From positions 1 through 64,000 of the IMG/VR virus record IMGVR_UViG_3300032092_000011: a DNA stretch of 64,000 bases; one strand, 5' to 3'. Source of the DNA: a virus. Made by a program: the position numbers and the translations under genes. The notes beneath the pieces were generated by a model. It was not told the DNA's origin and did no database searches. It saw nothing but the letters and a program-made list of their open reading frames with translations. This document shows positions 1 to 64,000 of this stretch, piece by piece; the first letter of the stretch is position 1, and every line of letters begins with the position of its first letter.

Positions 1-794
1 TTTACAACAGTAGCATCCTCATATAATTTCTTACATGAACTATAATGTGTGAGTTGACGTATACCATGAATATCCCACGTTGTTGCAGCTAATTTAAGAG
101 CATCTTCAACCAACATAGGATCTTCATAACACCAATGGTGGTGATAATCAAAAACTATTGGAATTCCAGTGTGAACCGAGACACCATGAACCAGATCACT
201 AATACTATATTGATTCTTTTTATCATCGTTTTCTAGTGTCAGCCTTGTCTTTACAGATAAATCTAAGGTGTCAAATGCTTTAATGAATCTTTGTATTGCA
301 TCTTCTTTACCACCTGCAGTTGTGTTAATATGAATATTGATAGCAGCATGTGGAGTTCTAGGAAGACCAATGAGATCCATGATTTCACCATGTTGATTTA
401 GTTCTTTGATTGAACGAACAACAACATTTGGGTTTTCACTAGCAATAACGCAAAAATGCCCCGGATGGAATGTTAGCCGCTGACCAGCATCCATTGCAAT
501 TTTACCAGCTCCTTTCAAAAGATTAGAAATCTTTACATAGTCTGGTAAATCTTTTAGTTCATACTCTGACATCCAAGGAAACATATCAGATGACATGCGA
601 TAAAGTTTGATTCCATTTTGATTATTCCATTTGATAATCTCAATAAGATCTCGAACGTTTTTGATTGCAAGCTCACTAGCATATTCAATTCCTTTTTGCT
701 CAAAAGTCTTTTTAATCATACCACGGCCGATCGTGATACCCTTTTCTTGCTGAAGGGTCATGTTTATACAGCAATAGCCAAAATTTACACTCAT
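1..794 (-). CDS. uvdE: UV-damage endonuclease UvdE/UVDE, 3' end cut by window
   Basis: Read on the minus strand from an ATG at 794, the protein begins MSVNFGYCCINMTLQ and stays open to the window edge, so its C-terminus is missing. It carries the conserved UVDE-family blocks GRGMIKKTFEQKG, YRMSSDMFPW, FHPGHFCVIASENPNVV, INIHINTTAGGKE and LTLENDDK, plus FDYHHH. This family is a TIM-barrel metal-dependent endonuclease that nicks DNA 5' of UV photoproducts. The His, Glu and Asp metal ligands of the family appear to be present in the visible part. The start overlaps the stop of the upstream 51-aa gene by ATGA, so the two are probably co-translated. A role in repair of phage DNA in sunlit habitats is inferred. 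Confidence 0.9.
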   Translation of the reverse strand, partial: MSVNFGYCCINMTLQQEKGITIGRGMIKKTFEQKGIEYASELAIKNVRDLIEIIKWNNQNGIKLYRMSSDMFPWMSEYELKDLPDYVKISNLLKGAGKIAMDAGQRLTFHPGHFCVIASENPNVVVRSIKELNQHGEIMDLIGLPRTPHAAINIHINTTAGGKEDAIQRFIKAFDTLDLSVKTRLTLENDDKKNQYSISDLVHGVSVHTGIPIVFDYHHHWCYEDPMLVEDALKLAATTWDIHGIRQLTHYSSCKKLYEDATVV

Positions 795-946
795 ATTTTA
801 TCTTTAGGTTCTGGAGAAATAATATTGTTTCTCCACCATTTTTTAAACGTAGATTTATCAGATAATTTTTCTACGTAGTTTTCACCGACCATAATTACAA
901 TAAAAGAAAGTAAACTAATGGCCATTAAAGTTAACACTATTTCCAT
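791..946 (-). CDS. 51-aa single-pass membrane protein
   Basis: This short frame starts at an ATG at 946 (MEIVLTLMAISLLSFIVIMV) and ends with a TGA that overlaps the ATG of the UV endonuclease gene. Residues 3-20 form one hydrophobic membrane segment, followed by a charged tail with two adjacent Trp residues. No family was recognised. The tight ATGA coupling and the lack of any other reading of the gap support it as a real gene. Confidence 0.6.
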   Translation of the reverse strand: MEIVLTLMAISLLSFIVIMVGENYVEKLSDKSTFKKWWRNNIISPEPKDKI

Positions 947-956
947 ATTTAATTTT

Positions 957-1184
957 TTAACTTATACCAACCTCTCTTTTAATTGTTTCAAGTTGTCTCT
1001 CAATATCACATGCTTCTTCAAGTGTTAGAATATCTTCATCTAAAAAAAGTAATCCACCTTGAGTTTCAACCCAAACTTTATTGTCCATAATTAAATGATC
1101 TGCGACCAAATGAATACTCGAATCTTCTAACCAGACGACGTGACTTGCTTTATTAATTCGATTGATTCGTTGTTGGGTTGACAT
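957..1184 (-). CDS. hypothetical protein, 75 aa
   Basis: The protein is unrecognised. The chosen start is the ATG at 1184, which shares a base with the upstream stop (TAATG); an ATG three codons earlier (1193) is also possible. The middle (HLVADHLIMDNKVWVETQGGLLFLDE) reads like beta strands, and the C-terminus is a charged helix (LEEACDIERQLETIKREV). It is the second gene of a short operon that begins at the promoter at about 1628-1665. Confidence 0.7.
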   Translation of the reverse strand: MSTQQRINRINKASHVVWLEDSSIHLVADHLIMDNKVWVETQGGLLFLDEDILTLEEACDIERQLETIKREVGIS

Positions 1185-1609
1185 TAGTCCCATTGTTTTT
1201 CATATTTGTACCAATGATCAGCACTTGCACATTCTCGTAAGGCATCTATAATTAGATAATCCATTGTCTTTCCATCAATCTTTTCAAAGAATTCAATAAT
1301 ATCATTCTTTGCGTGTTCAATCTCTTCGGCGGTTGGGGTTTGAGCAACATGCTCTAAACCATTAAATCCAGCTGAACATACTGCTGAAATAGCTCGACTC
1401 GCAACTCTTTCATTGTCATTAAATCTTGAACCGAAATAATAATCAGAACGAGGATCGAGTTTGTTAATCATATCCCAAATCTCTTCATTCGTATGTCGAA
1501 GACGAAATACTGAAACCGCGGTTTCAATAATAGATTTATAATTATGAACTGCCGGATAGTTTGGGTTAAAAGAAATTCCGTTTGCTTTTACGTTTTTAAT
1601 GTCAATCAT
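1184..1609 (-). CDS. hypothetical protein, 141 aa
   Basis: An in-frame ATG at 1645 lies inside the early-type promoter core (minus strand TATATTTACATAT), so the ATG at 1609 (MIDIKNVKANGIS) is the likely start. The protein is mostly helical and acidic, with no recognised family. It is the first gene after its own promoter and is coupled to the next gene by TAATG. Confidence 0.75.
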   Translation of the reverse strand: MIDIKNVKANGISFNPNYPAVHNYKSIIETAVSVFRLRHTNEEIWDMINKLDPRSDYYFGSRFNDNERVASRAISAVCSAGFNGLEHVAQTPTAEEIEHAKNDIIEFFEKIDGKTMDYLIIDALRECASADHWYKYEKQWD

Positions 1610-1627
1610 TTTTAATTTGTTTTGTTG

Positions 1628-1665
1628 ATATGTAAATATAATCAATTTCTACGAAACGGTAAAAT
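1628..1665 (-). promoter_or_regulatory. early-type promoter
   Basis: Minus strand ATTTTACCGTTTC box and ATTATATTTACATAT core. It overlaps a spurious upstream ATG of the 141-aa gene and so decides its start. Confidence 0.78.
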
Positions 1666-2201
1666 TATTTTTGAAGTTTTTTCAATAAAGCATCATGAAA
1701 TTCACCATAGTATGACTTACCACCAATATTCCAGGTATCTAATTCATTAATAGTGTAATTCCTATCATATGTTTTCCAATCGTATAAGGTGAAAGTGTTT
1801 CCTTTAAAATTAAAGACCCATTCAACCTGTACTTTGTCATCACCTGATGCTTCATTATACGTTGGTTCTCCAAATGCTTCTACCAATTGAGAATAATAAA
1901 ATCCTCGTAAATATCCTTGAAGAGAAGTACCACATGCATCTGCCGAATCTTTGTCCATTTTTTGCAAAACTTTACAGATAATCATCTCTTCTTCCCAAGG
2001 CTCTGATTCAAAATAGAGACCATATTCTTCTAGCAATGTTTCATATTTGCGCCAATTATTTGCTAATTCTAGTGCAACTTCTGTGAACTCTCCAGAGTCG
2101 GAAGGATCGATATTAATAAATCCATGATAGCTTTCATGATTTTCATCAAATTGAAAATCATTAGCAATAGTTTCAATGTAATTTTTAACTGTATTTTTCA
2201 T
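1665..2201 (-). CDS. hypothetical protein, 178 aa
   Basis: Unrecognised. The C-terminal third (FGEPTYNEASGDDKVQVEW, then FTLYDWKTYDRNYTI, then DTWNIGGKS) has the look of a compact aromatic-rich domain that recurs in hypothetical proteins of large phages. The first half is acidic and helical. It follows the 64-aa gene with one base between them. Confidence 0.75.
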   Translation of the reverse strand: MKNTVKNYIETIANDFQFDENHESYHGFINIDPSDSGEFTEVALELANNWRKYETLLEEYGLYFESEPWEEEMIICKVLQKMDKDSADACGTSLQGYLRGFYYSQLVEAFGEPTYNEASGDDKVQVEWVFNFKGNTFTLYDWKTYDRNYTINELDTWNIGGKSYYGEFHDALLKKLQK

Positions 2202-2202
2202 A

Positions 2203-2397
2203 TTAATATTGTTTACGTGTTTGTTCCCAGATGTTATTTGCCCAAGTGTTGAAATCTACTTTTTCTGATTCAACAGTTCTCATGATTCTGGGTTGACCAG
2301 GAGTTGGATAATTTACAGGTTCTCCGGCAGTTTTATTACGTCTGCGTTCCATGATTCGGTTGTTTACTTTTTCAATAATAATGTGTAGATATTTCAT
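2203..2397 (-). CDS. hypothetical protein, 64 aa
   Basis: A small basic protein, MKYLHIIIEKVNNRIMERRR, with a proline-rich middle (PVNYPTPGQPRIM). No family was recognised. It sits between two genes of the same operon with almost no spacing, which supports it as a real gene. Confidence 0.6.
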   Translation of the reverse strand: MKYLHIIIEKVNNRIMERRRNKTAGEPVNYPTPGQPRIMRTVESEKVDFNTWANNIWEQTRKQY

Positions 2398-2416
2398 AGA
2401 TTAGGGATTTATGATT

Positions 2417-2758
2417 TTAAATATAGTAAGACTCTTCTTGGTTATGTTTTGCAACCTGTTCAGCATCAAACTTTTCGTTTCTCCAGCAGAACGTATTAAG
2501 ATTTAAGTTATGCTTACGTTCATTTTGAGTACCAGGATATACTGTGATCTGTACCAATTTATCAGTAATTTTTGTAATTCTACCAGTATAAATCAAATTG
2601 TACGAGTCATATTCGGCAGTATCTCCAATATTAAAGCTATTGGTTTGAACTCCGTTCACGAAAATCTTAATTGATTTGTTACGCTCTAAATCTACTGAGT
2701 ATTTAGTTGCTACAGATGGATAATGTTTTCTTGCTTTGGTTTGAACTTGAATTAACAT
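2417..2758 (-). CDS. hypothetical protein, 113 aa, beta-rich
   Basis: The protein alternates hydrophobic and polar residues (IKIFVNGVQTNSFNIGDTAEY, YTGRITKITDKLVQITVY), which suggests a small beta-barrel such as an SH3 or OB-like fold. No family was recognised. A full early-type promoter lies just upstream at 2781-2825, so it is the first gene of its transcript. Confidence 0.7.
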   Translation of the reverse strand: MLIQVQTKARKHYPSVATKYSVDLERNKSIKIFVNGVQTNSFNIGDTAEYDSYNLIYTGRITKITDKLVQITVYPGTQNERKHNLNLNTFCWRNEKFDAEQVAKHNQEESYYI

Positions 2759-2780
2759 ATTGTTTGTTTTAATTATTAAT

Positions 2781-2825
2781 GATATGTAAATATAAACAAT
2801 TTTCTCTAAACGGTAAAACTTTTTT
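2781..2825 (-). promoter_or_regulatory. early-type promoter
   Basis: Minus strand AAAAAGTTTTACCGTTTAG, then GTTTATATTTACATATC, before the 113-aa gene. Confidence 0.82.
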
Positions 2826-2858
2826 CACTTTTTTTCAAAAAAGTTATTAACAAAGTTA

Positions 2859-3128
2859 TTAACATTTTTCAAATTGCAACTGAGGATAGCGGCTGCAAAT
2901 ATCATAAACTCTACAAACTCGACTTGCTAATTCAGTTGGTAGAATTTCTAAAGCCAAAACTTGAAGGTCAGTATATAAATAACCATCAAATAGACCATAC
3001 AACTTATTTTCAAGTTCAAATGAACGATCAAAATCTTCAGCAAATCTAACTTCTCTAATAAGAGCTAAAATTTCAGATAAAGTTTCTTCGTTCATGTTTT
3101 CATGTCTGTTAAATCTAGAATGAGCCAT
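2859..3128 (-). CDS. hypothetical protein, 89 aa
   Basis: A helical, Leu/Glu-rich small protein with no recognised family. It has its own promoter core at 3147-3163. It ends with two consecutive TAA stops inside the motif ATGTTAATAACTTT, which recurs downstream of several other early genes here. The usual ACCGTTTG box is missing from its promoter, and a terminator hairpin occupies that position. Confidence 0.7.
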   Translation of the reverse strand: MAHSRFNRHENMNEETLSEILALIREVRFAEDFDRSFELENKLYGLFDGYLYTDLQVLALEILPTELASRVCRVYDICSRYPQLQFEKC

Positions 3129-3146
3129 AATGTGTTTGTTTTAATT

Positions 3147-3163
3147 GATATGTAAATATAAAC
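3147..3163 (-). promoter_or_regulatory. early-type promoter core fused to a terminator
   Basis: GTTTATATTTACATATC on the minus strand. The place of the ACCGTTTG box is taken by the hairpin at 3170-3191. Confidence 0.65.
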
Positions 3164-3164
3164 A

Positions 3165-3192
3165 AAAAACCCGACATAAAAAAATGTCGGGT
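3165..3192 (-). terminator. intrinsic terminator
   Basis: CCCGACAT (3170-3177) pairs with ATGTCGGG (3184-3191), followed by GTTTTTTG on the minus strand. It ends the rnhB/membrane-protein transcript. Confidence 0.9.
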
Positions 3193-3220
3193 GAAATATT
3201 TTTAAAAAAGTTATTAACAA

Positions 3221-3565
3221 TTATTTCCAGAATAGCTGGACGCAGAGAAGCAGGATAGCTAAACCTAATGAGATAAGAGTCTTTGTATTCATGCCTTCTC
3301 CCATTATTAAATAGGTTAATGATGAAAATGCAATCATACCGGTTGCAAATCCAATAAATCTACCTGGCCAAAGTGCACCATCATAATAGGTAAATAATTC
3401 TCTAGTGGCCATTATAAACGTGTATGATATGATAACACCACCAAAAAGAGAAACCCAGAATGGATTCTTTTTAATCCACGGCCAGACAAATTGGCCATTA
3501 GTCTGAAACCAAACTAAAGATTGGCCAAATAGAAATAATAGAATTCCAAATATTAAATGCCTCAA
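3221..3565 (-). CDS. multi-pass membrane protein, 114 aa
   Basis: Four hydrophobic segments are visible (about residues 1-18, 36-53, 68-88 and 94-112), separated by short polar loops, so this is probably a four-helix inner-membrane protein. No family was recognised. Its ATG overlaps the TGA of the RNase HII gene by four bases, and a strong hairpin terminator follows at 3170-3191. Confidence 0.75.
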   Translation of the reverse strand: MRHLIFGILLFLFGQSLVWFQTNGQFVWPWIKKNPFWVSLFGGVIISYTFIMATRELFTYYDGALWPGRFIGFATGMIAFSSLTYLIMGEGMNTKTLISLGLAILLLCVQLFWK

Positions 3566-4191
3566 AATAAAGATTCAGTTTTTGTAATCAAATGAGAAAT
3601 AAAACTAGGTCTATGTTCAATTGACGGGCCAGTTTCCTGTATTGCTGTAATATGTTGTTTAGTCCCATATCCTTTATTAGAAGCCCAGCCATAGATCTTA
3701 TTACTATCATGCTCATTTAGAGATTTCATATAATTATCTCTAGCAACTTTAGCAAGAATAGAGGCAGCAGCAATTGAGGTGTACTTGTTATCTCCACCAA
3801 CAACTGTTGTATATGTTTTATCCTTATATCCATGGAATTGGTCTCCATCGATTAGAATAAAATCAAAATCAACTTCTTCCTGTACATTTGAAAGTGCTTG
3901 GTTCATACCATGTAGAGTTGCTTTAAGAATATTCATTCTCTCAATATCTTCTACGCCGATGTTAACAACACTCCATGCGATTGCATGTTGGAGAACTATT
4001 TCATGTGCTTGTTTCTTTTGAGATTCTGATAATAGCTTAGAATCTTTAACAAGAGGATGTTGAAAATCCTTTGGCATAATACATGCTGCTACAGTAACTG
4101 GACCAGCTAAAGCTCCTCTTCCAGCTTCGTCAACACCAACTTCAATAACTTCAGAATCGTTATTGTATTGTGATTTTAATAAAATTTGCAT
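3562..4191 (-). CDS. rnhB: ribonuclease HII
   Basis: RNase HII removes ribonucleotides and RNA primers from RNA-DNA hybrids. The catalytic signature GVDEAGRGALAGP (Asp21, Glu22) is intact. It is followed by DSKLLSESQK, LIDGDQ carrying the third acidic residue, and SIAAASILAKVARD carrying the fourth. The length of 209 aa is normal for a full enzyme. It is coupled by ATGA to the downstream membrane protein. A role in clearing primers or RNA during phage replication is inferred; host RNase HII is the close relative. Confidence 0.93.
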   Translation of the reverse strand: MQILLKSQYNNDSEVIEVGVDEAGRGALAGPVTVAACIMPKDFQHPLVKDSKLLSESQKKQAHEIVLQHAIAWSVVNIGVEDIERMNILKATLHGMNQALSNVQEEVDFDFILIDGDQFHGYKDKTYTTVVGGDNKYTSIAAASILAKVARDNYMKSLNEHDSNKIYGWASNKGYGTKQHITAIQETGPSIEHRPSFISHLITKTESLF

Positions 4192-4605
4192 TTATATAGA
4201 TTTTTTAAGATTTTCATAAATTTCGTTAATCATAGTACTTTCATTTGCAAAGATTTCTTTTTCCATGTTTCTGCGAATGTTTTCGATATGATTTCGTACA
4301 TAATTAACCATTTTGTTGGCTTCGCTTGAAGTAAGACTCTTGGTTATAAAAAACTTGTGATTAGTTATTCTAACACCATCATCTCCTAAAACAATATAAT
4401 AATCAAGATCTTTATTCTGTAAGTAATATGTTCCACTTACAGGGGCTATTAAGAATTTCGTGCCTTTGTTTTTACACATTGCCCTGACGATTGCATAGAT
4501 CTTTGAAATTTCAGAATTCATCTTAGAACTTCCGTTTGATAAATTAGAATCTAAAACCCTAGTAATCTTTAATTTAGTAATCTTATAAAACCTTTTAAAG
4601 CCCAT
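4192..4605 (-). CDS. hypothetical protein, 137 aa
   Basis: A basic N-terminus (MGFKRFYKITKLKITRV) is followed by a mixed alpha/beta middle and a long C-terminal helix. No family was recognised. The start codon lies in one arm of an inverted repeat (4597-4606 with 4637-4646), so its translation may depend on RNA folding. It abuts the RNase HII gene directly. Confidence 0.7.
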   Translation of the reverse strand: MGFKRFYKITKLKITRVLDSNLSNGSSKMNSEISKIYAIVRAMCKNKGTKFLIAPVSGTYYLQNKDLDYYIVLGDDGVRITNHKFFITKSLTSSEANKMVNYVRNHIENIRRNMEKEIFANESTMINEIYENLKKSI

Positions 4606-4646
4606 ACAAATATTAGTTAGTTTAACTTAATACTTATATGGGCTTT
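4597..4646 (-). promoter_or_regulatory. inverted repeat enclosing a start codon
   Basis: AAAGCCCATA (4597-4606) pairs with TATGGGCTTT (4637-4646). The ATG at 4603-4605 of the 137-aa gene lies in the stem, so it may control translation or attenuate phoH read-through. Confidence 0.5.
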
Positions 4647-4670
4647 TTATTAAAAGTTTATTAGTAAATT

Positions 4671-5360
4671 CTATTTGTTATTGTCGTACTTCCATTTCTC
4701 ATATCGGCGTACAATCTCTTGTAAGATTTCAGCACGTACAATATCTTCATCACCAAAGGTATGGACACCAACCCCTTTCACGTCTTTCATCAAGTCGATA
4801 AATGCCGGTAGCGATACCTTACTCTTTTCAATATCGTATTGGCTAACATCACCCGCAATAACAACTTTACTATCATTACCCATTCTTGTAATAAATAGCA
4901 TTAGCTGTTTGTAGTCGGCATTTTGAGCTTCGTCAAGAATCATAATTGCATCATCAAATGTATCTCCTCTCATATAAGCTAGAGGTTGAAATTCAATAAC
5001 ACCTCTGCCCATAATATTGTGAGCTTCTGTAAAACCAACAATTTTTTCAATATTTGAGGTAAATGATTTGATATATGGAGCTATCTTTTCATCAATTGTT
5101 CCAGGTAAGAAACCTAACTTTTCACCAGCTTCTTGTATTGGTTTTGTTAAGATGATTTTCTTGATTTTCTTTTCTTTGTAGAGTTTTAATGCGGCATACA
5201 TTGCCGAAAAAGTTTTAGAAGTTCCTGCCGGACCGTGACAGAATGTAATTTGATTTTTAAGAATGGTTTCAACATATTTAGCTTGTGTATCTTTTAGATA
5301 GACTTTGCTAAGTGCCGATTCTGTTGTTTGTGCTGATGCTCGATCTTTTCTTGTAGCCAT
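4671..5360 (-). CDS. phoH: PhoH-like P-loop ATPase
   Basis: PhoH-family proteins are P-loop ATPases/helicases found in most large phages, and their role is not settled. Walker A is HGPAGTSKT (about residues 42-50). It is followed by ILTKPIQEAGEKLGFLPG, MRGDTFDDAIMILDEAQN (Walker B) and VVIAGDVSQYD, all typical of the family. The chosen start is the ATG at 5360 (MATRKDR), because the longer frame would run into the upstream gene. The length of 229 aa fits single-domain phage PhoH. Confidence 0.9.
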   Translation of the reverse strand: MATRKDRASAQTTESALSKVYLKDTQAKYVETILKNQITFCHGPAGTSKTFSAMYAALKLYKEKKIKKIILTKPIQEAGEKLGFLPGTIDEKIAPYIKSFTSNIEKIVGFTEAHNIMGRGVIEFQPLAYMRGDTFDDAIMILDEAQNADYKQLMLFITRMGNDSKVVIAGDVSQYDIEKSKVSLPAFIDLMKDVKGVGVHTFGDEDIVRAEILQEIVRRYEKWKYDNNK

Positions 5361-5374
5361 ATGTGTTTTTGTAT

Positions 5375-5650
5375 TTAGTCTCCAGCCATTTTGACTAGTG
5401 ATTTTAACTTTAATAGAGTATCGCACTTCTCGTACTCTTCCTTCTTTTCGAAGTATTCAATTAATAAATCTATAAATTTAGATCGTTGACCTAAGCCATG
5501 TGGGATTTCAATAAGATCCTTACCTTCTTGAAACACAACGAAGCGATTTACAGTTTTTGTAAAGTTGCGGGTCAAAGTGTAGTAACTTGACCTCATAATA
5601 TCATCCTTTTCTCGATTTGAAATTTGACTCATGTACTCAGTGATAACCAT
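5375..5650 (-). CDS. small protein with UVR-like C-terminal motif
   Basis: The C-terminus (LLIEYFEKKEEYEKCDTLLK) matches three other small proteins of this window in the pattern hhxYFxxxEEYEKCxxL. It resembles the UVR motif used as a protein-docking helix pair in UvrB, UvrC, McsA and ClpC. The rest (SSYYTLTRNFTKTVNRFVVF) is unrecognised. Several in-frame ATGs exist; 5650 is preferred and 5632 is possible. Confidence 0.65.
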   Translation of the reverse strand: MVITEYMSQISNREKDDIMRSSYYTLTRNFTKTVNRFVVFQEGKDLIEIPHGLGQRSKFIDLLIEYFEKKEEYEKCDTLLKLKSLVKMAGD

Positions 5651-5705
5651 TCTTATGGTATATATTAACCGGAATATCGGCAATACGGTGAGATACTATA
5701 GTATT

Positions 5706-5903
5706 TTATGATTCTTTTTCTGAGTCAGTTTTTAACTTTTGAATATAAGTTGCCTTTCTAACCTCATCTCTTCTAGTAACAGATGGTTTGACAAATTCTT
5801 TACGATCTCGTAATTGATTAATTTGTTTTGTTTTAACAACTTTGGTTTTATACTTTTTTAAAGCCTGTTCGATATTTCCGTTTTTAACTTCAACTATAAT
5901 CAT
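5706..5903 (-). CDS. rpsU: phage-encoded ribosomal protein bS21
   Basis: The 65-aa protein starts MIIVEVKNGNIEQALKKYK and continues with LRDRKEFVKPSVTRRDEVRKA. It matches bS21 along its length: beta-strand start, the xALKxxK helix, the ELRxRxxxxKPSxxRR segment and a basic helical tail. bS21 sits next to the anti-Shine-Dalgarno sequence on the 30S subunit. In Bacteroidetes it helps hide that sequence. Its ATG overlaps the upstream stop by ATGA, so it is made with the chaperone-like genes before it. Replacement of host bS21 on ribosomes to favour phage mRNAs is inferred. Confidence 0.88.
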   Translation of the reverse strand: MIIVEVKNGNIEQALKKYKTKVVKTKQINQLRDRKEFVKPSVTRRDEVRKATYIQKLKTDSEKES

Positions 5904-6154
5904 TTTATCTCTTGTATTATTTTTTTAAGTTCATTACATTTTTCATATTCTTCTCTAGCCTCAAACCAGCTAATAATAAATGTAATTGCCTCTAGTTTTT
6001 CTTCTTTGGATGATGTACTATTTAATGCATCTTGTTTTCTATTTATTATAGCTTTATAAACAAGATCCATCATCTTCTCTCTGGGTAGATTTCTTACCGA
6101 ATTAAAAAATCTAAGAGAATCCTCGTCCATTGAAAATTCAGCATCTTCTATCAT
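5900..6154 (-). CDS. 84-aa protein with UVR-like C-terminal motif
   Basis: Acidic N-terminus (MIEDAEFSMDEDSLRFF), then a helical region ending in ITFIISWFEAREEYEKCNEL. This is the same EYEKC docking-like motif as in the genes at 5375, 7138 and 26815. It overlaps dnaJ upstream and rpsU downstream by four bases each, so the three are translationally coupled. Function is unknown; a small adaptor is one possibility. Confidence 0.7.
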   Translation of the reverse strand: MIEDAEFSMDEDSLRFFNSVRNLPREKMMDLVYKAIINRKQDALNSTSSKEEKLEAITFIISWFEAREEYEKCNELKKIIQEIK

Positions 6155-6957
6155 TCTAATTCTTTAATTTTTCTTATTATTTCCATTTGTTCATCCGTTA
6201 TCGATGAAAAATCACCATGGACCTTAACAAATAAATTACCAAAGGTATTTTCTCGGTATATTGGCATTCCCTTTCCAGGAATTCTCAATACTCTACCGCT
6301 AGTGGTCTTAGGTGGTATATTTATTTTATATTTTCCAAATGGAGTTTCAATATTGACATCGATACCTAATATTAAATCATAGAAAGGTAAATAGTGATCA
6401 ATCCACATGTCAGACCCTTGAACTACAATTCTTTCGTCCGGATTAATCAATATGTTAATAATTAGATCGCCTCTAGGCGCAGCTGTATTATATGGGTTGT
6501 AAGATCCTCTGCCATATACCTTTAAAACCATTCCGTTCTGCAAACCTCTAGCAAAATCAACTTTGACTTTATCAAAATTTAAATCAAAGTTCTTAGAACA
6601 ACCGTAATATGCTTCTTCTAATGTGAATGTTGCGTTAATTCTAACATTGGAGCCTGCTGCGTTTTGTTTATAATTTCGGTCAAAACTGTCACCCCAATTT
6701 CCATTCCATTGGCTGAATAAATCATTTAGATTAAAGCTATTAAATCCACTAAATTTTCTAGTAGAATCATACACGCTTCTTTTGTCAACGTTACCTAACG
6801 TCTCGTACGCTTCTTGTACTTTTTGAAATTTATCTTTAGCAGATGAGTCATTTGGATTTCTATCAGGGTGCAAATCTTTTGCCAATCGCCGATAAGCAGC
6901 CTTAATTTCTTCCGGTGTCGCCGTTTCTTGAACCCCTAAGGTTTGATAATAACTCAT
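6151..6957 (-). CDS. dnaJ: DnaJ-like co-chaperone lacking the zinc-finger domain
   Basis: Residues 1-65 form a J domain with the HPD motif at 30-32 (RRLAKDLHPDRNPND). This is the element that stimulates DnaK. A short G/F- and N-rich linker follows (FSGFNSFNLNDLF), then a C-terminal substrate-binding region with GDLIINILINPDE and VLRIPGKGMP. No Cys-rich zinc finger is present, as in type II (CbpA-like) J proteins. Length is 268 aa, slightly shorter than CbpA. No DnaK is encoded nearby, so it probably recruits host DnaK for virion folding (inference). The start overlaps the tail of the gene at 6902-7090. Confidence 0.92.
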   Translation of the reverse strand: MSYYQTLGVQETATPEEIKAAYRRLAKDLHPDRNPNDSSAKDKFQKVQEAYETLGNVDKRSVYDSTRKFSGFNSFNLNDLFSQWNGNWGDSFDRNYKQNAAGSNVRINATFTLEEAYYGCSKNFDLNFDKVKVDFARGLQNGMVLKVYGRGSYNPYNTAAPRGDLIINILINPDERIVVQGSDMWIDHYLPFYDLILGIDVNIETPFGKYKINIPPKTTSGRVLRIPGKGMPIYRENTFGNLFVKVHGDFSSITDEQMEIIRKIKELE

Positions 6958-7090
6958 TCTTTTCTGCTTTTAACGCTTCTTTGCGCTGTTCAACGATAGA
7001 TTTCTTTTGTTCACGCTCCATTGCATCAGCAACTCTTTTTACCTGAGCCGTTAATGCTGTTAAAGCTGAAATAAGTTCTTTATCTGTCAT
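6902..7090 (-). CDS. 62-aa charged helical protein overlapping dnaJ
   Basis: The protein (MTDKELISALTALTAQVKRV, then a Lys/Glu-rich helix) looks like a short coiled coil. Its last 18 codons overlap the dnaJ start in another frame, which is more overlap than elsewhere in this window, so the call is moderate. It begins just after the terminator at 7125-7150. Confidence 0.5.
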   Translation of the reverse strand: MTDKELISALTALTAQVKRVADAMEREQKKSIVEQRKEALKAEKNELLSNLRGSRNGDTGRN

Positions 7091-7124
7091 AGTTTTAAAA
7101 TTAATTATACAATATGTATCATAA

Positions 7125-7150
7125 TAAAAAAGGAGGCTTATGCCTCCTTA
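7125..7150 (-). terminator. intrinsic terminator holding a stop codon in its loop
   Basis: Minus strand GGAGGC-ATAA-GCCTCC followed by six T. The TAA of the 99-aa gene is in the loop. Confidence 0.9.
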
Positions 7151-7437
7151 AGATCAGTCAGATATTTTTGTAATATCGTACATTTTTCGTATTCCTCAGT
7201 TTCGACGAACCAACTTAACATGAACTCTAAAGTGTCGATTAGTTGAGTATTATTGAGGTTGATTAGCTTCATTCTCTCAATGTCAATACCATTTACTTCG
7301 ATATTTTTAAAGTTTGCTCGAACTAATTGATCGACTACGTCGTGATAAACACCTTTAATTTCGTTTGATTTCATAATTTGTTCTAGTTCATCATGTTCTT
7401 CCGTGAACTCGTTTTCTAAATCTTCGTTGTTAAACAT
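7138..7437 (-). CDS. 99-aa protein with UVR-like C-terminal motif
   Basis: Very acidic N-terminus (MFNNEDLENEFTEEHDELEQ). The C-terminus (LEFMLSWFVETEEYEKCTIL) is the fourth-column match of the EEYEKC family seen at 5375, 5900 and 26815. It has its own early-type promoter at 7453-7497. Its stop codon sits in the loop of a GGAGGC/GCCTCC terminator. Function unknown. Confidence 0.72.
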   Translation of the reverse strand: MFNNEDLENEFTEEHDELEQIMKSNEIKGVYHDVVDQLVRANFKNIEVNGIDIERMKLINLNNTQLIDTLEFMLSWFVETEEYEKCTILQKYLTDLKEA

Positions 7438-7452
7438 ATCTATTTGTTTTAT

Positions 7453-7497
7453 GATATGTAAATATAAACAAAAAAATTCAAACGGAAAAACTTTTTT
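7453..7497 (-). promoter_or_regulatory. early-type promoter
   Basis: Minus strand AAGTTTTTCCGTTTG, ten bases, TTTATATTTACATAT. The upstream box overlaps the Hsp20 stop codon. Confidence 0.82.
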
Positions 7498-7870
7498 AAA
7501 AAATTTTTACTTTTTTAACTTCTGTCTTTTTAGAAAATGCAACACTCAATATTCCATTAGTATGTGACGCTTTTAAATTATCAACATCAACATCAGAACC
7601 TAGTGTAAATTTTCTAACAAATGATTTTTTAAACTTGTTAGAAGCTTTCTCATCGATTTCAGCAGAAATTACAAGATCCATACCTTCAACTTCAATACTC
7701 AATTCATCTGTTTCAAATCCAGGTACTGCTAAATGAAGGGTGTTGTTTTCAACATAATAATCTTTGAATTGATCTGTTGAAATCCAGGTTGTTTTCCAGA
7801 TTGGTTCGCTAATGTTGTCGAACATTTTTTCTACTACTTTGTCAAATGAAGTTCCTCTTGTTGTAAACAT
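7496..7870 (-). CDS. Hsp20/alpha-crystallin small heat-shock protein
   Basis: Small heat-shock proteins hold unfolding proteins for refolding. The alpha-crystallin domain runs through LHLAVPGFETDELSIEVEG, VISAEIDEK, FVRKFTLGSDVDVDNLKAS and TNGILSVAFSKK, ending with the family's (A/G)xLxV-type motif. Length is 124 aa, with a short N-terminal arm. It is followed immediately by the promoter of the next gene and preceded by a region with repeated TTGGCATA boxes. Together with DnaJ and the Clp proteins it suggests a phage chaperone set. Confidence 0.9.
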   Translation of the reverse strand: MFTTRGTSFDKVVEKMFDNISEPIWKTTWISTDQFKDYYVENNTLHLAVPGFETDELSIEVEGMDLVISAEIDEKASNKFKKSFVRKFTLGSDVDVDNLKASHTNGILSVAFSKKTEVKKVKIF

Positions 7871-7874
7871 AATT

Positions 7875-7960
7875 TATTATATTTTTGGTTTCTGGCTTAT
7901 GCCATTACTAATATATGTACAAAAAGTATGCCAATTTGATTTTTATGCCAAATTGTCATA
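7875..7960 (-). promoter_or_regulatory. Hsp20 upstream region with TTGGCATA repeats
   Basis: On the minus strand TTGGCATA occurs twice, and a partial TGGCATAA a third time, in front of the Hsp20 gene. A possible core lies between (TTTTTGTACATATATTA). Repeated boxes before a heat-shock gene may be regulator sites. Confidence 0.4.
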
Positions 7961-7963
7961 TTT

Positions 7964-8698
7964 TTAAAAATCTGAGTTTCTAATTGGTGACATATTGGCA
8001 AATCTTAAAACTAGACTTCCGGCTGCCTCAATATCCTCTTCGCAATAATTTTTAATATCTTCAATTCTACCAGCCCAATATGCCGCACCGACTTCTCCAG
8101 CCGACATTTCATCTTTTGGATTTTTAATACCTAAAAGAAGACAAATATGAGCAAGAGCTGCGCTACTCCAGCCACCGGCTTTCCATACCTCGTATGTATC
8201 AATTAAACAGTTTTCCCATGGTTTCATTTTATGTAAATGAAGTTGTTTAGGTAGATCTAGCCCATGAACAATACTTTTTTTGATGATATATGGAATATCA
8301 AATCCTTTAATATTATGTCCAACTAATTTGATTCCAGGCGCCTTAAAAAATACAATCTTCATGAATTCAATAAATTCTGAAAGTAGATCCTTCTCATCGG
8401 TACCATAAAATGATTTCTTTTGCATGAATGGATTTCCTTCTTCATCGAATTTAACTTGACCAACTGAGATACACACAATTCTACCCCATTCAGCAGAAAG
8501 AGATGCTTTTTGATAATAAATCTCATCATCAGATAGATTCTTTAATTCAACGTCCTCATCTCTGATAAATTTAGCCTTTCTTTCCCAAAAACTTTTGAGA
8601 GATGGAATATTGGTAATAGCTTCTTGATATGTTTCAAACCCAGAGGTCGTCTCAATATCAATAAAAAGCATTCCTTTAATTTCTTCTTGATTATACAT
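7964..8698 (-). CDS. DnaQ/PolB-like 3'-5' exonuclease
   Basis: The protein has the DEDD exonuclease motifs: MLFIDIETTS (Exo I, Asp and Glu), LVGHNIKGFDIPYI (Exo II) and NYCEEDIEAA (Exo III). It also has KMKPWENCLIDTYEVWKAGG, typical of the PolB-like stand-alone exonuclease group common in Bacteroidetes. A 3'-5' DNA exonuclease used in proofreading or DNA processing is expected. No polymerase lies in this window. Its start overlaps the upstream stop by TAATG. Confidence 0.85.
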   Translation of the reverse strand: MYNQEEIKGMLFIDIETTSGFETYQEAITNIPSLKSFWERKAKFIRDEDVELKNLSDDEIYYQKASLSAEWGRIVCISVGQVKFDEEGNPFMQKKSFYGTDEKDLLSEFIEFMKIVFFKAPGIKLVGHNIKGFDIPYIIKKSIVHGLDLPKQLHLHKMKPWENCLIDTYEVWKAGGWSSAALAHICLLLGIKNPKDEMSAGEVGAAYWAGRIEDIKNYCEEDIEAAGSLVLRFANMSPIRNSDF

Positions 8699-8979
8699 TA
8701 TTCATATTTAGTTTTAGTAATACTGTCTACCTCTTTAATTATATCAAATATAGAACATGAGTAAATCCAATAAGGTCGACCCATTCGCTTAGTATCGTTG
8801 TCGCTTGCTGGTACATGGAATGAGTACCACTTAACACCATATGTTTTTGTTAAATTTTCATTAACACCAACACATTCGCCTTGATATGTTGTCATTTTAG
8901 CCCAAACAAATTCATAGAACTTGCCTTCTTTGGGATTCTTAACGTTAACGATTTGGATTTCTTTAGGTTTCTTTGCCAT
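8698..8979 (-). CDS. hypothetical protein, 93 aa
   Basis: Basic start (MAKKPKEIQIVNVKNPKEGK), then an aromatic-rich beta-like region (YEFVWAKMTTYQGECVGV, WYSFHVPAS). No family was recognised. It is the first gene after the promoter at 8993-9035 and is translationally coupled to the exonuclease. Confidence 0.7.
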   Translation of the reverse strand: MAKKPKEIQIVNVKNPKEGKFYEFVWAKMTTYQGECVGVNENLTKTYGVKWYSFHVPASDNDTKRMGRPYWIYSCSIFDIIKEVDSITKTKYE

Positions 8980-8992
8980 AATTTCTAATTGT

Positions 8993-9035
8993 TTATGTAA
9001 ATATAAACAAAAAAATCGACACGGTAAAATTTTTG
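8993..9035 (-). promoter_or_regulatory. early-type promoter
   Basis: Minus strand AATTTTACCGTGTCG, then TTTATATTTACATAA, before the 93-aa gene. Confidence 0.78.
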
Positions 9036-9044
9036 TGAAAGATT

Positions 9045-9068
9045 TTAAGATTATATGAGTAATCTTAA
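9045..9068 (-). terminator. possible terminator hairpin
   Basis: TTAAGATTA (9045-9053) pairs with TAATCTTAA (9060-9068). The stem is AT-rich and the T run weak. Confidence 0.45.
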
Positions 9069-9074
9069 GAAAGT

Positions 9075-9314
9075 TTAATCCAACTGCTCAAATGGATCTG
9101 ACCAGGTTCTAGACTGACGAACCTTAACATATTGGTCGTATGTTAAATGAATTGCTATATAACCTCCTGAAATAGAATATGGAGCATCGGTCTCTGAAAA
9201 CCAATATTGAGGTGGAATTTCTACCCTATCATTTAAAAAATCAAAAAGCTCGTCGACGAGCATATGGTGTACATATATGGTTAAAACCATGCATTTGTTA
9301 TTAGGGTACCCCAT
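9075..9314 (-). CDS. hypothetical protein, 79 aa
   Basis: Start at the ATG at 9314 (MGYPNNKCMVLTIYVHHMLV), which shares a base with the stop of the upstream ATP-grasp gene (TAATG). A longer frame would need a TTG. Mixed alpha/beta with several aromatic residues; no family was recognised. A 9-bp inverted repeat at 9045-9068 follows and may end transcription. Confidence 0.65.
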   Translation of the reverse strand: MGYPNNKCMVLTIYVHHMLVDELFDFLNDRVEIPPQYWFSETDAPYSISGGYIAIHLTYDQYVKVRQSRTWSDPFEQLD

Positions 9315-10258
9315 TATTTCTCTACTTTCCAAGCTGGATTCTGTTTTGTATTCTGTGCTGTATCTTCCTCTTTAAATTTCTTTAAAAGATCTACAGTATC
9401 TTGAGACAATTCGGTTTCATAATAATCCTCATAGATCTTTTGATATAAAATAGACATGATACCAAATAATGCACCTGGTTCCGAGTTCATTTCAAAAACA
9501 TAAACTTTACCATCCTTAGTTTCAGCTAAATCAATTGCATAAAAGTCTAAATCTGAATGGGCATCTGAAAAATATCTTAAAACCTTTAAATGTTCTGGTT
9601 TAATGTTCTTAATATCTTTACAGATATATGAAAAATTAGTTTCTTTTTCTGGATCTTTTTTAGAAATATCAGCAGTTTCATCATCTAACGGAACTCTTTG
9701 AGCCCATTGGATCAACTCTCCTCTCCATAACCAGTATCTATGTTCTTCTGTAATATCTATTTTTTCAGAAAATGAAGTGAATTTGCTTAAATCAGCAGAA
9801 TCAAAATCTTCTTCATCTTTAAAAACAACGATTCCTAATCCGCTATGCTCATTATCAGGCTTAGCAACAATAGGAAAATTAAGATCCTTTACTTCGCTTG
9901 GATCTGTAACGCTAGGTATAATATAGTTACTATCCTGATGCATTTCATAGAATGCTGACTTTGATGATATATTTTTTCTAGCCTCGATCTTATTATAAAT
10001 CTGATCGGGACGAATAGCTCCTTTTTCTAAAAGTTGCTCTAAAGTACCACGATCATAATTAAGTACAGGAAGTCCTTTTGGAACATCAACAACATCTATA
10101 TCTCTAGTTAAAATACACCAATATTCAGGAGTATGATATTCATCACCAGTTATAAAAGAATCTTCTAAATCTTTTCTTCTAGTAATGCATACCTTTTTAA
10201 ACTCATCTTTTACAATGGCTTCAGATACAAATTGTTCAAATGTTAATAGTGACTTCAT
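9314..10258 (-). CDS. ATP-grasp-fold protein with capsid-leader-like N-terminus
   Basis: The N-terminus MKSLLTFEQFVSEA matches the leader shared by ten other proteins here and resembles the T4 capsid targeting sequence. Residues of about 95-285 look like an ATP-grasp ligase domain: FPIVAKPDNEHSGLGIVVF (ATP-binding Lys and glycine loop) and FYAIDLAETKDGKVYVFEMN (metal-binding Glu and Asn). Such enzymes join a carboxylate to an amine using ATP. The substrate is unknown. It heads a glycosyltransferase/hydroxylase group, so a fibre- or host-modifying role is possible. If the leader works as in T4, the enzyme would be packaged. Confidence 0.72.
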   Translation of the reverse strand: MKSLLTFEQFVSEAIVKDEFKKVCITRRKDLEDSFITGDEYHTPEYWCILTRDIDVVDVPKGLPVLNYDRGTLEQLLEKGAIRPDQIYNKIEARKNISSKSAFYEMHQDSNYIIPSVTDPSEVKDLNFPIVAKPDNEHSGLGIVVFKDEEDFDSADLSKFTSFSEKIDITEEHRYWLWRGELIQWAQRVPLDDETADISKKDPEKETNFSYICKDIKNIKPEHLKVLRYFSDAHSDLDFYAIDLAETKDGKVYVFEMNSEPGALFGIMSILYQKIYEDYYETELSQDTVDLLKKFKEEDTAQNTKQNPAWKVEK

Positions 10259-10268
10259 GTACTATATA

Positions 10269-10868
10269 TTATTTGTAATGTTCTCCGCCTACCCAAAGAA
10301 CGAAAGATCTTCTAGTTCCTTTAGTAACGGGAGTAACTCGATGCATCATATATGATGGAAAAACTACAACATTACCACGTCCTCTTGGGGCTTGTCGAAT
10401 CCAATCTCCACCTCCCCAAATTTCTAAATCGCCGCCCTCGTATTCGCCGCCATCCGAAAGCTGAACTGTTATAGAAACTTTTCTTTTAGATGCCATTCCA
10501 GTTCCTAAATCTTGATGCCATGTATAATGTCCACCTGCAACATCGTAATATTCTGTATATTGAATTGCTTCTGGTGCTGCAATTAAATCAAATCCCCAGG
10601 TATGGTCATTAGCCTCAATTGCCATGGCCATTAATTTATCATAAAGCCATCCCCATTCTTGTGTTTGAGGAATCCATTTAATGCTAGAACTACGTACCTT
10701 TTTATCGACATTAGTTGATTCTCCTCCGATAATTGTAGCTTGCTCAAATGGAATTAAATCCACGTCATTATAAATTTTAGTTAATTCTTGTTCGGTAAAT
10801 CCCTTATCGAACCAGTAATAATTCTGAGGATCATTCTCAGGTTTTGTAAAGATGTTTTGAAAGTTCAT
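10269..10868 (-). CDS. 2OG-Fe(II) oxygenase, PKHD/prolyl-4-hydroxylase-like
   Basis: The double-stranded beta-helix core shows the iron ligands in HYTWHQDLGTG (HxD) and in VVFPSYMMHRVTPV (distal His). An Arg in TKGTRRSFVLWVGG would bind 2-oxoglutarate. SITVQLSDGGEYEGGDLEIW is typical of the PKHD hydroxylase branch. It would hydroxylate Pro, Lys or another substrate using O2 and 2-oxoglutarate. It lies next to glycosyltransferases and upstream of collagen-like fibre genes, so fibre hydroxylation is a plausible inference. Length is 199 aa. Confidence 0.87.
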   Translation of the reverse strand: MNFQNIFTKPENDPQNYYWFDKGFTEQELTKIYNDVDLIPFEQATIIGGESTNVDKKVRSSSIKWIPQTQEWGWLYDKLMAMAIEANDHTWGFDLIAAPEAIQYTEYYDVAGGHYTWHQDLGTGMASKRKVSITVQLSDGGEYEGGDLEIWGGGDWIRQAPRGRGNVVVFPSYMMHRVTPVTKGTRRSFVLWVGGEHYK

Positions 10869-10871
10869 ATA

Positions 10872-11534
10872 TTATTTATTTTTGTTAATTAGGGTTTGAA
10901 TCTCTTGATCCCAGAACGTATGTTCTTGTTGCATGTGAGAATCCTCAAATTCTTTACTGGTTACTGAAACTTCACCTGGTGTTTTAAGTCCTTGGATCCA
11001 ATATATTTTTCGTTTCATGAGGTCTTTGTTATAGAAATATAGATAATCATCTCCAAAAAATATCTTAAAACAATGTGGTATTTTTATATAATTCTCTTTT
11101 TTAAGAATCATCATACAACCAAAACCATATCCTCTATCATTTATTTCAGTCAATTCTATAAAATCATTGAACGTATTAATTTCAGAATTTAAAAGATTAT
11201 CTTTGTAGAGACCAATCATTCCAAAATTAGAATCTTTTTGGATCAACGTGTTGAACTTTCTTACCAAAAAATCAATGTTAATCGATATATCATCATTAAG
11301 TAGGCAAACGTATTTGTTCTGTGCAAGTGTTACGCCTATTGACCAAGAAGGATTGACAAATATGTTTGATTTTGGTTTAATAACTGTAACTCTATAATCC
11401 TTGCTTGCATATCCTTTCTGCGCATTGTCGATAATAATAAGCTCAGCATCCATGTTTTTGCAACTTTCAAAACTTTCAATAGTTTTGAAAATACGGTCGG
11501 ATTTCCATAGAGTCGGTATTATGAATGTAATCAT
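10872..11534 (-). CDS. family 2 glycosyltransferase
   Basis: GT-A fold features: MITFIIPTLWKSDRIFKTIE at the start, ELIIIDNAQKG, and VCLLNDDISINIDFL with the DxD-like LNDD that holds metal and nucleotide sugar. Length is 220 aa. The sugar and acceptor cannot be told. It overlaps the next glycosyltransferase gene by four bases, and the hydroxylase follows directly. Confidence 0.82.
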   Translation of the reverse strand: MITFIIPTLWKSDRIFKTIESFESCKNMDAELIIIDNAQKGYASKDYRVTVIKPKSNIFVNPSWSIGVTLAQNKYVCLLNDDISINIDFLVRKFNTLIQKDSNFGMIGLYKDNLLNSEINTFNDFIELTEINDRGYGFGCMMILKKENYIKIPHCFKIFFGDDYLYFYNKDLMKRKIYWIQGLKTPGEVSVTSKEFEDSHMQQEHTFWDQEIQTLINKNK

Positions 11535-13342
11535 ATTTTGTATATTTCATTGACATAGCATTCTTCTTTGCCAAATTTACTAGGAGTATTAAGTGGATTA
11601 TTTGGATTTTCTTCATATGCCCAATCTTTATAGCCTAATTCCTCAAATCTATTTTTAATCTGCTCATTATAATGCCATGCAATAGAACGAACTCTTCTTT
11701 GAATATCCTTTCTAGCCAAATCATGTGAATTCATAACATTGCCATTGTTGTAGATAAATTGCAAGTAACCGAGTCTAGGTATTCTAACCATTTTCGTTTT
11801 TAAGAATGTTCTTACAATTAGTTCATAATCATCTGCAATTGCAAGATCTCTACAATGTCCACCAATTTCAAAATACGTTTCTCGCCTCCATGCTCTAACA
11901 TGATTTGGTACTCCAACGATATGCCTGATTGTTTTTGGATTTATATTTGAAGAGACAGCAACTTTAAATGTTTTATCTAGAACAGTTTCTTTAACATATC
12001 TTCCATATCCTAGTGCGAATCCATCTGGATATGTTAGTGAATTCCAATTTTGATCTATTTCTGCTGAATCTGTATAAAAGAATCCGGCATCTTTATGTGC
12101 TTGTGAAGCATTAAATAAATCTTCAGTGCATGTAGGTACTAAATAATCGTCATGGTCCAATTCTGCTAAAATATAACCTCGACATAAAGTCGCAGCTCTC
12201 CATTTTACTTCACCGATATTACCACCACTTTTCGGATTAATATCAAATACTCTAACTCTTGGATCTTTTGATGCGATTGCATTTGCTATTTTAAGAGTAG
12301 CTCCACCATCACTAGAATCATTAACAACCACCCACTCCCAATCAATATATGTTTGCGACCTTAGTGAATTATATGTCATTAAAAGTTTTTCACCAGTGTT
12401 ATATGCTGGAGTAAAATATGAAATCAATTTAGAATTATCAAAACTCATCATCGTTGTCATTGCACAATTATATGCTTTTTCACCGGTCAATGGATCATTA
12501 GGTTCTACATTAATCCACATTTTTCTAAATTCATGTGGCGCATTCCAAAGAGTTTTTAAATCTTCTGGATTTTCATATGCGCTAACAATAGCAATTGGTT
12601 TTACTCTAGCTAAATCTTCAAAAATATTTGAATCATCTTTGATATATTCAACATCTAAATCTTGAGATTCATAACTTGCATAGTAAGATGATTTTAAATC
12701 AGGTGTTCCTTCTCCAATATAAAGAATTTTAGGAACTTTGGCACTAGGTGCTTTTTGTAGATAATTGTAATGTGCTAAAATTTCATCAATAAAAAGAAAT
12801 GAATTTGGATTGGATTCATATACCTTTTCAATAAATCTACCATCAGCATCATAACCACCTTCAAATTCTATTCGATCAAATACTCTTCTGTTTAAAACAA
12901 ATTGAGCTAAATCAATATGTCTAACTTTCATATTTTCTGGCTTTGCGTACCTAACATCTACGCCAGTAAAATCTTTTCCAGCAACATGTTGATTAAATAC
13001 AATTCCATCTACAGAATTGTCAATCGATTCTTTTATTTTATCATAGAAATTTTCATGTAAAATATTATCATCATCTAGAGAATAGATCCAACCCGATTTA
13101 ATGGTATCTTTTATAATTCTACTCATTTGTGGATATAAATAGTCTCCACCTTGAGAGTATTCAAAATGAACTCTTGGGCTATATTCTTGTAGTTGAGTTA
13201 ATAATTCAACATCAATATCTTTTAATCGAGTCGAATCAAATATAATGTGCCAAACAACATCACTTGCTTTAGGAATTGAATTAGCAACTTTTAGTAGGTT
13301 TTGAGGTCTACTACACCTTGTTAAAATATGTATTGTATTCAT
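11531..13342 (-). CDS. two-domain glycosyltransferase, 603 aa
   Basis: The first part (about residues 1-215) starts IHILTRCSRPQNLLKVANSI and contains IYSLDDDNILHENFYDKI, a GT-A-type DDD motif. The second part (about 300-560) is a classical family 2 domain: YFTPAYNTGEKLLMTYNSLR, WVVVNDSSDGG and ILAELDHDDYLVP. Two transferase domains in one chain suggest consecutive sugar additions. It sits in the hydroxylase/glycosyltransferase group next to the first collagen-like fibre. Confidence 0.85.
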   Translation of the reverse strand: MNTIHILTRCSRPQNLLKVANSIPKASDVVWHIIFDSTRLKDIDVELLTQLQEYSPRVHFEYSQGGDYLYPQMSRIIKDTIKSGWIYSLDDDNILHENFYDKIKESIDNSVDGIVFNQHVAGKDFTGVDVRYAKPENMKVRHIDLAQFVLNRRVFDRIEFEGGYDADGRFIEKVYESNPNSFLFIDEILAHYNYLQKAPSAKVPKILYIGEGTPDLKSSYYASYESQDLDVEYIKDDSNIFEDLARVKPIAIVSAYENPEDLKTLWNAPHEFRKMWINVEPNDPLTGEKAYNCAMTTMMSFDNSKLISYFTPAYNTGEKLLMTYNSLRSQTYIDWEWVVVNDSSDGGATLKIANAIASKDPRVRVFDINPKSGGNIGEVKWRAATLCRGYILAELDHDDYLVPTCTEDLFNASQAHKDAGFFYTDSAEIDQNWNSLTYPDGFALGYGRYVKETVLDKTFKVAVSSNINPKTIRHIVGVPNHVRAWRRETYFEIGGHCRDLAIADDYELIVRTFLKTKMVRIPRLGYLQFIYNNGNVMNSHDLARKDIQRRVRSIAWHYNEQIKNRFEELGYKDWAYEENPNNPLNTPSKFGKEECYVNEIYKI

Positions 13343-13347
13343 GTTTA

Positions 13348-14274
13348 TTATTTTACATCAAAAAAGAACAAATGGAAGAATCTAGCATTATTAATATCGT
13401 CACCAAAATACTTAGTAGCAGCGTGAATTCTCTTTGAGTCAAAAAGAACTAATCTATTATAAACATTTCCAACCTCATCAATTTTTTCATACTGTGTTGA
13501 ATCATAAAAGTTTAATTGTGAACTTCTACCCTTAAATGTTTTATTATATGCCTCAGCATCTTGAGATGGGTCATCAAACCTGGTTCTACCAGTAAATTTA
13601 CTAGCGTAGAATGCAGTACCAGTTTCATACGGAGCTTCTTTAGTTAAGAAAACCATAGCTGCGTAATTTTGACTATCAACATGATATACAATTGGATCGT
13701 TAGCAACGCAATATTGGAATACACCATTTGCGTAAGTTTCAAGATTCCAGTTGACAATTTCACGACCAATAATTTGTTCAAACTTTTCTTTGGTTCCTTC
13801 TAAAACAAATCTTTCTTTGCTTCTTTTACCTTTATGATAATTAGATGGACTAAAGTCTAAATTATTAATGGCAAAATCTCTAACAAAATCTGGATTATCA
13901 TAGAAATTATCAACAATGATTAAACCTTTATTTTCATTATTAAATCCAGAATGAAATGCAATATAGTTATCAATATTTCCGCACTGGTATAATAATTCAC
14001 CAAAGTGAATATCAATATTCGAACTTGATCTAATAATGAATTCAACACCAACCATACTATTGTTGCCAGGGTAGTATTCCAGTACATCAGGTCGATCAAT
14101 CGCGGTAAATGGTATAGTAACATCATTAATACTGATCGATGTTATTGGTTTAAACTGATCACCATCCTTGACAGTAATCCAACCCCGTACTTTATAAAAA
14201 ACGCTAGCTTGTTTCTCGATAGAATCGAAATACCAATATACGTTTGGTGATTTTGTGAAATGATTATTAATCAT
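13348..14274 (-). CDS. 2OG-Fe(II)-oxygenase-like (DUF6445-type) protein
   Basis: The C-terminal two thirds resemble an oxygenase beta-helix: IVYHVDSQNYAAMVFLT (HxD), ETGTAFYASKFTG, and VLFDSKRIHAATKYFG (distal His) followed by ARFFHLFFF. The first 90 residues are a separate beta domain (VRGWITVKDGDQFKPITSIS). I recall related sequences as DUF6445, but could not check this. It may be a second fibre- or glycan-modifying hydroxylase. Confidence 0.62.
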   Translation of the reverse strand: MINNHFTKSPNVYWYFDSIEKQASVFYKVRGWITVKDGDQFKPITSISINDVTIPFTAIDRPDVLEYYPGNNSMVGVEFIIRSSSNIDIHFGELLYQCGNIDNYIAFHSGFNNENKGLIIVDNFYDNPDFVRDFAINNLDFSPSNYHKGKRSKERFVLEGTKEKFEQIIGREIVNWNLETYANGVFQYCVANDPIVYHVDSQNYAAMVFLTKEAPYETGTAFYASKFTGRTRFDDPSQDAEAYNKTFKGRSSQLNFYDSTQYEKIDEVGNVYNRLVLFDSKRIHAATKYFGDDINNARFFHLFFFDVK

Positions 14275-14302
14275 AATTTTAGTTTATAGGTTTAATATTA
14301 AG

Positions 14303-15334
14303 TTAGTTTCCTCTTTTCTTATCAAAGTTTAAATATGTATCAGGATTTATTATGAGCTCATCCGAAATATCGTAGCATCCCTTAATAATATCATCTTTTG
14401 AAGCACCCTTATCAACAAGTTCTACTATCACTTGTTCAAAATAATGATTATGCTTTTCTAAATCAGTAAATTTCCAATTCTTAGGACAGCACCCACAGAA
14501 ATATTGTTCTGGAGTAATATAACCATACTTACATTTAAAGGATTCTCCGCCATATCCGCATGGTTTTAAAGAAGCATAGTAAGAATCCCAATCTAATTTA
14601 AACCGCCAGTGTTCATCATGCACAAATGCACCAAATTCTAAAAAAGCTGAGTTAAGTTGAAATCCTTCGGGTTCTTTTTCTATTTCAGCTCTACCCCAGT
14701 TTGGATTTCCTTTAATTTCAATCGCATCTCCATTTTTATCAAAAAATTCTGGAAGAGGAAAGATTCCAACCTCATAAAATCTTTTATTTCTTCTAAATAC
14801 CGGATTGTTTGTATATTCCTTTTTGGATAGATTCCAATATATTAATGATTCAAATTGATTTCTTTTAAGTAGGTTTTCTTCTTTTAACCAATATGAATAT
14901 CCAAATTGTCGGTCGTCAATGTCATTTTGGTATCTTCTAAGAACCATCTGATCAAGTTCTAGATTAGAATCAAAACATCTAATTAAAGAATTAATCCAAT
15001 TAAGTTCTAAACCGCTGATTTTTTGAGGTAAACATGTCCAATCTCCTTCTAAAAATAGAACATATTCATAATGTTCGGTCATTTTATTAAGTCGATTAAT
15101 TCCAGCACCAACTCCTAGATTTTTTTTTGAAAGTTCAAGGTGCCAAGATACATTAGAATATTTGTTAAATAATCGTTCAGTAACTTCTAATAATTCATTA
15201 TTATATGAATTTAAGAATATGAACCAATCTCCTTCAAAATTTGGATTAGCATCTAAAAAAGATACAATAGTTCTTTCTAGATATTCTGCTCTAAGTTGAG
15301 CATCGTGTGATAATGTTGCGATACAGAATTTCAT
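14303..15334 (-). CDS. GT-A-like glycosyltransferase, 343 aa
   Basis: The start (MKFCIATLSHDAQLRAEYLE) and the segment YEYVLFLEGDWTC, an ExD-type motif, suggest a GT-A nucleotide-sugar enzyme. The C-terminal part has a Cys cluster (KCKYGYITPEQYFCGCCPKN) that could bind metal. A late-type promoter (15358-15369) and a terminator lie just upstream, so this gene probably begins the 15 kb to 9 kb late transcript. Confidence 0.65.
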   Translation of the reverse strand: MKFCIATLSHDAQLRAEYLERTIVSFLDANPNFEGDWFIFLNSYNNELLEVTERLFNKYSNVSWHLELSKKNLGVGAGINRLNKMTEHYEYVLFLEGDWTCLPQKISGLELNWINSLIRCFDSNLELDQMVLRRYQNDIDDRQFGYSYWLKEENLLKRNQFESLIYWNLSKKEYTNNPVFRRNKRFYEVGIFPLPEFFDKNGDAIEIKGNPNWGRAEIEKEPEGFQLNSAFLEFGAFVHDEHWRFKLDWDSYYASLKPCGYGGESFKCKYGYITPEQYFCGCCPKNWKFTDLEKHNHYFEQVIVELVDKGASKDDIIKGCYDISDELIINPDTYLNFDKKRGN

Positions 15335-15357
15335 ATTATTATAATAATATACTACAT

Positions 15358-15369
15358 TCTATATATACA
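15358..15369 (-). promoter_or_regulatory. late-type promoter
   Basis: Minus strand GTATATATAGAA, directly after the T run of the terminator at 15372-15394 and upstream of the 343-aa glycosyltransferase gene. Confidence 0.65.
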
Positions 15370-15396
15370 AAAAAGCCGGAATGAATCCGGCTTTAA
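15370..15396 (-). terminator. intrinsic terminator
   Basis: AAAGCCGGA (15372-15380) pairs with TCCGGCTTT (15386-15394), with a T run on the minus strand, after the Hint-protein gene. Confidence 0.92.
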
Positions 15397-15398
15397 AA

Positions 15399-16511
15399 TT
15401 ATTCAAATCCTATTTTTCTGTTGTGGGTAATAATACCGTTTGCAATAAAAAGATCAGTATTTTCAACATCTAATCGATACACTATTGTTTTTTCATCGAT
15501 TTCTTGTATAGAGATGATTTCAACTTCTTGTCCATTTTTATTTAGGAAAGTATCACCGATTGAAAGATCTGTAGTTTCACAGAAATTCCATATTCCATTT
15601 TGTTTTCTAAAATGAATATGGGTTCCTGACGCTATCAATAAACCATTATTAATAGAATAAGATGACCCAACACTAACTGGTGTAATCGATTTAACCGTTG
15701 CTGTATTAAATTCATACTCTAGAGTAGAATCAGACCAATTAACCCAAGCATTTTCATCTTCTGATAATCCAGAAATACTAACACTTTTTACTATGTCTTT
15801 TCGTCTAATATCTTTTAAAAGTTTAGTTGTACCATCTGCCATTTCAATAACAGAATCTCCTACCAGACAATTATCACCTCCACAACCTCTTGCTACATAA
15901 GTTGCGCCATAGTAAACAGTTCCCATACAAAATTGTTCTCCGTATCCAGCATATCCAACATACTGATTCCCGAGACAATCTAAACCTTCATAATACTGAT
16001 CGAATCCTGAATAAGTATCACATTGTTGTGGCGGTGGTGGTTCTACATAACTAAAAACCGCGGTTAATCTATAAGTATTTTGCCAGCCATCTGTTGGAAT
16101 ATAGTATGAAACGTTTGCCGAATATGACCAAATTTCATATGGATCCACGCGATACCAATATTGAAATGCATAACCAGACTGAGCAGATGCGTCTATTGTA
16201 ACCCAACTGTCATATGATTGCGTTACTGCATAAGTTGCTGGAAAATGGGAATCTAAATATCCGCTATACCATGGCGAAGTTACAGAAACTGTTCCGCCTC
16301 CATCAGAAGATAAAGTCCAGCATCTACTATTAATCCATTGGTTTCTAAACTGACCAGAAAAACTACCAGTTGAACTAGTTCCGTTGGGAGGGTTTGTAAA
16401 GAATTTACCTCTAATACTAGAAGCTGACGTGTATCCTCCTTGGCCACATTCAACGTATGATCGAAGCTGACTGAGCGTAACGCTACTGCCAGCGTAATAA
16501 ATTCTTCCCAT
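15399..16511 (-). CDS. virion-like protein with C-terminal Hint (intein-like) domain
   Basis: Residues 1-210 are a Ser/Tyr/Gly-rich extracellular-type region (MGRIYYAGSSVTLSQLRSYV, a PPPP hinge near 157-161, several Cys). From Cys215 a Hint domain begins: CLVGDSVIEMADGTTKLLKD, then SGTHIHF (TxxH block) and ENTDLFIANGIITHN ending in His-Asn. Only six residues (RKIGFE) follow, and the first is Arg, not Cys/Ser/Thr. Normal splicing is therefore unlikely and self-cleavage more likely. The N-terminal product might be released or attached to another molecule. It overlaps the methyltransferase gene by TAATG. Confidence 0.8.
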   Translation of the reverse strand: MGRIYYAGSSVTLSQLRSYVECGQGGYTSASSIRGKFFTNPPNGTSSTGSFSGQFRNQWINSRCWTLSSDGGGTVSVTSPWYSGYLDSHFPATYAVTQSYDSWVTIDASAQSGYAFQYWYRVDPYEIWSYSANVSYYIPTDGWQNTYRLTAVFSYVEPPPPQQCDTYSGFDQYYEGLDCLGNQYVGYAGYGEQFCMGTVYYGATYVARGCGGDNCLVGDSVIEMADGTTKLLKDIRRKDIVKSVSISGLSEDENAWVNWSDSTLEYEFNTATVKSITPVSVGSSYSINNGLLIASGTHIHFRKQNGIWNFCETTDLSIGDTFLNKNGQEVEIISIQEIDEKTIVYRLDVENTDLFIANGIITHNRKIGFE

Positions 16512-17266
16512 TATGAATTAACTATTTTTTGAACCCATTCATGTCTCCACTTAAAACCAGATTCGTATTTTTGATTATTAATAAGTGGACATATGTCATA
16601 ACTTGCAGGAACTACTTGAGGAGCAATTTCAATAACTTGATTCTGTACAGTAAAACCATGATCTTCTAATATAAGTTTAACCGTACAATATTCAATTTCA
16701 TTATTAATAACTATTCTATTAACTGCTGTAGAATGTCTATCGATCCACCATGCATATATACCATTAGTATTTAAATAGTTTTTAACAAAGTTACTAAATC
16801 CAAGTACTCCATTATAATCATCTGCAAAAGCATCAAATCCTACATTATAATAAATAAAGTCAAAATTAGTAGGAAATCCTTCTTCAAATAAAGCATCTTC
16901 CCATCTATTTTCAATAATATGGGTTGTTCCACCATTTACAAAACCTTGATTTTCTAATCTAGCTAATTGATTTTGATTTGGTTCAATAATCCACAATTCA
17001 GCACAATTTGCATTCTTAACAAGTTGATTAAGAATACCAATTCCACTACCAACAATTAGAACCTTCTTTCCAACAATATTAGTTGAAAATCTAGTAACCA
17101 AATCTTGATAAATTGGCATATCAAATGGATTAATTGTCCATCTTTCCCATTCAACATCGGTTAATAAGATGTTTAAATTAGGGTCATACAAATAACAATT
17201 AATCTGCTTGTTAATATCAGCAGGTGGTAAATTATTTGTGAAAACGTAATCTATTCGTGCTTGCAT
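16511..17266 (-). CDS. class I SAM-dependent methyltransferase
   Basis: Motif I is VLIVGSGIGILNQLVKNA, followed by ELWIIEPNQNQL (acidic end of strand 2) and FDFIYYNVGFDAF (motif IV region), a Rossmann-type methyltransferase. Length is 251 aa. The N-terminal 60 residues may be the substrate domain. It lies between a collagen-like fibre gene and the Hint protein. Methylation of a virion protein or its glycan is therefore inferred, although DNA or small-molecule targets cannot be excluded. Confidence 0.75.
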   Translation of the reverse strand: MQARIDYVFTNNLPPADINKQINCYLYDPNLNILLTDVEWERWTINPFDMPIYQDLVTRFSTNIVGKKVLIVGSGIGILNQLVKNANCAELWIIEPNQNQLARLENQGFVNGGTTHIIENRWEDALFEEGFPTNFDFIYYNVGFDAFADDYNGVLGFSNFVKNYLNTNGIYAWWIDRHSTAVNRIVINNEIEYCTVKLILEDHGFTVQNQVIEIAPQVVPASYDICPLINNQKYESGFKWRHEWVQKIVNS

Positions 17267-17267
17267 A

Positions 17268-20200
17268 TTACTTATTTTCTAATTGTTTTACTCTTTCTGA
17301 AAGTTGTTTAATTGCTTCAATAAGAACACCAACTAAATCATTGTAACTTACAGTTTTATATCCATCTAATCCATCAACTACATTGTCTGGTAAAACTTTT
17401 TCAACTTCTTGAGCAATTAAACCAGTTCTCTGTCTATCTAGATCAGAATTTAAATTATATCTAACACCTCTTAAAGATTCTACAATCTCTAAAGCATTAT
17501 CTATTGTTTCAATATTTGTTTTTAACTTTTCGTCAGAACTAATAGTAACATCAGAAAAAGTTGGTGAAGAGTTAGTGTTTACATACTGGTTTAACGAATT
17601 TGCATAACCATTATTTGTAATATAACTTGTCCAGTTTGCATTTGTTAGAATAGTTCTGTATGATTGGTATGCACCATTAGTGACTCTACGTACCCAGAAA
17701 TTATCAGAGTGGAAGTCGTGTACAAGTTGGAATCCATAGTTAGCAGACCATGAGTTACCCATTGAGTTAATCCATTGATTCCAATCTCCAGATGGTGTTC
17801 CATTTGGACTAGATGCAAAGAAGAATCCGGATGCTCTATTAAATCCATTTAAGTCTCCGTCATTAGTACTCTTTTTGTCACCATCACCATATACAATTCG
17901 ACTAATGCCTACACCACTTATAGAGCTTGCATCATATGATGCTGGGCCTGTTGGACCTGTAGGACCTGTAGGACCTGTAGGACCAGGACCTCCAGCTGAA
18001 CCATCTCTACCAGTTGCACCTTGGGGACCAGTCGGACCAGTCGGACCAGTTGCTCCAGTTCCACCAGTTCCACCAGTCGGACCTGTTGGTCCAGTTGCGC
18101 CTTGGGGACCAGTCGGACCAGGACCTCCATTAGAACCATTAGTTCCATTAGGACCTGTTGGACCTTGTCTACCCTGTGCTCCAGTCGGACCAGTTGCTCC
18201 AGTTCCACCAGTTCCACCAGTCGGACCTGTTGGTCCAGTTGCTCCTTGAGGACCAGTTGAACCAGTAGGACCAGTCGGTCCAGTCGGACCGGCTACCGTA
18301 GATGCCGCTCCAGTTGCTCCAGTAGGGCCTGTAGGACCTTGAATACCTTGTGGTCCTGGACTTCCATTAGAACCATTTGTTCCAGCGGCTCCTTGAGCAC
18401 CGTTTGCTCCGGCTAGTCCATCAATACCAGATGGTCCTTGTCTACCTTGTGGACCAGTTGCTCCAGTAGGGCCAGTAGGGCCAGTTGCGCCCTGTACACC
18501 AGTCGATCCAGTTCCACCAGTTGCTCCAGTTGCACCCTGCGGCCCAGTCGGACCAGGACCTCCATTAGAACCATTAGTTCCATTTGGACCAGTAGGACCT
18601 TGTCTACCCTGTGCTCCAGTCGAACCAGTTGCTCCTTGAGCTCCAGTTCCACCAGTTCCACCAGTCGGACCAGTTGCTCCTTGAGGACCAGTCGCTCCTT
18701 GAGCTCCAGTTCCACCAGTTCCACCAGTCGGACCAGTTGCTCCTTGAGGACCAGTTGCTCCAGTTCCACCAGTCGGACCAGTTGCTCCTTGAGGACCAGT
18801 TGAACCAGTAGGACCAGTAGGTCCAGTAGGTCCAATTGCCCATGAATGAGAACTAGAACTTGTGTAATAAACACCACCATTAGGAATAGTAACCATGCCA
18901 GGCATCCATTTTAATGCGCCTGTGTCGCCATTATGAGTTGCAATTAATACCCATCCATCACCAACCTGAACCGAACCATCATTATACGCATGAACTGCTA
19001 ATCTTCCAGAATCATACGGATGGCTCATTCCTCGCCCAATTTTATACCAAACACCATTCCATGCTGGTACACTTAAGTTAGATACCGGACCGATATCTAA
19101 ATATCCAGAAGATCCTAAACTATTATCAACTGGTATAATAATTACTCTTTGATCCCATGTTAGTCTAGCAGAAGACCAAGTTACATTACCTCCTCCACTT
19201 ATAGCATAGTTTGCATTCGCAGTTTCATATTCAGTAGGACCCGTTGGTCCAGTTGCTCCTGTATTTCCTTGAGGACCTGTTGAACCTGTCGAACCAGTAG
19301 AACCTTGAGGTCCAGTTGCTCCTGTATTTCCAGTAATACCAGTTGGACCTTGATTTCCTTGTGCTCCAGTATTTCCAGTAATACCAGTTGGACCTTGATT
19401 TCCTTGAGGTCCTGTATTTCCTTGTGGACCAGTTGGACCCTGTCTACCTTGAAAACCTTGAGGTCCAGTAATACCAGTTGGACCTTGATTTCCTTGTGCT
19501 CCTGTATTTCCAGTAATACCAGTTGGACCTTGATTACCTTGAGGACCAGTTGCTCCTGTATTTCCAGTAATACCAGTCGGACCTTGATTACCTTGTGCTC
19601 CAGTATTTCCTTGAGGACCAGTTGGACCTTGATTTCCTTGAGCTCCTGTATTTCCAGTAATACCAGTTGGACCTTGATTTCCTTGTGCTCCAGTATTTCC
19701 TTGAGGACCGGTTGGACCCTGTCTACCTTGTGTTCCTTGAGCTCCAGTATTTCCTTGAGCTCCAGTATTTCCTTGAGGACCTGTCGGTCCTTGTACACCT
19801 GCTGCACCAACAACAGACATATCAGTTATATATGTCCATGTACCATTCCATAAATAAAGTGCTCCATAATCTGGATCAGTTTGCGGCAATGTTCCAGCAA
19901 CTAAACCAAATTCTCCAACTGGAGCAACATCACCTAATAACTGTGCAGTACTATCATATATTCTATAAATTCTAAATCCTTGTCCAGTAGTTCCCTGGGA
20001 TCCAGTTGGTCCCTGTCTACCTTGAAAACCTTGAGCTCCAACAGTTCCTTGTACTCCTGTTGGACCTTGATTACCTTGAGCTCCAGTTGAACCTTGCAAT
20101 CCAGTAGGACCTTGGTTTCCTTGAGCTCCAATAGTTCCTTGTACTCCTGTTGGACCTTGATTACCTTGAGCTCCAGTTGAACCTTGTAATCCAGTAGGAC

Positions 20201-20663
20201 CTTGATTACCTTGAGCTCCAGTTGAACCTTGTAATCCAGTAGGACCTTGGTTTCCTTGAGGACCTGTCGGTCCTTGTCTACCTTGTGCTCCTAAATCTCC
20301 TTGAGGACCTGTCGGTCCTTGTCTACCTTGAAAACCTTGAGCTCCAGTTGAACCTTGTAATCCAGTAGGACCTTGATTACCTTGAGCTCCAGTTGAACCT
20401 TGCAATCCAGTAGGACCTTGGTTTCCCTGAAATCCGGTCGGTCCTTGATTTCCTTGAGCTCCAGTTGAACCTTGAGGACCATTCGGACCTTGGTTTCCCT
20501 GAAATCCGGTCGGTCCTTGATTTCCTTGAGCTCCAGTCGGTCCTTGACGACCCTGACTTCCTTGCGGTCCTGTTGGACCAGCTGGAATACCTGTAATTCT
20601 GGTATCTATGGAGGTTATTTTTGAATCAAGAGACTCAACCTGCTTAATTTTAATTATCGACAC
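17268..20663 (-). CDS. collagen-like tail fibre with S74 chaperone end, 1131 aa
   Basis: A short head ([15 protein letters not shown]) is followed by long Gly-X-Y collagen tracts made of GPTGPQG, GNQGPTG and GSTGAQG units (about residues 28-232, 290-490 and 608-905). A globular insert at 233-288 ([20 protein letters not shown]) breaks the tract, and another lies at 490-607. The C-terminus ([20 protein letters not shown], then [12 protein letters not shown]) is an S74 intramolecular chaperone domain, which trimerises fibres and then cuts itself off. The start is a GTG; no ATG is available. A late-type promoter lies at 20690-20703. Thr-rich G-P-T triplets are possible glycosylation sites. Confidence 0.92.
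17940..20590 (-). repeat. collagen Gly-X-Y coding repeats of first fibre
   Basis: The DNA is built of 9-base triplet units and longer 18- to 36-base near-identical blocks encoding G-P-T, G-P-Q, G-N-Q and G-S-T. The tract is broken by unique sequence at about 18840-19230 and 19800-19985. Such repeats can lengthen or shorten by recombination. Confidence 0.9.
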
Positions 20664-20689
20664 GGTTTTCTGAATTATTTTTAAATCTC

Positions 20690-20703
20690 AATCTATATAT
20701 TAG
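20690..20703 (-). promoter_or_regulatory. late-type promoter
   Basis: Minus strand CTAATATATAGATT before the first collagen-like fibre gene. Confidence 0.65.
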
Positions 20704-20725
20704 ACTTAATTAGTAAGCGTCTAAC

Positions 20726-21895
20726 CTATTTTATTAAATTTGTTTTCCAATCGTAAGACCATTTAGTCTTTTTAGATTTTTTATACAAATTAGAAATTAG
20801 TTTGTCATACACTTCAACTAATCCTGGATTATGAATTGTATATCTTTTTAAAATATTTTGGTTTCTTTCATTATATTCTTCTATATTATTGTCGTGATTC
20901 TGTAAAACCCAGTCCAATTGTTTTGAACCTATTTCAATATTAAAATCTGGATAATAATATCCAGCATCTTTAATCATGTCAGCATTATGAATTAACGGAA
21001 AATTAAAGAATAAAACATCTAAATATGCATAGTTTAATGGATTTTCCCATTGATGCGAAATAACAATATCTGTCGCCTCTGATAAGTAATGACATACTGG
21101 GTATCTTGGTGTAAATTTAATTTTAGGAGGTTTAGCATTTACAATATCTAAATGTTTAATCATAGTTTTATAATAACTATTCTTTAATAATCTTTCACCG
21201 CTTGCTATTTGTAATAAATCAAATTTTGCTCCATTCCTAAATGATTCTTCGGCTATTAAAATTGGAATCATTGAAAATTTAACAACATTGAGATTAGGTT
21301 CAAAAACAGATATTCTTTTTTTAGAATCTGGATAATATATTGGTAGATTTTTATTTAAATCAATTCTGGTTTTTAAATCTTCTTGTAAAAACATAGGATC
21401 CCAAACAAATGGAACTGGAATAGCATTAGTTCTAAAAATAGTTTGATAATAATAATGATTTTGATAACCTTGCTGTGGAACATACCATATTTCATCTGAC
21501 CCTAAGTCCCACGTTGAAACCAATTCTTTAGATTCATTGAAAAGAGATCTTTCCATATCAATAACATAATTGTTACCGCACATGTATTTAATAACGCGCT
21601 TATGTGGAGAAACTGCTTTAAATTGATCCATGTGATCTTTAGGAAAAGAAGTTCCTAGAGTAATAAGAATATCAATATCTTTCCAGCATTCCCAGTATGA
21701 TTTAACAGGAAACCTAGTATGATCCCATACAACCTTTGTATAATCCGTTAATTTATTTCCAGTGTCTAAAATATAAACTTCATGTTTGCCTATTTGCTTT
21801 AATGCGTTTGCTAGAAAGATAGCATTTTGCTTAATACCATTAACCCAAATGCTTTCATTTTCAGATTGTAATCCTAATGTGATACCTATTACCAT
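20726..21895 (-). CDS. DUF2827-type glycosyltransferase, 389 aa
   Basis: The start MVIGITLGLQSENESIWVNG followed by KQNAIFLANALKQIG is typical of the DUF2827 family of GT-B-like glycosyltransferases. Further matches are YMCGNNYVIDME, DEIWYVPQQGYQN and the C-terminal PLIHNADMIKDAGYYYPDF. The sugar and acceptor are unknown. It lies directly upstream of the first collagen-like fibre gene and may decorate the fibre or another virion part. Confidence 0.72.
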   Translation of the reverse strand: MVIGITLGLQSENESIWVNGIKQNAIFLANALKQIGKHEVYILDTGNKLTDYTKVVWDHTRFPVKSYWECWKDIDILITLGTSFPKDHMDQFKAVSPHKRVIKYMCGNNYVIDMERSLFNESKELVSTWDLGSDEIWYVPQQGYQNHYYYQTIFRTNAIPVPFVWDPMFLQEDLKTRIDLNKNLPIYYPDSKKRISVFEPNLNVVKFSMIPILIAEESFRNGAKFDLLQIASGERLLKNSYYKTMIKHLDIVNAKPPKIKFTPRYPVCHYLSEATDIVISHQWENPLNYAYLDVLFFNFPLIHNADMIKDAGYYYPDFNIEIGSKQLDWVLQNHDNNIEEYNERNQNILKRYTIHNPGLVEVYDKLISNLYKKSKKTKWSYDWKTNLIK

Positions 21896-21927
21896 AACTA
21901 TTCTTTATTTAGATATTTATTGACATT

Positions 21928-21957
21928 AAAAAAGGGAGCTTTTCAGCTCCCTTTTAT
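21928..21957 (-). terminator. intrinsic terminator
   Basis: AAAGGGAGCT (21931-21940) pairs with AGCTCCCTTT (21945-21954), with T runs on both sides, after the SVDSLET coiled-coil gene. Confidence 0.92.
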
Positions 21958-21976
21958 TATTAAAATATTAGTACTA

Positions 21977-23347
21977 TTATGCTACAACGTATGTAACTTC
22001 TAAAGTATCATTTGAATCAATTTGATATGCTACTCCAGAGAATGTAATATCTCTACCTACAACAGTAGTAGCTACCAAAGTTTTTAAACCGTTTACATAT
22101 AGGTGACAAACTTCAGCTCTAACTGGTTCAGTTGCAACGTTAATTACAATTGGTGCACCAGCTGCAATTGGAAGAGTTACAGCAGGAGCAGTAATTCTTT
22201 CAGATACAAAATCTTCATTATTTACATAATTCGTATCGATACTTGCTACAGTAGCTTGAACTGTTGAAATTCTAGTATTGATTGAAGTAACATCATTATT
22301 GGTTGCTGTAATTTCAGCACCTAATGCAGTTTCTAATGAGTCAACCGATGCATCAGCTCTTAATACGAAAGAAGCAAATGCAGAATCATTAGTAGTATCA
22401 ACCGCATTAATAATAGATACGATTTCAGCAAAAGTATCGGCACTTGCAGTTGCAGCATTTAAGATTGCATCAATTCTTGCTTTTTCAGTAGATACTAAAG
22501 CAGCTAATGAAGTATCTCCAGATGTTCTAGCTGTAATTTCGCCAGATAATGCAGTTTCTAATGAATCGATAGAAGCTCTATCTTGGGTAACTGCAGCGGC
22601 TCTAGTAGATTCTTCAGCAGAAATTCTAGTAGTTAATGAAGTGTCTGCGGTACTTCTAGTATTTTCTTCCGTAGAAATTCTAGTAGTTAATGAAGTAACA
22701 TCAGTGTTAGTTGCAGTAATTTCGGCAGCTAACGCAGTTTCTAATGAATCAACTGAAGAGGGTAAAGTAGCAATCACAGTTTCGATTGAATCTACTGAAG
22801 AACCTAATTGTACTAAAGCAGTTGATTGAACTGTATTTACAGATTCAACAGTAGAAACTCTTGTATCAACTGAAGTTTTGGTTGCTAAAGTTCCAGCTAA
22901 AGTTTCTAACGAATCGATAGAAGCATCTTGAGCAGTATTTGTTGTAGCAACAGTTGCAATAGCAGTTGATTGAACTGTATTTACAGATTCAACTGCAGTA
23001 ACTCTTGTATCAACCGATGATTTAGTTGCTAGAGTGCCGGCTAGAGTCTCTAATGAATCGATTGATGCGTCCTGGGCTGTGTTGGTTGAGTTTGCGCTAC
23101 TGATTAACGTTTCTAATGAATCAACGGAGTTAGTTAAACCAGCGGTTCCACCACCTACAGCAGATTCTAACGAATCAATAGATGCTAATGTTGTTGAAAG
23201 TAAACCTTCAACGGAATCTACTGAAGCCTCAACACCATCAAATCTAGTGTCTACTGCAGCAGCATTTGGGATCTGAACATCAGTAACGGTTGCCCAGTTT
23301 ACCGTTTTAAGGAAGTCAGAAATTTGTTTTGACCTTAATTGCGACAT
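21977..23347 (-). CDS. coiled-coil structural protein with SVDSLET repeats, 456 aa
   Basis: Residues of about 25-370 repeat the heptad-like unit (A)SVDSLETxxxxxTxTDVTSLTTRIST, predicting a long parallel coiled coil, probably trimeric. The last 80 residues are a beta domain (VTLPIAAGAPIVINVATEPV, then VCHLYVNGLKTLV) that could be a tip or receptor-binding head. Such rods are typical of tail or whisker fibres. It has a late-type promoter at 23392-23404 and ends at a strong terminator. The neighbour at 23443 shares the same repeat. Confidence 0.75.
   Translation of the reverse strand: MSQLRSKQISDFLKTVNWATVTDVQIPNAAAVDTRFDGVEASVDSVEGLLSTTLASIDSLESAVGGGTAGLTNSVDSLETLISSANSTNTAQDASIDSLETLAGTLATKSSVDTRVTAVESVNTVQSTAIATVATTNTAQDASIDSLETLAGTLATKTSVDTRVSTVESVNTVQSTALVQLGSSVDSIETVIATLPSSVDSLETALAAEITATNTDVTSLTTRISTEENTRSTADTSLTTRISAEESTRAAAVTQDRASIDSLETALSGEITARTSGDTSLAALVSTEKARIDAILNAATASADTFAEIVSIINAVDTTNDSAFASFVLRADASVDSLETALGAEITATNNDVTSINTRISTVQATVASIDTNYVNNEDFVSERITAPAVTLPIAAGAPIVINVATEPVRAEVCHLYVNGLKTLVATTVVGRDITFSGVAYQIDSNDTLEVTYVVA
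22250..23330 (-). repeat. SVDSLET/RISTEE coiled-coil coding repeats
   Basis: Several near-copies of a 60-90-base block encode (S/I)DSLETLAGTLATKxSVDTR and related heptads. Two blocks around 22830-23060 are nearly identical. The repeat explains the low-complexity look of this stretch on both strands. Confidence 0.75.
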
Positions 23348-23391
23348 GTCTAATTGTTATTTTTCGGCCTTAGAAGTTTATTCCTCTAATG

Positions 23392-23404
23392 GTTTATATA
23401 TTTA
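23392..23404 (-). promoter_or_regulatory. late-type promoter variant
   Basis: Minus strand TAAATATATAAAC upstream of the 456-aa coiled-coil gene. Confidence 0.55.
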
Positions 23405-23442
23405 GTCGCATCTTCCGAAATAACAATAACCTTATAATAATT

Positions 23443-24873
23443 TTAGCGGTGGATTTGATAATTGAAGTCGATTCGATCTGAATCTTCTAAGAAATAACCA
23501 GAAACTTCTGCATTCCAATACAATTGATCGCCTTGATCCAAGTCAACGTATGATTTTGCTGTGGTTCCGCCATCTCCTGAGAAATAGCATGCATATCCAT
23601 TTTTAGTTCCATTTCCAACATCATTAATAACTCCATTTACGTTAACTTCGATATATGTTGTTGGCGCAGGATCTAGTGCTAAACCTAACCCAGTACCTTG
23701 AATAGTTGAACTTAAAATTACTAAATTTGGAATTAAGTTTCTTTCAGTATATGGCACTACATTTGGTGCTAAATTACTTTCAACTGGAATTTCAGCTGCT
23801 AAACTTGCTAATGTTGTAATACTAGCCGTTAAACTATTAATTTGAGAAATTAAATTAGATTCGATTGTTGAAACTCTTGTGTCAACAGAAGTTTTACTTG
23901 CTAATGTGATAGCTAAATTTTCTAATGAATCAACCGAATTTTCAACAGTATCTATTTCATTACCAGTCGTTGTTAAATCAGATCTTAATTCAGAAATATC
24001 TGTTACTAAATCGCCAACTTCAGTGTAAGCTTCTAATTGATACGATATTCTTTGACCAACTTCCCATTCTAAATCTTCAATAATATTGCTAGATGAAACA
24101 GATTCAAAATCTAATGTTAATTTAATAGCATCTGCAAAATCGGTAGATGAATTATTTGAATTTAGGTTAATTCTTTCCCATGAAATAATATCATATATTG
24201 CATATTGCGTTGGTGAAAGGGTGTTAATTATTGTGATTGTTGCTTTTTGACCAGGGCTTGAAAATCTCTGCATTAAAAAATTTTCAAGAGAAGACAATCT
24301 AATATTATTTTCGTTTAAATTATTAAAAATAATACTAGTTGTCAATTCTGGATTTGTGCTATTAACTGATGCCTTTCCAAAAGAAGTTGGATTAGATCCA
24401 CTTACTGATATAATATTAAAAGTAGAAACTAGAATATCTCCGGCAACTGAAGTCTGTAAAGCTGGAACTCCTGTTGCTACAACTTCAGCAATTTTAAATT
24501 GTGCAAACTCGTATCTTTTAGTTGCAGGAAAGTAATTTCTAGTATCGGTGAATATAACTTCAGCATATAGATCTCCTAAATCTAAATTACTAGAATAAAA
24601 TTGAGAAATTGTAAATGTTGCCTCTCCTTTAGATTCATCAAATTGCGAAATTGTAATAGGTTCAGCATATTCATTTGGATAATTGTATACAAGTAATCTT
24701 TTGCCAGCCGAATTGAATAAAGAAACTTTTAAAGTTCCGGTTCTTCTAATATCTAATTGTTTACCAATAAAGTCCTTGTATAAAGTGAGCTTAATATTGG
24801 TAGAAAGGCCTTGACCAACCGTTACTACATTTTCTAAATATATTAAAATGTCATCTTTAGCAATATAAGCCAT
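23443..24873 (-). CDS. virion structural protein, 476 aa, with short coiled coil
   Basis: The first 300 residues are beta-rich (IKLTLYKDFIGKQLDIRRTG, FTISQFYSSNLDLGDLYAEV). A short ENSVDSLENLAITLASKTSV coiled coil at about 315-340 copies the repeat of the next gene. The C-terminal 90 residues form a probable beta-sandwich (TYIEVNVNGVIND, FLEDSDRIDFNYQ). A late-type promoter lies at 24894-24907. A baseplate or fibre-connector role is inferred from the repeat and context; no family was recognised. Confidence 0.65.
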   Translation of the reverse strand: MAYIAKDDILIYLENVVTVGQGLSTNIKLTLYKDFIGKQLDIRRTGTLKVSLFNSAGKRLLVYNYPNEYAEPITISQFDESKGEATFTISQFYSSNLDLGDLYAEVIFTDTRNYFPATKRYEFAQFKIAEVVATGVPALQTSVAGDILVSTFNIISVSGSNPTSFGKASVNSTNPELTTSIIFNNLNENNIRLSSLENFLMQRFSSPGQKATITIINTLSPTQYAIYDIISWERINLNSNNSSTDFADAIKLTLDFESVSSSNIIEDLEWEVGQRISYQLEAYTEVGDLVTDISELRSDLTTTGNEIDTVENSVDSLENLAITLASKTSVDTRVSTIESNLISQINSLTASITTLASLAAEIPVESNLAPNVVPYTERNLIPNLVILSSTIQGTGLGLALDPAPTTYIEVNVNGVINDVGNGTKNGYACYFSGDGGTTAKSYVDLDQGDQLYWNAEVSGYFLEDSDRIDFNYQIHR

Positions 24874-24893
24874 TTTAGGATTTTATGTTTATT

Positions 24894-24907
24894 CAATCTA
24901 TATATTT
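24894..24907 (-). promoter_or_regulatory. late-type promoter
   Basis: Minus strand TAAATATATAGATTG, 20 bases before the 476-aa structural gene. Confidence 0.65.
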
Positions 24908-24924
24908 ATATTAGACATAGGTGA

Positions 24925-25605
24925 TTATCCTCCGGTTTGAAGATAATTGAATATTTTATAAGACAATATTGGAATAATCGCATCTTCAATAGGAAGATCC
25001 TTTTTAATGTCCGCCCTAATTATCATGATTTTTGGATCTTCCTTAAATTTATTTACAAAATCCGATATTTTTTCTAGACTAAATTCTTCTGGCCCAAAAT
25101 TAAACTCGATTTTAAACTTCTTAGGATCTTGCTTTAAGATAGGTTTATTAAAACTATAAAAATATTGAGACAATGAAGTACATACAATAACATATCCAGA
25201 ACTATAAACTAATTTTTTATTAGGAATTTGGGTTATTGCCATGCATTTTTCTAGTTCTCTCCATTTACCCCTAACATCCTTATATATTTTTTCAAGGAAA
25301 ATTGTTGCATCTTCTGCAATCTTTTTTAAAACCTCTAATTCTTCATTATGCTCATTTTCGTAAGCAATTGACATAGTGTCTAGATCAATTCCTTTAATCT
25401 TTTGTAATTTAGATGAGTTTTCATCAATCGTATATTTAAACTTATATAGGCTTTCTAGATGTGATTCAATTTCACTTAATACAGGATATACTCTGTTCTC
25501 ACGAACCATCGACTGATATTTCATACCAGCCGATAGTAACTTATACTTTTTAAATTCGTAATCTATTGGACCTGAAAAGATCCAATCTTTCTGCAGAATT
25601 TCCAT
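24925..25605 (-). CDS. hypothetical protein, 226 aa
   Basis: Mostly helical with many charged residues (LSEIESHLESLYKFKYTIDE, IAEDATIFLEKIYKDVRGKW). A more beta-like segment follows (YSSGYVIVCTSLSQYFYSF). No family was recognised. It is upstream of the structural genes in the same direction. The A-rich leader before its ATG is typical of this genome. Confidence 0.65.
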   Translation of the reverse strand: MEILQKDWIFSGPIDYEFKKYKLLSAGMKYQSMVRENRVYPVLSEIESHLESLYKFKYTIDENSSKLQKIKGIDLDTMSIAYENEHNEELEVLKKIAEDATIFLEKIYKDVRGKWRELEKCMAITQIPNKKLVYSSGYVIVCTSLSQYFYSFNKPILKQDPKKFKIEFNFGPEEFSLEKISDFVNKFKEDPKIMIIRADIKKDLPIEDAIIPILSYKIFNYLQTGG

Positions 25606-25624
25606 GTGTTATTTATCATGGAAA

Positions 25625-25930
25625 TTAGTTTTTACGGCGGATTTCTACTTTTTCAGTTTCTTTTTGGACAATTTGATGACCTACTGTGGTTAAACCCCAT
25701 TGTAAAATAAACCAACTTGCTTCCATTTCCGACAACTTATCAGATAGACCGAGTTCAGATTTTATTTTCTTTGCACAATAATCCATAAAAATCTTTTGTT
25801 CTTCTTCGGTTGTTTTATAGTTCATGTACCAATTAGGTTCATTTACTACATCATCATATGTTTTCCCGAATGGTTCTAATTGTTTATTAATTAATTCAAC
25901 AAACAATTTCTTTTGGATGTCTCTGCTCAT
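25625..25930 (-). CDS. hypothetical protein, 101 aa
   Basis: A helical protein (KKLFVELINKQLEPFGKTYD, MDYCAKKIKSELGLSDKLSE) with a basic tail. No family was recognised. It is coupled by an ATGA overlap to the 68-aa gene upstream. Confidence 0.65.
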   Translation of the reverse strand: MSRDIQKKLFVELINKQLEPFGKTYDDVVNEPNWYMNYKTTEEEQKIFMDYCAKKIKSELGLSDKLSEMEASWFILQWGLTTVGHQIVQKETEKVEIRRKN

Positions 25931-26133
25931 AGTTCAATAAGTTCATTTAAAAGTCCTCGATCGATTAAGGCAATATATTCATTTGCAGAAATAGAAACTT
26001 GAATCCATCCTTTTGCCGGAACATTTTGATATAGAATAGAATCTTCGTCATCTTGTTCAAGAGACCAAATAATATTAAGTATTCTTTTGAAGTACTCAAC
26101 TCTGCTGGATTCAATGTAAAAGTGGACGTTCAT
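25927..26133 (-). CDS. hypothetical protein, 68 aa
   Basis: A small acidic protein (MNVHFYIESSRVEYFKRILN, ISANEYIALIDRGLLNELIE). No family was recognised. It lies eight bases after the ClpP stop and is coupled to the next gene, so it is part of the clpP operon. Confidence 0.62.
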   Translation of the reverse strand: MNVHFYIESSRVEYFKRILNIIWSLEQDDEDSILYQNVPAKGWIQVSISANEYIALIDRGLLNELIEL

Positions 26134-26140
26134 GTTTTAT

Positions 26141-26818
26141 TTATTTTCTTTTAATAATACTATCAATAATTCCATAATCTAAGGCCTGCTGTGAATTTAA
26201 CCAAAAATCTCTAGTAGCATCTGCTTTGACAACTTCAGCATCTTTACCACAATATTCTCCAAGAAGTTGGAATAGAATATCGTTTACCTTTTGCCATTCT
26301 TTCCAATCAATTTCAGCATCTTGAATATTTCCACTAAAACCGCCCGATGATTGATGTAACATTGTTGTTGAGAATCTTAGTGAAGATCTTTTACCCTTTG
26401 TACCGGCTCCTAATAAAACCGAACCCATTGAAGCAGCCATACCGGTGTTTACTGTTCTAATATCACTTTTAATATAATCCATTACATCCACCATTGAAAG
26501 GCCTGATTTAACAGATCCGCCTGGAGAATCAATATGCATTGTAATGTCTTCATTGCCGATAGAATCAAGAAACATTAATTGGGCTTGGACAACAGTAGAC
26601 ATGTTGTCATTTACTTCACCAGCAACCCATAATAAGCGGTCCATCATTAATCTTGAAAAAATGTCCATTTGAACTGCTCTTAATTCTCTTTCTTCTAAAA
26701 TATAAGGCGTTAATGACCCATTTATCTGTTTTTGATAATAGTCTAAAGTTAATGAAGATACATTATGCTCAGATTTTGCATAGCGGTTGAATTCCGTTGA
26801 TTTGTTTAAGTAGTTCAT
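26141..26818 (-). CDS. clpP: ClpP-like serine protease
   Basis: ClpP is the proteolytic chamber used with Clp ATPases. The catalytic triad is visible: Ser130 in NTGMAASMGSVL, His155 in TTMLHQSSGG and Asp204 in ADATRDFWLN. ITMHIDSPGGSVKSGLSM gives the oxyanion strand. Length is 225 aa. The 45-residue N-terminus is longer than in host ClpP and may be a propeptide. A ClpC-like unfoldase with an IGF loop is encoded 1.2 kb upstream, so a complete phage protease machine is plausible. An alternative is a prohead-type role, as ClpP folds serve as maturation proteases in some phages. Confidence 0.88.
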   Translation of the reverse strand: MNYLNKSTEFNRYAKSEHNVSSLTLDYYQKQINGSLTPYILEERELRAVQMDIFSRLMMDRLLWVAGEVNDNMSTVVQAQLMFLDSIGNEDITMHIDSPGGSVKSGLSMVDVMDYIKSDIRTVNTGMAASMGSVLLGAGTKGKRSSLRFSTTMLHQSSGGFSGNIQDAEIDWKEWQKVNDILFQLLGEYCGKDAEVVKADATRDFWLNSQQALDYGIIDSIIKRK

Positions 26819-27123
26819 ATTTTATTAATTAAATCTTGAATGACTTGGCAAGTTTCATAATCTTCTATTTTTAGAAAATACTCGTTTGCCTTTGTTAATG
26901 ATTTTTTCCAACTTGATTTATCTAAACTTACATTATATTTAGATCCGTATTCATCTATAAACTGACACAGCATATTATGCTTAATTATTCCATTTACAGA
27001 TCCTGAGATGTGCCGAATTATTTGCCTATTAAAAATGTCTTCAGATTCTCCGTCTACGTATTTTTCCATGCGAGGACTTCCTTGAAACGAAGTTAAAGTT
27101 ATTTTAATAATCGGTACTTGCAT
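26815..27123 (-). CDS. 102-aa protein with UVR-like C-terminal motif
   Basis: The C-terminus ANEYFLKIEDYETCQVIQDL is a variant of the EEYEKC motif shared with the genes at 5375, 5900 and 7138. The N-terminus (MQVPIIKITLTSFQGSPRME) is beta-like. It overlaps clpP by four bases and abuts the nucleotide-enzyme gene. Because UVR motifs bind Clp/McsB partners, a Clp adaptor role is conceivable but unproven. Confidence 0.68.
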   Translation of the reverse strand: MQVPIIKITLTSFQGSPRMEKYVDGESEDIFNRQIIRHISGSVNGIIKHNMLCQFIDEYGSKYNVSLDKSSWKKSLTKANEYFLKIEDYETCQVIQDLINKI

Positions 27124-27962
27124 TATTTTATATTTAGGAAATCTTTTAGAATTGCTAGATATCCGGCTTGTTTAGTTTCTTCTGAAATATTATCTATTGT
27201 ATCAATAAATTTTTGGCCAGATTCTGTATATTTTAAACCACCATTAACAGTAAATAATGGTTCAATAAGATTCATAGTATATTGTTTATCGGTCGGTCCA
27301 TTATCAAGAATTTGACTAGCTAATTCAAAGTGTCTTTCATAATAATGAATATTGTCAGCAAAATGTGAATATGTACCAAGTTCTAGAGATGGGTAAGTTT
27401 CTTTTAACCATAACAGCATATGTTGATGCACGAATGCAAAAAACGGAGCATCGAAAGTTAAACCATAGAAAATATCATTTGATCTCATTTGGACTTTCAT
27501 GTAAAGCTTGTTATCACGGATAAAGAAATTTAAATACATTGTACATACAAAATCTTTATTACCCTTAAATTGAAATTTTGGTTGATTTAAGAATGCGATC
27601 GCTTGTCTAGTGTTTTGGTCTTCTTTTAAAGAGTTTAAACACCATTCCAACTGATCACCAAATAATAAATTACCATAATTTGAATTTATCTGATTAGTCC
27701 CAGGATTTGTGATACCTTTCCAAAAACCAGAAAAACGATTAATATAGTCAATATCAGTATCTTGTTTTAAATACCATGCTAATTCGCCAGCAAAGTATTT
27801 CCAATTAAATGATCGATCCTTAAAAGATGCAATTGGAGAAATTGAATCAATTGCAATTTGGCCGTAAATTAATTCACGAACCTTTAAACTTCTAGGTTGT
27901 GATTCTGAACCAAGCGTATCGATATTCTTAATTGTTTGTATAAATTGATTAGAAAAACTCAT
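27123..27962 (-). CDS. thymidylate-synthase-fold enzyme, likely dCMP hydroxymethylase
   Basis: The family fold is clear: INSNYGNLLFGDQLEW, TRQAIAFLNQPKFQF, FVCTMYLNFFIRDNKL with nucleophile Cys140, MRSNDIFYG, and HYYERHF. The dUMP-selecting Asn of thymidylate synthase lies 31 residues after the Cys (146/177 in E. coli). Here that place is Asp171 (GLTFDAPFF), as in T4 dCMP hydroxymethylase (Cys148/Asp179). The usual His after the Cys is Thr, also as in T4 gp42 (CTN). A dCMP hydroxymethylase, making precursor for modified cytosine, is therefore favoured over dTMP synthesis. The start is the ATG at 27962; upstream codons overlap clpC in another frame. Confidence 0.82.
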   Translation of the reverse strand: MSFSNQFIQTIKNIDTLGSESQPRSLKVRELIYGQIAIDSISPIASFKDRSFNWKYFAGELAWYLKQDTDIDYINRFSGFWKGITNPGTNQINSNYGNLLFGDQLEWCLNSLKEDQNTRQAIAFLNQPKFQFKGNKDFVCTMYLNFFIRDNKLYMKVQMRSNDIFYGLTFDAPFFAFVHQHMLLWLKETYPSLELGTYSHFADNIHYYERHFELASQILDNGPTDKQYTMNLIEPLFTVNGGLKYTESGQKFIDTIDNISEETKQAGYLAILKDFLNIK

Positions 27963-27987
27963 TAATATATTTTTTAGTATTATACAC

Positions 27988-30003
27988 TTATTTAAAAGAA
28001 AGTTTATCAGCATCTTTTTCATGCGTGATTGTGTAGTACACTTCATTAGAAGGTTCAATTGACTTTTCAATAATTGCATCAGCCAATAAATCTTCAACAT
28101 GAGATTGAATTGCTCGTTTTAAAGGTCTTGCACCGTATGCTGGATCGTATCCTTCTTTAACTAAAAACTGTTTAGCAGATTTTGTAAATCTAAGAGAAAT
28201 ATTCTGCTCTTCTAATCTTTCAATCACATCAGCCAATTCAATTTCAACAATCTTAAAAATACTCTCTTCTGATAATTGTTCAAATAGAATCATGTCATCT
28301 AATCGGTTTAAGAATTCTGGTGGAAATTTATTCTTTAATTCTTTTCTAATAATAGATTCCATTTTAGCTTTATACGTAGCATCGCTCATATCGGTTTGGA
28401 ATCCGATACCAACTCCAAATTCTGAGAATTTACGGGCACCAACATTAGAAGTCATGATGATAATAGTGTTTGTAAAATCAATAGTTCTACCTAAAGAATC
28501 TGTTAAACGACCATCATCTAAAACCTGCAATAATGTATTGAAAATATCTGGATGTGCTTTTTCTATCTCATCAAATAGAATTACTGAATATGGTTTACGC
28601 CTAACGGCCTCGGTCAATTGACCGCCTTCTTCGTAACCAACATATCCTGGAGGAGAACCAATAAGTCTAGACACTGTGAATTTTTCTTGGTATTCACTCA
28701 TGTCAATTCTAACAAGGTTGTCTTCAGACCCAAAATAATATTCTGTTAAAGCTTTTACAGTTTCAGTTTTACCAACACCAGTTGGTCCAATAAACATAAA
28801 TGAACCGATTGGCTTTTTAGCCGAGCTAACACCGGTTCTAGAACGTTTAATAACTTTACATAAAGATTCTACAGCTTGATCCTGTCCAATAATAAGTTTC
28901 TTCAACTCTTTTGACATATTTAGAATCATTTTACTTTCATCACCGCTTAATCTTGCTACTGGAATTCCAGTTATTTCAGCAATTGTATGCGCAACGTCGT
29001 CTTCAGTAACAAGTCTCTTTTTATCACGAAGGCTTTTTTCCCAATCCTTAATCTTTTGCTCGATTTCTTTACGTTTAGCAATTTCTAAATCTCTAAATTG
29101 TGCTGCTCCTTCGTAATCTTGTTTGGCAACTGAAGAATGTTTTTGTTTTCCGAATTCATCAGCATCCTCTTCCATCTTTTTAATATAAGATGGAACTTTG
29201 ATTTCTGATAAATGGATTTTTGAACCAACTTCATCCATAACATCAATTGCCTTATCAGGTAATTCACGCTGAGTAATATAACGCTCTGAAAGTCTAACAC
29301 ATGCATCAATTGCTTCTGGACTATATGTTACAGCATGATGATCTTCATACTTCTCTTTGATTCTATTAAGAATTTCGATAGCTTCGTCTAAACTAGGTGG
29401 GTCAATAAAAACCTCTTGAAATCTTCTAGTTAGAGCACCATCTTCTTCAATATGTTCTCGATATTCGTCAGTTGTTGTTGCACCAATACAATGAACTTGT
29501 CCTCTTGCCAATGCTGGTTTTAAAATATTTGAAGCATCTAAAGAACCAGAAGAACCACCAGCGCCAATTAAAGTGTGGATCTCATCAATAAAAACAATAA
29601 TATCTTGATTTTCTTTAAGTTCATCAACAATAACTTTCATACGCTCTTCAAATTCACCACGGTATTTAGTACCGGCAACGATTGTAGTTAAGTTTAATGA
29701 AATTATGCGTTTATTAAAAAGTGTACGAGCCACTTTCTTTTCAACTATACGCTGTGCAATAGCCTCAACAATTGCGGTTTTACCAACTCCTGGATCTCCT
29801 AAGATGATTGGATTGTTTTTCTTTCTACGAGAAAGAATTTGGCAAACTCGATAAACTTCTTTTTCACGACCAATGATCGGATCAAGTTTACCTTCGGCTG
29901 CCATTTGTGTTAGATCTTCACCGAACTGGTCAATGAATGGAGTTTTACCCTTTGGTTGTTTTTTGGGGTTAGTATTTAAATTTTCATCAATATGATCCAT
30001 CAT
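27988..30003 (-). CDS. clpC: ClpA/ClpC-like AAA+ unfoldase without N-domain
   Basis: Two AAA+ modules are present. Module 1 has Walker A ILGDPGVGKT (about 67-76) and IIVFIDEIHTL. Module 2 has IGPTGVGKTETVKAL, YSVILFDEIEKAH and the sensor ARPLKRAIQ. Between them is a UVR-type linker (SSVAKQDYEGAAQFRDLEIA), the ClpC mark. The ~140-residue N-terminal adaptor domain of host ClpC is missing, giving 671 aa. GVGIGFQTD in module 2 carries an IGF-type loop that docks on ClpP. It probably feeds the phage ClpP at 26141. Confidence 0.9.
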   Translation of the reverse strand: MMDHIDENLNTNPKKQPKGKTPFIDQFGEDLTQMAAEGKLDPIIGREKEVYRVCQILSRRKKNNPIILGDPGVGKTAIVEAIAQRIVEKKVARTLFNKRIISLNLTTIVAGTKYRGEFEERMKVIVDELKENQDIIVFIDEIHTLIGAGGSSGSLDASNILKPALARGQVHCIGATTTDEYREHIEEDGALTRRFQEVFIDPPSLDEAIEILNRIKEKYEDHHAVTYSPEAIDACVRLSERYITQRELPDKAIDVMDEVGSKIHLSEIKVPSYIKKMEEDADEFGKQKHSSVAKQDYEGAAQFRDLEIAKRKEIEQKIKDWEKSLRDKKRLVTEDDVAHTIAEITGIPVARLSGDESKMILNMSKELKKLIIGQDQAVESLCKVIKRSRTGVSSAKKPIGSFMFIGPTGVGKTETVKALTEYYFGSEDNLVRIDMSEYQEKFTVSRLIGSPPGYVGYEEGGQLTEAVRRKPYSVILFDEIEKAHPDIFNTLLQVLDDGRLTDSLGRTIDFTNTIIIMTSNVGARKFSEFGVGIGFQTDMSDATYKAKMESIIRKELKNKFPPEFLNRLDDMILFEQLSEESIFKIVEIELADVIERLEEQNISLRFTKSAKQFLVKEGYDPAYGARPLKRAIQSHVEDLLADAIIEKSIEPSNEVYYTITHEKDADKLSFK

Positions 30004-30025
30004 AAGGTATTAATTTTCTATCTTG

Positions 30026-30481
30026 TTATTTATTGATATTATCAGCAGCATGAACCGCTGGTAAAAGGTCTGGTTTTATATTAGCATTGATTCCTAAGGA
30101 TTCAACCCAACCTCTAGCGGCTGAAACTAATCGGCTTGAGGCATAACGGTCGTCTTCATTTAGGTCTAAATCTATGTTATGGATTTCTACTCCATGTTCT
30201 CTTAAATAAAGGGCTAGAGCAACGGATCTTTCAACTTCTTTCCATAAACGATCCCACATGACATCAATCCTCGGTAATCTTTCTCGCAAATAAAGAACAT
30301 GACATCCAGTATCTCCAATATGGAGAACTACTGTGGTTGCATAGATTGAAACATCAGCTTTATTTTGACTATCACATCCAACATAGATTTGTATATCATC
30401 TCTTCCGCTTTCTTCTAAATATTGCTTGATATAACCTGCTATTTCAACCTCTTTCCCATCTGTTAATCTTTTCAATAGCAT
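30026..30481 (-). CDS. RNase H-like (DUF458/YkuK-type) protein, 151 aa
   Basis: The segment IQIYVGCDSQNKADVSIYAT, then HVLYLRERLPR, IDLDLNEDDRYASSRLVSAA and GINANIKPD match the DUF458 family. This is a predicted RNase H-fold nuclease with conserved Asp residues (CDSQ and DLD). Cellular role is unknown. It lies upstream of clpC in the same operon direction. Confidence 0.75.
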   Translation of the reverse strand: MLLKRLTDGKEVEIAGYIKQYLEESGRDDIQIYVGCDSQNKADVSIYATTVVLHIGDTGCHVLYLRERLPRIDVMWDRLWKEVERSVALALYLREHGVEIHNIDLDLNEDDRYASSRLVSAARGWVESLGINANIKPDLLPAVHAADNINK

Positions 30482-30498
30482 GGTAATTATATTAAATT

Positions 30499-31149
30499 TT
30501 AAAAATTGGTTTCGTTATTCTTTCGATACTTTTCGTTATGTTCAACTATTTTCTGTACGGCCTCTTCAGCAGTATCGACAATTCTAAAGAGTTCAAAATC
30601 TTTATAGCTCATTTTTCCGCTAGCTGCAACATAGTTCATCAACCAATCGTAGAGACCGCTCCAAAAACTAGATCCAACTAGAATGATTGGAAATTTAGGA
30701 GCATGTCCGGTTTGAGCAAGAGTCATGGCTTCAAACAACTCGTCTAGTGTTCCTAAGCCTCCAGGAAAGACAATAAATCCTTGTGAGTATTTAATTAATG
30801 AAACTTTACGAGTGAAGAAGTAACGACAGGTAATGCCATGGTTAACGTATGGATTCATTCCAGCTTCGAAAGGTAATTCAATACCAAGCCCAACTGATAA
30901 ACCATCTTTTGCTCCTTTATTAACCGCCTCCATTGCGCCTGGACCGCCGCCAGTAATTACACCAAACCCATTCTCTACTAATAACTTACCAACCTTCTCG
31001 GCTTCAACATAGTGAGGATCTTCTGGTTTGGTTCTGGCTGAACCAAATACACCGATACACGGTCGGTCCAGGTGCGCCATCTCATCAAAAGCTTTGGTAA
31101 ACTCTCCTTGAATTCGGAGAATCTGCCATGCGTCAATCATTTTATTCAT
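30499..31149 (-). CDS. LOG/TIGR00730 family nucleotide hydrolase
   Basis: LOG-family enzymes (formerly annotated as lysine decarboxylases) cut ribose-5'-phosphate from nucleoside monophosphates. The signature IVFPGGLGTLDELFEAMTL (PGGxGTxxE) is intact. VITGGGPGAMEAVNKGAKDG and IGVFGSARTKPEDP are also present. Length is 216 aa. A nucleotide-salvage or host-nucleotide-degrading role is inferred. The start shares a base with the upstream stop (TAATG). Confidence 0.87.
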   Translation of the reverse strand: MNKMIDAWQILRIQGEFTKAFDEMAHLDRPCIGVFGSARTKPEDPHYVEAEKVGKLLVENGFGVITGGGPGAMEAVNKGAKDGLSVGLGIELPFEAGMNPYVNHGITCRYFFTRKVSLIKYSQGFIVFPGGLGTLDELFEAMTLAQTGHAPKFPIILVGSSFWSGLYDWLMNYVAASGKMSYKDFELFRIVDTAEEAVQKIVEHNEKYRKNNETNF

Positions 31150-31421
31150 TAGTCGTCAATTTCGTTAGTTTCTACTCGGTTCGGAGACCTTTGCATTAAA
31201 CGCTGAACGCAATTACTACAAAGTACCGAAGCAGTTTCGGTTCCAGTGTGAACCCATTGGTCACAAACTCCATCGTCTGGAGCCGCGTCTGGATAGCGAC
31301 TAAATTCTGGATTGCTATTCATGCAAATCATGGCGTGGGCCATCTTTCCAGTGTCATTGCCTAAATTAATCAATGGAATCATTTTCGTCTTCCATTTGTG
31401 CGTTACGCTTTTATTCGCCAT
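31149..31421 (-). CDS. hypothetical Cys-containing protein, 90 aa
   Basis: Cys residues in MICMNSNPEF, DDGVCDQWVH and VLCSNCVQRL (CxxC) suggest a small zinc-binding protein. No family was recognised. It overlaps the KTSC gene by 11 bases and the LOG gene by one. Its base composition is more GC-rich than most genes in the window, as it approaches the GC-rich stretch. Confidence 0.68.
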   Translation of the reverse strand: MANKSVTHKWKTKMIPLINLGNDTGKMAHAMICMNSNPEFSRYPDAAPDDGVCDQWVHTGTETASVLCSNCVQRLMQRSPNRVETNEIDD

Positions 31422-31644
31422 CTTGTTCTATTTTAGAAAATTCATATTTGCCTTTAATGAAATGGTTAAGAGCTTGGCCGGCGCTAGTTGAGTTGATGAA
31501 CTTTTTGTAGTCATCAGTCTCTACACCATGGTAGGCATAGCATGTGCCGTTCTTAAAAGTTACTACTAATTCCTTTGTGTCAGCATAGTAGTTAACCATG
31601 TCAATAGTCGAAGACTCTAGTTGAGTGTGTTGAACCTTAATCAT
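31411..31644 (-). CDS. KTSC-domain protein, 77 aa
   Basis: The protein is one KTSC domain: LESSTIDMVNYYADTKELVV, FKNGTCYAYHGVE, and TSAGQALNHFIKGKYEFS. This small fold is found alone in phages or joined to lysyl-tRNA synthetase-like proteins. Its function is not established. It is the first gene after the long non-coding stretch, so its promoter should lie at about 31650-31720; nothing there matches the early or late consensus well. Confidence 0.8.
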   Translation of the reverse strand: MIKVQHTQLESSTIDMVNYYADTKELVVTFKNGTCYAYHGVETDDYKKFINSTSAGQALNHFIKGKYEFSKIEQDGE

Positions 31645-32935
31645 ATTTCTTTAATTTCTTAGTTATTGGGGAATTTTTCAATCTTAATTTATATGGGAAA
31701 TTTTAAAGTTGTTTCCTAATCCAAGTACTTTAAGTACCTAAAGAAATTTTTGTACGCTAATACTCAACAGGGCCCACTAGGCCCATACCTAATAGTCCCG
31801 AGTCTAATACCCTCGCAACCGCCCTGAGGATCGTAACATGGGCCGATGGGCCGACTCTGAGGACCTTGTGCGACCCCCGACGGCAGTGAGGCTACTGGAC
31901 CACTTCAAGCACTCTTTTAATAGACCACTCTAACGACTCCAATGGGACCACCACACTCTCTTCTGAGTTCTATAAGAACTAATAAAAATAAAATCTCTCA
32001 ATGTTGTTTACAGTAATGGGAGTATAGTAAACAATTAGTGTTGTTCTAGAAGTGACGCACACTCACCACTCATAGATGGGCCCCTAGAGACCTTTGAGAC
32101 CTTGGGGCCCGAAGGGCTCTGTGATAGGGGCGGGCATCCTTTCCGGACCGGGAAAAAAACGGGCCCTGGGGAACATCAAAGTCCTATTAGGGCCCCTATA
32201 GTAGTCCAAGTTACAATGGGGACGGGCCCCATCTGGTCATCGCGGATTCTCTCTGCGCTTCTAGTTCTTATTATAACGGTTTTTTATTAGGTTAGGGGTT
32301 CTTTGGGCCCTCGGTCATGCTCTAAGGCTTGGGAGTGAATCTGGACGGACCGTGATAATGTGTGCACTTCTGTGAAAGTGTTTTGCTATATTGCTAATTA
32401 TTAGTAGTGATCTGTAGTGAAAGTCATGACCCTTGACTCCTGGACCCCTGCATGTCTACGAATTCGGGCCCCAGTGTTTACCCAGGAAATTGGCGCCCAG
32501 AGTCTGGGTACCGGTATACCCGCACCCTCTAGGACTCCGATGGCCTCTGAGCACCTGGACTCCCCATGTGCCTAGAAGCCTAGGCACCCTAGAGCCTCCC
32601 CTATTCGGGCGTTCCGTATCCGCTCTTCTATTACTCCTATACCTATAGGACTAGAAGTGTCTATAACGGACCACTAGGTGCCTACCTTACCTACTGAGCC
32701 TTCCTATGCGTCTATTAGCTCTATCTAAGCGGTTATTGGATTATTGGGCCGGCACGGGTAGATGACCACTGTGAGCTAGTGACCAGCTCACCACTAGGGT
32801 AGTGGCACGCCGGGGTGCACTCTAGGGTGAAAAAGTGCACCTGGAGTGTCACCTGGAAGCACTCCGGCAAGTGCTCCAGGAAGTGTTCTGGGAGTGCACT
32901 CCGGTAAGTGTTCCTGGAGTGATCACCGGGAGTGA
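31645..32935. other. GC-rich, hairpin-rich non-coding region (~1.3 kb)
   Basis: No convincing reading frame is seen on either strand; the few open frames are short and low-complexity. By eye it is far richer in G and C than the AT-rich genes around it. It contains eight GGGCCC palindromes (31770, 32078, 32105, 32161, 32190, 32224, 32305, 32466). Hairpins include 32004-32034 (TTGTTTAC/GTAAACAA), 32568-32587 (GTGCCTAG/CTAGGCAC), 32771-32791 (GTGAGCT/AGCTCAC) and 32791-32805 (CCACTA/TAGTGG). Near 32810-32930 lies a run of degenerate GTGCTCC/GGAGTG inverted repeats. It could be a replication or packaging site or a set of structured RNAs; none is shown. Confidence 0.75.
32810..32930. repeat. degenerate GGAGTG/CACTCC inverted-repeat cluster
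   Basis: Within 120 bases the motifs GTGCAC, CACTCC, GGAGTG and AAGTGYTC recur, in both directions, at irregular spacing. They include the perfect 12-base palindrome GGAGTGCACTCC and the arms GCACT/AGTGC around CCGGCA. It lies immediately downstream of the stop at 32936. It may be a protein-binding iteron cluster or a complex 3' RNA structure. Confidence 0.6.
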
Positions 32936-33370
32936 TTATGCTGCTACTAACTCTTCGTTTTTAACGAAAGCTTTACTTGCCCATGTTTTAGCACCTACTA
33001 GTGAATATTGACGTTGGTCATACAGGGCAGTATTTAACCAATAAGAGTTAATAGTTCCTACAGTTAAGTCCATTAAGATAGCTTCGTCGATAACTGGAAT
33101 CTGTTTTCCTTTTTTAGCAAATACAGTTAACCAAATATCTGTACCTTCTGGGTTAAATTGCACTGTTTGTAGGGCACCTTTCTTAAAACCACTAATAAGT
33201 GTCTCAGGGTGCTTCATATAATGTTCATTGTCAAAGTCTCTACTATCACTAATAGTTAAGAAACCGGCACGACATTTAGTGATAAAACGGAATTTACCAG
33301 CAGTGTAACCTGACATAAAGTTAGATACGTGGATGTCTTTTTTGTTCGCTAAGATAATTGAATTGGTCAT
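32936..33370 (-). CDS. hypothetical protein, 144 aa
   Basis: The in-frame codons before 33370 translate the promoter, so the ATG at 33370 (MTNSIILANKKDIHVSNFMS) is the start. The protein looks alpha/beta, with FRFITKCRAGFLTISDSRD and GALQTVQFNPEGTDIWLTVF. No family was recognised. It has a full early-type promoter (33390-33434). Its stop borders the GC-rich region. Confidence 0.72.
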   Translation of the reverse strand: MTNSIILANKKDIHVSNFMSGYTAGKFRFITKCRAGFLTISDSRDFDNEHYMKHPETLISGFKKGALQTVQFNPEGTDIWLTVFAKKGKQIPVIDEAILMDLTVGTINSYWLNTALYDQRQYSLVGAKTWASKAFVKNEELVAA

Positions 33371-33389
33371 GAGTGGATGTTTTAATGTT

Positions 33390-33434
33390 ATATGTAAATA
33401 TAAACAAAATTCTTCAAACGGTAAAACTTTTTTC
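33390..33434 (-). promoter_or_regulatory. early-type promoter
   Basis: Minus strand: AAGTTTTACCGTTTG box, ten bases, then TTTATATTTACATAT, followed after a short A-rich leader by the ATG at 33370. Confidence 0.8.
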
Positions 33435-33459
33435 AAAGTTTTTTCAAATTATTTTTCAT

Positions 33460-33488
33460 AAAAAAGGGTCCCTTTCGGGACCCTTTAA
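33460..33488 (-). terminator. intrinsic terminator
   Basis: Perfect hairpin AAAGGGTCCC-TTTC-GGGACCCTTT (33463-33486) followed on the minus strand by a T run. It ends the HTH gene transcript. Confidence 0.9.
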
Positions 33489-33519
33489 ATGTTACCATTA
33501 GGTTTTTCTGCGTTGAGTC

Positions 33520-33756
33520 TTAGATAGTGGTCAAGGCAACATTTACATTACGACCGCGACCGCGATCATAAGCGGCATTCATAATACGAGAATTCTCATA
33601 TTTGCCGTTAAGAACATCACTCACATGTGTTGAACTATAACCAGTTTTTTCAGCGATGATAGTTACATCACCGTGACGTTTACGTTGATTATAATTTGCT
33701 AATTTTTGGGTGTAGCTTAATTTGTTATAGCTACTTGGTCTGTTAGAATTAAACAT
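33520..33756 (-). CDS. HTH DNA-binding protein, 78 aa, probable regulator
   Basis: The centre reads GDVTIIAEKTGYSSTHVSDV followed by LNGKYENSRIMNAAYDRGR. This fits a Cro/XRE-like helix-turn-helix: helix, EKTGYSSTHVSDVL turn and recognition helix. A basic, Tyr/Gln-rich N-terminus precedes it. The start is the ATG at 33756 (MFNSNRPSS). It lies at the point where transcription diverges, next to paired TTTCACAAAA boxes that could be its operators. Whether it represses or activates is unknown. Confidence 0.75.
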   Translation of the reverse strand: MFNSNRPSSYNKLSYTQKLANYNQRKRHGDVTIIAEKTGYSSTHVSDVLNGKYENSRIMNAAYDRGRGRNVNVALTTI

Positions 33757-33781
33757 ATATTTGTTGTTTTGTTGAATATTA

Positions 33782-33826
33782 TATAGGGGCCCTAGGAAAA
33801 GTTTCACAAAAATATTTCACAAAATA
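33782..33826. promoter_or_regulatory. candidate operator: TTTCACAAAA direct repeats and GGGGCCC element
   Basis: TTTCACAAAAATA (33802-33814) and TTTCACAAAATA (33815-33826) stand back to back beside TATAGGGGCCCTA (33782-33794). Inverted copies (TTTGTGAAA, TGTGAAA) occur at 34065-34084, overlapping the -33 region of the plus-strand promoter. The site lies between the HTH gene and the divergent plus-strand promoter. Confidence 0.5.
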
Positions 33827-33864
33827 TTTTTTTATTTCATGGATTTTGTTTATATTTACATATG
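33823..33864 (+). promoter_or_regulatory. plus-strand promoter for candidate small RNA
   Basis: TTGTTTATATTTACATATG (core 33851-33858 TATATTTA) with a TTTTTTTA -33-like stretch 19 bases before it. The ACCGTTTG box of other early promoters is absent. No reading frame of note follows before the T run at 33967-33975. Confidence 0.65.
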
Positions 33865-33976
33865 AAAAATAACAAGATGACATAATGCGACTAACACTCA
33901 CAGGGACTAACCTCCCGACAAGGGTTCGAACCTCCCCGGTTCGCAGAGGGTATACTCCGACCTGTTCTTTTTTTTA
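33865..33976 (+). ncRNA. candidate structured small RNA with own promoter and T-tract end
   Basis: About 110 bases lie between a promoter and a run of eight T, with no plausible gene. Nested pairing is visible: ACAGG (33900-33904) with CCTGT (33961-33965), CCTC (33911-33914) with GAGG (33946-33949), and CGAACC (33927-33932) with GGTTCG (33938-33943) around a TCCCC loop. The stretch is much more GC-rich than its AT-rich surroundings. The outer stem followed by TTCTTTTTTTT would act as an intrinsic terminator. No known RNA family was recognised. Confidence 0.5.
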
Positions 33977-34081
33977 AAAAGACCTAGATGAGGTGCGTCA
34001 ATATAAAATTAATCAATTTTCTTGACATGGTAAAATAAAGTTATTAACAAAAAATGTTCATAACTTTGTGAAAATAATGTG
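33977..34081 (+). other. intergenic spacer with GTTATTAAC box
   Basis: AT-rich spacer between the candidate RNA and the next promoter. It holds an AAAGTTATTAAC element at 34037-34048, of the kind found beside several other early genes, and part of the TTTGTGAAA pair. Confidence 0.5.
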
Positions 34082-34127
34082 AAAAAAGTTTTACCGTTTG
34101 GAGAATTATGTTTATATTTACATATAA
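34082..34127 (+). promoter_or_regulatory. early-type promoter
   Basis: AAAAGTTTTACCGTTTG, ten bases, then TTTATATTTACATAT. It drives the genes at 34144 and probably 34448. Confidence 0.85.
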
Positions 34128-34143
34128 CAAATTAGCAATAACA

Positions 34144-34383
34144 ATGATTAATCTTTCTATCCAGGACAAATTCGACGGTTTAAACAAAATTGGTGACTTA
34201 CGTAACGCTATCGGTCAAGAGTTCAGTTATAACTTCTCTTCTACTTGCCGTGCTAAACTACTTAGTGTTAGCGAAGATGGTAACCGTTGTACTTTTCAAG
34301 AAGTTGAAGCATATGGTCGTAAACCTAAGCCCGGTGTTGGTACCGCAGCTAGTTGGTTGATCTGGAACTCTATGTTCTTCTAA
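34144..34383 (+). CDS. hypothetical protein, 79 aa
   Basis: An ATG at 34108 lies within the promoter, so translation should start at 34144 (MINLSIQDKFDGLNKIGDLR). The protein is small and alpha/beta, with FSSTCRAKLLSVSEDGNRCT. No family was recognised. Codons such as CGT, GGT and AAC dominate, which suggests strong expression. Confidence 0.75.
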   Translation: MINLSIQDKFDGLNKIGDLRNAIGQEFSYNFSSTCRAKLLSVSEDGNRCTFQEVEAYGRKPKPGVGTAASWLIWNSMFF

Positions 34384-34447
34384 TTGAAACCTTTTCTAAA
34401 TCTCATATATAATAATAGTAATTTTTAACAAAATAAACCAAACAAAC

Positions 34448-35596
34448 ATGGCAACAATTACAACCCTTTCAAACCAACTAGTTGAGCAACGTAAACAGGA
34501 AACTCTTAATGCTCAATCAATCCGTAAAACAGTCCCTTTCCGCGACATTAACCTTATCGATGACAAAACTATCGAATATAAAGGTACACGTATCGGTATT
34601 ACTAATGGATGTTTTAAGTCTCTATTGAAACTTATCGGTATGTCAAACCAGTTCGCTAAGAACTTCGAGTCATTATTTAACTCTGAAGCTAAAGCAACTT
34701 TTATTAACCGTATCAAAGATGCTATGGCATCTAACACCGGTCGTCTTAATGAAGTTACATTGGTTCTTTCACCGTTCAATAAAACTATCATTGGTATCAC
34801 CCGTAAAGCAACTGATCTTATTTCTAATGAGCAGTTCTTGGGAGTAGCTGAACGTATTATTGATCGTCAAGGTTTCGATGTTACTAACTGGTCAGTAGAC
34901 CCTACAAGCGGTATCGTCCAAATCAATGCATTTAACCCTAAAGCTACTTTCGAAGTTAACGGACTTAGCGATGAGGTTTTCACTGGAGGTATTACTTTCC
35001 GTAACTCACCTCTTCAAGGCTTCCAAGTTCTTCCATATGTAAACCGTATGTGGTGTACTAATGGTTTAACCACTTCACTTGCTGAAGAAGCTTACACTCT
35101 TAACTCTCTAGATTCAGTAACTATGGAGAAGTTCTTCGAACAACTTAACGAACTTCGTAAGAACAATTTTGCTCCAGTAAGTTTTGCTGATCGTGTTCGT
35201 AAAGCATCTAACACTCCTGCTTCACTTAATGAGATGCGCCAAGCATATAACCTCATCAACAAACACGTAGAGGACCAAGCAGATCGTTGGATCCCACTTA
35301 ATGAGAACCTTTCTGCTTACAAACGCAATGGTTTTGAAAATATGACTGTTGACCAAATGAAGAATGCTAAATCTAATCAGTCTCTATGGTCAGTAGTAAA
35401 TGGTCTTACTCACTTTGCAACTCATGCTCCTGAATTGATCACTTCTAACGTACAAGGTTACGATCAAACTCAGATGATGGTTCAAGCTGGTAACATCTTT
35501 GGTAAGAATCGTTTCGATCACGAAAACGATATGCCAAATCCGTTCGGTAATGACGCTTTGAACAACACGCTTCAAATCGGTTCACTACTTAACTAA
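34448..35596 (+). CDS. DUF932-like phage protein, 382 aa, probably highly expressed
   Basis: Features of the DUF932/TIGR03299 phage-plasmid family are the YVNRMWCTNGLTTSLAEEAY block and the C-terminal SLWSVVNGLTHFATHAPELI block. Molecular function is unknown; members are often abundant early proteins. Codon choice (CGT, GGT, AAC, TTC, GAC) differs from the minus-strand genes and points to high expression. It ends at a strong terminator (35617-35643). Confidence 0.72.
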   Translation: MATITTLSNQLVEQRKQETLNAQSIRKTVPFRDINLIDDKTIEYKGTRIGITNGCFKSLLKLIGMSNQFAKNFESLFNSEAKATFINRIKDAMASNTGRLNEVTLVLSPFNKTIIGITRKATDLISNEQFLGVAERIIDRQGFDVTNWSVDPTSGIVQINAFNPKATFEVNGLSDEVFTGGITFRNSPLQGFQVLPYVNRMWCTNGLTTSLAEEAYTLNSLDSVTMEKFFEQLNELRKNNFAPVSFADRVRKASNTPASLNEMRQAYNLINKHVEDQADRWIPLNENLSAYKRNGFENMTVDQMKNAKSNQSLWSVVNGLTHFATHAPELITSNVQGYDQTQMMVQAGNIFGKNRFDHENDMPNPFGNDALNNTLQIGSLLN

Positions 35597-35613
35597 GTTT
35601 TGTTTTAATTGTT

Positions 35614-35644
35614 ATGAAAGGGTCCGCAAGGACCCTTTTTTTAT
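35614..35644 (+). terminator. intrinsic terminator
   Basis: AAAGGGTCC-GCAA-GGACCCTTTTTTT (35617-35643), a compact hairpin with a long T run right after the DUF932-like gene. Confidence 0.92.
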
Positions 35645-35676
35645 GAAAAAAAATCAAAAAAAGTGAAAAAAAGTGA

Positions 35677-35721
35677 AAAAAAGTTTTACCGTTTGAGAAA
35701 TTTTGTTTATATTTACATATC
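35677..35721 (+). promoter_or_regulatory. early-type promoter
   Basis: AAAAGTTTTACCGTTTG, ten bases, TTTATATTTACATAT, directly before the 76-aa membrane protein gene. Confidence 0.85.
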
Positions 35722-35743
35722 ATTAATCGTTAAAGCAATATTT

Positions 35744-35974
35744 ATGAACAAATTAACTAAATTTTCGCCGATCTACAACACAGCCTTTTGTGTATTCTTC
35801 ATTTGGGTAGCCTATAGTACCGCTGCTGGAACTATCCAACAATACATTAAATTCGCCGGAATCGATAACGAGATCGCTTTCTGTTGTGTTGCTATGATGT
35901 TGGGAGCTATGTATTTCTACTTATCTGTATCTGACATTTTCGACGTAATCAAACGTTACCTTCAGAACAAGTAA
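35744..35974 (+). CDS. two-helix membrane protein, 76 aa
   Basis: The codons before 35744 are promoter sequence; the start is MNKLTKFSPIYN. Two hydrophobic helices are visible at about residues 12-33 and 45-65 (IAFCCVAMMLGAMYFYLSV), with a Lys-rich C-terminus. No family was recognised. It has its own promoter. Confidence 0.72.
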   Translation: MNKLTKFSPIYNTAFCVFFIWVAYSTAAGTIQQYIKFAGIDNEIAFCCVAMMLGAMYFYLSVSDIFDVIKRYLQNK

Positions 35975-35994
35975 AAATGTTAATAACTTTTTGC

Positions 35995-36040
35995 AAAAAA
36001 GTTTTACCGTTTGAGAAATTATAGTTATATTTACATATCA
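35995..36040 (+). promoter_or_regulatory. early-type promoter
   Basis: AAAAGTTTTACCGTTTG, ten bases, GTTATATTTACATATC, preceded by ATGTTAATAACTTTT. It drives the RecA-like ATPase gene. Confidence 0.85.
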
Positions 36041-36057
36041 TTTAAAACATCCACATA

Positions 36058-37161
36058 ATGACAAGAGAACAATTCACAATTTCCGAAACCGCAACAGGTT
36101 ACATGTTAACAGAAGTTAGCAATCACAGGCAAGAATTTATCGAGCCTAGCCACCCTAAATTTGAATGGGTTTCTAAGAACCTAGGCCGTATCGTAAATAT
36201 TACCGAAGCCGGTCGTTGGAATAGCCAAAAAGATTACGAAAACCTATATGGCAACCAACCTAAATCACGTGGTAACCAAGAGGTAGCCACAGTTAAACCA
36301 AAGGTGGAGGTTAAATTAACCAAATTGGACGATCTAGATATTAACCCAGACTTGTTCGTACCACTTCCTACCAATACTATCTTTGACAAATTTGTCTCAG
36401 CTGAAGGTGGTTTCCTTCCCGGTTCAAATATCATGGCAGCAGGAGCTCCAGGTATTGGTAAGACAACTGTTCTCTTAGACCTCATCTCTAAACTAGATCA
36501 GGCCGGTAAGAAATGTCTCTTTATCTCTGCCGAGATGAACCGAATCGACATGGCCCGTTATCTTAAGCGTTTCCCTCACTGGGGCCAGTTACCTATCCTA
36601 TTCTTATCCGACTACGAAGAGTGTCCGAAAGAGGCAATCGAAAAAATCCTAGATGAAGGTTGGGATATAGTCCTGACCGACTCTTATACCGAAGTAAACG
36701 ACACGGTAAAAGAAGAGTGTAACCTTTCTCGTGGTAAGGTGGAGAAGTGGTTCCTAAACCTAATGTCCAGTAACAACGACGGTCATAATGCGGCCCGTAA
36801 GCATACAACCTTTATTACGATCCTACAGCTATCTAAAGGCGGTAACTTCGTCGGGTCGAATAAACTAAAACACATGACTACCGCGATGATGAACCTGGCT
36901 TGGGACGGTTCAGAAAACTCCGGTCAGCGTTATATGGAGTTTACTAAGAACCGCGTCGGCCAAGTAAATAAGAAACTCTATTTCGGTCTCCAAAACGGAG
37001 TTAGCTTCGACGAGGCCAGATACCTACGAGACCTGTATAACGACGAGATAGTCGAAGCAGAACGCGCACAGTTAGGTAAAGAAGCCGATGCCTTCGACAG
37101 GCTATTCGGTATCGGGGTAGAGGAGATAGAAGAATCCGTAGAAGAGAGCATAGAAGCCTAA
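36058..37161 (+). CDS. RecA/RadA/DnaB-superfamily ATPase
   Basis: Residues of about 100-320 form a RecA-type core: Walker A GAPGIGKTT at 129-137, GKKCLFISAEMNRIDMARYL, Walker B DIVLTDSYTE and THTFITILQLSKGG. It most resembles RadA/Sms-like or DnaB-like ATPases that act on DNA during replication or recombination. No zinc finger or Lon-like part is present. The N-terminal 90 residues are unrecognised, and the tail is very acidic (EEIEESVEESIEA). GC content of its codons rises steadily toward the 3' end. A strong hairpin follows at 37180-37220. Confidence 0.8.
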   Translation: MTREQFTISETATGYMLTEVSNHRQEFIEPSHPKFEWVSKNLGRIVNITEAGRWNSQKDYENLYGNQPKSRGNQEVATVKPKVEVKLTKLDDLDINPDLFVPLPTNTIFDKFVSAEGGFLPGSNIMAAGAPGIGKTTVLLDLISKLDQAGKKCLFISAEMNRIDMARYLKRFPHWGQLPILFLSDYEECPKEAIEKILDEGWDIVLTDSYTEVNDTVKEECNLSRGKVEKWFLNLMSSNNDGHNAARKHTTFITILQLSKGGNFVGSNKLKHMTTAMMNLAWDGSENSGQRYMEFTKNRVGQVNKKLYFGLQNGVSFDEARYLRDLYNDEIVEAERAQLGKEADAFDRLFGIGVEEIEESVEESIEA

Positions 37162-37179
37162 CCGACCGGTTAGAGCCTC

Positions 37180-37220
37180 CAGGTAATTTGGGCCCAGAGT
37201 GGATGCTGGGCCCTTACCTG
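37180..37220 (+). terminator. long bulged hairpin after RecA-like gene
   Basis: CAGGTAA (37180-37186) pairs with TTACCTG (37214-37220). GGGCCCA (37190-37196) pairs with TGGGCCC (37207-37213). A TTT bulge and a 10-base loop remain. No clear T run follows, so it may protect the 3' end or need a factor to terminate. Confidence 0.6.
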
Positions 37221-37724
37221 TGTCTGGCGGCTGGTAGCCTGATGAGTCTCCGGGGTGATGGTCTGGGATGGTGTGCCGGCCACCACTGCGTGAATAATAG
37301 TCCCGGAAGGTGCAAACGCCGTGGTGGGGACCTCCGGCACTCACCGGGTAGTGGCAGGTTTCCGGAGTGTGATTGCGCACCCTTTGGTTTAAGGGAACCT
37401 AGAGGACTACCTTGCGGGCTTGAACACTATATATCATGTTCTTCTACGTACGCGCGCGTGTAGGGATGGTAGGATCTTAAGACCAGTAGGAGTCGGTTAT
37501 GGCCTGGAGGCTTGGAGGGTAGGGACGGGACTTGCAGGGCCTAGAACGGGACGGGTCTTATATCTATATGCTGTTCTTCTATATCTGGATGGGTTGGGTC
37601 TTTACTTATATCCTTATTGTGCTTGTAGTACTTATCTAGGTTTCTTTTATTCTTATTTAGAATTTTATTTATTATATTGGGTATTGGGGGCACGGGTGGT
37701 TCTGGCTCTCCGGTGCCTAGTGAT

Positions 37725-37753
37725 AGAAAAAGGGAGCCGGTTAGGACTCCCTC
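37725..37753 (-). terminator. intrinsic terminator for minus-strand block
   Basis: Minus strand GGGAG-loop-CTCCC (37732-37736 with 37747-37751) followed by TTTTT. It ends the transcript of the gene at 37777. Confidence 0.75.
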
Positions 37754-37776
37754 TTGGTTGTTGGGTTATCTGGGTT

Positions 37777-38037
37777 TTAGGCTTGCGCCTTAGGTACTAG
37801 GATTGCCGGGACTGGATCAACCGGAGTCCAAGTGCTTGGACGGGTTCTGGTTGGTGGTTCAATCTCGCCAGTCTCTTCGTTATTCACTGGTAGACCTACT
37901 ATCTCTGGTTGATAAACATATACATCATGATTTGGATGCGCTGCGACTAGTCTCTCTACACTTCCTGGATAATGCTGTATCTGGTAAGTTATACCATTAA
38001 TTTCTTCTTGTTGATTATAGATTATTGTATATGACAT
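37777..38037 (-). CDS. hypothetical protein, 86 aa
   Basis: MSYTIIYNQQEEINGITYQI, a small beta-like protein with a proline-rich tail (EPPTRTRPSTWTPVDPVPAI). No family was recognised. It is the last gene of the minus-strand block before a terminator. Confidence 0.65.
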   Translation of the reverse strand: MSYTIIYNQQEEINGITYQIQHYPGSVERLVAAHPNHDVYVYQPEIVGLPVNNEETGEIEPPTRTRPSTWTPVDPVPAILVPKAQA

Positions 38038-38055
38038 TGTAATTCTTATTTAGAT

Positions 38056-38454
38056 TTAACCTTTAATTTCTACTAGTTTTAAACGGATTTCTTTTGGTAG
38101 TTCCGACCATGGAAGTTTAGTTAGTTCTTCGGTCTGGAAATCTTGGCCAAAACATCTCCATAACATTTGCTTACGTTCATCTAGGCCTCCGCGGTTCCAA
38201 AGCTCATTACCCCATCTTTTTAGCTCGGCTTCATAGATTTCGTTTTCAGGTACTCCAGCCTTGATTAGTTGACGGGTAAAATCTTCTTTAGCATCCTTTG
38301 ATTTAAACTTATATGCGTCAGTTGAGGTTTGTTTACCGTCCCTAGAGAACTGGTCGCGGAAGATTTCACCAGCCATTAGGGCATATCTTAATGAAATGGT
38401 TACTTCATTCTTGGCCTCGCTGACAAACTGTTCGTATAGTTTTACGTGTTTCAT
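38056..38454 (-). CDS. capsid-leader-family protein, 132 aa
   Basis: The N-terminus MKHVKLYEQFVSEAKNE carries the shared leader with a (V/I)xE|A-type cut site after Glu13. The body (YALMAGEIFRDQFSRDGKQT, GVPENEIYEAELKRWGNELW) is helical and unrecognised. It is the third of a tandem trio of leader proteins. By analogy with T4 internal proteins it may be packaged and injected. Confidence 0.75.
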   Translation of the reverse strand: MKHVKLYEQFVSEAKNEVTISLRYALMAGEIFRDQFSRDGKQTSTDAYKFKSKDAKEDFTRQLIKAGVPENEIYEAELKRWGNELWNRGGLDERKQMLWRCFGQDFQTEELTKLPWSELPKEIRLKLVEIKG

Positions 38455-38455
38455 A

Positions 38456-38926
38456 TTACATTGACCTTTTTATTACTTCAAAAGTTATGTTTAATTCGTC
38501 TAGGAATGCTCTGGTATCTACATAGATTTGACCAACTCTGTCCTTCTCACCAGGATTATCACCATTCGTAATATCATAGATGGTTAAGAGTGTAGCATTT
38601 ACTGGCTCTCTACCTTGTAAATTAGCATCATTTAACCATTCTTGGCTTTGGTGTAATCTAAAGGTTGGACGATCAGGTTTATTACCATTTGGCTTTACAA
38701 CATGATATTGAACGTGCGTAAACATTGTTCCACCTTCAAAGCTTTCAATTCTCTTAGTTGCCTCTTCAGTGGTTTTTGAAGTTCTAAGCATGTATTTTTT
38801 TAGCCATTTCTCTGCAGTCTTTAAAGATTTTGAATCAGGACTAGCAGGTTTAAAGTTTCTACTAGTATATTCATTTAGCTGATCAGCTTGATTTGAAAAT
38901 TCTTCAAATAATTTTACGTATTTCAT
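38456..38926 (-). CDS. capsid-leader-family protein, 156 aa
   Basis: Begins MKYVKLFEEFSNQADQLNEY. The leader is present, but the best cut site (LNE) is at residues 17-19, later than in its relatives. The body contains VQYHVVKPNGNKPDRPTFRL and VNATLLTIYDITNGD and is unrecognised. It lies between two other leader proteins. Confidence 0.72.
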   Translation of the reverse strand: MKYVKLFEEFSNQADQLNEYTSRNFKPASPDSKSLKTAEKWLKKYMLRTSKTTEEATKRIESFEGGTMFTHVQYHVVKPNGNKPDRPTFRLHQSQEWLNDANLQGREPVNATLLTIYDITNGDNPGEKDRVGQIYVDTRAFLDELNITFEVIKRSM

Positions 38927-38940
38927 GATTATGTGATTTT

Positions 38941-39312
38941 TTAGTCTTCTCTGTTATCTCTGTACCAGTATGCCCAATCTATAACCTCTTCAATAAACTC
39001 ATCTAAGCTCATTGCAACTTGGTCGCCAGCTGGGACTAGTCCATCTTCAAAGCTTGCGATCCATTTCTCTGCATCTTCGTCCCATTCGAAACCAATATAG
39101 TGGTCATCTACTTTGTGAACGACTATGATTGAATTTTTTGATGCAGTTACTTTTAGCTCTCTAAAGAAGGGTTTTATCTCAGATGCTGCATTTTTAAAAT
39201 CTTTATCTGAGTATGCGTTCTGATCTTCTACTGAAGTTTTATCTTCTGTGAAATAACCCTCATTTACTTCAGACTTCTTAATAAAACTTTCAAATAATTT
39301 TACGTGTTTCAT
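38941..39312 (-). CDS. capsid-leader-family protein, 123 aa
   Basis: Begins MKHVKLFESFIKKSEVNEGY, with a likely cut site VNE|G at residue 18. The body (SEIKPFFRELKVTASKNSII, YIGFEWDEDAEKWIASFEDG) looks like a small alpha/beta domain that is not recognised. Co-oriented with two similar neighbours. Confidence 0.72.
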   Translation of the reverse strand: MKHVKLFESFIKKSEVNEGYFTEDKTSVEDQNAYSDKDFKNAASEIKPFFRELKVTASKNSIIVVHKVDDHYIGFEWDEDAEKWIASFEDGLVPAGDQVAMSLDEFIEEVIDWAYWYRDNRED

Positions 39313-39344
39313 TGTTGATTAATTTTATTTTCTTTATTTATCAC

Positions 39345-39375
39345 AATAAAAAAGGGTCCTTGTGAGACCCTTTCT
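39345..39375 (-). terminator. intrinsic terminator
   Basis: AAAGGGTC (39351-39358) and GACCCTTT (39366-39373) form a hairpin followed by a T run on the minus strand, after the ferritin-like gene. Confidence 0.88.
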
Positions 39376-39394
39376 ATTTCGGAAACTTTGTCTA

Positions 39395-39937
39395 TTATCC
39401 TAAGTACATTTCTTCAAAGTGAAGAATGTCTAGGCGCTTATCGACATCAATTAATTGTAATGCATTTAATAAGTCAGAGTATTCTGCAACTGATGCAGTT
39501 TGACCTTGTCTAAACTCTTGTAAGAAATCAAACGTTGCAATATCAATCGAGAATAACATTTGAGAATCTTTATTATACTTGGTAAAAAGATCGTACTCTA
39601 ATTTGTATGCTCCTTCAATAACTTCAGGTAGGTTAGCAAAATCAAAGGTTGTAGTAACCTTTGGAATTGTTGGAAGAGCGTTCCAATCTACAATATATTT
39701 TTGAATTTTCTGAGCATGCTCTAATTCATTCATTGATTCTTTTGCAAAGAACGCTGCTGCTTTTTCGTATCCTACGCCTTTACACCAATTAGATGCTGCA
39801 TTGTAGTAATAATGCGCAGTATATTCATCACCAATTCTATCGTTTAAAACTTTAACAACAGCATCAGCAAGAACTACAGGTTGAACCATTTTTGAATTTG
39901 CAGCTGGTACCACTGCTCCATTAGTTGCTTGTTTCAT
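39395..39937 (-). CDS. ferritin-like protein
   Basis: Ferritins store iron and limit oxidative damage. RIGDEYTAHYYYNAASNWCK and KESMNELEHAQKIQKYIVDW give the first two helices, with the ferroxidase Glu and ExxH ligands. Later helices (YKLEYDLFTKYNKDSQMLFS, IATFDFLQEFRQGQ) complete a four-helix bundle. An N-terminal extension of about 25 residues precedes the core. Length is 180 aa. A role in iron control during infection, or as an abundant structural protein, is inferred. Confidence 0.85.
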   Translation of the reverse strand: MKQATNGAVVPAANSKMVQPVVLADAVVKVLNDRIGDEYTAHYYYNAASNWCKGVGYEKAAAFFAKESMNELEHAQKIQKYIVDWNALPTIPKVTTTFDFANLPEVIEGAYKLEYDLFTKYNKDSQMLFSIDIATFDFLQEFRQGQTASVAEYSDLLNALQLIDVDKRLDILHFEEMYLG

Positions 39938-39972
39938 TGTATTTTACTATTTGATTTAATTATTTATCTCTT

Positions 39973-40533
39973 TTAATGTGGATGCTTAACAAGATTAGCC
40001 TTAATCTTAACAGAATCTCCTAACTCTTTGGCTAATTCTTTAATTAAATTGATATTATTAACATCATCATCAAAAAACGTAATATCAACATATCCTTGTT
40101 CGATGAACCATCTCATTGCCTCTTTTTTCTTTTCAGCAATAGTCCCATTTAATCTCATCTTTGGGTCATTAATTGCCCAAATGAATTCTCTTTTAACATG
40201 GAAGCCAACATGTTCTTTTAACCATGTGTAAACCATATCTTGGTCATCTCGTGCTGTAATAACTCCAATGGCATTTCCTCTTTTGTAGTTTTTTTCAAGA
40301 ATGTCTAATTGAGTTTGAATCATTCGTCCCGCCTTCATAATTTCTAGGCTTTTAAAATCATCAAAATTTAAGATATGATTCTTATTTTTTTGATAACCAT
40401 TGAATTCTTCTGGAGTCAATTCATGACATTCTCCAGTTCGAGCATCACAAACTCGAATCTTGGCGTCAGTAATTACTAACGTATCATCTAAGTCGAAAAT
40501 GAGAATTTTACTCTTTGAAAATGCTTCGTTCAT
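39973..40533 (-). CDS. HAD-superfamily phosphatase
   Basis: Motif I ILIFDLDDTLV, motif II GVITARDD, a Lys in the RLNGTIAEKKKEA stretch and motif IV DITFFDDDVNN define a HAD hydrolase. It resembles the phosphatase half of polynucleotide kinase-phosphatases, and a 3'-DNA or nucleotide phosphatase is plausible. Length is 186 aa. A late-type promoter variant lies upstream (40559-40573). Confidence 0.82.
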   Translation of the reverse strand: MNEAFSKSKILIFDLDDTLVITDAKIRVCDARTGECHELTPEEFNGYQKNKNHILNFDDFKSLEIMKAGRMIQTQLDILEKNYKRGNAIGVITARDDQDMVYTWLKEHVGFHVKREFIWAINDPKMRLNGTIAEKKKEAMRWFIEQGYVDITFFDDDVNNINLIKELAKELGDSVKIKANLVKHPH

Positions 40534-40558
40534 CGTAAATTATACACATTTTTGCTAA

Positions 40559-40573
40559 TTTGTTTATATATTC
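40559..40573 (-). promoter_or_regulatory. late-type promoter variant
   Basis: Minus strand TGAATATATAAACAA, close to the AATATATAGA consensus, 26 bases before the HAD gene start. Confidence 0.5.
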
Positions 40574-40591
40574 ATTAAAAATAGTGTAAAA

Positions 40592-40621
40592 ATAAAAAAA
40601 GGTGGTCACAGAGAACCACCA
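40592..40621 (-). terminator. intrinsic terminator
   Basis: GGTGGT (40601-40606) pairs with ACCACC (40615-40620), followed by seven T on the minus strand, downstream of the gene at 40688. Confidence 0.88.
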
Positions 40622-40687
40622 GGCTAGAATATCTTTGAGTGAAATGATATATCAATCACATGAATTTTGTGTTTAACCTATCACACT

Positions 40688-41278
40688 TTACGATAACTCA
40701 CTATCTAATTGTTTATCAATTGTTTTGATTTTTTGGTTGTCTTGTCTTGCCATTTTTTGCAAAGTTCTTTTAATATCGTCATCTGCAAATTTAAGTAAAA
40801 CTTCAGTAGATTTAAATCTTGCTTCTAATTTTAGTTTAGAAACATATTTAGCAAGAGTTTCATTCTCTTCTCCAATTGAGTCCATCATTGTAATAATATC
40901 CTCTTCTTGAGCTTCTAAAAGATCAATTTGAGCATCATGTGTTGAATCACTTTTATGAGATTTTGGAGCAGTGCCTCTAGTATTATAATCATAAGCATCA
41001 TACTTAGATTCAAGTTCATCTTCAAATTGTTCAACTTGGTCTCCTTCGATTTTAAGTTTGCCAACCTTTACGCGAACTTCAACTAATTTTTCAGCTAATT
41101 TTCTTAGTTCTCTTTTCTTAAATGGATTTAGGACTAGTCCTTTAACAAAATCAAAGAATCCTTCACCGATTAAAGAATCTAATTCTTCCGGCGTATACTT
41201 TTCGCTAACATGTTGATGAAGATTGTTTACAAACTCCTTTCTTTCAAAATGTTCTTCAAATGTTTTAATTTTTTTCAT
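40688..41278 (-). CDS. capsid-leader-like helical protein, 196 aa
   Basis: Starts MKKIKTFEEHFERKEFVNNL, a divergent copy of the shared leader. Possible cut sites are HVSE|K and LIGE|G near residues 26 and 39. A hydrophobic helix GFFDFVKGLVLNPFKKRELR follows, and then long charged coiled-coil helices to the end. This could be a core/scaffold or packaged protein. It overlaps the HExxH gene by one base. Confidence 0.65.
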   Translation of the reverse strand: MKKIKTFEEHFERKEFVNNLHQHVSEKYTPEELDSLIGEGFFDFVKGLVLNPFKKRELRKLAEKLVEVRVKVGKLKIEGDQVEQFEDELESKYDAYDYNTRGTAPKSHKSDSTHDAQIDLLEAQEEDIITMMDSIGEENETLAKYVSKLKLEARFKSTEVLLKFADDDIKRTLQKMARQDNQKIKTIDKQLDSELS

Positions 41279-41946
41279 TAGAATTCAGGTATACCACCAA
41301 TTTTTTTAGCTCTGTTTCTCCAAAGATTTAAAACCGTTTCTTTATCTTTTTGATCTAGTTCTTGCGTATTTAAATATCTATCTACTGTATTTATCATTTT
41401 CTCTCTGCGCTTTCTACTCTCAAATCTAAGACATTGTATATTTGCATCAACCTCTTTTGGAAGCATTAGATATTCCGTTTTTCCCATTAATCCACTCTCA
41501 ATCATGATTCTCAATATATCATCATTTTCAAAGGGTTTTCCATTTTTATAATTAGGACCATCTTGTGTTATATGTTCAATCTCATGTCGAATAACGCTAC
41601 ATAGATAATAATAGATTTCTTCCCAATATTCTGGCAACCAAGAAGGATCTACCATAAAATAGATTTGAATAAAAGGCGTTGTAGGATCTCCATCATCATC
41701 CTCATCTCTTCCATCTGCTCCAGTCTGATCAAGTATTTCAAATTTATCACCCTTAAAGTAAATATCGCAATAAATATCAAATTCTAAATCTTCTTCGATT
41801 TGGTCAAAATAAGAAGATTCTAACTTTCCATCTTTAAAGTCTTTTAACCAAAAAGAAAACGCCGAAGCTGCTATTCTCGATGAAAGTCGATCATAGTAAC
41901 TCCGGCGTCTAGATTTATTCTTATTGATATTATTTACATAGTCCAT
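41278..41946 (-). CDS. putative zinc metallopeptidase (HExxH), 222 aa
   Basis: The segment LCSVIRHEIEHITQDGP holds an HExxH zinc motif at about residue 130. MLPKEVDANIQCLRFESRKR offers a downstream Glu as third ligand. The N-terminal half is acidic, with FEILDQTGADGRDEDDDGD. It is not assigned to a known peptidase family. A role in virion maturation or in host cleavage is open. The ATG at 41946 is chosen over a TTG one codon earlier. Confidence 0.68.
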   Translation of the reverse strand: MDYVNNINKNKSRRRSYYDRLSSRIAASAFSFWLKDFKDGKLESSYFDQIEEDLEFDIYCDIYFKGDKFEILDQTGADGRDEDDDGDPTTPFIQIYFMVDPSWLPEYWEEIYYYLCSVIRHEIEHITQDGPNYKNGKPFENDDILRIMIESGLMGKTEYLMLPKEVDANIQCLRFESRKRREKMINTVDRYLNTQELDQKDKETVLNLWRNRAKKIGGIPEF

Positions 41947-41957
41947 CAATAATTATA

Positions 41958-44900
41958 TTAGCAATCTAACTTTAGTTTCTCAATTTCTTGATAAAGTTCT
42001 TTAATTGCTTGAATTAAAATAGGAATTAATCCATCATAAATCACAGCTTTATATTCACTATTTGGTATATTTTTAACTAGATCAGGTACAATCTGTTCAA
42101 GCTCTTGTGCAATTACACCATAACTTAATTGTCCTGATTTATCTGGTGCCTTTCTAAGCATTTCTTCGCTCCAGTTATATGTAACACCATCAATACGCAT
42201 AATTAAATCTAACGCATTCTTAATAACCTCTATATTTGTCTTTAATCTAGCATCTGAAGAAATAGTTACATCAGAAAATGTTGGTGATGAATTAGTATTT
42301 ACATATTGGTTCATTGCCGACGCATAAACGTTTGAAGTTCCTGTTGGGCCTGTAGGACCTGTAGGACCTGTAGGACCTGTTGGACCAGGACCTCCATTAG
42401 AACCCGCAGGGCCGGTTGCACCTTGAGGACCAGTTGGGCCTGTAGGACCTGTAGGACCAGGACCTCCAGCTGAACCATCTCTACCAGTTGCACCTTGAGG
42501 ACCAGTTGGGCCTGTTGCTCCGGTTCCACCAGTTCCACCAGTAGGACCAGTTGCGCCTTGAGGACCAGTTGGGCCTGTAGGACCAGTTGCTCCTTGTGCT
42601 CCAGTCGAACCATTAGTACCATTAGTACCGGCAGGTCCAGTAGGACCAGTAGGACCTTGTCTACCTTGAGGACCTAGTGGGCCAGTTCCACCAGTCGCAC
42701 CAGTTGCTCCTTGAGCTCCAGTTCCTCCAGTTCCACCAGTCGGACCAGTTGCTCCTTGGGGACCGGTTGCTCCAGTTCCACCAGTTGAACCGGTAAAACC
42801 TTGAGGACCAATCGGGCCAGTAGGACCTGTTGGACCGGGACCTCCGGCTGAACCATCTCTACCAGTTGCACCTTGAAGACCAGTAGGACCTGTAGGACCA
42901 GTTGCTCCAGTTCCACCGGTTGGGCCTGTTGCGCCTTGAGGACCAATCGGGCCAGTAGGACCAGTTGCACCCTGTATACCAGTTGCACCAGTTCCACCAG
43001 TAGGACCTGTAAAACCTTGAGGACCAGTTGCTCCAGTTCCACCAGTCGAACCAGTTGCTCCTTGAGGTCCGGTTGAACCAGTATCTCCTTTAATACCAGT
43101 AGGACCTTGATTACCTTGAGGACCAGTTGCTCCTGTATTTCCAGTAATACCAGTAGGACCTTGATTACCTTGAGGACCAGTTGCTCCTGTATTTCCAGTA
43201 ATACCAGTAGGACCTTGATTACCTTGAGGACCTGTATTTCCTTGTAATCCAGTAGGACCTTGATTACCTTGAGGACCGGTTGGACCTTGACGACCTTGTG
43301 AACCAATTGGTCCAGTTGGTCCAGTTGGTCCAACTAAATTAATTGAAAGAAACCAAAGTTCTCCATCCCATTGATATAATCTTCCTGTATTTAAATCAAT
43401 ATAAGTTTGTCCAGCAAATTCTCCAAAACCAGATGGATCTCCATATCCTGATGTTGATCCATTAAATCCATTTGGTCCTGTTGCTCCAGTCCCACCATCG
43501 TTACCAGTTGGACCAGTTGGACCTTGTCTACCTTGTGCTCCAATAACTCCTTGCGGACCGGTAGGTCCTTGGTTACCTTGTGCTCCAGTAGTTCCTTGAA
43601 GACCAGTTGGACCTTGATTACCTTGTGCTCCAGTAGTTCCTTGTAATCCAGTAGGGCCTTGATTTCCTTGTGCTCCAGTAGTTCCTTGTAATCCAGTTGG
43701 GCCTTGGTTACCTTGAGCTCCAGTATTTCCTTGAGGTCCAATAGATCCTTGAATACCTTGAGATCCAATAGATCCTTGAATACCTTGAAGACCTTGAAGA
43801 CCGGTAGATCCTTGAATACCTTGAAGACCAGTAGATCCTTGAATACCTTGAAGACCAGTAGATCCTTGAATACCTTGAGCACCGGTATCACCCTTATCGC
43901 CAGTTGTTGTAAATGTTACAATTATATTTTCATTATCATTCCACGGGCCAGTTAAAGGTCCATCTACATAAGAAACTGGAATATCAAAATGATTTCCATG
44001 ATGAATATGTGATGCTGTAATAGCGTAAATTATATATGATGAGTTATTGCTCTCTTGTGTTAATTTAATATAACCTTTAACAGCACTTGTTGAATCATCA
44101 ATTGTTTGTAAAAAACTGCTAATATCTGTTGCAAGTCTATCGACACCTGAAATACCTAACAAAGTAGCAGCTCGAACATCATCACTAGTTATTAATATGT
44201 AACCGTCTGTTATATTTTCAATAAAAGTTTCGGTATCAAATCTATAATAAAAAGAAGCTCCACCAAAACTACCATCACGACCCTGATTACCTTGAGCTCC
44301 TACAGTTCCTTGTAAACCAGTCGGCCCTTGGTTACCTTGAGCTCCTACAGTTCCTTGTAAACCAGTCGGCCCTTGGTTACCTTGTGCTCCAGTAGTTCCT
44401 TGTAAACCGGTTGGACCTTGATTTCCTTGTAAACCAGTCGGTCCTTGATTACCCTGTGCTCCAGTAATTCCTTGTAAACCAGTCGGTCCTTGATTTCCTT
44501 GTGCTCCAGTAGTTCCTTGTAAACCAGTAATACCAGTCGGACCTTGATTACCTTGTGCTCCAGTAGTTCCTTGTAAACCAGTTGGACCTTGATTACCTTG
44601 TGCTCCAGTAGTTCCTTGTAATCCAGTTGGGCCTTGGTTACCTTGTGGACCAGTAATTCCTTGTAATCCAGTCGGTCCTTGGTTACCTTGTGGACCAGTA
44701 GGACCTTGACGGCCTTGAGAACCTGTAGCGCCTTGAGAGCCAGTAGCTCCAACCATATCAAATGAATAAACCCAAGTTTCTCCATCCCAAAAATATGCTC
44801 TACCAGTATTAATATCAATGTATGTCTGTCCATAAAAGTCTCCTTGTATTGAAGGAAGACCTTGAAAAGATAAAGTACCATTATATCCATTATTTCCTAT

Positions 44901-46334
44901 CGGACCCTGCACGCCCTGTGCTCCTGTATTTCCTTGATAACCAATAATACCTTGAAGACCCTGTGTTCCAACGGCACCTTGCGCTCCTGTTGCTCCTTGA
45001 TTTCCTTCAAGACCAGTAGGACCTTGACGACCTTGAGAACCCTGTACACCATCTATACCATCTCGACCCATGTCACCTTGAGGACCGGTAAATCCTTGGT
45101 CTCCTTGCCATCCCATCGAACCCATATCACCTTGAGGACCTGTCATACCCATGTCACCTTGAGGACCGGTAAATCCTTGGTCTCCTTGCCATCCCATCGA
45201 ACCCATGTCACCTTGAGGACCTGTCATACCCATGTCACCTTGAGGACCGGTAAATCCTTGGTCTCCTTGCCATCCCATCGGACCTATATCACCTTGAGGA
45301 CCTGTCATACCCATATCACCTTGAGGACCTGATGGACCTTGAATACCTGCAGCTCCTTGAACAGACATATCAGTAATATATGTCCATGAACCATTCCATA
45401 AATAGAGTGCTCCATAATCTGGATCTGTTTGGTCTAGCGCTCCTGCAACTAATCCAAATTGACCAATTGGGGTTTCAGTATATGATAATAAATTGTCTAA
45501 TGTATTAAATATTTGATGAATAATAAAACCTTGTCCACTAGCACCCTGAGAACCATCAGTACCACGATCACCTTGAGAACCTGCAGCACCTTGAGCACCG
45601 GTTGCTCCTTGAGCACCTGTTGCTCCTTGTGGACCTGTTGCTCCTTGAGCACCGTCATTTCCACCTTCACCCTGAATAGAAGGACCAGTAGGACCTTGAG
45701 GACCCCTAATATTTCCTTCTTGAAGCCAGTTATCTCCATCCCATTCATATAAATCGCCAGTATCAATGTCTATATACTGATCATTTCTAATAGGATTTGG
45801 GATAAGAACTGGTGTTTGAGGTATACCGCTTCCTGAATACCATTTAGAACCATCTTCTCCCGCAGCGCCTTGTACTCCCGCAGCGCCTTGTGTTCCTATA
45901 GAACCCTGTGCTCCTATTTCACCCTGTGCTCCTGTTGCTCCTTGTGCTCCATCTAATCCAGATCCACCTTCAAGAATTGTCCAAATACCGTTTCCTCCAT
46001 ATACTAAATTATATGCAGTGTATGGAACATCCATTGAAGAATATCCAATTGAATTGATATTAACACCATTTATAATTATATTAGCTGTTTCATCAGGATG
46101 CCTGATGATTTTAGGACCTCCATTGCTAATGACTCCATTAGGATCGCTAATAGAGAATGTCATTCCTGGTAAGAGTTTAATTCTACCAGATTGAACAGTT
46201 CTAGGAAGTCTAATATAAAAATCAGGACCGCCTGTTCCAGGCCCTAATATAAATTCTGAACTTGTTAATGGAAGGACATAATATGGTTGTCCACCTGTTG
46301 AAGTAATGGTACTAACATTAGTAAATGCTGACAT
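41958..46334 (-). CDS. giant collagen-like tail fibre with S74 end, 1458 aa
   Basis: A beta-rich head ([20 protein letters not shown] and following ~115 residues) precedes interrupted Gly-X-Y tracts. These tracts are rich in GPTGLQG, GTTGAQG, GNQGPTG and GDMGMTG units. Small globular inserts interrupt them, such as [20 protein letters not shown] and repeated YIDxxTGxxYxWxGxxW modules. The end ([38 protein letters not shown]) is an S74 chaperone domain that directs trimerisation and self-cleavage. It is a likely receptor-binding long fibre. Confidence 0.92.
42335..45970 (-). repeat. collagen Gly-X-Y coding repeats of second fibre
   Basis: Nine-base units and longer near-identical blocks encode Gly-X-Y triplets. 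One subset (about 45070-45330) repeats a unit of about 108 bases encoding [18 protein letters not shown] three times. Unique inserts occur near 43330-43460, 43890-44275, 44755-44880, 45365-45535 and 45715-45855. Confidence 0.88.
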
Positions 46335-46392
46335 TTAAAGTGACGTATTTTTGGTATCTTTACTATGTATCTATCCCTAAAAATAAGTTAAA

Positions 46393-46452
46393 AATTTAGA
46401 ATTATCCTAAATTCTAAATTGAGAATGCCTAAGACTAGTCTTAGGCATTCTC
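46393..46452 (-). terminator. tandem perfect hairpins between the two giant fibre genes
   Basis: GAGAATGCCTAAGA-CTAG-TCTTAGGCATTCTC (46421-46452) is a perfect 14-bp-stem hairpin. Next to it, AATTTAGAATT (46393-46403) pairs with AATTCTAAATT (46410-46420), with a short T run after it on the minus strand. Together they end the transcript of the 46473 fibre gene. Confidence 0.88.
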
Positions 46453-46472
46453 TTTATACTAATTTTGTATTA

Positions 46473-49400
46473 TTAGTATGGACTTATAGTCGGCATATTA
46501 AATACAATAATATTAGGAACTTGTGAATTTGGGGGTAATTGAATCCAACCGCCTTGAGGATCAATACCACCAGAAATACAATTTGAACCAACATAATAGT
46601 TATCAACTGCATTTACATCATTCCATAATGATAAGTGTAATCCAGTTGGTGAGTGCATATAAACAGAATCTAATAAAATGCTTCTATCTTGAGTACCTAC
46701 TTGCGGTGCAGTTAAGATAAATCCACCACCTGAAACAATATCCATTGATGTTTGATGCAATATAATTCTATGTTTTATTGAACCGTTTTGAGTTTCTCTA
46801 ATAATCCATGAATTTAATGCTGCATAACCCGTACCTACGTCTGGTGTTGATTCTATATCATAGCCTTGATGATTAAGTTTTAGTGTTGATGATTTAGAAC
46901 TAATAGTTCCACTAATCAATCTAATAACTGAAGACCAACCTTGTGCTGTTGAAAATAATTCTAAATGACAATTATCAACGAATAAATCGGCATTTACAAC
47001 TTCAACAACAACGCCATCCATAAATCCAGAATCGCTGCAATCAACTTTAACATAAATATCATTTAATGATATTATCATTTCCGATCCATCGTTACCTTGA
47101 ATTAATCCTCTACCATTAACATATATTTTGCTTTGACTTCTTCCGCCTCCCTTTATTTTAAATTCAGCACCGTTGTTTATTTCGAATATACATGAAAGTT
47201 GACCACCTACTGCATTAATTCTTACATTTGGTGAAAGATTTAAAGCAACAGTACCGATAATATCGATTGGATTTGTAGCTGACATGCCGTAAATACCAGG
47301 ATTTACGTAAACTTCATATCTTGTAATACTATTTGTTATACAATATCCCATTGCTCCTTCAATAGTTGCCCATGGATTTGTAGGATCTCCTAATACAGCA
47401 GTACCATCGTTACCATTTGGATCAACATATAATATTTGATCGTATAATACTGAGAATCCAACTCCATTAGAACCTTGTGCTCCAGTTGGACCTTGGTTAC
47501 CTTGTGCACCACTAGTTCCATTAATACCTTGGAAACCTAAAGGACCTTGATTTCCTTGAGGACCCGCAATACCCTGAGCTCCGGTTGGACCTTGACGACC
47601 TTGAGAACCTTGAGCTCCCGTAGAACCTTGTGCGCCAATTGTATTAAATGAGAAATCCCAATTTCCACCATTCCAAGTATAAAAATCACCAGTTAATACA
47701 TCAATATATGTTTGACCTACAAATGATCCTATTACATTATTACTATTAGGATCTCCATTTCCAGAAAGTGTGCCACTAGCACCATTATCACCCTGTGATC
47801 CAGTGTTTCCTTGAGGACCAGTTGGACCTTGTACACCTTGTAAACCTTGAGGACCGGTTGGACCTTGTCTACCCTGTGCTCCCGTCGAACCAGTATCTCC
47901 TTGAGCTCCAGTCGGACCTTGACGACCTTGAGAACCTTGAGCTCCTGCAGAACCTTGAGCTCCAGTAGAACCTTGAGCTCCAGAACTACCAACAGAACCT
48001 TTAATATTTCCTTGAGGAATCCAGTTTGCTCCGTCCCATTCATAAACATCGCCATTGTCTAAATCTAACCAATGTTCTCCAATAATGAATATTCCTGGAT
48101 TGTATGCTCCTGGAGGTACTCCATTTTCAGAATACCACTTAATAACTTCACCAGTCGAACCTTGTGCTCCTGCAGAACCTTGTGCTCCAGTTGGACCTTG
48201 AATTCCTTGAATACCAGTTGAACCTTGCGGGCCATGATCTCCCTGGAATCCTTTTTCTCCTTGTGGACCCGTTAAACCCTGAGGACCTGTTGAACCTTGA
48301 ATACCAGTAGGTCCTTGATTTCCTTGAGGACCTGAAATACCTTGATTTCCTTGAGGACCTAAAGGACCTTGATTTCCTTGAGGACCTGCAACACCTTGAG
48401 AACCAGTTGGACCTTGAACTCCAGCTGCACCAACAACCGACATATCAGTAATATAAGTCCATTGCGCACCATCCCAAAGATATAATTTACCATAATCTGG
48501 ATCGCTTGGATCTAAACTTCCTGCAACTAAACCAAATTCTCCGGCCGGAGTTGAGGTATCTGATAATAAACTATTCAAATCATTATAGATTTGATTAATA
48601 TGGAATCCTTGACCAACATCACCTTGGAATCCTTGAGCTCCAATTGAACCTTGCGCTCCAGTTGGACCTTGGTTACCTTGGTTACCTTGAGCTCCAGTTG
48701 GACCTTGGTTACCTTGAGCTCCAGTTGCTCCTTGAAGACCGGTTGGACCTTGGTTACCTTGAGCTCCAGTTGCTCCTTGAAGACCGGTTGGACCTTGGTT
48801 ACCTTGTTGACCGGTTGGACCTTGGTTACCTTGAGCTCCAGTTGCTCCTTGAAGACCGGTTGGACCTTGGTTACCTTGAGAACCCTGTTGACCAGTTGGA
48901 CCTTGGTTACCTTGAGCTCCAGTTGCTCCTTGAAGACCGGTTGGACCTTGGTTACCTTGAGAACCCTGTTGTCCAGTCGGACCTTGATTTCCTTGAGCTC
49001 CAGTCGGACCTTGATTTCCTTGAGCTCCAGTCGGACCTTGATTTCCTTGAGAACCCTGAGGACCAGTAGGACCTTCAGTAGCACCTAACGTTGTAACAAT
49101 ATGTGAATAATCAGCAACACCCTCAGTATAAAACTTAATAGTTCTATTAGCATTATCATCATTTGTTGCAAATATTTCAACTAATACTTTATCAGTTGGG
49201 TCAACATATTTAGTTGTTATAAATAGATCTTGGTAAACATCAACAATTGTGGTTGCATTTGTGTCCCATCCAATTAAATGTGCATTCGTTGTTCCCCAAA
49301 CTTGTAAAACATTACCATTTGGATCAGTTCTTGATACTTTTACGTATACTTGAATATTATCATTTACCGATGCTTTTGTAAAGTGCATTTTAAATTGCTG

Positions 49401-51413
49401 AATTCCCGCCGGAACAAGCGCAACGCCTAATCCAACGGGTGTTAAGAATTTAGTTACTAATGCATCTGATTGTAGAGCAGTAAGATTCGTTGTAACAGTT
49501 TGTTGAGCTCCAGAAACTGGAATCGGAGATATTTCATTAATATCATTTGCTCCTCCTCCATTATTAACAAGAACAACCGACTCATTCATATAGAATGTTT
49601 GTCCGCTTGACGAACCTCTATCACCTTGGAATCCTTGAGGACCTTGATTTCCTTGAGGACCAGTAACTCCCTGCAATCCTGTTGAACCTTGTAAACCAGT
49701 TGGACCTTGATTTCCTTGTGCTCCAGTTGCTCCCTGTGCTCCAGTATCTCCTTGTGCTCCAGTATCTCCTTGAGGACCAGTTGGACCTTGATCACCTTGA
49801 GGTCCTGGAGTACCGGTTACAAACGATATGCTCCAAATATTATTTGAAAATACATCATAATATCCAGATCCTCCTGAAATAAACGTTAAAGCATAAAAAG
49901 CATATGTACCGTAAAAGCTAGAAGTTGTTATTTCGTAAGTTGCATAGCTATTAGCGTCTACAGTATTTGTTAGAATAACCTTAGTTCCGGCGGTAATTGA
50001 AGATAGAAAAGAAGTCTGATCACCGATTGGATTACCATTCACATCAATAGCCTCATTACTTACCAATAATTGAGCAAATCCAGCTAATGTATTACTAGGA
50101 CCACCATTAAAACGGTAATGTGTATTTGATGGATTTCCTCCTATGTAATAATGTAATGTTGTTGATGGAGAATCAATACCTGTATCTCCTTGAGGACCGG
50201 TTTCTCCTTGAGGACCAGTAGGTCCTTGATTTCCTTGATTTCCTTGTGCTCCAGTTGCTCCTTGAGATCCAATAGAACCTTGAGGACCTGTAGGACCTTG
50301 TACACCATCAGCACCTTGAACCGACATATCAGTAATATATTGCCATTGGGCACCATCCCATAAATAGAGTGCTCCATAATTTGGATCATTTTGCGGTAAA
50401 TTACCAGCAACTAAACCAAATTTACCAGGTTGTACATTCTGGCTTGGATTATCAGCTAATAGCAATTGTAGGTCATCATAGATAAAATCAATTTCAAAAC
50501 CATATCCAGTATCACCTTGACTACCTTGTGCTCCAACATTTCCTTGTGCTCCAACATTTCCTTGAGCTCCAGTCGAACCTTGAGGACCTGTTAGACCTTG
50601 AAGACCAGTTGGACCTTGGTTTCCTTGAAACCCAGTTGGACCTTGGTTTCCTTGTGCTCCTAATCCACCTTGAGCACCTACAGAACCTTGAACTCCAGTT
50701 GCTCCCTGCGCTCCAGTATCTCCTTGAGGACCCATTATTGAACCTTGAAGAATCCAGTTTCCATTCTGGAAAATATAAACATTTCCGCTATTAATTTCTA
50801 AATAGTGATCGTTTTCTTCATATGGCTGACCTGTATATACATTAATAGGCTGAGGTTGTATAATATCACTATACCATTTGCTTCCATCAGCACCGCCAAC
50901 ACCTTGAGAACCTACAGCTCCTTGATTACCTATAGAACCTTGAGCTCCTGTATTACCTTGAGCTCCTGTTGCACCAGTTGAACCTTGAGCTCCTGTATTA
51001 CCTTGAGCTCCTGCGGAACCTTGTGGTCCAGTTGGACCTTGTCTACCTTGATAGCCTTGAGTTCCTAAAGGTCCAGTTGCTCCTTGAGCACCAGTATTTC
51101 CTTGAGGACCAGTAGGACCGCCAGATGAAACTGATTCAACATTCCAAAAGTAATTACCGTTAATATCTTGTCTAAATACTAGTGTTTTACCAATATCTGA
51201 ATTAGACATTTCATATTGATCTTCGCCGGTTGCATTACCTCTAATGGCATAATTTTTAATCATTTCTCCAGCAAGAGCAAGATTATAGTCCATTTCTTCG
51301 TGTGTCAATGGACGATCAAAATCCGATGGAATTAATGGAATATAAAAACCATTAACGTCACGATGTTTACCGTGATCGAAACTGTATTCTGTGATTTTCT
51401 TTAATGTAGACAT
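46473..51413 (-). CDS. giant collagen-like fibre with beta-helix tip, 1646 aa
   Basis: The first 100 residues ([40 protein letters not shown]) are a head that probably joins the tail. They are followed by long Gly-X-Y tracts with several inserts: two FGLVAGxLxxxDPxYGxLYLW modules, [12 protein letters not shown]-type modules and two larger beta domains. Unlike the other two fibres, there is no S74 end. The last 300 residues ([13 protein letters not shown], then [13 protein letters not shown] and [12 protein letters not shown]) look like a right-handed parallel beta-helix of pectate-lyase type, as in depolymerising or receptor-binding tips. Largest gene of the window. Confidence 0.9.
47465..51125 (-). 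repeat. collagen Gly-X-Y coding repeats of third fibre
   Basis: Collagen-coding repeats with especially regular blocks at about 48640-49070. There, [15 protein letters not shown]- and [12 protein letters not shown]-type units recur almost without change. Inserts lie near 47640-47780, 48000-48150, 48420-48610, 49070-49610, 49810-50180, 50310-50520 and 50740-50890. Confidence 0.88.
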
Positions 51414-51421
51414 TAAACTGA

Positions 51422-51943
51422 TTAGTATGTTTTGTATGTATTATATAATTGAAGTATTTCTTCGATTGATGAATTAAACATCTGATGAATATATCCGCAG
51501 TCAATATATTCGCTTTGAGCTTTAATATATTCATCAAGATATAATTCATCATAAATTTTACGAACTTTATTAAGTGTTCTAGTGTATTCAGATAATTGTG
51601 AAAATTGCATTGCATTAATCTTATCCACATCTTTGGAAATCCAACCAGTGCCTTCTCTATATTCGATAAAACGATTAGCTCTATCAACACTAAAATTAAA
51701 ACTTCTTAATGAATATAAACATTGATCGATACAATTTCTTTCAACTGCTGTTCTAGTGGTAATTGGAGCTGTATTTTGTATATAGTCTCCAAGTTCATCC
51801 ATATTCATTTTCACAAGAGTTTTGGTTGAGTTTCTAAACTTGTTTTCTTTCAAAATCATGATTTCATTAACTTCTCCGCCAAATGCTCTAAAATTATCTA
51901 GGTAAATGTACGCTAGAACTAATGTGATTCTATCAACTATCAT
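51422..51943 (-). CDS. hypothetical protein, 173 aa
   Basis: Helical and charged ([40 protein letters not shown]). No family was recognised. It follows the coiled-coil membrane gene by one base and precedes the largest fibre gene, so it could be a tail or assembly protein (inference from position only). Confidence 0.65.
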
Positions 51944-51944
51944 A

Positions 51945-52346
51945 TTATTTCACTCCCATATATTTAGTAAAGTAATAAATGATAATAGTACCTATTCCAG
52001 AAAGAAGACCCCATAAAATTTTTGTCGCAGTTGACTTAAATTTCATAAGTTCTTCATGTTCTCTTACCATTTTTTCATAATTATCCTCATCTTTTTCTTT
52101 TTCAATTCGAAAAGATGTGTTTTTATTCACAGCAACAACAATTCCATCATTTGGATTAAGTAGTTGTTTTTTAAGCTCGCGAATTTCATTTTTCATTTCA
52201 TTTTGATTTTCCATTAGGAGTCGAATTGCTGACTCTAATTGAATATACGATGGATCTTCCATCTTACGACGAAATGATTCAAAAGCCTTATATAAGCTCT
52301 CGATTAACTCTTTTGGTGACTGATTGTCTGGATTTTCTGGAAACAC
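51945..52346 (-). CDS. coiled-coil protein with C-terminal membrane anchor (holin/XhlA-like)
   Basis: A long helix (YIQLESAIRLLMENQNEMKN, EIRELKKQL) is followed by one strong C-terminal membrane segment (KILWGLLSGIGTIIIYYFTK). This resembles hemolysin XhlA-type holin partners. The start is a GTG at 52346; a late-type promoter lies at 52371-52383. A lysis role is suggested by the peptidoglycan hydrolase encoded two genes upstream, but is not proven. Confidence 0.62.
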   Translation of the reverse strand: MFPENPDNQSPKELIESLYKAFESFRRKMEDPSYIQLESAIRLLMENQNEMKNEIRELKKQLLNPNDGIVVAVNKNTSFRIEKEKDEDNYEKMVREHEELMKFKSTATKILWGLLSGIGTIIIYYFTKYMGVK

Positions 52347-52370
52347 GATAAGTCCTATTCTTTTTTTATC

Positions 52371-52383
52371 AGTTTATATATTC
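52371..52383 (-). promoter_or_regulatory. late-type promoter variant
   Basis: Minus strand GAATATATAAACT before the GTG start of the coiled-coil membrane gene. Confidence 0.55.
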
Positions 52384-52426
52384 TTGACAAAAAAGAATAG
52401 GACCAGTTAAATGATATATACTTGGC

Positions 52427-52873
52427 TTAATTGTTAGAATCTGAACCGTCTAAATTGGCTCCTACAGCATAGTGTGCCATATATTCTTCACGGCTCATAG
52501 CATGTTGAGATGCTAAATGTGCAATTTGATCGCGATCAAAATTAGGATCTGGAGTTGGAACTTGAACATTTGAAGTTCCAATGTTTTTAACAGACCAAAG
52601 TCCATAAGTTAAAACTTGTGGATTTCCAGCATTAGGATTAGTTACAATAACATCATCTTCAATGCCTTCTTGTAATTTATGAAAATTTTGGCTTGCTTGT
52701 GTAATATAGTTTTCAGCTTTTGCAATATGGTCTTGAATCCAACCTGGAATATCAAATTCCATAGTACCAATTTTACCTTGCAACTCGGTGGCCGCATCAA
52801 TAATAGCCTTTAAACTATTATGTGCCATTGAAACTTCATGGTCTCCAGCTTCTTTAATAAGTTTTTTACTCAT
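52427..52873 (-). CDS. phage virion-associated hypothetical protein, 148 aa
   Basis: Residues of about 16-60 (HNSLKAIIDAATELQGKIGT, DIPGWIQDHIAKAENYITQA) match a helical segment I have seen in structural proteins of marine T4-like phages (the WxQxxIxKAxxYI pattern). A LIKE|A sequence near residue 8 could be a prohead protease site. The C-terminus is Asp/Ser-rich. A late-type promoter lies at 52895-52908. Confidence 0.62.
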   Translation of the reverse strand: MSKKLIKEAGDHEVSMAHNSLKAIIDAATELQGKIGTMEFDIPGWIQDHIAKAENYITQASQNFHKLQEGIEDDVIVTNPNAGNPQVLTYGLWSVKNIGTSNVQVPTPDPNFDRDQIAHLASQHAMSREEYMAHYAVGANLDGSDSNN

Positions 52874-52894
52874 CGGAATTGTATAATTTTTCTA

Positions 52895-52908
52895 TTCTAT
52901 ATATCTTT
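52895..52908 (-). promoter_or_regulatory. late-type promoter
   Basis: Minus strand AAAGATATATAGAA before the 148-aa virion-associated gene. Confidence 0.6.
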
Positions 52909-53476
52909 ATTGGAAAAGTTCCTTCAGATCATAGTCATCGATGGTCTTTTTAAGAGCTTGAATATAATGAGGTGCTTCAGCATAGCTAGCAGAAAGATAT
53001 TGATAATATGCTTCTTCAGAATTTATACTACCTAAATAACGAGCTTGGTAAAATGCATAATCATAAACTGATTCTCTCCAAGTATTATAATATGCATGGT
53101 TATTTTGAGTACCAGATGATGTTGTAACTCTAGCTCGAGCCTCTTTCATGCCAAATAGATTATTGTTCTCACGAAAGATGTGGCTTTTCCAGTGACCAGT
53201 TTCAACCATCGATTGAGCTAATGGAATCCATGGATATTTGATATTTAAATCTTTCATCATCATGACGAGTTTATCCTTGGTAAAAACATCATGTTGTTTG
53301 ATTTCTATCACTCTCTCCATATCAGACATTCCCTCTAAAGCCTTCATTTTACCACGTTGATAGGAAATGTACATTGTTAAACAATATGCTGTCGTGATGA
53401 TTGTAAATACACGTAAATAAGCCTTGAAACTTATTTTTTCGTGGATAATCTTTGATTTATTGTAACGATATAACAT
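52907..53476 (-). CDS. membrane-anchored glucosaminidase (GH73-like), 189 aa
   Basis: One N-terminal membrane helix (FTIITTAYCLTMYISY) is followed by a glucosaminidase/lysozyme domain. It has WIPLAQSMVETGHWKSHIFR with the likely catalytic Glu, NNLFGMKEAR, and a YNTWRESVYDYAFYQARYLG tail. It would cut peptidoglycan glycan chains. The start is the ATG at 53476, since earlier codons translate the promoter. The early-type promoter suggests it is made early or throughout, which is unusual for an endolysin. Confidence 0.82.
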   Translation of the reverse strand: MLYRYNKSKIIHEKISFKAYLRVFTIITTAYCLTMYISYQRGKMKALEGMSDMERVIEIKQHDVFTKDKLVMMMKDLNIKYPWIPLAQSMVETGHWKSHIFRENNNLFGMKEARARVTTSSGTQNNHAYYNTWRESVYDYAFYQARYLGSINSEEAYYQYLSASYAEAPHYIQALKKTIDDYDLKELFQ

Positions 53477-53494
53477 AATCTTATTTTTGTTTAC

Positions 53495-53538
53495 AATGTA
53501 AATATAAACAAAATTTTTCAAACGGTAAAACTTTTTTT
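53495..53538 (-). promoter_or_regulatory. early-type promoter
   Basis: Minus strand AAGTTTTACCGTTTG box with core GTTTATATTTACATTG; one base differs from the usual end of the core. Confidence 0.8.
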
Positions 53539-53603
53539 GAAAAAAAGTGAAAAAAAGTGAAAAAAGTTTAGAGAGCAAAGTCAAGTGCTGACCCGGCGTA
53601 CCT

Positions 53604-53816
53604 TCATTTGCTCTCTACTTGTTCGTCTTTACGACGCAAATAAAAGTATAAGCCAAAAAATGATGCTGATCCTAGGTAAAATATTCCAGACGTCATCCAA
53701 TAAGAATTTGTCCATTGCATTACAGTATAAAAAGCTGCGTCGAAACCCAGGGGGTTCAGAAAGGTCGCTATCACCAAGGCAGCAGTTGCTCGATTCTTTT
53801 TGATTATTTTTCTCAC
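53604..53816 (-). CDS. two-helix membrane protein, start and frame uncertain
   Basis: NRATAALVIATFLNPLGFDA and SYWMTSGIFYLGSASFFGLY are clear membrane segments followed by YLRRKDEQ. The frame is open upstream to an ATG at 53933, but that stretch would translate a terminator and a late-type promoter. A GTG at 53816 (reading MRKIIKKNRATAALV) is a better start. Alternatively, an ATG at 53865 opens another frame (MVNKSQPNNMDGDSIQ) that could join this one by a +1 shift near 53797-53805. Confidence 0.6.
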   Translation of the reverse strand: MRKIIKKNRATAALVIATFLNPLGFDAAFYTVMQWTNSYWMTSGIFYLGSASFFGLYFYLRRKDEQVESK

Positions 53817-53871
53817 GTTGTATACTGTCTCCGTCCATATTATTAGGTTGTGATTTGTTGACCATAGTCGA

Positions 53872-53886
53872 CAATCTATATATCTT
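53872..53886 (-). promoter_or_regulatory. late-type promoter
   Basis: Minus strand AAGATATATAGATTG, just after the terminator at 53897-53922. Confidence 0.6.
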
Positions 53887-53894
53887 TTAAAAGA

Positions 53895-53924
53895 AAAAAG
53901 CACCTTGTTTCCAAAGTGCTTTAA
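53895..53924 (-). terminator. intrinsic terminator
   Basis: AAAGCAC (53897-53903) pairs with GTGCTTT (53916-53922), with an extra TTG/CAA pairing inside and a T run after it on the minus strand. Confidence 0.85.
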
Positions 53925-53929
53925 TTTTT

Positions 53930-54130
53930 TCATGCTGGACCTCCAACTCCGAAATAGACCCACCAATCTGACTCATCGTTTTCATCGATGTGAAAATACG
54001 AAAGATAGTCAATATTCTCATGGAGACTATTTTCTAAACTTTCTAATTTCTCGCACACAGACTTTACCGGGTTTGTCTTACTGGGATCATTTTCAGAAGG
54101 ACGTAACAGCTCTTCTGATAAATGTTCCAT
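53930..54130 (-). CDS. hypothetical acidic protein, 66 aa
   Basis: MEHLSEELLRPSENDPSKTN, then helical LESLENSLHENIDYLSYFHI and WWVYFGVGG. No family was recognised. It has its own late-type promoter (54176-54190) and terminator, forming a single-gene unit. Confidence 0.65.
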   Translation of the reverse strand: MEHLSEELLRPSENDPSKTNPVKSVCEKLESLENSLHENIDYLSYFHIDENDESDWWVYFGVGGPA

Positions 54131-54175
54131 AGTGCTGAAAAATGATGTTTTTGGTGTGAAGTAGAATTACTTCTC

Positions 54176-54190
54176 AATCTATATATTATA
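54176..54190 (-). promoter_or_regulatory. late-type promoter
   Basis: Minus strand ATAATATATAGATTG before the 66-aa gene. Confidence 0.65.
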
Positions 54191-54227
54191 ATAATACTAA
54201 AATGTTTACTCTTTAGAGTGAAATATT

Positions 54228-54650
54228 TTAATTTTGTTGTGTTATCTTACTGTTAACATAATCAGTCAAATCTTTAACACTTCCTCTAAATGCTCTAATA
54301 TCTACTAATCTTTTATCTTCACCTGGATCTCCAACAAATGTATCAGAATCTTTAGATTCATTAAGATTATTCATAATGATAATTTCAACATCTAATGGAC
54401 TAAATGTGTTTGATAAAATACCAATGTCTTCTAAATTGGCTCTAACTTGTTTTGCTGCTTTTTCAGCATCTTTTCCAATAAGAGTTTTATGTTTCTTTAA
54501 AGCATCTTCAATTTCACGAAGTGCTTCTTTTGGAATATAATTAACATGAAGTTGTGCAGTACTATCTAGCGCATCTAAAATATTCTTTGCAATCTTAGAA
54601 AGATTAGCAGCCTCATTTACATGTTGTTCGTATAACTTAATATGCTTCAT
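54228..54650 (-). CDS. capsid-leader-family protein, 140 aa
   Basis: Starts MKHIKLYEQHVNEAANLSK, with a VNE|A site after Glu13. The body (KNILDALDSTAQLHVNYIPK, KAAKQVRANLEDIGILSN, SPLDVEIIIMNNLNESKDSD) is mixed alpha/beta and unrecognised. A second NLNE|S site is near residue 106. It is the last of four consecutive leader genes. Confidence 0.74.
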   Translation of the reverse strand: MKHIKLYEQHVNEAANLSKIAKNILDALDSTAQLHVNYIPKEALREIEDALKKHKTLIGKDAEKAAKQVRANLEDIGILSNTFSPLDVEIIIMNNLNESKDSDTFVGDPGEDKRLVDIRAFRGSVKDLTDYVNSKITQQN

Positions 54651-54654
54651 GTTA

Positions 54655-55155
54655 TTATTTTATTTGTTGAATAGTATATTCAATTAGTTCTAGCGCTGGT
54701 TTTTCTAAATCTTTATCCATTTTAAAGATAGCGCGTTTATTAAAGGGTTCAAAGTTCATATCAAAATACTTCTTAGCAGCAATAAAGATATCTGCAACTT
54801 TTTTTGCTATACCCTTTGGATCTGCTTTAAGTTCATCAATAGTGAGTGTTATGGTATCACCGATAGATTTACGATAGAGTTTCACACCTTTATCATCTTC
54901 AGAACCACACCCTACTTTAACATAAAGCTTATTATCACGGTTTGAATGCTCAATAACTATAAGAACATTACTAGGTAATCCGAGGTAATTCAAGTACTTA
55001 CCCCCAAATACTTCACCTGAATAGTAAATGTAATTTGTGCCGTGATGATTATTTATAATTTCTGGGTTTCTTCCATTCCAAAGAGCAGCATTAATAGTCA
55101 ATCTTTCTGCTTTTTCTTCGTTAATAAAATGTTCGAATAACTTAATATGCTTCAT
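54655..55155 (-). CDS. capsid-leader-family protein, 166 aa
   Basis: Starts MKHIKLFEHFINEEKAERL, with an INE|E site after Glu13. The body includes NYIYYSGEVFGGKYLNYLGL-like beta strands and VLIVIEHSNRDNKLYVKVGC. No family was recognised. Same orientation and spacing as its leader-family neighbours. Confidence 0.74.
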   Translation of the reverse strand: MKHIKLFEHFINEEKAERLTINAALWNGRNPEIINNHHGTNYIYYSGEVFGGKYLNYLGLPSNVLIVIEHSNRDNKLYVKVGCGSEDDKGVKLYRKSIGDTITLTIDELKADPKGIAKKVADIFIAAKKYFDMNFEPFNKRAIFKMDKDLEKPALELIEYTIQQIK

Positions 55156-55159
55156 GTTA

Positions 55160-55750
55160 TTATTTTAATTTTTTATCATGACCGCCATCTCTAACTTCTT
55201 TGGCTAAATCCTTGTCAGCTTTACCCCAAGTTCCATCACCTTTAGTAAGGAATGAATTTACTCGAGCATAACCCCATTGCTGTTGATTAGCTCCAGGTCT
55301 GTGGCCTGTTTTCCAAGCTGCCATACCACGTCTCATTACTGCTCTAAGAATTCCAATTGGAACTCCGGTCTCTTCAGATTTATTCTTTAAACCAGTTTCA
55401 ATAGCATCATCATCAATAGGACTTCTATCAGTTGATTGTTCTACTTCCTCGACGATTCTTGAAATTTCTACACTAGTATATTCAAAAGCCTCATCCTTCT
55501 TATCACCGTATAATTCATGATAAGTTTTAGTATGTTTAGATGTTTTTACCTTTCCTTTTTCTCTAGCCTCTTCATCTCCAGGTAATTCTTTATAGGCTTT
55601 TGGATTATCATCATCCATTTCAGCCTGTTTCTTCATCTGTTCTTTCTTATCCTCTTCAGTTTCATCATCTAATCCAGTCATATAAGGGTCTGGACCGCGC
55701 TTTTTATCAGCTTCAATAACGTATTGTTCGTATAGTTTAATGAATTTCAT
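55160..55750 (-). CDS. capsid-leader protein with DUF5824-like domain, 196 aa
   Basis: Starts at the ATG at 55750 (MKFIKLYEQYVIEADKKRG) with a VIE|A site; the longer frame needs a TTG. A charged linker follows. The C-terminal 70 residues (GILRAVMRRGMAAWKTGHRP, then QQWGYARVNSFLTKGDGTWG) match a domain known from T4-like marine phages (DUF5824, from memory). Its function is not known; the leader predicts packaging into the head. Confidence 0.75.
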   Translation of the reverse strand: MKFIKLYEQYVIEADKKRGPDPYMTGLDDETEEDKKEQMKKQAEMDDDNPKAYKELPGDEEAREKGKVKTSKHTKTYHELYGDKKDEAFEYTSVEISRIVEEVEQSTDRSPIDDDAIETGLKNKSEETGVPIGILRAVMRRGMAAWKTGHRPGANQQQWGYARVNSFLTKGDGTWGKADKDLAKEVRDGGHDKKLK

Positions 55751-55759
55751 TATAAACAA

Positions 55760-57316
55760 TTAGTTTTTTGGCCATAAAAATACTGTTCCTGGATCGCCAA
55801 ATTGGCCATACCAACCGCATTTATCTAAGAATTTAGCAAGATCTTTATGTATTCCTTGTGGATATTTAGATCCACCATGATAATAGTTAAACATATCATC
55901 TTTAGCATTTGGCATTAATTTACCTTCACTACCACCTAACCAAATACCGCCTTCTTCGCCATCAAATTCTTCAGAAGTTTTTACAAAACTAAGGCCATAT
56001 TTATCACGCATTGTAGTCATCATTTCATCTCTTGTTAAGATTTTAGCTTCATTAACTTTAGATTCAAAAGCTTTATCTTTTTTAGGAGCAGGAAGAATAT
56101 CACCGGGTTGAGGTAATTTATCATATTGTTTTAACCAATTCTCCTCAAGCATCATACCAAACATTCCATGGAATCTTTTATCTGGAACCTTTGAAGTATC
56201 AGGAAAACTTGACATGATTACTTTATTAACATTAATAACGTAGATTTCATCGGCTTTAGTATCAATTGCATAAGTTACTAAAGTTTTTTCGTAATCTTTA
56301 GCCTTAAACATTGCTTCATTAACAAACATCTCTTCATTCCAAACTACCATTCCACCAGCATCTTCAATATGAATTTTTGCTCTAGGATATTCTCTACGTA
56401 ATGCTTCAAATTCAGCAGGTAAAATTTCTTTAGTTTTAATATCAATTCTTTGACCTACTACTTTTTTATTCTCAATAGCAACTAGTGACCAAGGACCAGA
56501 ACCTCCAGCCTTAACACCTCTCATCATTTTTGCCCACGATGTAGTTGCTTCTTCAAATATACCATTAGATGCTAAATCAAAAAGAATTTCAGCAATCTTT
56601 TTAGCCTTTGAGCCTTTATGGCCATAACCGCTTACAGTTTCTTCTGCTTCATCTTTGGTCATATCACCAAGTTCCCATGGATCATATTCTCCTAATAAAT
56701 CTTGAAGAATTGCTTTTGCTTCTTTTTCTTCAGCAGATTCATTAACAAATGATTCTTCAATTTTCTTAGCAGCTAATTTAGAATCTTTCTTAGAAACATT
56801 ATCTAAGTAAGAACCATCTCCCCACCAAGCAACAACTGCTTCAGTATCTGCTGTAGAATGAAAACCTGATCCAGCTTTATAGATTGCAATTTCTTTGCAT
56901 TTACCTGATGCAATCTTCTCTTTAGTAAATAACATTGCGTCTTTCTCAGATTTAAACTTTTTAGCAGCACGAACTCCATCGGAATAATGTACTTCAAAAG
57001 CTTCGGTTATGAATGATTCTTCAATATAGCTCCAAACTTCTCCATCTAATTCACCAGCACTTAAACCTTCTCCATCAAATGAACCAGAATTTAATTCTTT
57101 ATCATCTCCGTCATAAATGGTCCACCAAATGTCATCACCATCATTGTCTATTTCAAGCCTTCTTTCTTCACCATCTTCATCATAATATTTAGAAGCTAGT
57201 TTGCCTTTTACATCCCAACCATCTCTTTTTAAATCAGATAAAACTGACGACCATGATGAACTACCAACTCTAGCGGCTTCACCAATAAAATGTTCAAATA
57301 ATCTTACTTTTTTCAT
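55760..57316 (-). CDS. capsid-leader polyprotein with six cleavage-site-like repeats, 518 aa
   Basis: It starts MKKVRLFEHFIGEAARVG. Copies of the leader's cut site recur: FIGE|A (Glu13), SFITE|A (Glu105), SFVNE|S (Glu193), IFEE|A (Glu256), MFVNE|A (Glu334) and KVNE|A (Glu423). Cutting after these would release six small proteins of roughly 63-95 residues. Each is a separate acidic alpha/beta unit (for example 14-105 with DDIWWTIYDGDDKEL; 257-334 with GPWSLVAIENKKVVGQRIDI). This reads as a tandem fusion of internal proteins processed by the prohead protease. A late-type promoter lies at 57336-57350. No unit was matched to a family. Confidence 0.75.
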   Translation of the reverse strand: MKKVRLFEHFIGEAARVGSSSWSSVLSDLKRDGWDVKGKLASKYYDEDGEERRLEIDNDGDDIWWTIYDGDDKELNSGSFDGEGLSAGELDGEVWSYIEESFITEAFEVHYSDGVRAAKKFKSEKDAMLFTKEKIASGKCKEIAIYKAGSGFHSTADTEAVVAWWGDGSYLDNVSKKDSKLAAKKIEESFVNESAEEKEAKAILQDLLGEYDPWELGDMTKDEAEETVSGYGHKGSKAKKIAEILFDLASNGIFEEATTSWAKMMRGVKAGGSGPWSLVAIENKKVVGQRIDIKTKEILPAEFEALRREYPRAKIHIEDAGGMVVWNEEMFVNEAMFKAKDYEKTLVTYAIDTKADEIYVINVNKVIMSSFPDTSKVPDKRFHGMFGMMLEENWLKQYDKLPQPGDILPAPKKDKAFESKVNEAKILTRDEMMTTMRDKYGLSFVKTSEEFDGEEGGIWLGGSEGKLMPNAKDDMFNYYHGGSKYPQGIHKDLAKFLDKCGWYGQFGDPGTVFLWPKN

Positions 57317-57335
57317 TGTTTAACTATATTTTATA

Positions 57336-57350
57336 GTCTATATATTACTT
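57336..57350 (-). promoter_or_regulatory. late-type promoter
   Basis: Minus strand AAGTAATATATAGAC, 20 bases before the polyprotein gene and its three downstream leader-family genes. Confidence 0.65.
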
Positions 57351-57797
57351 TGATAAAAGATAATCTAAAACTATGCTCCAATCTTTGAAATTAGGCTGTC
57401 CAAATTGAATCCATTCACCTTTAAATTCTGCGGCGCCATTATTTGGTCGATCATCAATAAGATAATCACCAATGCAAAGGTCTTTACGATGAGAAAGGAT
57501 TAAACGTTTATGTGCATATTTACCAAGATGTTGTTGAACCCATCTGCGCTTTGCACTGAAAGCACTTACGTTGCTCCAAGGAGCAGTGCTTAAGAAATAA
57601 ATGTCGTATTTGTCCCAAAGTGTCTTGATAGCTTCAATGGCTCCAGGCATTGGATCTGGATCATCAAATAGATGTTTATCAATCGAAGTTAATTTACCTA
57701 GTTTTGAAACAGCATCGGCGCCATGGCGCTTAATAGCATGATTTTCTAGGTCGACCATGACTCCGTCAAGGTCAATATACAGGATTTTCTTATTCAT
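57345..57797 (-). CDS. 5'(3')-deoxyribonucleotidase-like HAD phosphatase
   Basis: Motifs ILYIDLDGVMVDLE (I), IYFLSTAPWSN (II), RLILSHRKDL (III) and IGDYLIDDRPNNGA (IV) match the cytosolic 5'-deoxynucleotidase type C group, which dephosphorylates dNMPs. Length is 150 aa. It may adjust nucleotide pools, for example by removing unwanted dNMPs. That would fit with the predicted dCMP hydroxymethylase. Confidence 0.85.
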   Translation of the reverse strand: MNKKILYIDLDGVMVDLENHAIKRHGADAVSKLGKLTSIDKHLFDDPDPMPGAIEAIKTLWDKYDIYFLSTAPWSNVSAFSAKRRWVQQHLGKYAHKRLILSHRKDLCIGDYLIDDRPNNGAAEFKGEWIQFGQPNFKDWSIVLDYLLSK

Positions 57798-57798
57798 A

Positions 57799-58014
57799 TT
57801 ATCGTTCTAAAATTACAAATGTACCAAAATGTTTATCAAAAACTTGAACTAAATGTTCATAATCACCAGCAATCATTTCTCCAATTATTTGATCTTTATT
57901 TAAACCGAGTTGGCTTGCTAATCTGGTCGCAGTTCCCATTAAGAAGAATGCGTTTCCTTGAGGACCAGTAAGATCGATAATAATTTCTGAAGATTGTTGT
58001 TTTTCTCTAATCAT
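57799..58014 (-). CDS. small conserved phage protein, 71 aa
   Basis: SSEIIIDLTGPQGNAFFLMG, then ATRLASQLGLNKDQIIGEMI, AGDYEHLVQVFDKHFGTFV. I recall this short pattern from other large phages, where it has no assigned role. It is the first gene after an early-type promoter and one base before the deoxynucleotidase gene. Confidence 0.72.
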   Translation of the reverse strand: MIREKQQSSEIIIDLTGPQGNAFFLMGTATRLASQLGLNKDQIIGEMIAGDYEHLVQVFDKHFGTFVILER

Positions 58015-58031
58015 ATTCTTTTCTAATTAAT

Positions 58032-58076
58032 GATATGTAAATATAAACAATTTTCTTTAAATGGTAAAACTTTTTT
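58032..58076 (-). promoter_or_regulatory. early-type promoter
   Basis: Minus strand AAGTTTTACCATTTA, then GTTTATATTTACATAT, before the 71-aa gene and the deoxynucleotidase. Confidence 0.8.
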
Positions 58077-58111
58077 CACCATTTTCAAAAAAAGTTATTA
58101 ACATTTTTAAA

Positions 58112-58411
58112 TTAATCACCAGAATCAATATGATATGCATCACCGCAGTGAATACATTCATGTCTGTGATAACAATTACTTATTGTTTTAGAAACATATT
58201 CATGAGTACATGGCGTTCCGTCTGGTCGTAGTTTAACTTCTCCAGTTGGTCGACCAAACATGTATTGGCTTCCACAGTTTCCACATCCCAAGGTATGAGT
58301 TTCTTTATCATACCCAGAATAAATGCGACAATATCTTTCTTGTTCTGGTTTTACTGGAACTCTTTTGGTTCCATTGCAAACGGGACAGGTTCCCTTTAGA
58401 TTCGTATTCAT
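58112..58411 (-). CDS. zinc-ribbon-like protein, 99 aa
   Basis: Four Cys/His clusters (CPVCNG, LGCGNCGSQ, PCTHEY, HECIHCGDAYH) suggest two zinc-binding knuckles. The first resembles DnaJ-type CxxCxG repeats. No family was recognised. It has its own early-type promoter (58422-58463) and is followed by the ATGTTAATAACTTTTT motif. Confidence 0.7.
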   Translation of the reverse strand: MNTNLKGTCPVCNGTKRVPVKPEQERYCRIYSGYDKETHTLGCGNCGSQYMFGRPTGEVKLRPDGTPCTHEYVSKTISNCYHRHECIHCGDAYHIDSGD

Positions 58412-58421
58412 ATTGATTAAT

Positions 58422-58463
58422 TTATGTAAATATAATCAATTTCCATGAAACGAAAAAACTTTT
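58422..58463 (-). promoter_or_regulatory. early-type promoter
   Basis: Minus strand AAGTTTTTTCGTTTC, then ATTATATTTACATAA, before the zinc-ribbon-like gene. Confidence 0.75.
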
Positions 58464-58474
58464 AGTGAATTATT

Positions 58475-59209
58475 TTAAGAAATTTTATTCTTGTCTGGAA
58501 CTGACATTTCTTTGATCCATTTCTTACCGATCGGATTCTCAACTGGTTTATGTGCTGATTTGCCAATAATGCGTTCCATTTCACTAACTGTACTATTATC
58601 GCTTCCTGAATTATCAACAATAAACATTTTATTCTTAAAGAAGTTTTGAAAACGACCTAGATTTTGTTGAACTTCTTTCCACATAGATTCAACCATTTCT
58701 GGAGCTAGTGTTCTCTGGCGCATCATATTTCTTTCCTGTGCCACTTCTAGAGAAGTATTTACAAAAATCATATGAACATCATACCCAAAATCTTTCAACA
58801 TAGTAGCCCATCCTGTGATTTTATCATAGTCCTTACCAGTACCATCAATAATCATGCCTAAACGACCATTAATATACGCATCCATTCGGTGCTTAGTAAC
58901 ATTCTTAGCCTTGTCTCTAAGTTTCATTACCTCATCCCAAGTTGTTGCATCATTTTTATAATCACCTAGTTTCGAGGCTTCATAACCCATTCTTTCAAGT
59001 TCATATTGAAATGCAAGATCTGAATTAATTAATTTTAGGCCAGTGCTCATTGAAAGAGTTGAGGTTGAGTCCTCTCTAAAGCCAAAAATTTGATTAACCA
59101 CATAAGATTTACCTGAACCTGGTCCACCAGCCATAAAATAGGCTTTTAGGATCCCTGGATCGTGAACTCCTTCACTAATAAACTGTTCAAATAATTTTAT
59201 ATGTTTCAT
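58475..59209 (-). CDS. capsid-leader P-loop kinase, zeta-toxin-like
   Basis: Starts at the ATG at 59209 (MKHIKLFEQFISEGVHDPG), with the shared leader and an ISE|G cut site. A P-loop kinase follows: AYFMAGGPGSGKSYVVNQIF (Walker A), INSDLAFQYELE, GMIIDGTGKDYDKI and VHMIFVNTSLEVAQERN. This is the layout of zeta-toxin/polynucleotide-kinase-like enzymes. If packaged and injected, it could phosphorylate a host metabolite, nucleic acid or protein at the start of infection. The substrate is unknown. Confidence 0.78.
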   Translation of the reverse strand: MKHIKLFEQFISEGVHDPGILKAYFMAGGPGSGKSYVVNQIFGFREDSTSTLSMSTGLKLINSDLAFQYELERMGYEASKLGDYKNDATTWDEVMKLRDKAKNVTKHRMDAYINGRLGMIIDGTGKDYDKITGWATMLKDFGYDVHMIFVNTSLEVAQERNMMRQRTLAPEMVESMWKEVQQNLGRFQNFFKNKMFIVDNSGSDNSTVSEMERIIGKSAHKPVENPIGKKWIKEMSVPDKNKIS

Positions 59210-59210
59210 A

Positions 59211-59768
59211 TTAATATTCAAATGGAGGTGTTCCGTAATCAGAGTGTTTTACAGCATACCACATGCTAGCAGGACCTTGAATATACCACCAACCACGATC
59301 AGAATCTACCAGTTGATATTCACCTTTTAATTTAACATCTTTAAAACCACCTCTAGAGAAGTTTTTTGTTACTGGAACTCCATCGTCCCAAGTTTTATTA
59401 GTTGATTGAGCTTTAAAAGTTGTACCATCAAATTTACCTAGAAAAACTTTAGCATCATATCCATCAGCTTGCTCATCTTTTGCAAATTGATTAACTGCAC
59501 TTTCATTAGCTTCATTTACAGATTCTTTAACTGCAGCCTTGGCAAGTTTACCTAAATCTTGGTATTTGATGCCATATTTCATCAAACCATCTTCATCAGC
59601 ATACATATCTAAGAATTCTTCCATGCCTTTAACATCACCAGCACTAATTAGTTCATAGTATTCATCCTGTAATTCAGGATCTTCAGGCATCCATTTATCA
59701 ATGTTACCTAACGCATTTTGGATTTTGTCTTCATTAACGAAGCTTTCAAATAATTTTACCTTTTTCAT
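59211..59768 (-). CDS. capsid-leader protein with internal second site, 185 aa
   Basis: Starts MKKVKLFESFVNEDKIQNA (VNE|D after Glu13). A second VKESVNE|ANES site at Glu86 would split it into a helical half (PEDPELQDEYYELISAGDVK) and a beta-rich half (DAKVFLGKFDGTTFKAQSTN, GWWYIQGPASMWYAVKHSD). It lies one base from the kinase gene. Confidence 0.74.
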   Translation of the reverse strand: MKKVKLFESFVNEDKIQNALGNIDKWMPEDPELQDEYYELISAGDVKGMEEFLDMYADEDGLMKYGIKYQDLGKLAKAAVKESVNEANESAVNQFAKDEQADGYDAKVFLGKFDGTTFKAQSTNKTWDDGVPVTKNFSRGGFKDVKLKGEYQLVDSDRGWWYIQGPASMWYAVKHSDYGTPPFEY

Positions 59769-59775
59769 ATACTAT

Positions 59776-60075
59776 TTATTCTAATTCTAAGTTATCAATA
59801 TCACCGCGCTTAATTGCATCTAGTTGTGTCTTAATTTCATGAACTCTCCATTCATAGTCAAAAACTTCATCAGCATTACAGCGACCGCCTTTATGTGCCT
59901 TTTTGATGACTGATAACTCCTTCTTGGCACGTTGTAATTCTTTTTCTAATGCCTCTTGAATAGCATGATTTTTATCAATGGTAACAAGTGAGGGCTGCTG
60001 AGGTTTCTTTTCTTCTTTCGTAACTTGGATTCCAAAGTCGCTAAAGATGTACTGGGCCATTTCAAAACGTGTCAT
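59776..60075 (-). CDS. hypothetical coiled-coil protein, 99 aa
   Basis: The start is the ATG at 60075 (MTRFEMAQYIFSDFGIQVTK); a longer frame would need a TTG. The C-terminal two thirds are a charged coiled coil (ALEKELQRAKKELSVIKKAH, WRVHEIKTQLDAIKRGD). No family was recognised. Confidence 0.65.
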   Translation of the reverse strand: MTRFEMAQYIFSDFGIQVTKEEKKPQQPSLVTIDKNHAIQEALEKELQRAKKELSVIKKAHKGGRCNADEVFDYEWRVHEIKTQLDAIKRGDIDNLELE

Positions 60076-60106
60076 AGTGGTAGAGTTTTTATTTTCCAAC
60101 AACTCT

Positions 60107-62080
60107 TTATTTATTCACTTCTAAGTCTTTAAAATATTCGTCTTTTAAAATATTATTAGAATCTACTAAGGTTACCATTGATCCAGCGTGGTGGGGTTGC
60201 CCTTCATCATGAACTAGGACTTTTTTGCCCGCACTAATTCCAAGCCACATGTGGTCCCCAGCTCCGCAAATTAAGTAATCTGCCCAATGCAGCGCATTCC
60301 AAACATGTCCCCAATTCCCATCAATACGAATGGCATCTTTCAGGGTCATTCCAACACTCAGGATGTCTCGACCCATGCGCTTATGTATATCAATAATCTC
60401 TTGCCAAGCATCTAAACTAAGTGAACTGCCTTGATTTGAGACAACTACATATCGATTCTGTGTTGGTCTAGAAACAGCTCTCAGAGTTACAAATTGTAGC
60501 CTCTCTTCAACTTTAACGCCTAATTGTTTACCAACTTCCTCTAACCAATCACCATCGGTTAGGTTAATCTCCTGTGTCATATCAATTTCAGGTTTCCAAA
60601 TGCTCCATTCAGTAGGCCACATAGGAGCAACTTTTGCCTTACGAGTATACCAACCCCAGTTAATTATATCATGAAAGGCTGATCGGAGCCAAACCTTACC
60701 CAGACCCTTCTCAATGCTCCATTGTGCAATGGCTTCGACGGCTGCAAGTGTTGCGCCAAGGGTTTCGTTCTTGAGTTCTAATAGAACATGTGCACCTTTT
60801 AAATATGGTGCATGTCGCTCTTCTCGATCCTCCCATTTTACCGTAATTGATGCGTCCTCTCGAAGTGGTAGTGCAATTCTAGTTTGGCGTTCATCTGAAA
60901 GTAAAATTGTTCCACCCTCTTCATTACCTAGACTCCATTTGATCTCACACTCTCGATCCGAGAGGTTAGTAACAATTGGACCATTGTGCCATTCAATACT
61001 CAATTGATGTGGTGGCTGCTCTACTGCGTCTCTACTAGGTTTTTCTTGTAATAGGTCATGATATGTTAATGATAACTGTTGACGAAATCTAATGTTATCC
61101 TCACCATTTATTGGTTTAGGACTAGGGCATCCGCAGTTTAAACGGTCATGTAGTGTAAATACATCGGCATCTAGGTTTCCGGTCATTGGAGTAAAAATGC
61201 CCTCATATTGGTCTCGGTATGACCGAAGCGGCAATGCAATCATGCGAACTCCATAGGCCATGGCTTGTCGGCATTGGAAAGGGTCAATGTCTTGGATGGT
61301 GGTGTGCAGCATTATGTCGGCAACTCGAAGCCACTTCCAGACATCTACTTGCTCTCCCCAGGCGATGACATTCGGTGGCAGGGCCAGTAGGTCGACCTGG
61401 TGGCCCATGGGTCCGACCATGTGAAACTGGTATTTATCACCTTGGGTTTCCCAGAATTTTTGGGCTATGCTTAGGAAATAGTCCTGGTTATTGGCCTCGG
61501 TGAAGGGGCCGATATTTACGATATGTTTTTTCTCACCTGAAATTTTAAAATCTCCTAAAATCTCCTGAGTGCTCATAGACTCTGAAGAATCTTCAACATC
61601 AATAGGAAATTGGATTAGAAATAGGGGCGACCTCATCAGAGCAAATTGATTCTCGACTTGGTCTAATGAATGTAGATAGAAAGCATCTGGTTCCCACTGT
61701 TTTCTGCAAATTGCGTCAGCCGCCGAAGTGTGCGAAGTTTCTACTATTCTCCAATTCTTTTGAGGGTCATAAATCCAATCATATAAGTTTTTTGGCATAA
61801 CTGGTTCTAGATTCTCTGGCATTTCCTCAAAGTGGATAATATCAGGTTGAACATCTAGTAGGAACCCTGTTAATTCATTAGGAGTACCAAGAGTCAGGAA
61901 ATGGTTATTATCAACCAATTCCATTACTTTATCCCTGTGTAAGCTCGGTGTTTTGGTCCACTCAACAATATACACATCATGTGAATCTTTTTTCATTTCA
62001 ACTATTCTTCGCATCAGCATTGTAGTTGCTGGCGACATTTCTAATCTCGGAATGATATAAACTATTTTTAAACTATTCAT
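60107..62080 (-). CDS. large GT-B-like glycosyltransferase, 657 aa
   Basis: The first ~330 residues look like a GT4-type Rossmann pair: KIVYIIPRLEMSPATTMLMR, KKHIVNIGPFTEANNQDYFL, YQFHMVGPMGHQ, DIMLHTTIQDIDPFQCRQAM. The C-terminal ~250 residues (NRYVVVSNQGSSLSLDAWQE, YLICGAGDHMWLGISAGKKV, LVHDEGQPH) resemble the sugar-nucleotide half of GT9/heptosyltransferase-like proteins. It could add sugars to fibres or alter host surface glycans. A GC-rich patch occurs inside the gene at about 61250-61500. Confidence 0.75.
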   Translation of the reverse strand: MNSLKIVYIIPRLEMSPATTMLMRRIVEMKKDSHDVYIVEWTKTPSLHRDKVMELVDNNHFLTLGTPNELTGFLLDVQPDIIHFEEMPENLEPVMPKNLYDWIYDPQKNWRIVETSHTSAADAICRKQWEPDAFYLHSLDQVENQFALMRSPLFLIQFPIDVEDSSESMSTQEILGDFKISGEKKHIVNIGPFTEANNQDYFLSIAQKFWETQGDKYQFHMVGPMGHQVDLLALPPNVIAWGEQVDVWKWLRVADIMLHTTIQDIDPFQCRQAMAYGVRMIALPLRSYRDQYEGIFTPMTGNLDADVFTLHDRLNCGCPSPKPINGEDNIRFRQQLSLTYHDLLQEKPSRDAVEQPPHQLSIEWHNGPIVTNLSDRECEIKWSLGNEEGGTILLSDERQTRIALPLREDASITVKWEDREERHAPYLKGAHVLLELKNETLGATLAAVEAIAQWSIEKGLGKVWLRSAFHDIINWGWYTRKAKVAPMWPTEWSIWKPEIDMTQEINLTDGDWLEEVGKQLGVKVEERLQFVTLRAVSRPTQNRYVVVSNQGSSLSLDAWQEIIDIHKRMGRDILSVGMTLKDAIRIDGNWGHVWNALHWADYLICGAGDHMWLGISAGKKVLVHDEGQPHHAGSMVTLVDSNNILKDEYFKDLEVNK

Positions 62081-62501
62081 AGCTTTCTAATATTTGCTTA
62101 ATTTCTTGTTTAGTTTCTTCAATAACCCGGTATACCGAATTAATTCTGGTTGTCTTAAACCTAAATTTATAAATGTAATTATTATATTGTCCTTTTACTG
62201 AAAGTTCACAAAAAACAGTATAACGTGGTTTCTTTTTTAATAAAAATTCGGCCAAATCAGTTTTAATAATTTGAGATTTAGCCTTACCAGTTAGAGCGTA
62301 ATCAACCGTCACATAAGCAGATAGGTCTAGATACTGGTTGTCATATTCCATAAAATCATATCTTCTTTTGACACCATTTGTTAAAAGAAACATCTCATAA
62401 GCAACAAAAGCACTTCCTTGTTGGACGTGCTTAAGAGTGTTGCTTTCTAATTCTTTTGAAATATATGGTCTTGGAATATTAATTAGATTTTCAAGAATCA
62501 T
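62073..62501 (-). CDS. hypothetical protein, 142 aa
   Basis: Alpha/beta protein (NLINIPRPYISKELESNTLK, RYTVFCELSVKGQYNNYIYK, SVYRVIEETKQEIKQILE). No family was recognised. It overlaps the glycosyltransferase gene by eight bases. Confidence 0.65.
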   Translation of the reverse strand: MILENLINIPRPYISKELESNTLKHVQQGSAFVAYEMFLLTNGVKRRYDFMEYDNQYLDLSAYVTVDYALTGKAKSQIIKTDLAEFLLKKKPRYTVFCELSVKGQYNNYIYKFRFKTTRINSVYRVIEETKQEIKQILESYE

Positions 62502-62503
62502 AC

Positions 62504-63229
62504 TTATTTTCTTTTAAGATAAAAACCATTTTGATCCTGATCTTTATCAAAATCAACAATTATAGATCTTTTTGTCTTATTAGAATTAACTAATCCCTCG
62601 CTAGATTCCTGATTTGACTGTTCAATAATATCAACTAAATCTGGTAAACTTTCAGAAGATTCAATGCTTTTTTCAACTGATTGAAAATCTTCTTCGGTTG
62701 GCTGAACATTTTTAATTTCTTCTTGTAAATCATCGTATGAATTTACAACATTTCGCATGTCCTCAATCGATTCTTCCAGAGGATATTCAGGAGTTTTAGT
62801 ATCAGGTTTAATATAATCTACTAATGATTTAATAAATCCTAGTGCTACAAGTGGTAAGATAGCACCAGAAACAAACGCAAGAATACGCTTTTGATACAAT
62901 GGATCTTCTTCAATTAAATTAAAAAGTTGAGACCATGTTTCATAATTCTGAATATTCTTAAATGCATAATACATGTTTCCTTGCATCTGCATTAATGTAA
63001 TCGTAATGAATAATGCCCATACTAATGTTTTATTCATTTTATCTAAAACAATTAATGATGCTAGTGATGCTGCTGCACCAAGCTCAAAGGCTATAGCCAA
63101 TGTTACTGCTAACCAATACGGGTTTGATAATTCAAAAAAGTCAACTACGTGAATGGTAGAAATAACACTAACCATTAAATATAATGATACAAAAGTACCA
63201 ATAATAAATTTACTCGTTAGGTTCTTCAT
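62504..63229 (-). CDS. membrane protein with acidic cytoplasmic tail, 241 aa
   Basis: Four membrane segments (about residues 8-28, 38-60, 68-88 and 116-134) are followed by a roughly 100-residue Glu/Ser-rich tail (LQEEIKNVQPTEEDFQSVEK). No family was recognised. It overlaps the small CxC gene upstream. A membrane-takeover or lysis-control role is possible but not shown. Confidence 0.68.
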   Translation of the reverse strand: MKNLTSKFIIGTFVSLYLMVSVISTIHVVDFFELSNPYWLAVTLAIAFELGAAASLASLIVLDKMNKTLVWALFITITLMQMQGNMYYAFKNIQNYETWSQLFNLIEEDPLYQKRILAFVSGAILPLVALGFIKSLVDYIKPDTKTPEYPLEESIEDMRNVVNSYDDLQEEIKNVQPTEEDFQSVEKSIESSESLPDLVDIIEQSNQESSEGLVNSNKTKRSIIVDFDKDQDQNGFYLKRK

Positions 63230-63413
63230 CTTTATTTTCCTTTTGGTTTTTATACGGAAGCCATTGATTAACTACTTCAGCTCGATCTTCGCAGCCGCAA
63301 TCCTCGTATCCCGCTAATTTTGCTATAGAATCAGCAAGTTTGGCGATCCCTATTTTTTTATTAAAATTTAATAGGGTATCGCCAAATCCACGTTCTTCTT
63401 TTTCAATTGCCAT
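63210..63413 (-). CDS. small CxC-containing phage protein, 67 aa
   Basis: GFGDTLLNFNKKIGIAKLAD, then AGYEDCGCEDRAEVVNQWLP. I recall a similar GLGDTVEKxTKATGIKK...DCGCxxR pattern in hypothetical proteins of marine phages. The CGC could bind metal or form disulfides. It shares a base with the upstream stop. Confidence 0.7.
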   Translation of the reverse strand: MAIEKEERGFGDTLLNFNKKIGIAKLADSIAKLAGYEDCGCEDRAEVVNQWLPYKNQKENKDEEPNE

Positions 63414-63703
63414 TATTTAGATGACTCTAATTTTTGTAATTCTTTATCAATTTCAGTCTGACGTGTTACATCAAGCAACTTACGATCAGTTGATTGAATC
63501 ATACGCTTTTCAGATTTTAAACCTTCGATTTTAAGATCTTTAGAACTTGGCAAAGAATCAATTACTGCTTTTTGAGCTTGAAACTCTTTTTTAACTTTAG
63601 TAATTTCAGAATCAATAGAGCATGCTTTTAACCATGTCATGATAACTAATGCTAAAATTAGTTTAGTTCCGTGTTTTTCTAAAAATAAATTAAATTTTTC
63701 CAT
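63413..63703 (-). CDS. membrane-anchored coiled-coil protein, 96 aa
   Basis: One N-terminal hydrophobic helix (GTKLILALVIMTWLKAC) is followed by Lys/Glu-rich coiled coil (ITKVKKEFQAQKAVIDSLPS, RQTEIDKELQKLES). The Cys after the helix might be lipidated, but it does not form a standard lipobox. Spanin-like or scaffold roles are possible. A late-type promoter lies at 63724-63736. Confidence 0.65.
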   Translation of the reverse strand: MEKFNLFLEKHGTKLILALVIMTWLKACSIDSEITKVKKEFQAQKAVIDSLPSSKDLKIEGLKSEKRMIQSTDRKLLDVTRQTEIDKELQKLESSK

Positions 63704-63723
63704 GATTTTACTTTTTATATTAT

Positions 63724-63736
63724 ATTCTATATATTT
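63724..63736 (-). promoter_or_regulatory. late-type promoter overlapping a stop codon
   Basis: Minus strand AAAATATATAGAA. The TAG of the PD-(D/E)XK nuclease gene lies within it; it precedes the 96-aa anchored protein. Confidence 0.65.
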
Positions 63737-64000
63737 TGCATAGATTGTTTAAACTCGGCAAGTCTCTTTTGAAACTCAGCGAAATAGTATTTTATGTCTT
63801 TTTCTGTCAATGTGAATATCTGCGGACATTCATCAATCTCATTAGCAATCCAAATTTCAGCGCCCATTGGTCGAATTCCAGTTCTTTCCCAAAATGCAAC
63901 GAAATAGGCTGCGGCCTGTAGATAATAATCTTGAATCCAATCATCTTTCTTAGGCTTTCGGCTATTTTTATAGTCAATAATAAGTACTCTTTGATTTATC
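63727..64000 (-). CDS. PD-(D/E)XK nuclease (Cas4/RecB-like), 5' part outside window
   Basis: The frame enters from the right edge and stops at a TAG (63727-63729) inside the late-type promoter of the next gene. The visible 90 residues include VLIIDYKNSRKPKKDDW, giving the (D/E)xK active-site pair, then DYYLQAAAYFVAFWERTG, the QxxxY motif of RecB/Cas4-like nucleases. An exonuclease used in DNA processing or recombination is expected. The N-terminus is missing. Confidence 0.78.
   Translation of the reverse strand, partial: INQRVLIIDYKNSRKPKKDDWIQDYYLQAAAYFVAFWERTGIRPMGAEIWIANEIDECPQIFTLTEKDIKYYFAEFQKRLAEFKQSMQNI

What the first reader, a model, noticed from the sequence alone, without database searches (positions are those of the whole stretch)
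33865..33976. Candidate new structured small RNA at the divergent control region
Seen: a phage-type promoter, about 110 GC-rich bases without a gene, three nested pairings (ACAGG/CCTGT, CCTC/GAGG, CGAACC/GGTTCG) and a run of eight T. Inferred: a stable regulatory RNA made early. I do not recognise a known family.
Basis: partly seen in the sequence, partly recalled or inferred. Interest (0 to 1): 0.68.

Follow-up and report, generated by a model that had tools for sequence, protein, structure and literature searches.

The report
New small RNA family in phages
The stretch encodes a real, previously uncatalogued structured small RNA that recurs in many unrelated viruses of Bacteroidota bacteria, including cultured Cellulophaga and Tenacibaculum phages, so a shared but still unknown viral function can now be tested in the laboratory.

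Summary
Window 33863-33975 (+) encodes a small structured RNA. Its own folding energy is no better than shuffled sequence. Degenerate-pattern scans of IMG/VR nevertheless recovered relatives in about 40 phage contigs of 18-344 kb, and BLAST found them in cultured Tenacibaculum phage Larrie (4 copies), Cellulophaga phages phiST/phi13:1 (3 copies) and a 635-kb uncultured phage. A reversed control pattern gave none. Among 46 distinct copies, every pair of the central hairpin (window 33927-33932/33938-33943) shows two-sided compensatory changes (covariation 0.645 against 0.198 shuffled). The flanking GGG...RAGRGUANACUCC is nearly invariant. No Rfam family matches, and reading frames are not conserved. 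Copies sit just downstream of a Bacteroidota-type promoter. They have no constant neighbour gene and are sometimes convergent pairs, so a free-standing trans-acting RNA is likeliest. My best guess is that it binds a conserved host protein or RNP through its invariant core. Function, timing and stability are inference. Plasmids gave no match; one bacterial-genome scan gave only a coding coincidence.

The parts
33848..33865 (+). promoter motif GTTTATATTTACATATGA; the -7-like box TATATTTA is 33851-33858, predicted start near 33863
   Evidence: 14 copies of the motif in the window against 0.4 expected. Resembles the Bacteroidota sigma-A -7 box TAnnTTTG at -12 to -5 (PMC9723704). In 26 of 46 homologous copies a strict TAnnTTTG lies within 75 nt upstream of the core GGG, 22-30 nt in 23 of them (background 5.5%). 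The start site is inferred.
33863..33975 (+). the small RNA (predicted transcript, about 113 nt, ending in U8)
   Evidence: R1 and R2 covariance matches; alignment with homologues; ends inferred
33863..33898 (+). 5' extension with the motif UGAAAAAUAACAANAUGACAUAA, shared by close relatives (could also be read as a micro-ORF MKNNKMT); absent from most other copies
   Evidence: alignments
33903..33916 (+). 5' hairpin H1: GGGA 33903-33906 / UCCC 33913-33916 (variable in position and sequence among homologues)
   Evidence: by eye; not formally counted
33922..33963 (+). closing helix P0: GGGUU 33922-33926 / GACCU 33959-33963
   Evidence: compatible in most subtype A copies, little covariation (69.4% of cells paired overall; by subtype)
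33927..33943 (+). hairpin H2: CGAACC 33927-33932 / GGUUCG 33938-33943, loop UCCCC
   Evidence: all pairs with two-sided compensatory changes in 46 sequences
33944..33958 (+). invariant core CAGAGGGUAUACUCC (subtype A of RAGRGUANACUCC), containing mini-hairpin H3 GGG 33948-33950 / CUC 33955-33957 with a URNA loop
   Evidence: near-invariant columns; H3 paired in 100% of cells, with A-U/G-U variation only
33968..33975 (+). T8 run, possible 3' end
   Evidence: sequence. Not conserved: TTTT within 35 nt of the core in 22 of 46 copies, against 29% background

Best explanation
Window 33863-33975 is a member of a new family of small phage RNAs, transcribed from its own host-type promoter, free-standing rather than the leader of one particular gene. 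Shown by comparison: a conserved fold in which a covarying hairpin (H2) and a tiny hairpin (H3, GRG-URNA-CUC) sit between a conserved GGG and the segment following ACUCC. The three-way junction closed by GGGUU/AACCU is plausible but only weakly supported. Inferred: the phage makes the RNA with host RNA polymerase, and it acts in trans. The invariant unpaired core (GGG, RAGRG, URNA, ACUCC) binds a protein or ribonucleoprotein of the Bacteroidota host (for example RNA polymerase, the ribosome or a defence complex), while the helices only hold the core in shape and are free to vary.
For: Covariation: 46 sequences, 5 of 5 H2 pairs changed on both sides, score 0.645 against 0.198 +/- 0.020 shuffled and at most 0.147 slid. 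Relatives in IMG/VR contigs, cultured phages and a 635-kb phage; reversed control pattern 0 hits against 23. Several copies per genome: Larrie 4, phiST 3, G020 5, G033 3, G013 2. A strict TAnnTTTG box upstream in 26 of 46, with a TTG exactly 20 nt before it in 21 of those. No constant neighbour: the largest recurrent flanking protein family occurs at 10 loci, and downstream genes are often on the other strand. Convergent pairs in L108/G022, G019 and Larrie, and a reduced form without H2 opposite L120, L128 and L129. Frames differ between homologues (by eye). No Rfam match.
Against: No transcript has been observed here. Protein binding is deduced only from the pattern of an invariant core with covarying helices. 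In window-like phages the RNA does stand at the head of an operon on the same strand, which a cis role would also explain. Terminators are not conserved. Sequences were collected with patterns that fix the core and, for subtype A, the first two H2 pairs, so invariance of the core is partly by selection; H2 pairs 3-5 were not constrained by the patterns, and no locus in hand when the stem filter was run was lost by it.
Confidence: 0.5

Rival explanations
1. A cis-acting nascent RNA like HK022 putRNA: folded just behind RNA polymerase downstream of an early promoter, it makes the polymerase resistant to pausing and termination so that the following operon is read.
For: About 70 nt, just downstream of promoters, several copies per genome; in window-like phages it precedes an operon on the same strand. 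putRNA is about 70 nt, two copies downstream of early promoters, two stem-loops, needs only host RNA polymerase (PMC9378689).
Against: In Larrie the nearby annotated genes run on the opposite strand to three of the four copies. Convergent pairs would transcribe into each other. Neighbouring downstream genes are unrelated among phages.
Confidence: 0.17
2. A base-pairing regulator: the variable segment after ACUCC, or a loop, pairs with host or phage mRNAs or with rRNA, and the core is a stability or chaperone element.
For: The four bases after ACUCC-N vary between otherwise near-identical copies (L056, L110, L113). GUAGACUCCAACCU pairs unusually well with 16S around helix 42 of E. coli used as stand-in (-21.7 kcal/mol, 0 of 20 shuffles).
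Against: The 16S match was the best of nine tests, on E. coli rRNA, and the position marked N in GUANAC varies although a fixed base would be needed to pair. Complementarity of the window RNA to the rest of the window is chance level (12 nt, 41 of 100 shuffles).
Confidence: 0.18
3. An RNA anti-defence mimic, for example an RNA anti-CRISPR (Racr) imitating a CRISPR repeat or tracrRNA of Bacteroidota hosts.
For: Small promoter-driven RNA in phages, absent from the plasmid collection searched; RNA anti-CRISPRs exist (PMC10651486). The layout stem-loop, linker, mini-hairpin recalls a tracrRNA nexus (from memory, a lead only).
Against: No CRISPR-repeat family of Rfam matches the RNA. The core is the same in phages of very different hosts, whereas repeats differ between hosts (own knowledge). 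Host repeats and tracrRNAs could not be compared here.
Confidence: 0.08
4. Not an RNA function but a DNA element (a bidirectional terminator, recombination or replication site) whose inverted repeats look like RNA helices.
For: The T-run is not backed by a recognised terminator and inverted repeats are short; convergent arrangements are known for terminators (own knowledge).
Against: Asymmetric invariant single strand, fixed orientation and spacing behind a promoter box (22-30 nt in most boxed copies), G-U pairs accepted in the helices (A-U/G-U exchange in H3; U-G in H2).
Confidence: 0.05

Closest known systems
HK022 putRNA (putL/putR)
   Same: about 70-nt phage RNA close behind promoters, more than one copy per genome, two stem-loops, would need only host factors
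   Different: no sequence relation noted; our RNA has no constant downstream operon, occurs as convergent pairs and on the strand opposite to neighbouring genes in Larrie
RNA anti-CRISPRs (Racr, solitary repeat units)
   Same: small non-coding phage RNAs with host-directed action
   Different: no match to CRISPR-repeat families of Rfam; the same core in phages of different hosts
Phage and prophage small RNAs in general (regulatory sRNAs)
   Same: own promoter, 70-115 nt, structured
   Different: far wider spread across unrelated phages and an unusually invariant core; no known relative in Rfam 15
GOLLD and ROOL RNAs of phages
   Same: structured RNAs of unknown function recurring in phages
   Different: those are large (hundreds of nucleotides); no Rfam hit to either here

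Membership tests
Any Rfam 15 family | covariance-model score at or above the family's gathering score | tested here: not met
   0 matches in the window; none near threshold at the locus or at homologous loci
tRNA / tmRNA | cloverleaf recognised by ARAGORN | tested here: not met
   the GGTTCGAACC in H2 is only a hairpin arm and varies among homologues
HK022 putRNA | lies just downstream of an early promoter | tested here: inconclusive
   promoter box 22-30 nt before the core in 23 of 46 copies; early timing unknown
HK022 putRNA | stands at the head of an operon that it antiterminates in cis | tested here: not met
   true in window-like phages but not in Larrie or in convergent pairs
HK022 putRNA | binds the beta' zinc-binding domain of RNA polymerase | not testable with these tools
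   needs biochemistry
RNA anti-CRISPR (Racr) | sequence and fold mimic a CRISPR repeat of the host | tested here: inconclusive
   no Rfam CRISPR-DR match at the RNA; host repeats not available
trans-acting sRNA | independent transcription unit (own promoter, no fixed downstream gene) | tested here: met
   by sequence only, expression not observed
trans-acting sRNA | intrinsic terminator at the 3' end | tested here: inconclusive
   T8 in the window but no terminator reported; TTTT within 35 nt in 22 of 46 against 29% background
protein-coding gene (small ORF) | conserved reading frame | tested here: not met
   core read in different frames in window, L003 and L004 (by eye); variation is by compensatory pairs

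The most novel reading that the evidence does not exclude
A near-universal RNA effector of Bacteroidota phages, ranging from 77-kb Cbastvirus to a 635-kb phage, that inhibits or retools one conserved host machine (RNA polymerase, ribosome or an RNA-guided defence) through an invariant RNA core, encoded in several diverging copies and in convergently transcribed A/B or A/C pairs that may work together.
Probability: 0.2. Interest if true: 0.85.

Novelty: new variant of a known kind. Interest (0 to 1): 0.64.

Why it matters
Few phage small RNAs are known to recur across unrelated phages. This family spans phages of cultured marine flavobacteria to phages of more than 600 kb, has an invariant core, and exists in phages that can be grown (phiST, phi13:1, phi19:2, Larrie). 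A shared viral RNA function, possibly directed at a host component conserved throughout Bacteroidota, thus becomes directly testable, and a covariance model for annotating it can be built from the alignment given here.

Tried and rejected
Single-sequence folding: no signal. A first idea of a CANGG/CCUG closing helix: fails in several copies (L110, L113, L107; by eye); GGGUU/AACCU fits subtype A better. Coding or micro-ORF reading of the core: frames differ; the 5' MKNNKMT-like frame is limited to close relatives. tRNA-array association: none. 16S helix-42 pairing: not kept when the variable core base is considered. Pairing with the rest of the window: chance. Bacterial genomes: the only hit of the pattern among 84,980 genomes was a coding sequence (L023; read by eye as hydrogenase-like); that scan used the subtype B pattern only. 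First BLAST of 31000-38000 against phages found nothing. L005 and L012 are coding coincidences. CP067352 (H10) carries only a short chance match. Literature searches found no description of this RNA; only open-licence papers are held.

Full report
Observation. The 18-mer promoter motif is one of 14 copies in the window (0.4 expected). The GC-rich stretch 33887-33966 (57.5% GC) is in the top 2.5% of 80-mers of an AT-rich phage. The record is a 109,841-base virus contig. Folding alone gives no support: the MFE is at the mean of shuffles. By itself the finding could have been chance.

Homologues. The neighbouring 382-aa protein led to two informative relatives (L003, 80% identity; L004, 60%), and both carry the RNA at the same place, L004 twice in a tandem duplication. 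Their shared core gave a degenerate pattern, and successive scans of IMG/VR with patterns for two subtypes returned 17, 13, 2, 23 and 23 stretches. A pattern of the same composition written backwards returned none. BLAST and covariance searches added cultured phages: Tenacibaculum phage Larrie ON950054 (16.9, 17.0, 18.8 and 19.4 kb), Cellulophaga phage phiST NC_020842 (1.5, 76.4 and 78.3 kb), phi13:1 with the same three sites and phi19:2 with a BLAST match, and the 634,780-base uncultured phage LR745206. A subtype B pattern in 84,980 bacterial and archaeal genomes hit only a coding sequence, and plasmids had no match.

Structure. Alignment A4 holds 46 distinct copies. Hairpin H2 has 5 of 5 pairs with changes on both sides, 91.2% of cells paired; the H2+H3 structure scores 0.645 for covariation against 0.198 shuffled, and at most 0.147 when partners are slid. 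H3, GRG-URNA-CUC, is paired in all cells with A-U/G-U exchange only. The closing helix GGGUU/AACCU (window GGGUU 33922-33926 / GACCU 33959-33963) fits subtype A but hardly varies. Subtype A, the window's, reads GGGUY[CG..CG]YAGAGGGUANACUCC; subtype B reads GGGCGG[H2]GGAAGRGUAGACUCC; a reduced form GGGGACC-GAGURNACUCC without H2 lies opposite A copies in L120, L128 and L129. The sequences were gathered by patterns that fix the core (and the first two H2 pairs in subtype A), so core invariance is overstated by selection; the covariation of H2 pairs 3-5 was not selected by the patterns, and the loci in hand when the stem filter was run all passed it (the loci listed as not kept were fetched afterwards).

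Transcription. In 26 of 46 copies a strict Bacteroidota box TAnnTTTG lies within 75 nt upstream of the GGG (23 of them at 22-30 nt; background 5.5%), with TTG exactly 20 nt before it in 21. The box position relative to transcription starts is from PMC9723704. The window and its close relatives use TATATTTA within the repeated 18-mer. The predicted start is 33863; the T8 run at 33968-33975 may be the end, but terminators are not conserved.

Context. Window-like phages keep the RNA before the same operon (small protein, 378-382 aa protein, ATPase), but elsewhere neighbours are unrelated or on the other strand. Genomes can carry 2-5 copies, and some are convergent pairs (Larrie, G019, G022). This argues for free-standing, trans-acting RNAs.

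Mechanism. The invariant core held between freely covarying helices, spread across unrelated phages with no shared neighbour protein, is best explained by binding to a component conserved in the hosts. This is inference. Base-pairing, putRNA-like and anti-CRISPR alternatives are kept as rivals with the tests that would decide between them.

Novelty. No Rfam 15 family matches even at loose thresholds, and the searchable literature showed no description. It is therefore a new RNA family within the known kind 'phage small structured RNA'. Subscription papers and preprints were not searchable, so prior description elsewhere cannot be excluded.

Noticed in passing
window 31730-32935: About 1.2 kb of 50-57% GC sequence without convincing genes in a 36% GC phage; parts are 75-82% identical in L003/L017, and GC-rich gene-poor blocks occur near this module in related phages L056, L060, L061. 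Possible large non-coding RNA.
   Followed up: partly
window 37160-37780: A second GC-rich block without convincing genes (up to 61% GC), with pieces 76-80% identical in L003/L017.
   Followed up: partly
window 32860-32930: About 25-bp tandem hairpin-like repeats (AGTGCACTCCGG...), also present in L003.
   Followed up: no
window 33386-33446 and 34069-34129: A 61-nt inverted repeat, 92% complementary, carries the promoter motif on both sides of the HTH gene and the RNA.
   Followed up: no
window 33520-33807 (-): Small HTH protein next to the RNA in window, L003 and L004; in L004 it is on the same strand and duplicated together with the RNA.
   Followed up: partly
window 17750-20550 and 42340-51115: Extensive 9/18/45-bp tandem repeats, probably coding collagen-like GXY repeats.
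   Followed up: no
L108 11930(+)/11999(-), L049 2153(+)/2225(-), G019 201/293: Two copies of the RNA face each other with adjoining or overlapping 3' ends (subtypes A and B in L108).
   Followed up: partly
L131 4227: Copy with an inserted hairpin after ACTCC and a second ACTCCAACCTACTTTATA tail behind it.
   Followed up: no
L020/L042 (G013, 344 kb): One genome holds a subtype A and a subtype B copy with near-identical 5' halves, a sign of duplication and then divergence.
   Followed up: partly
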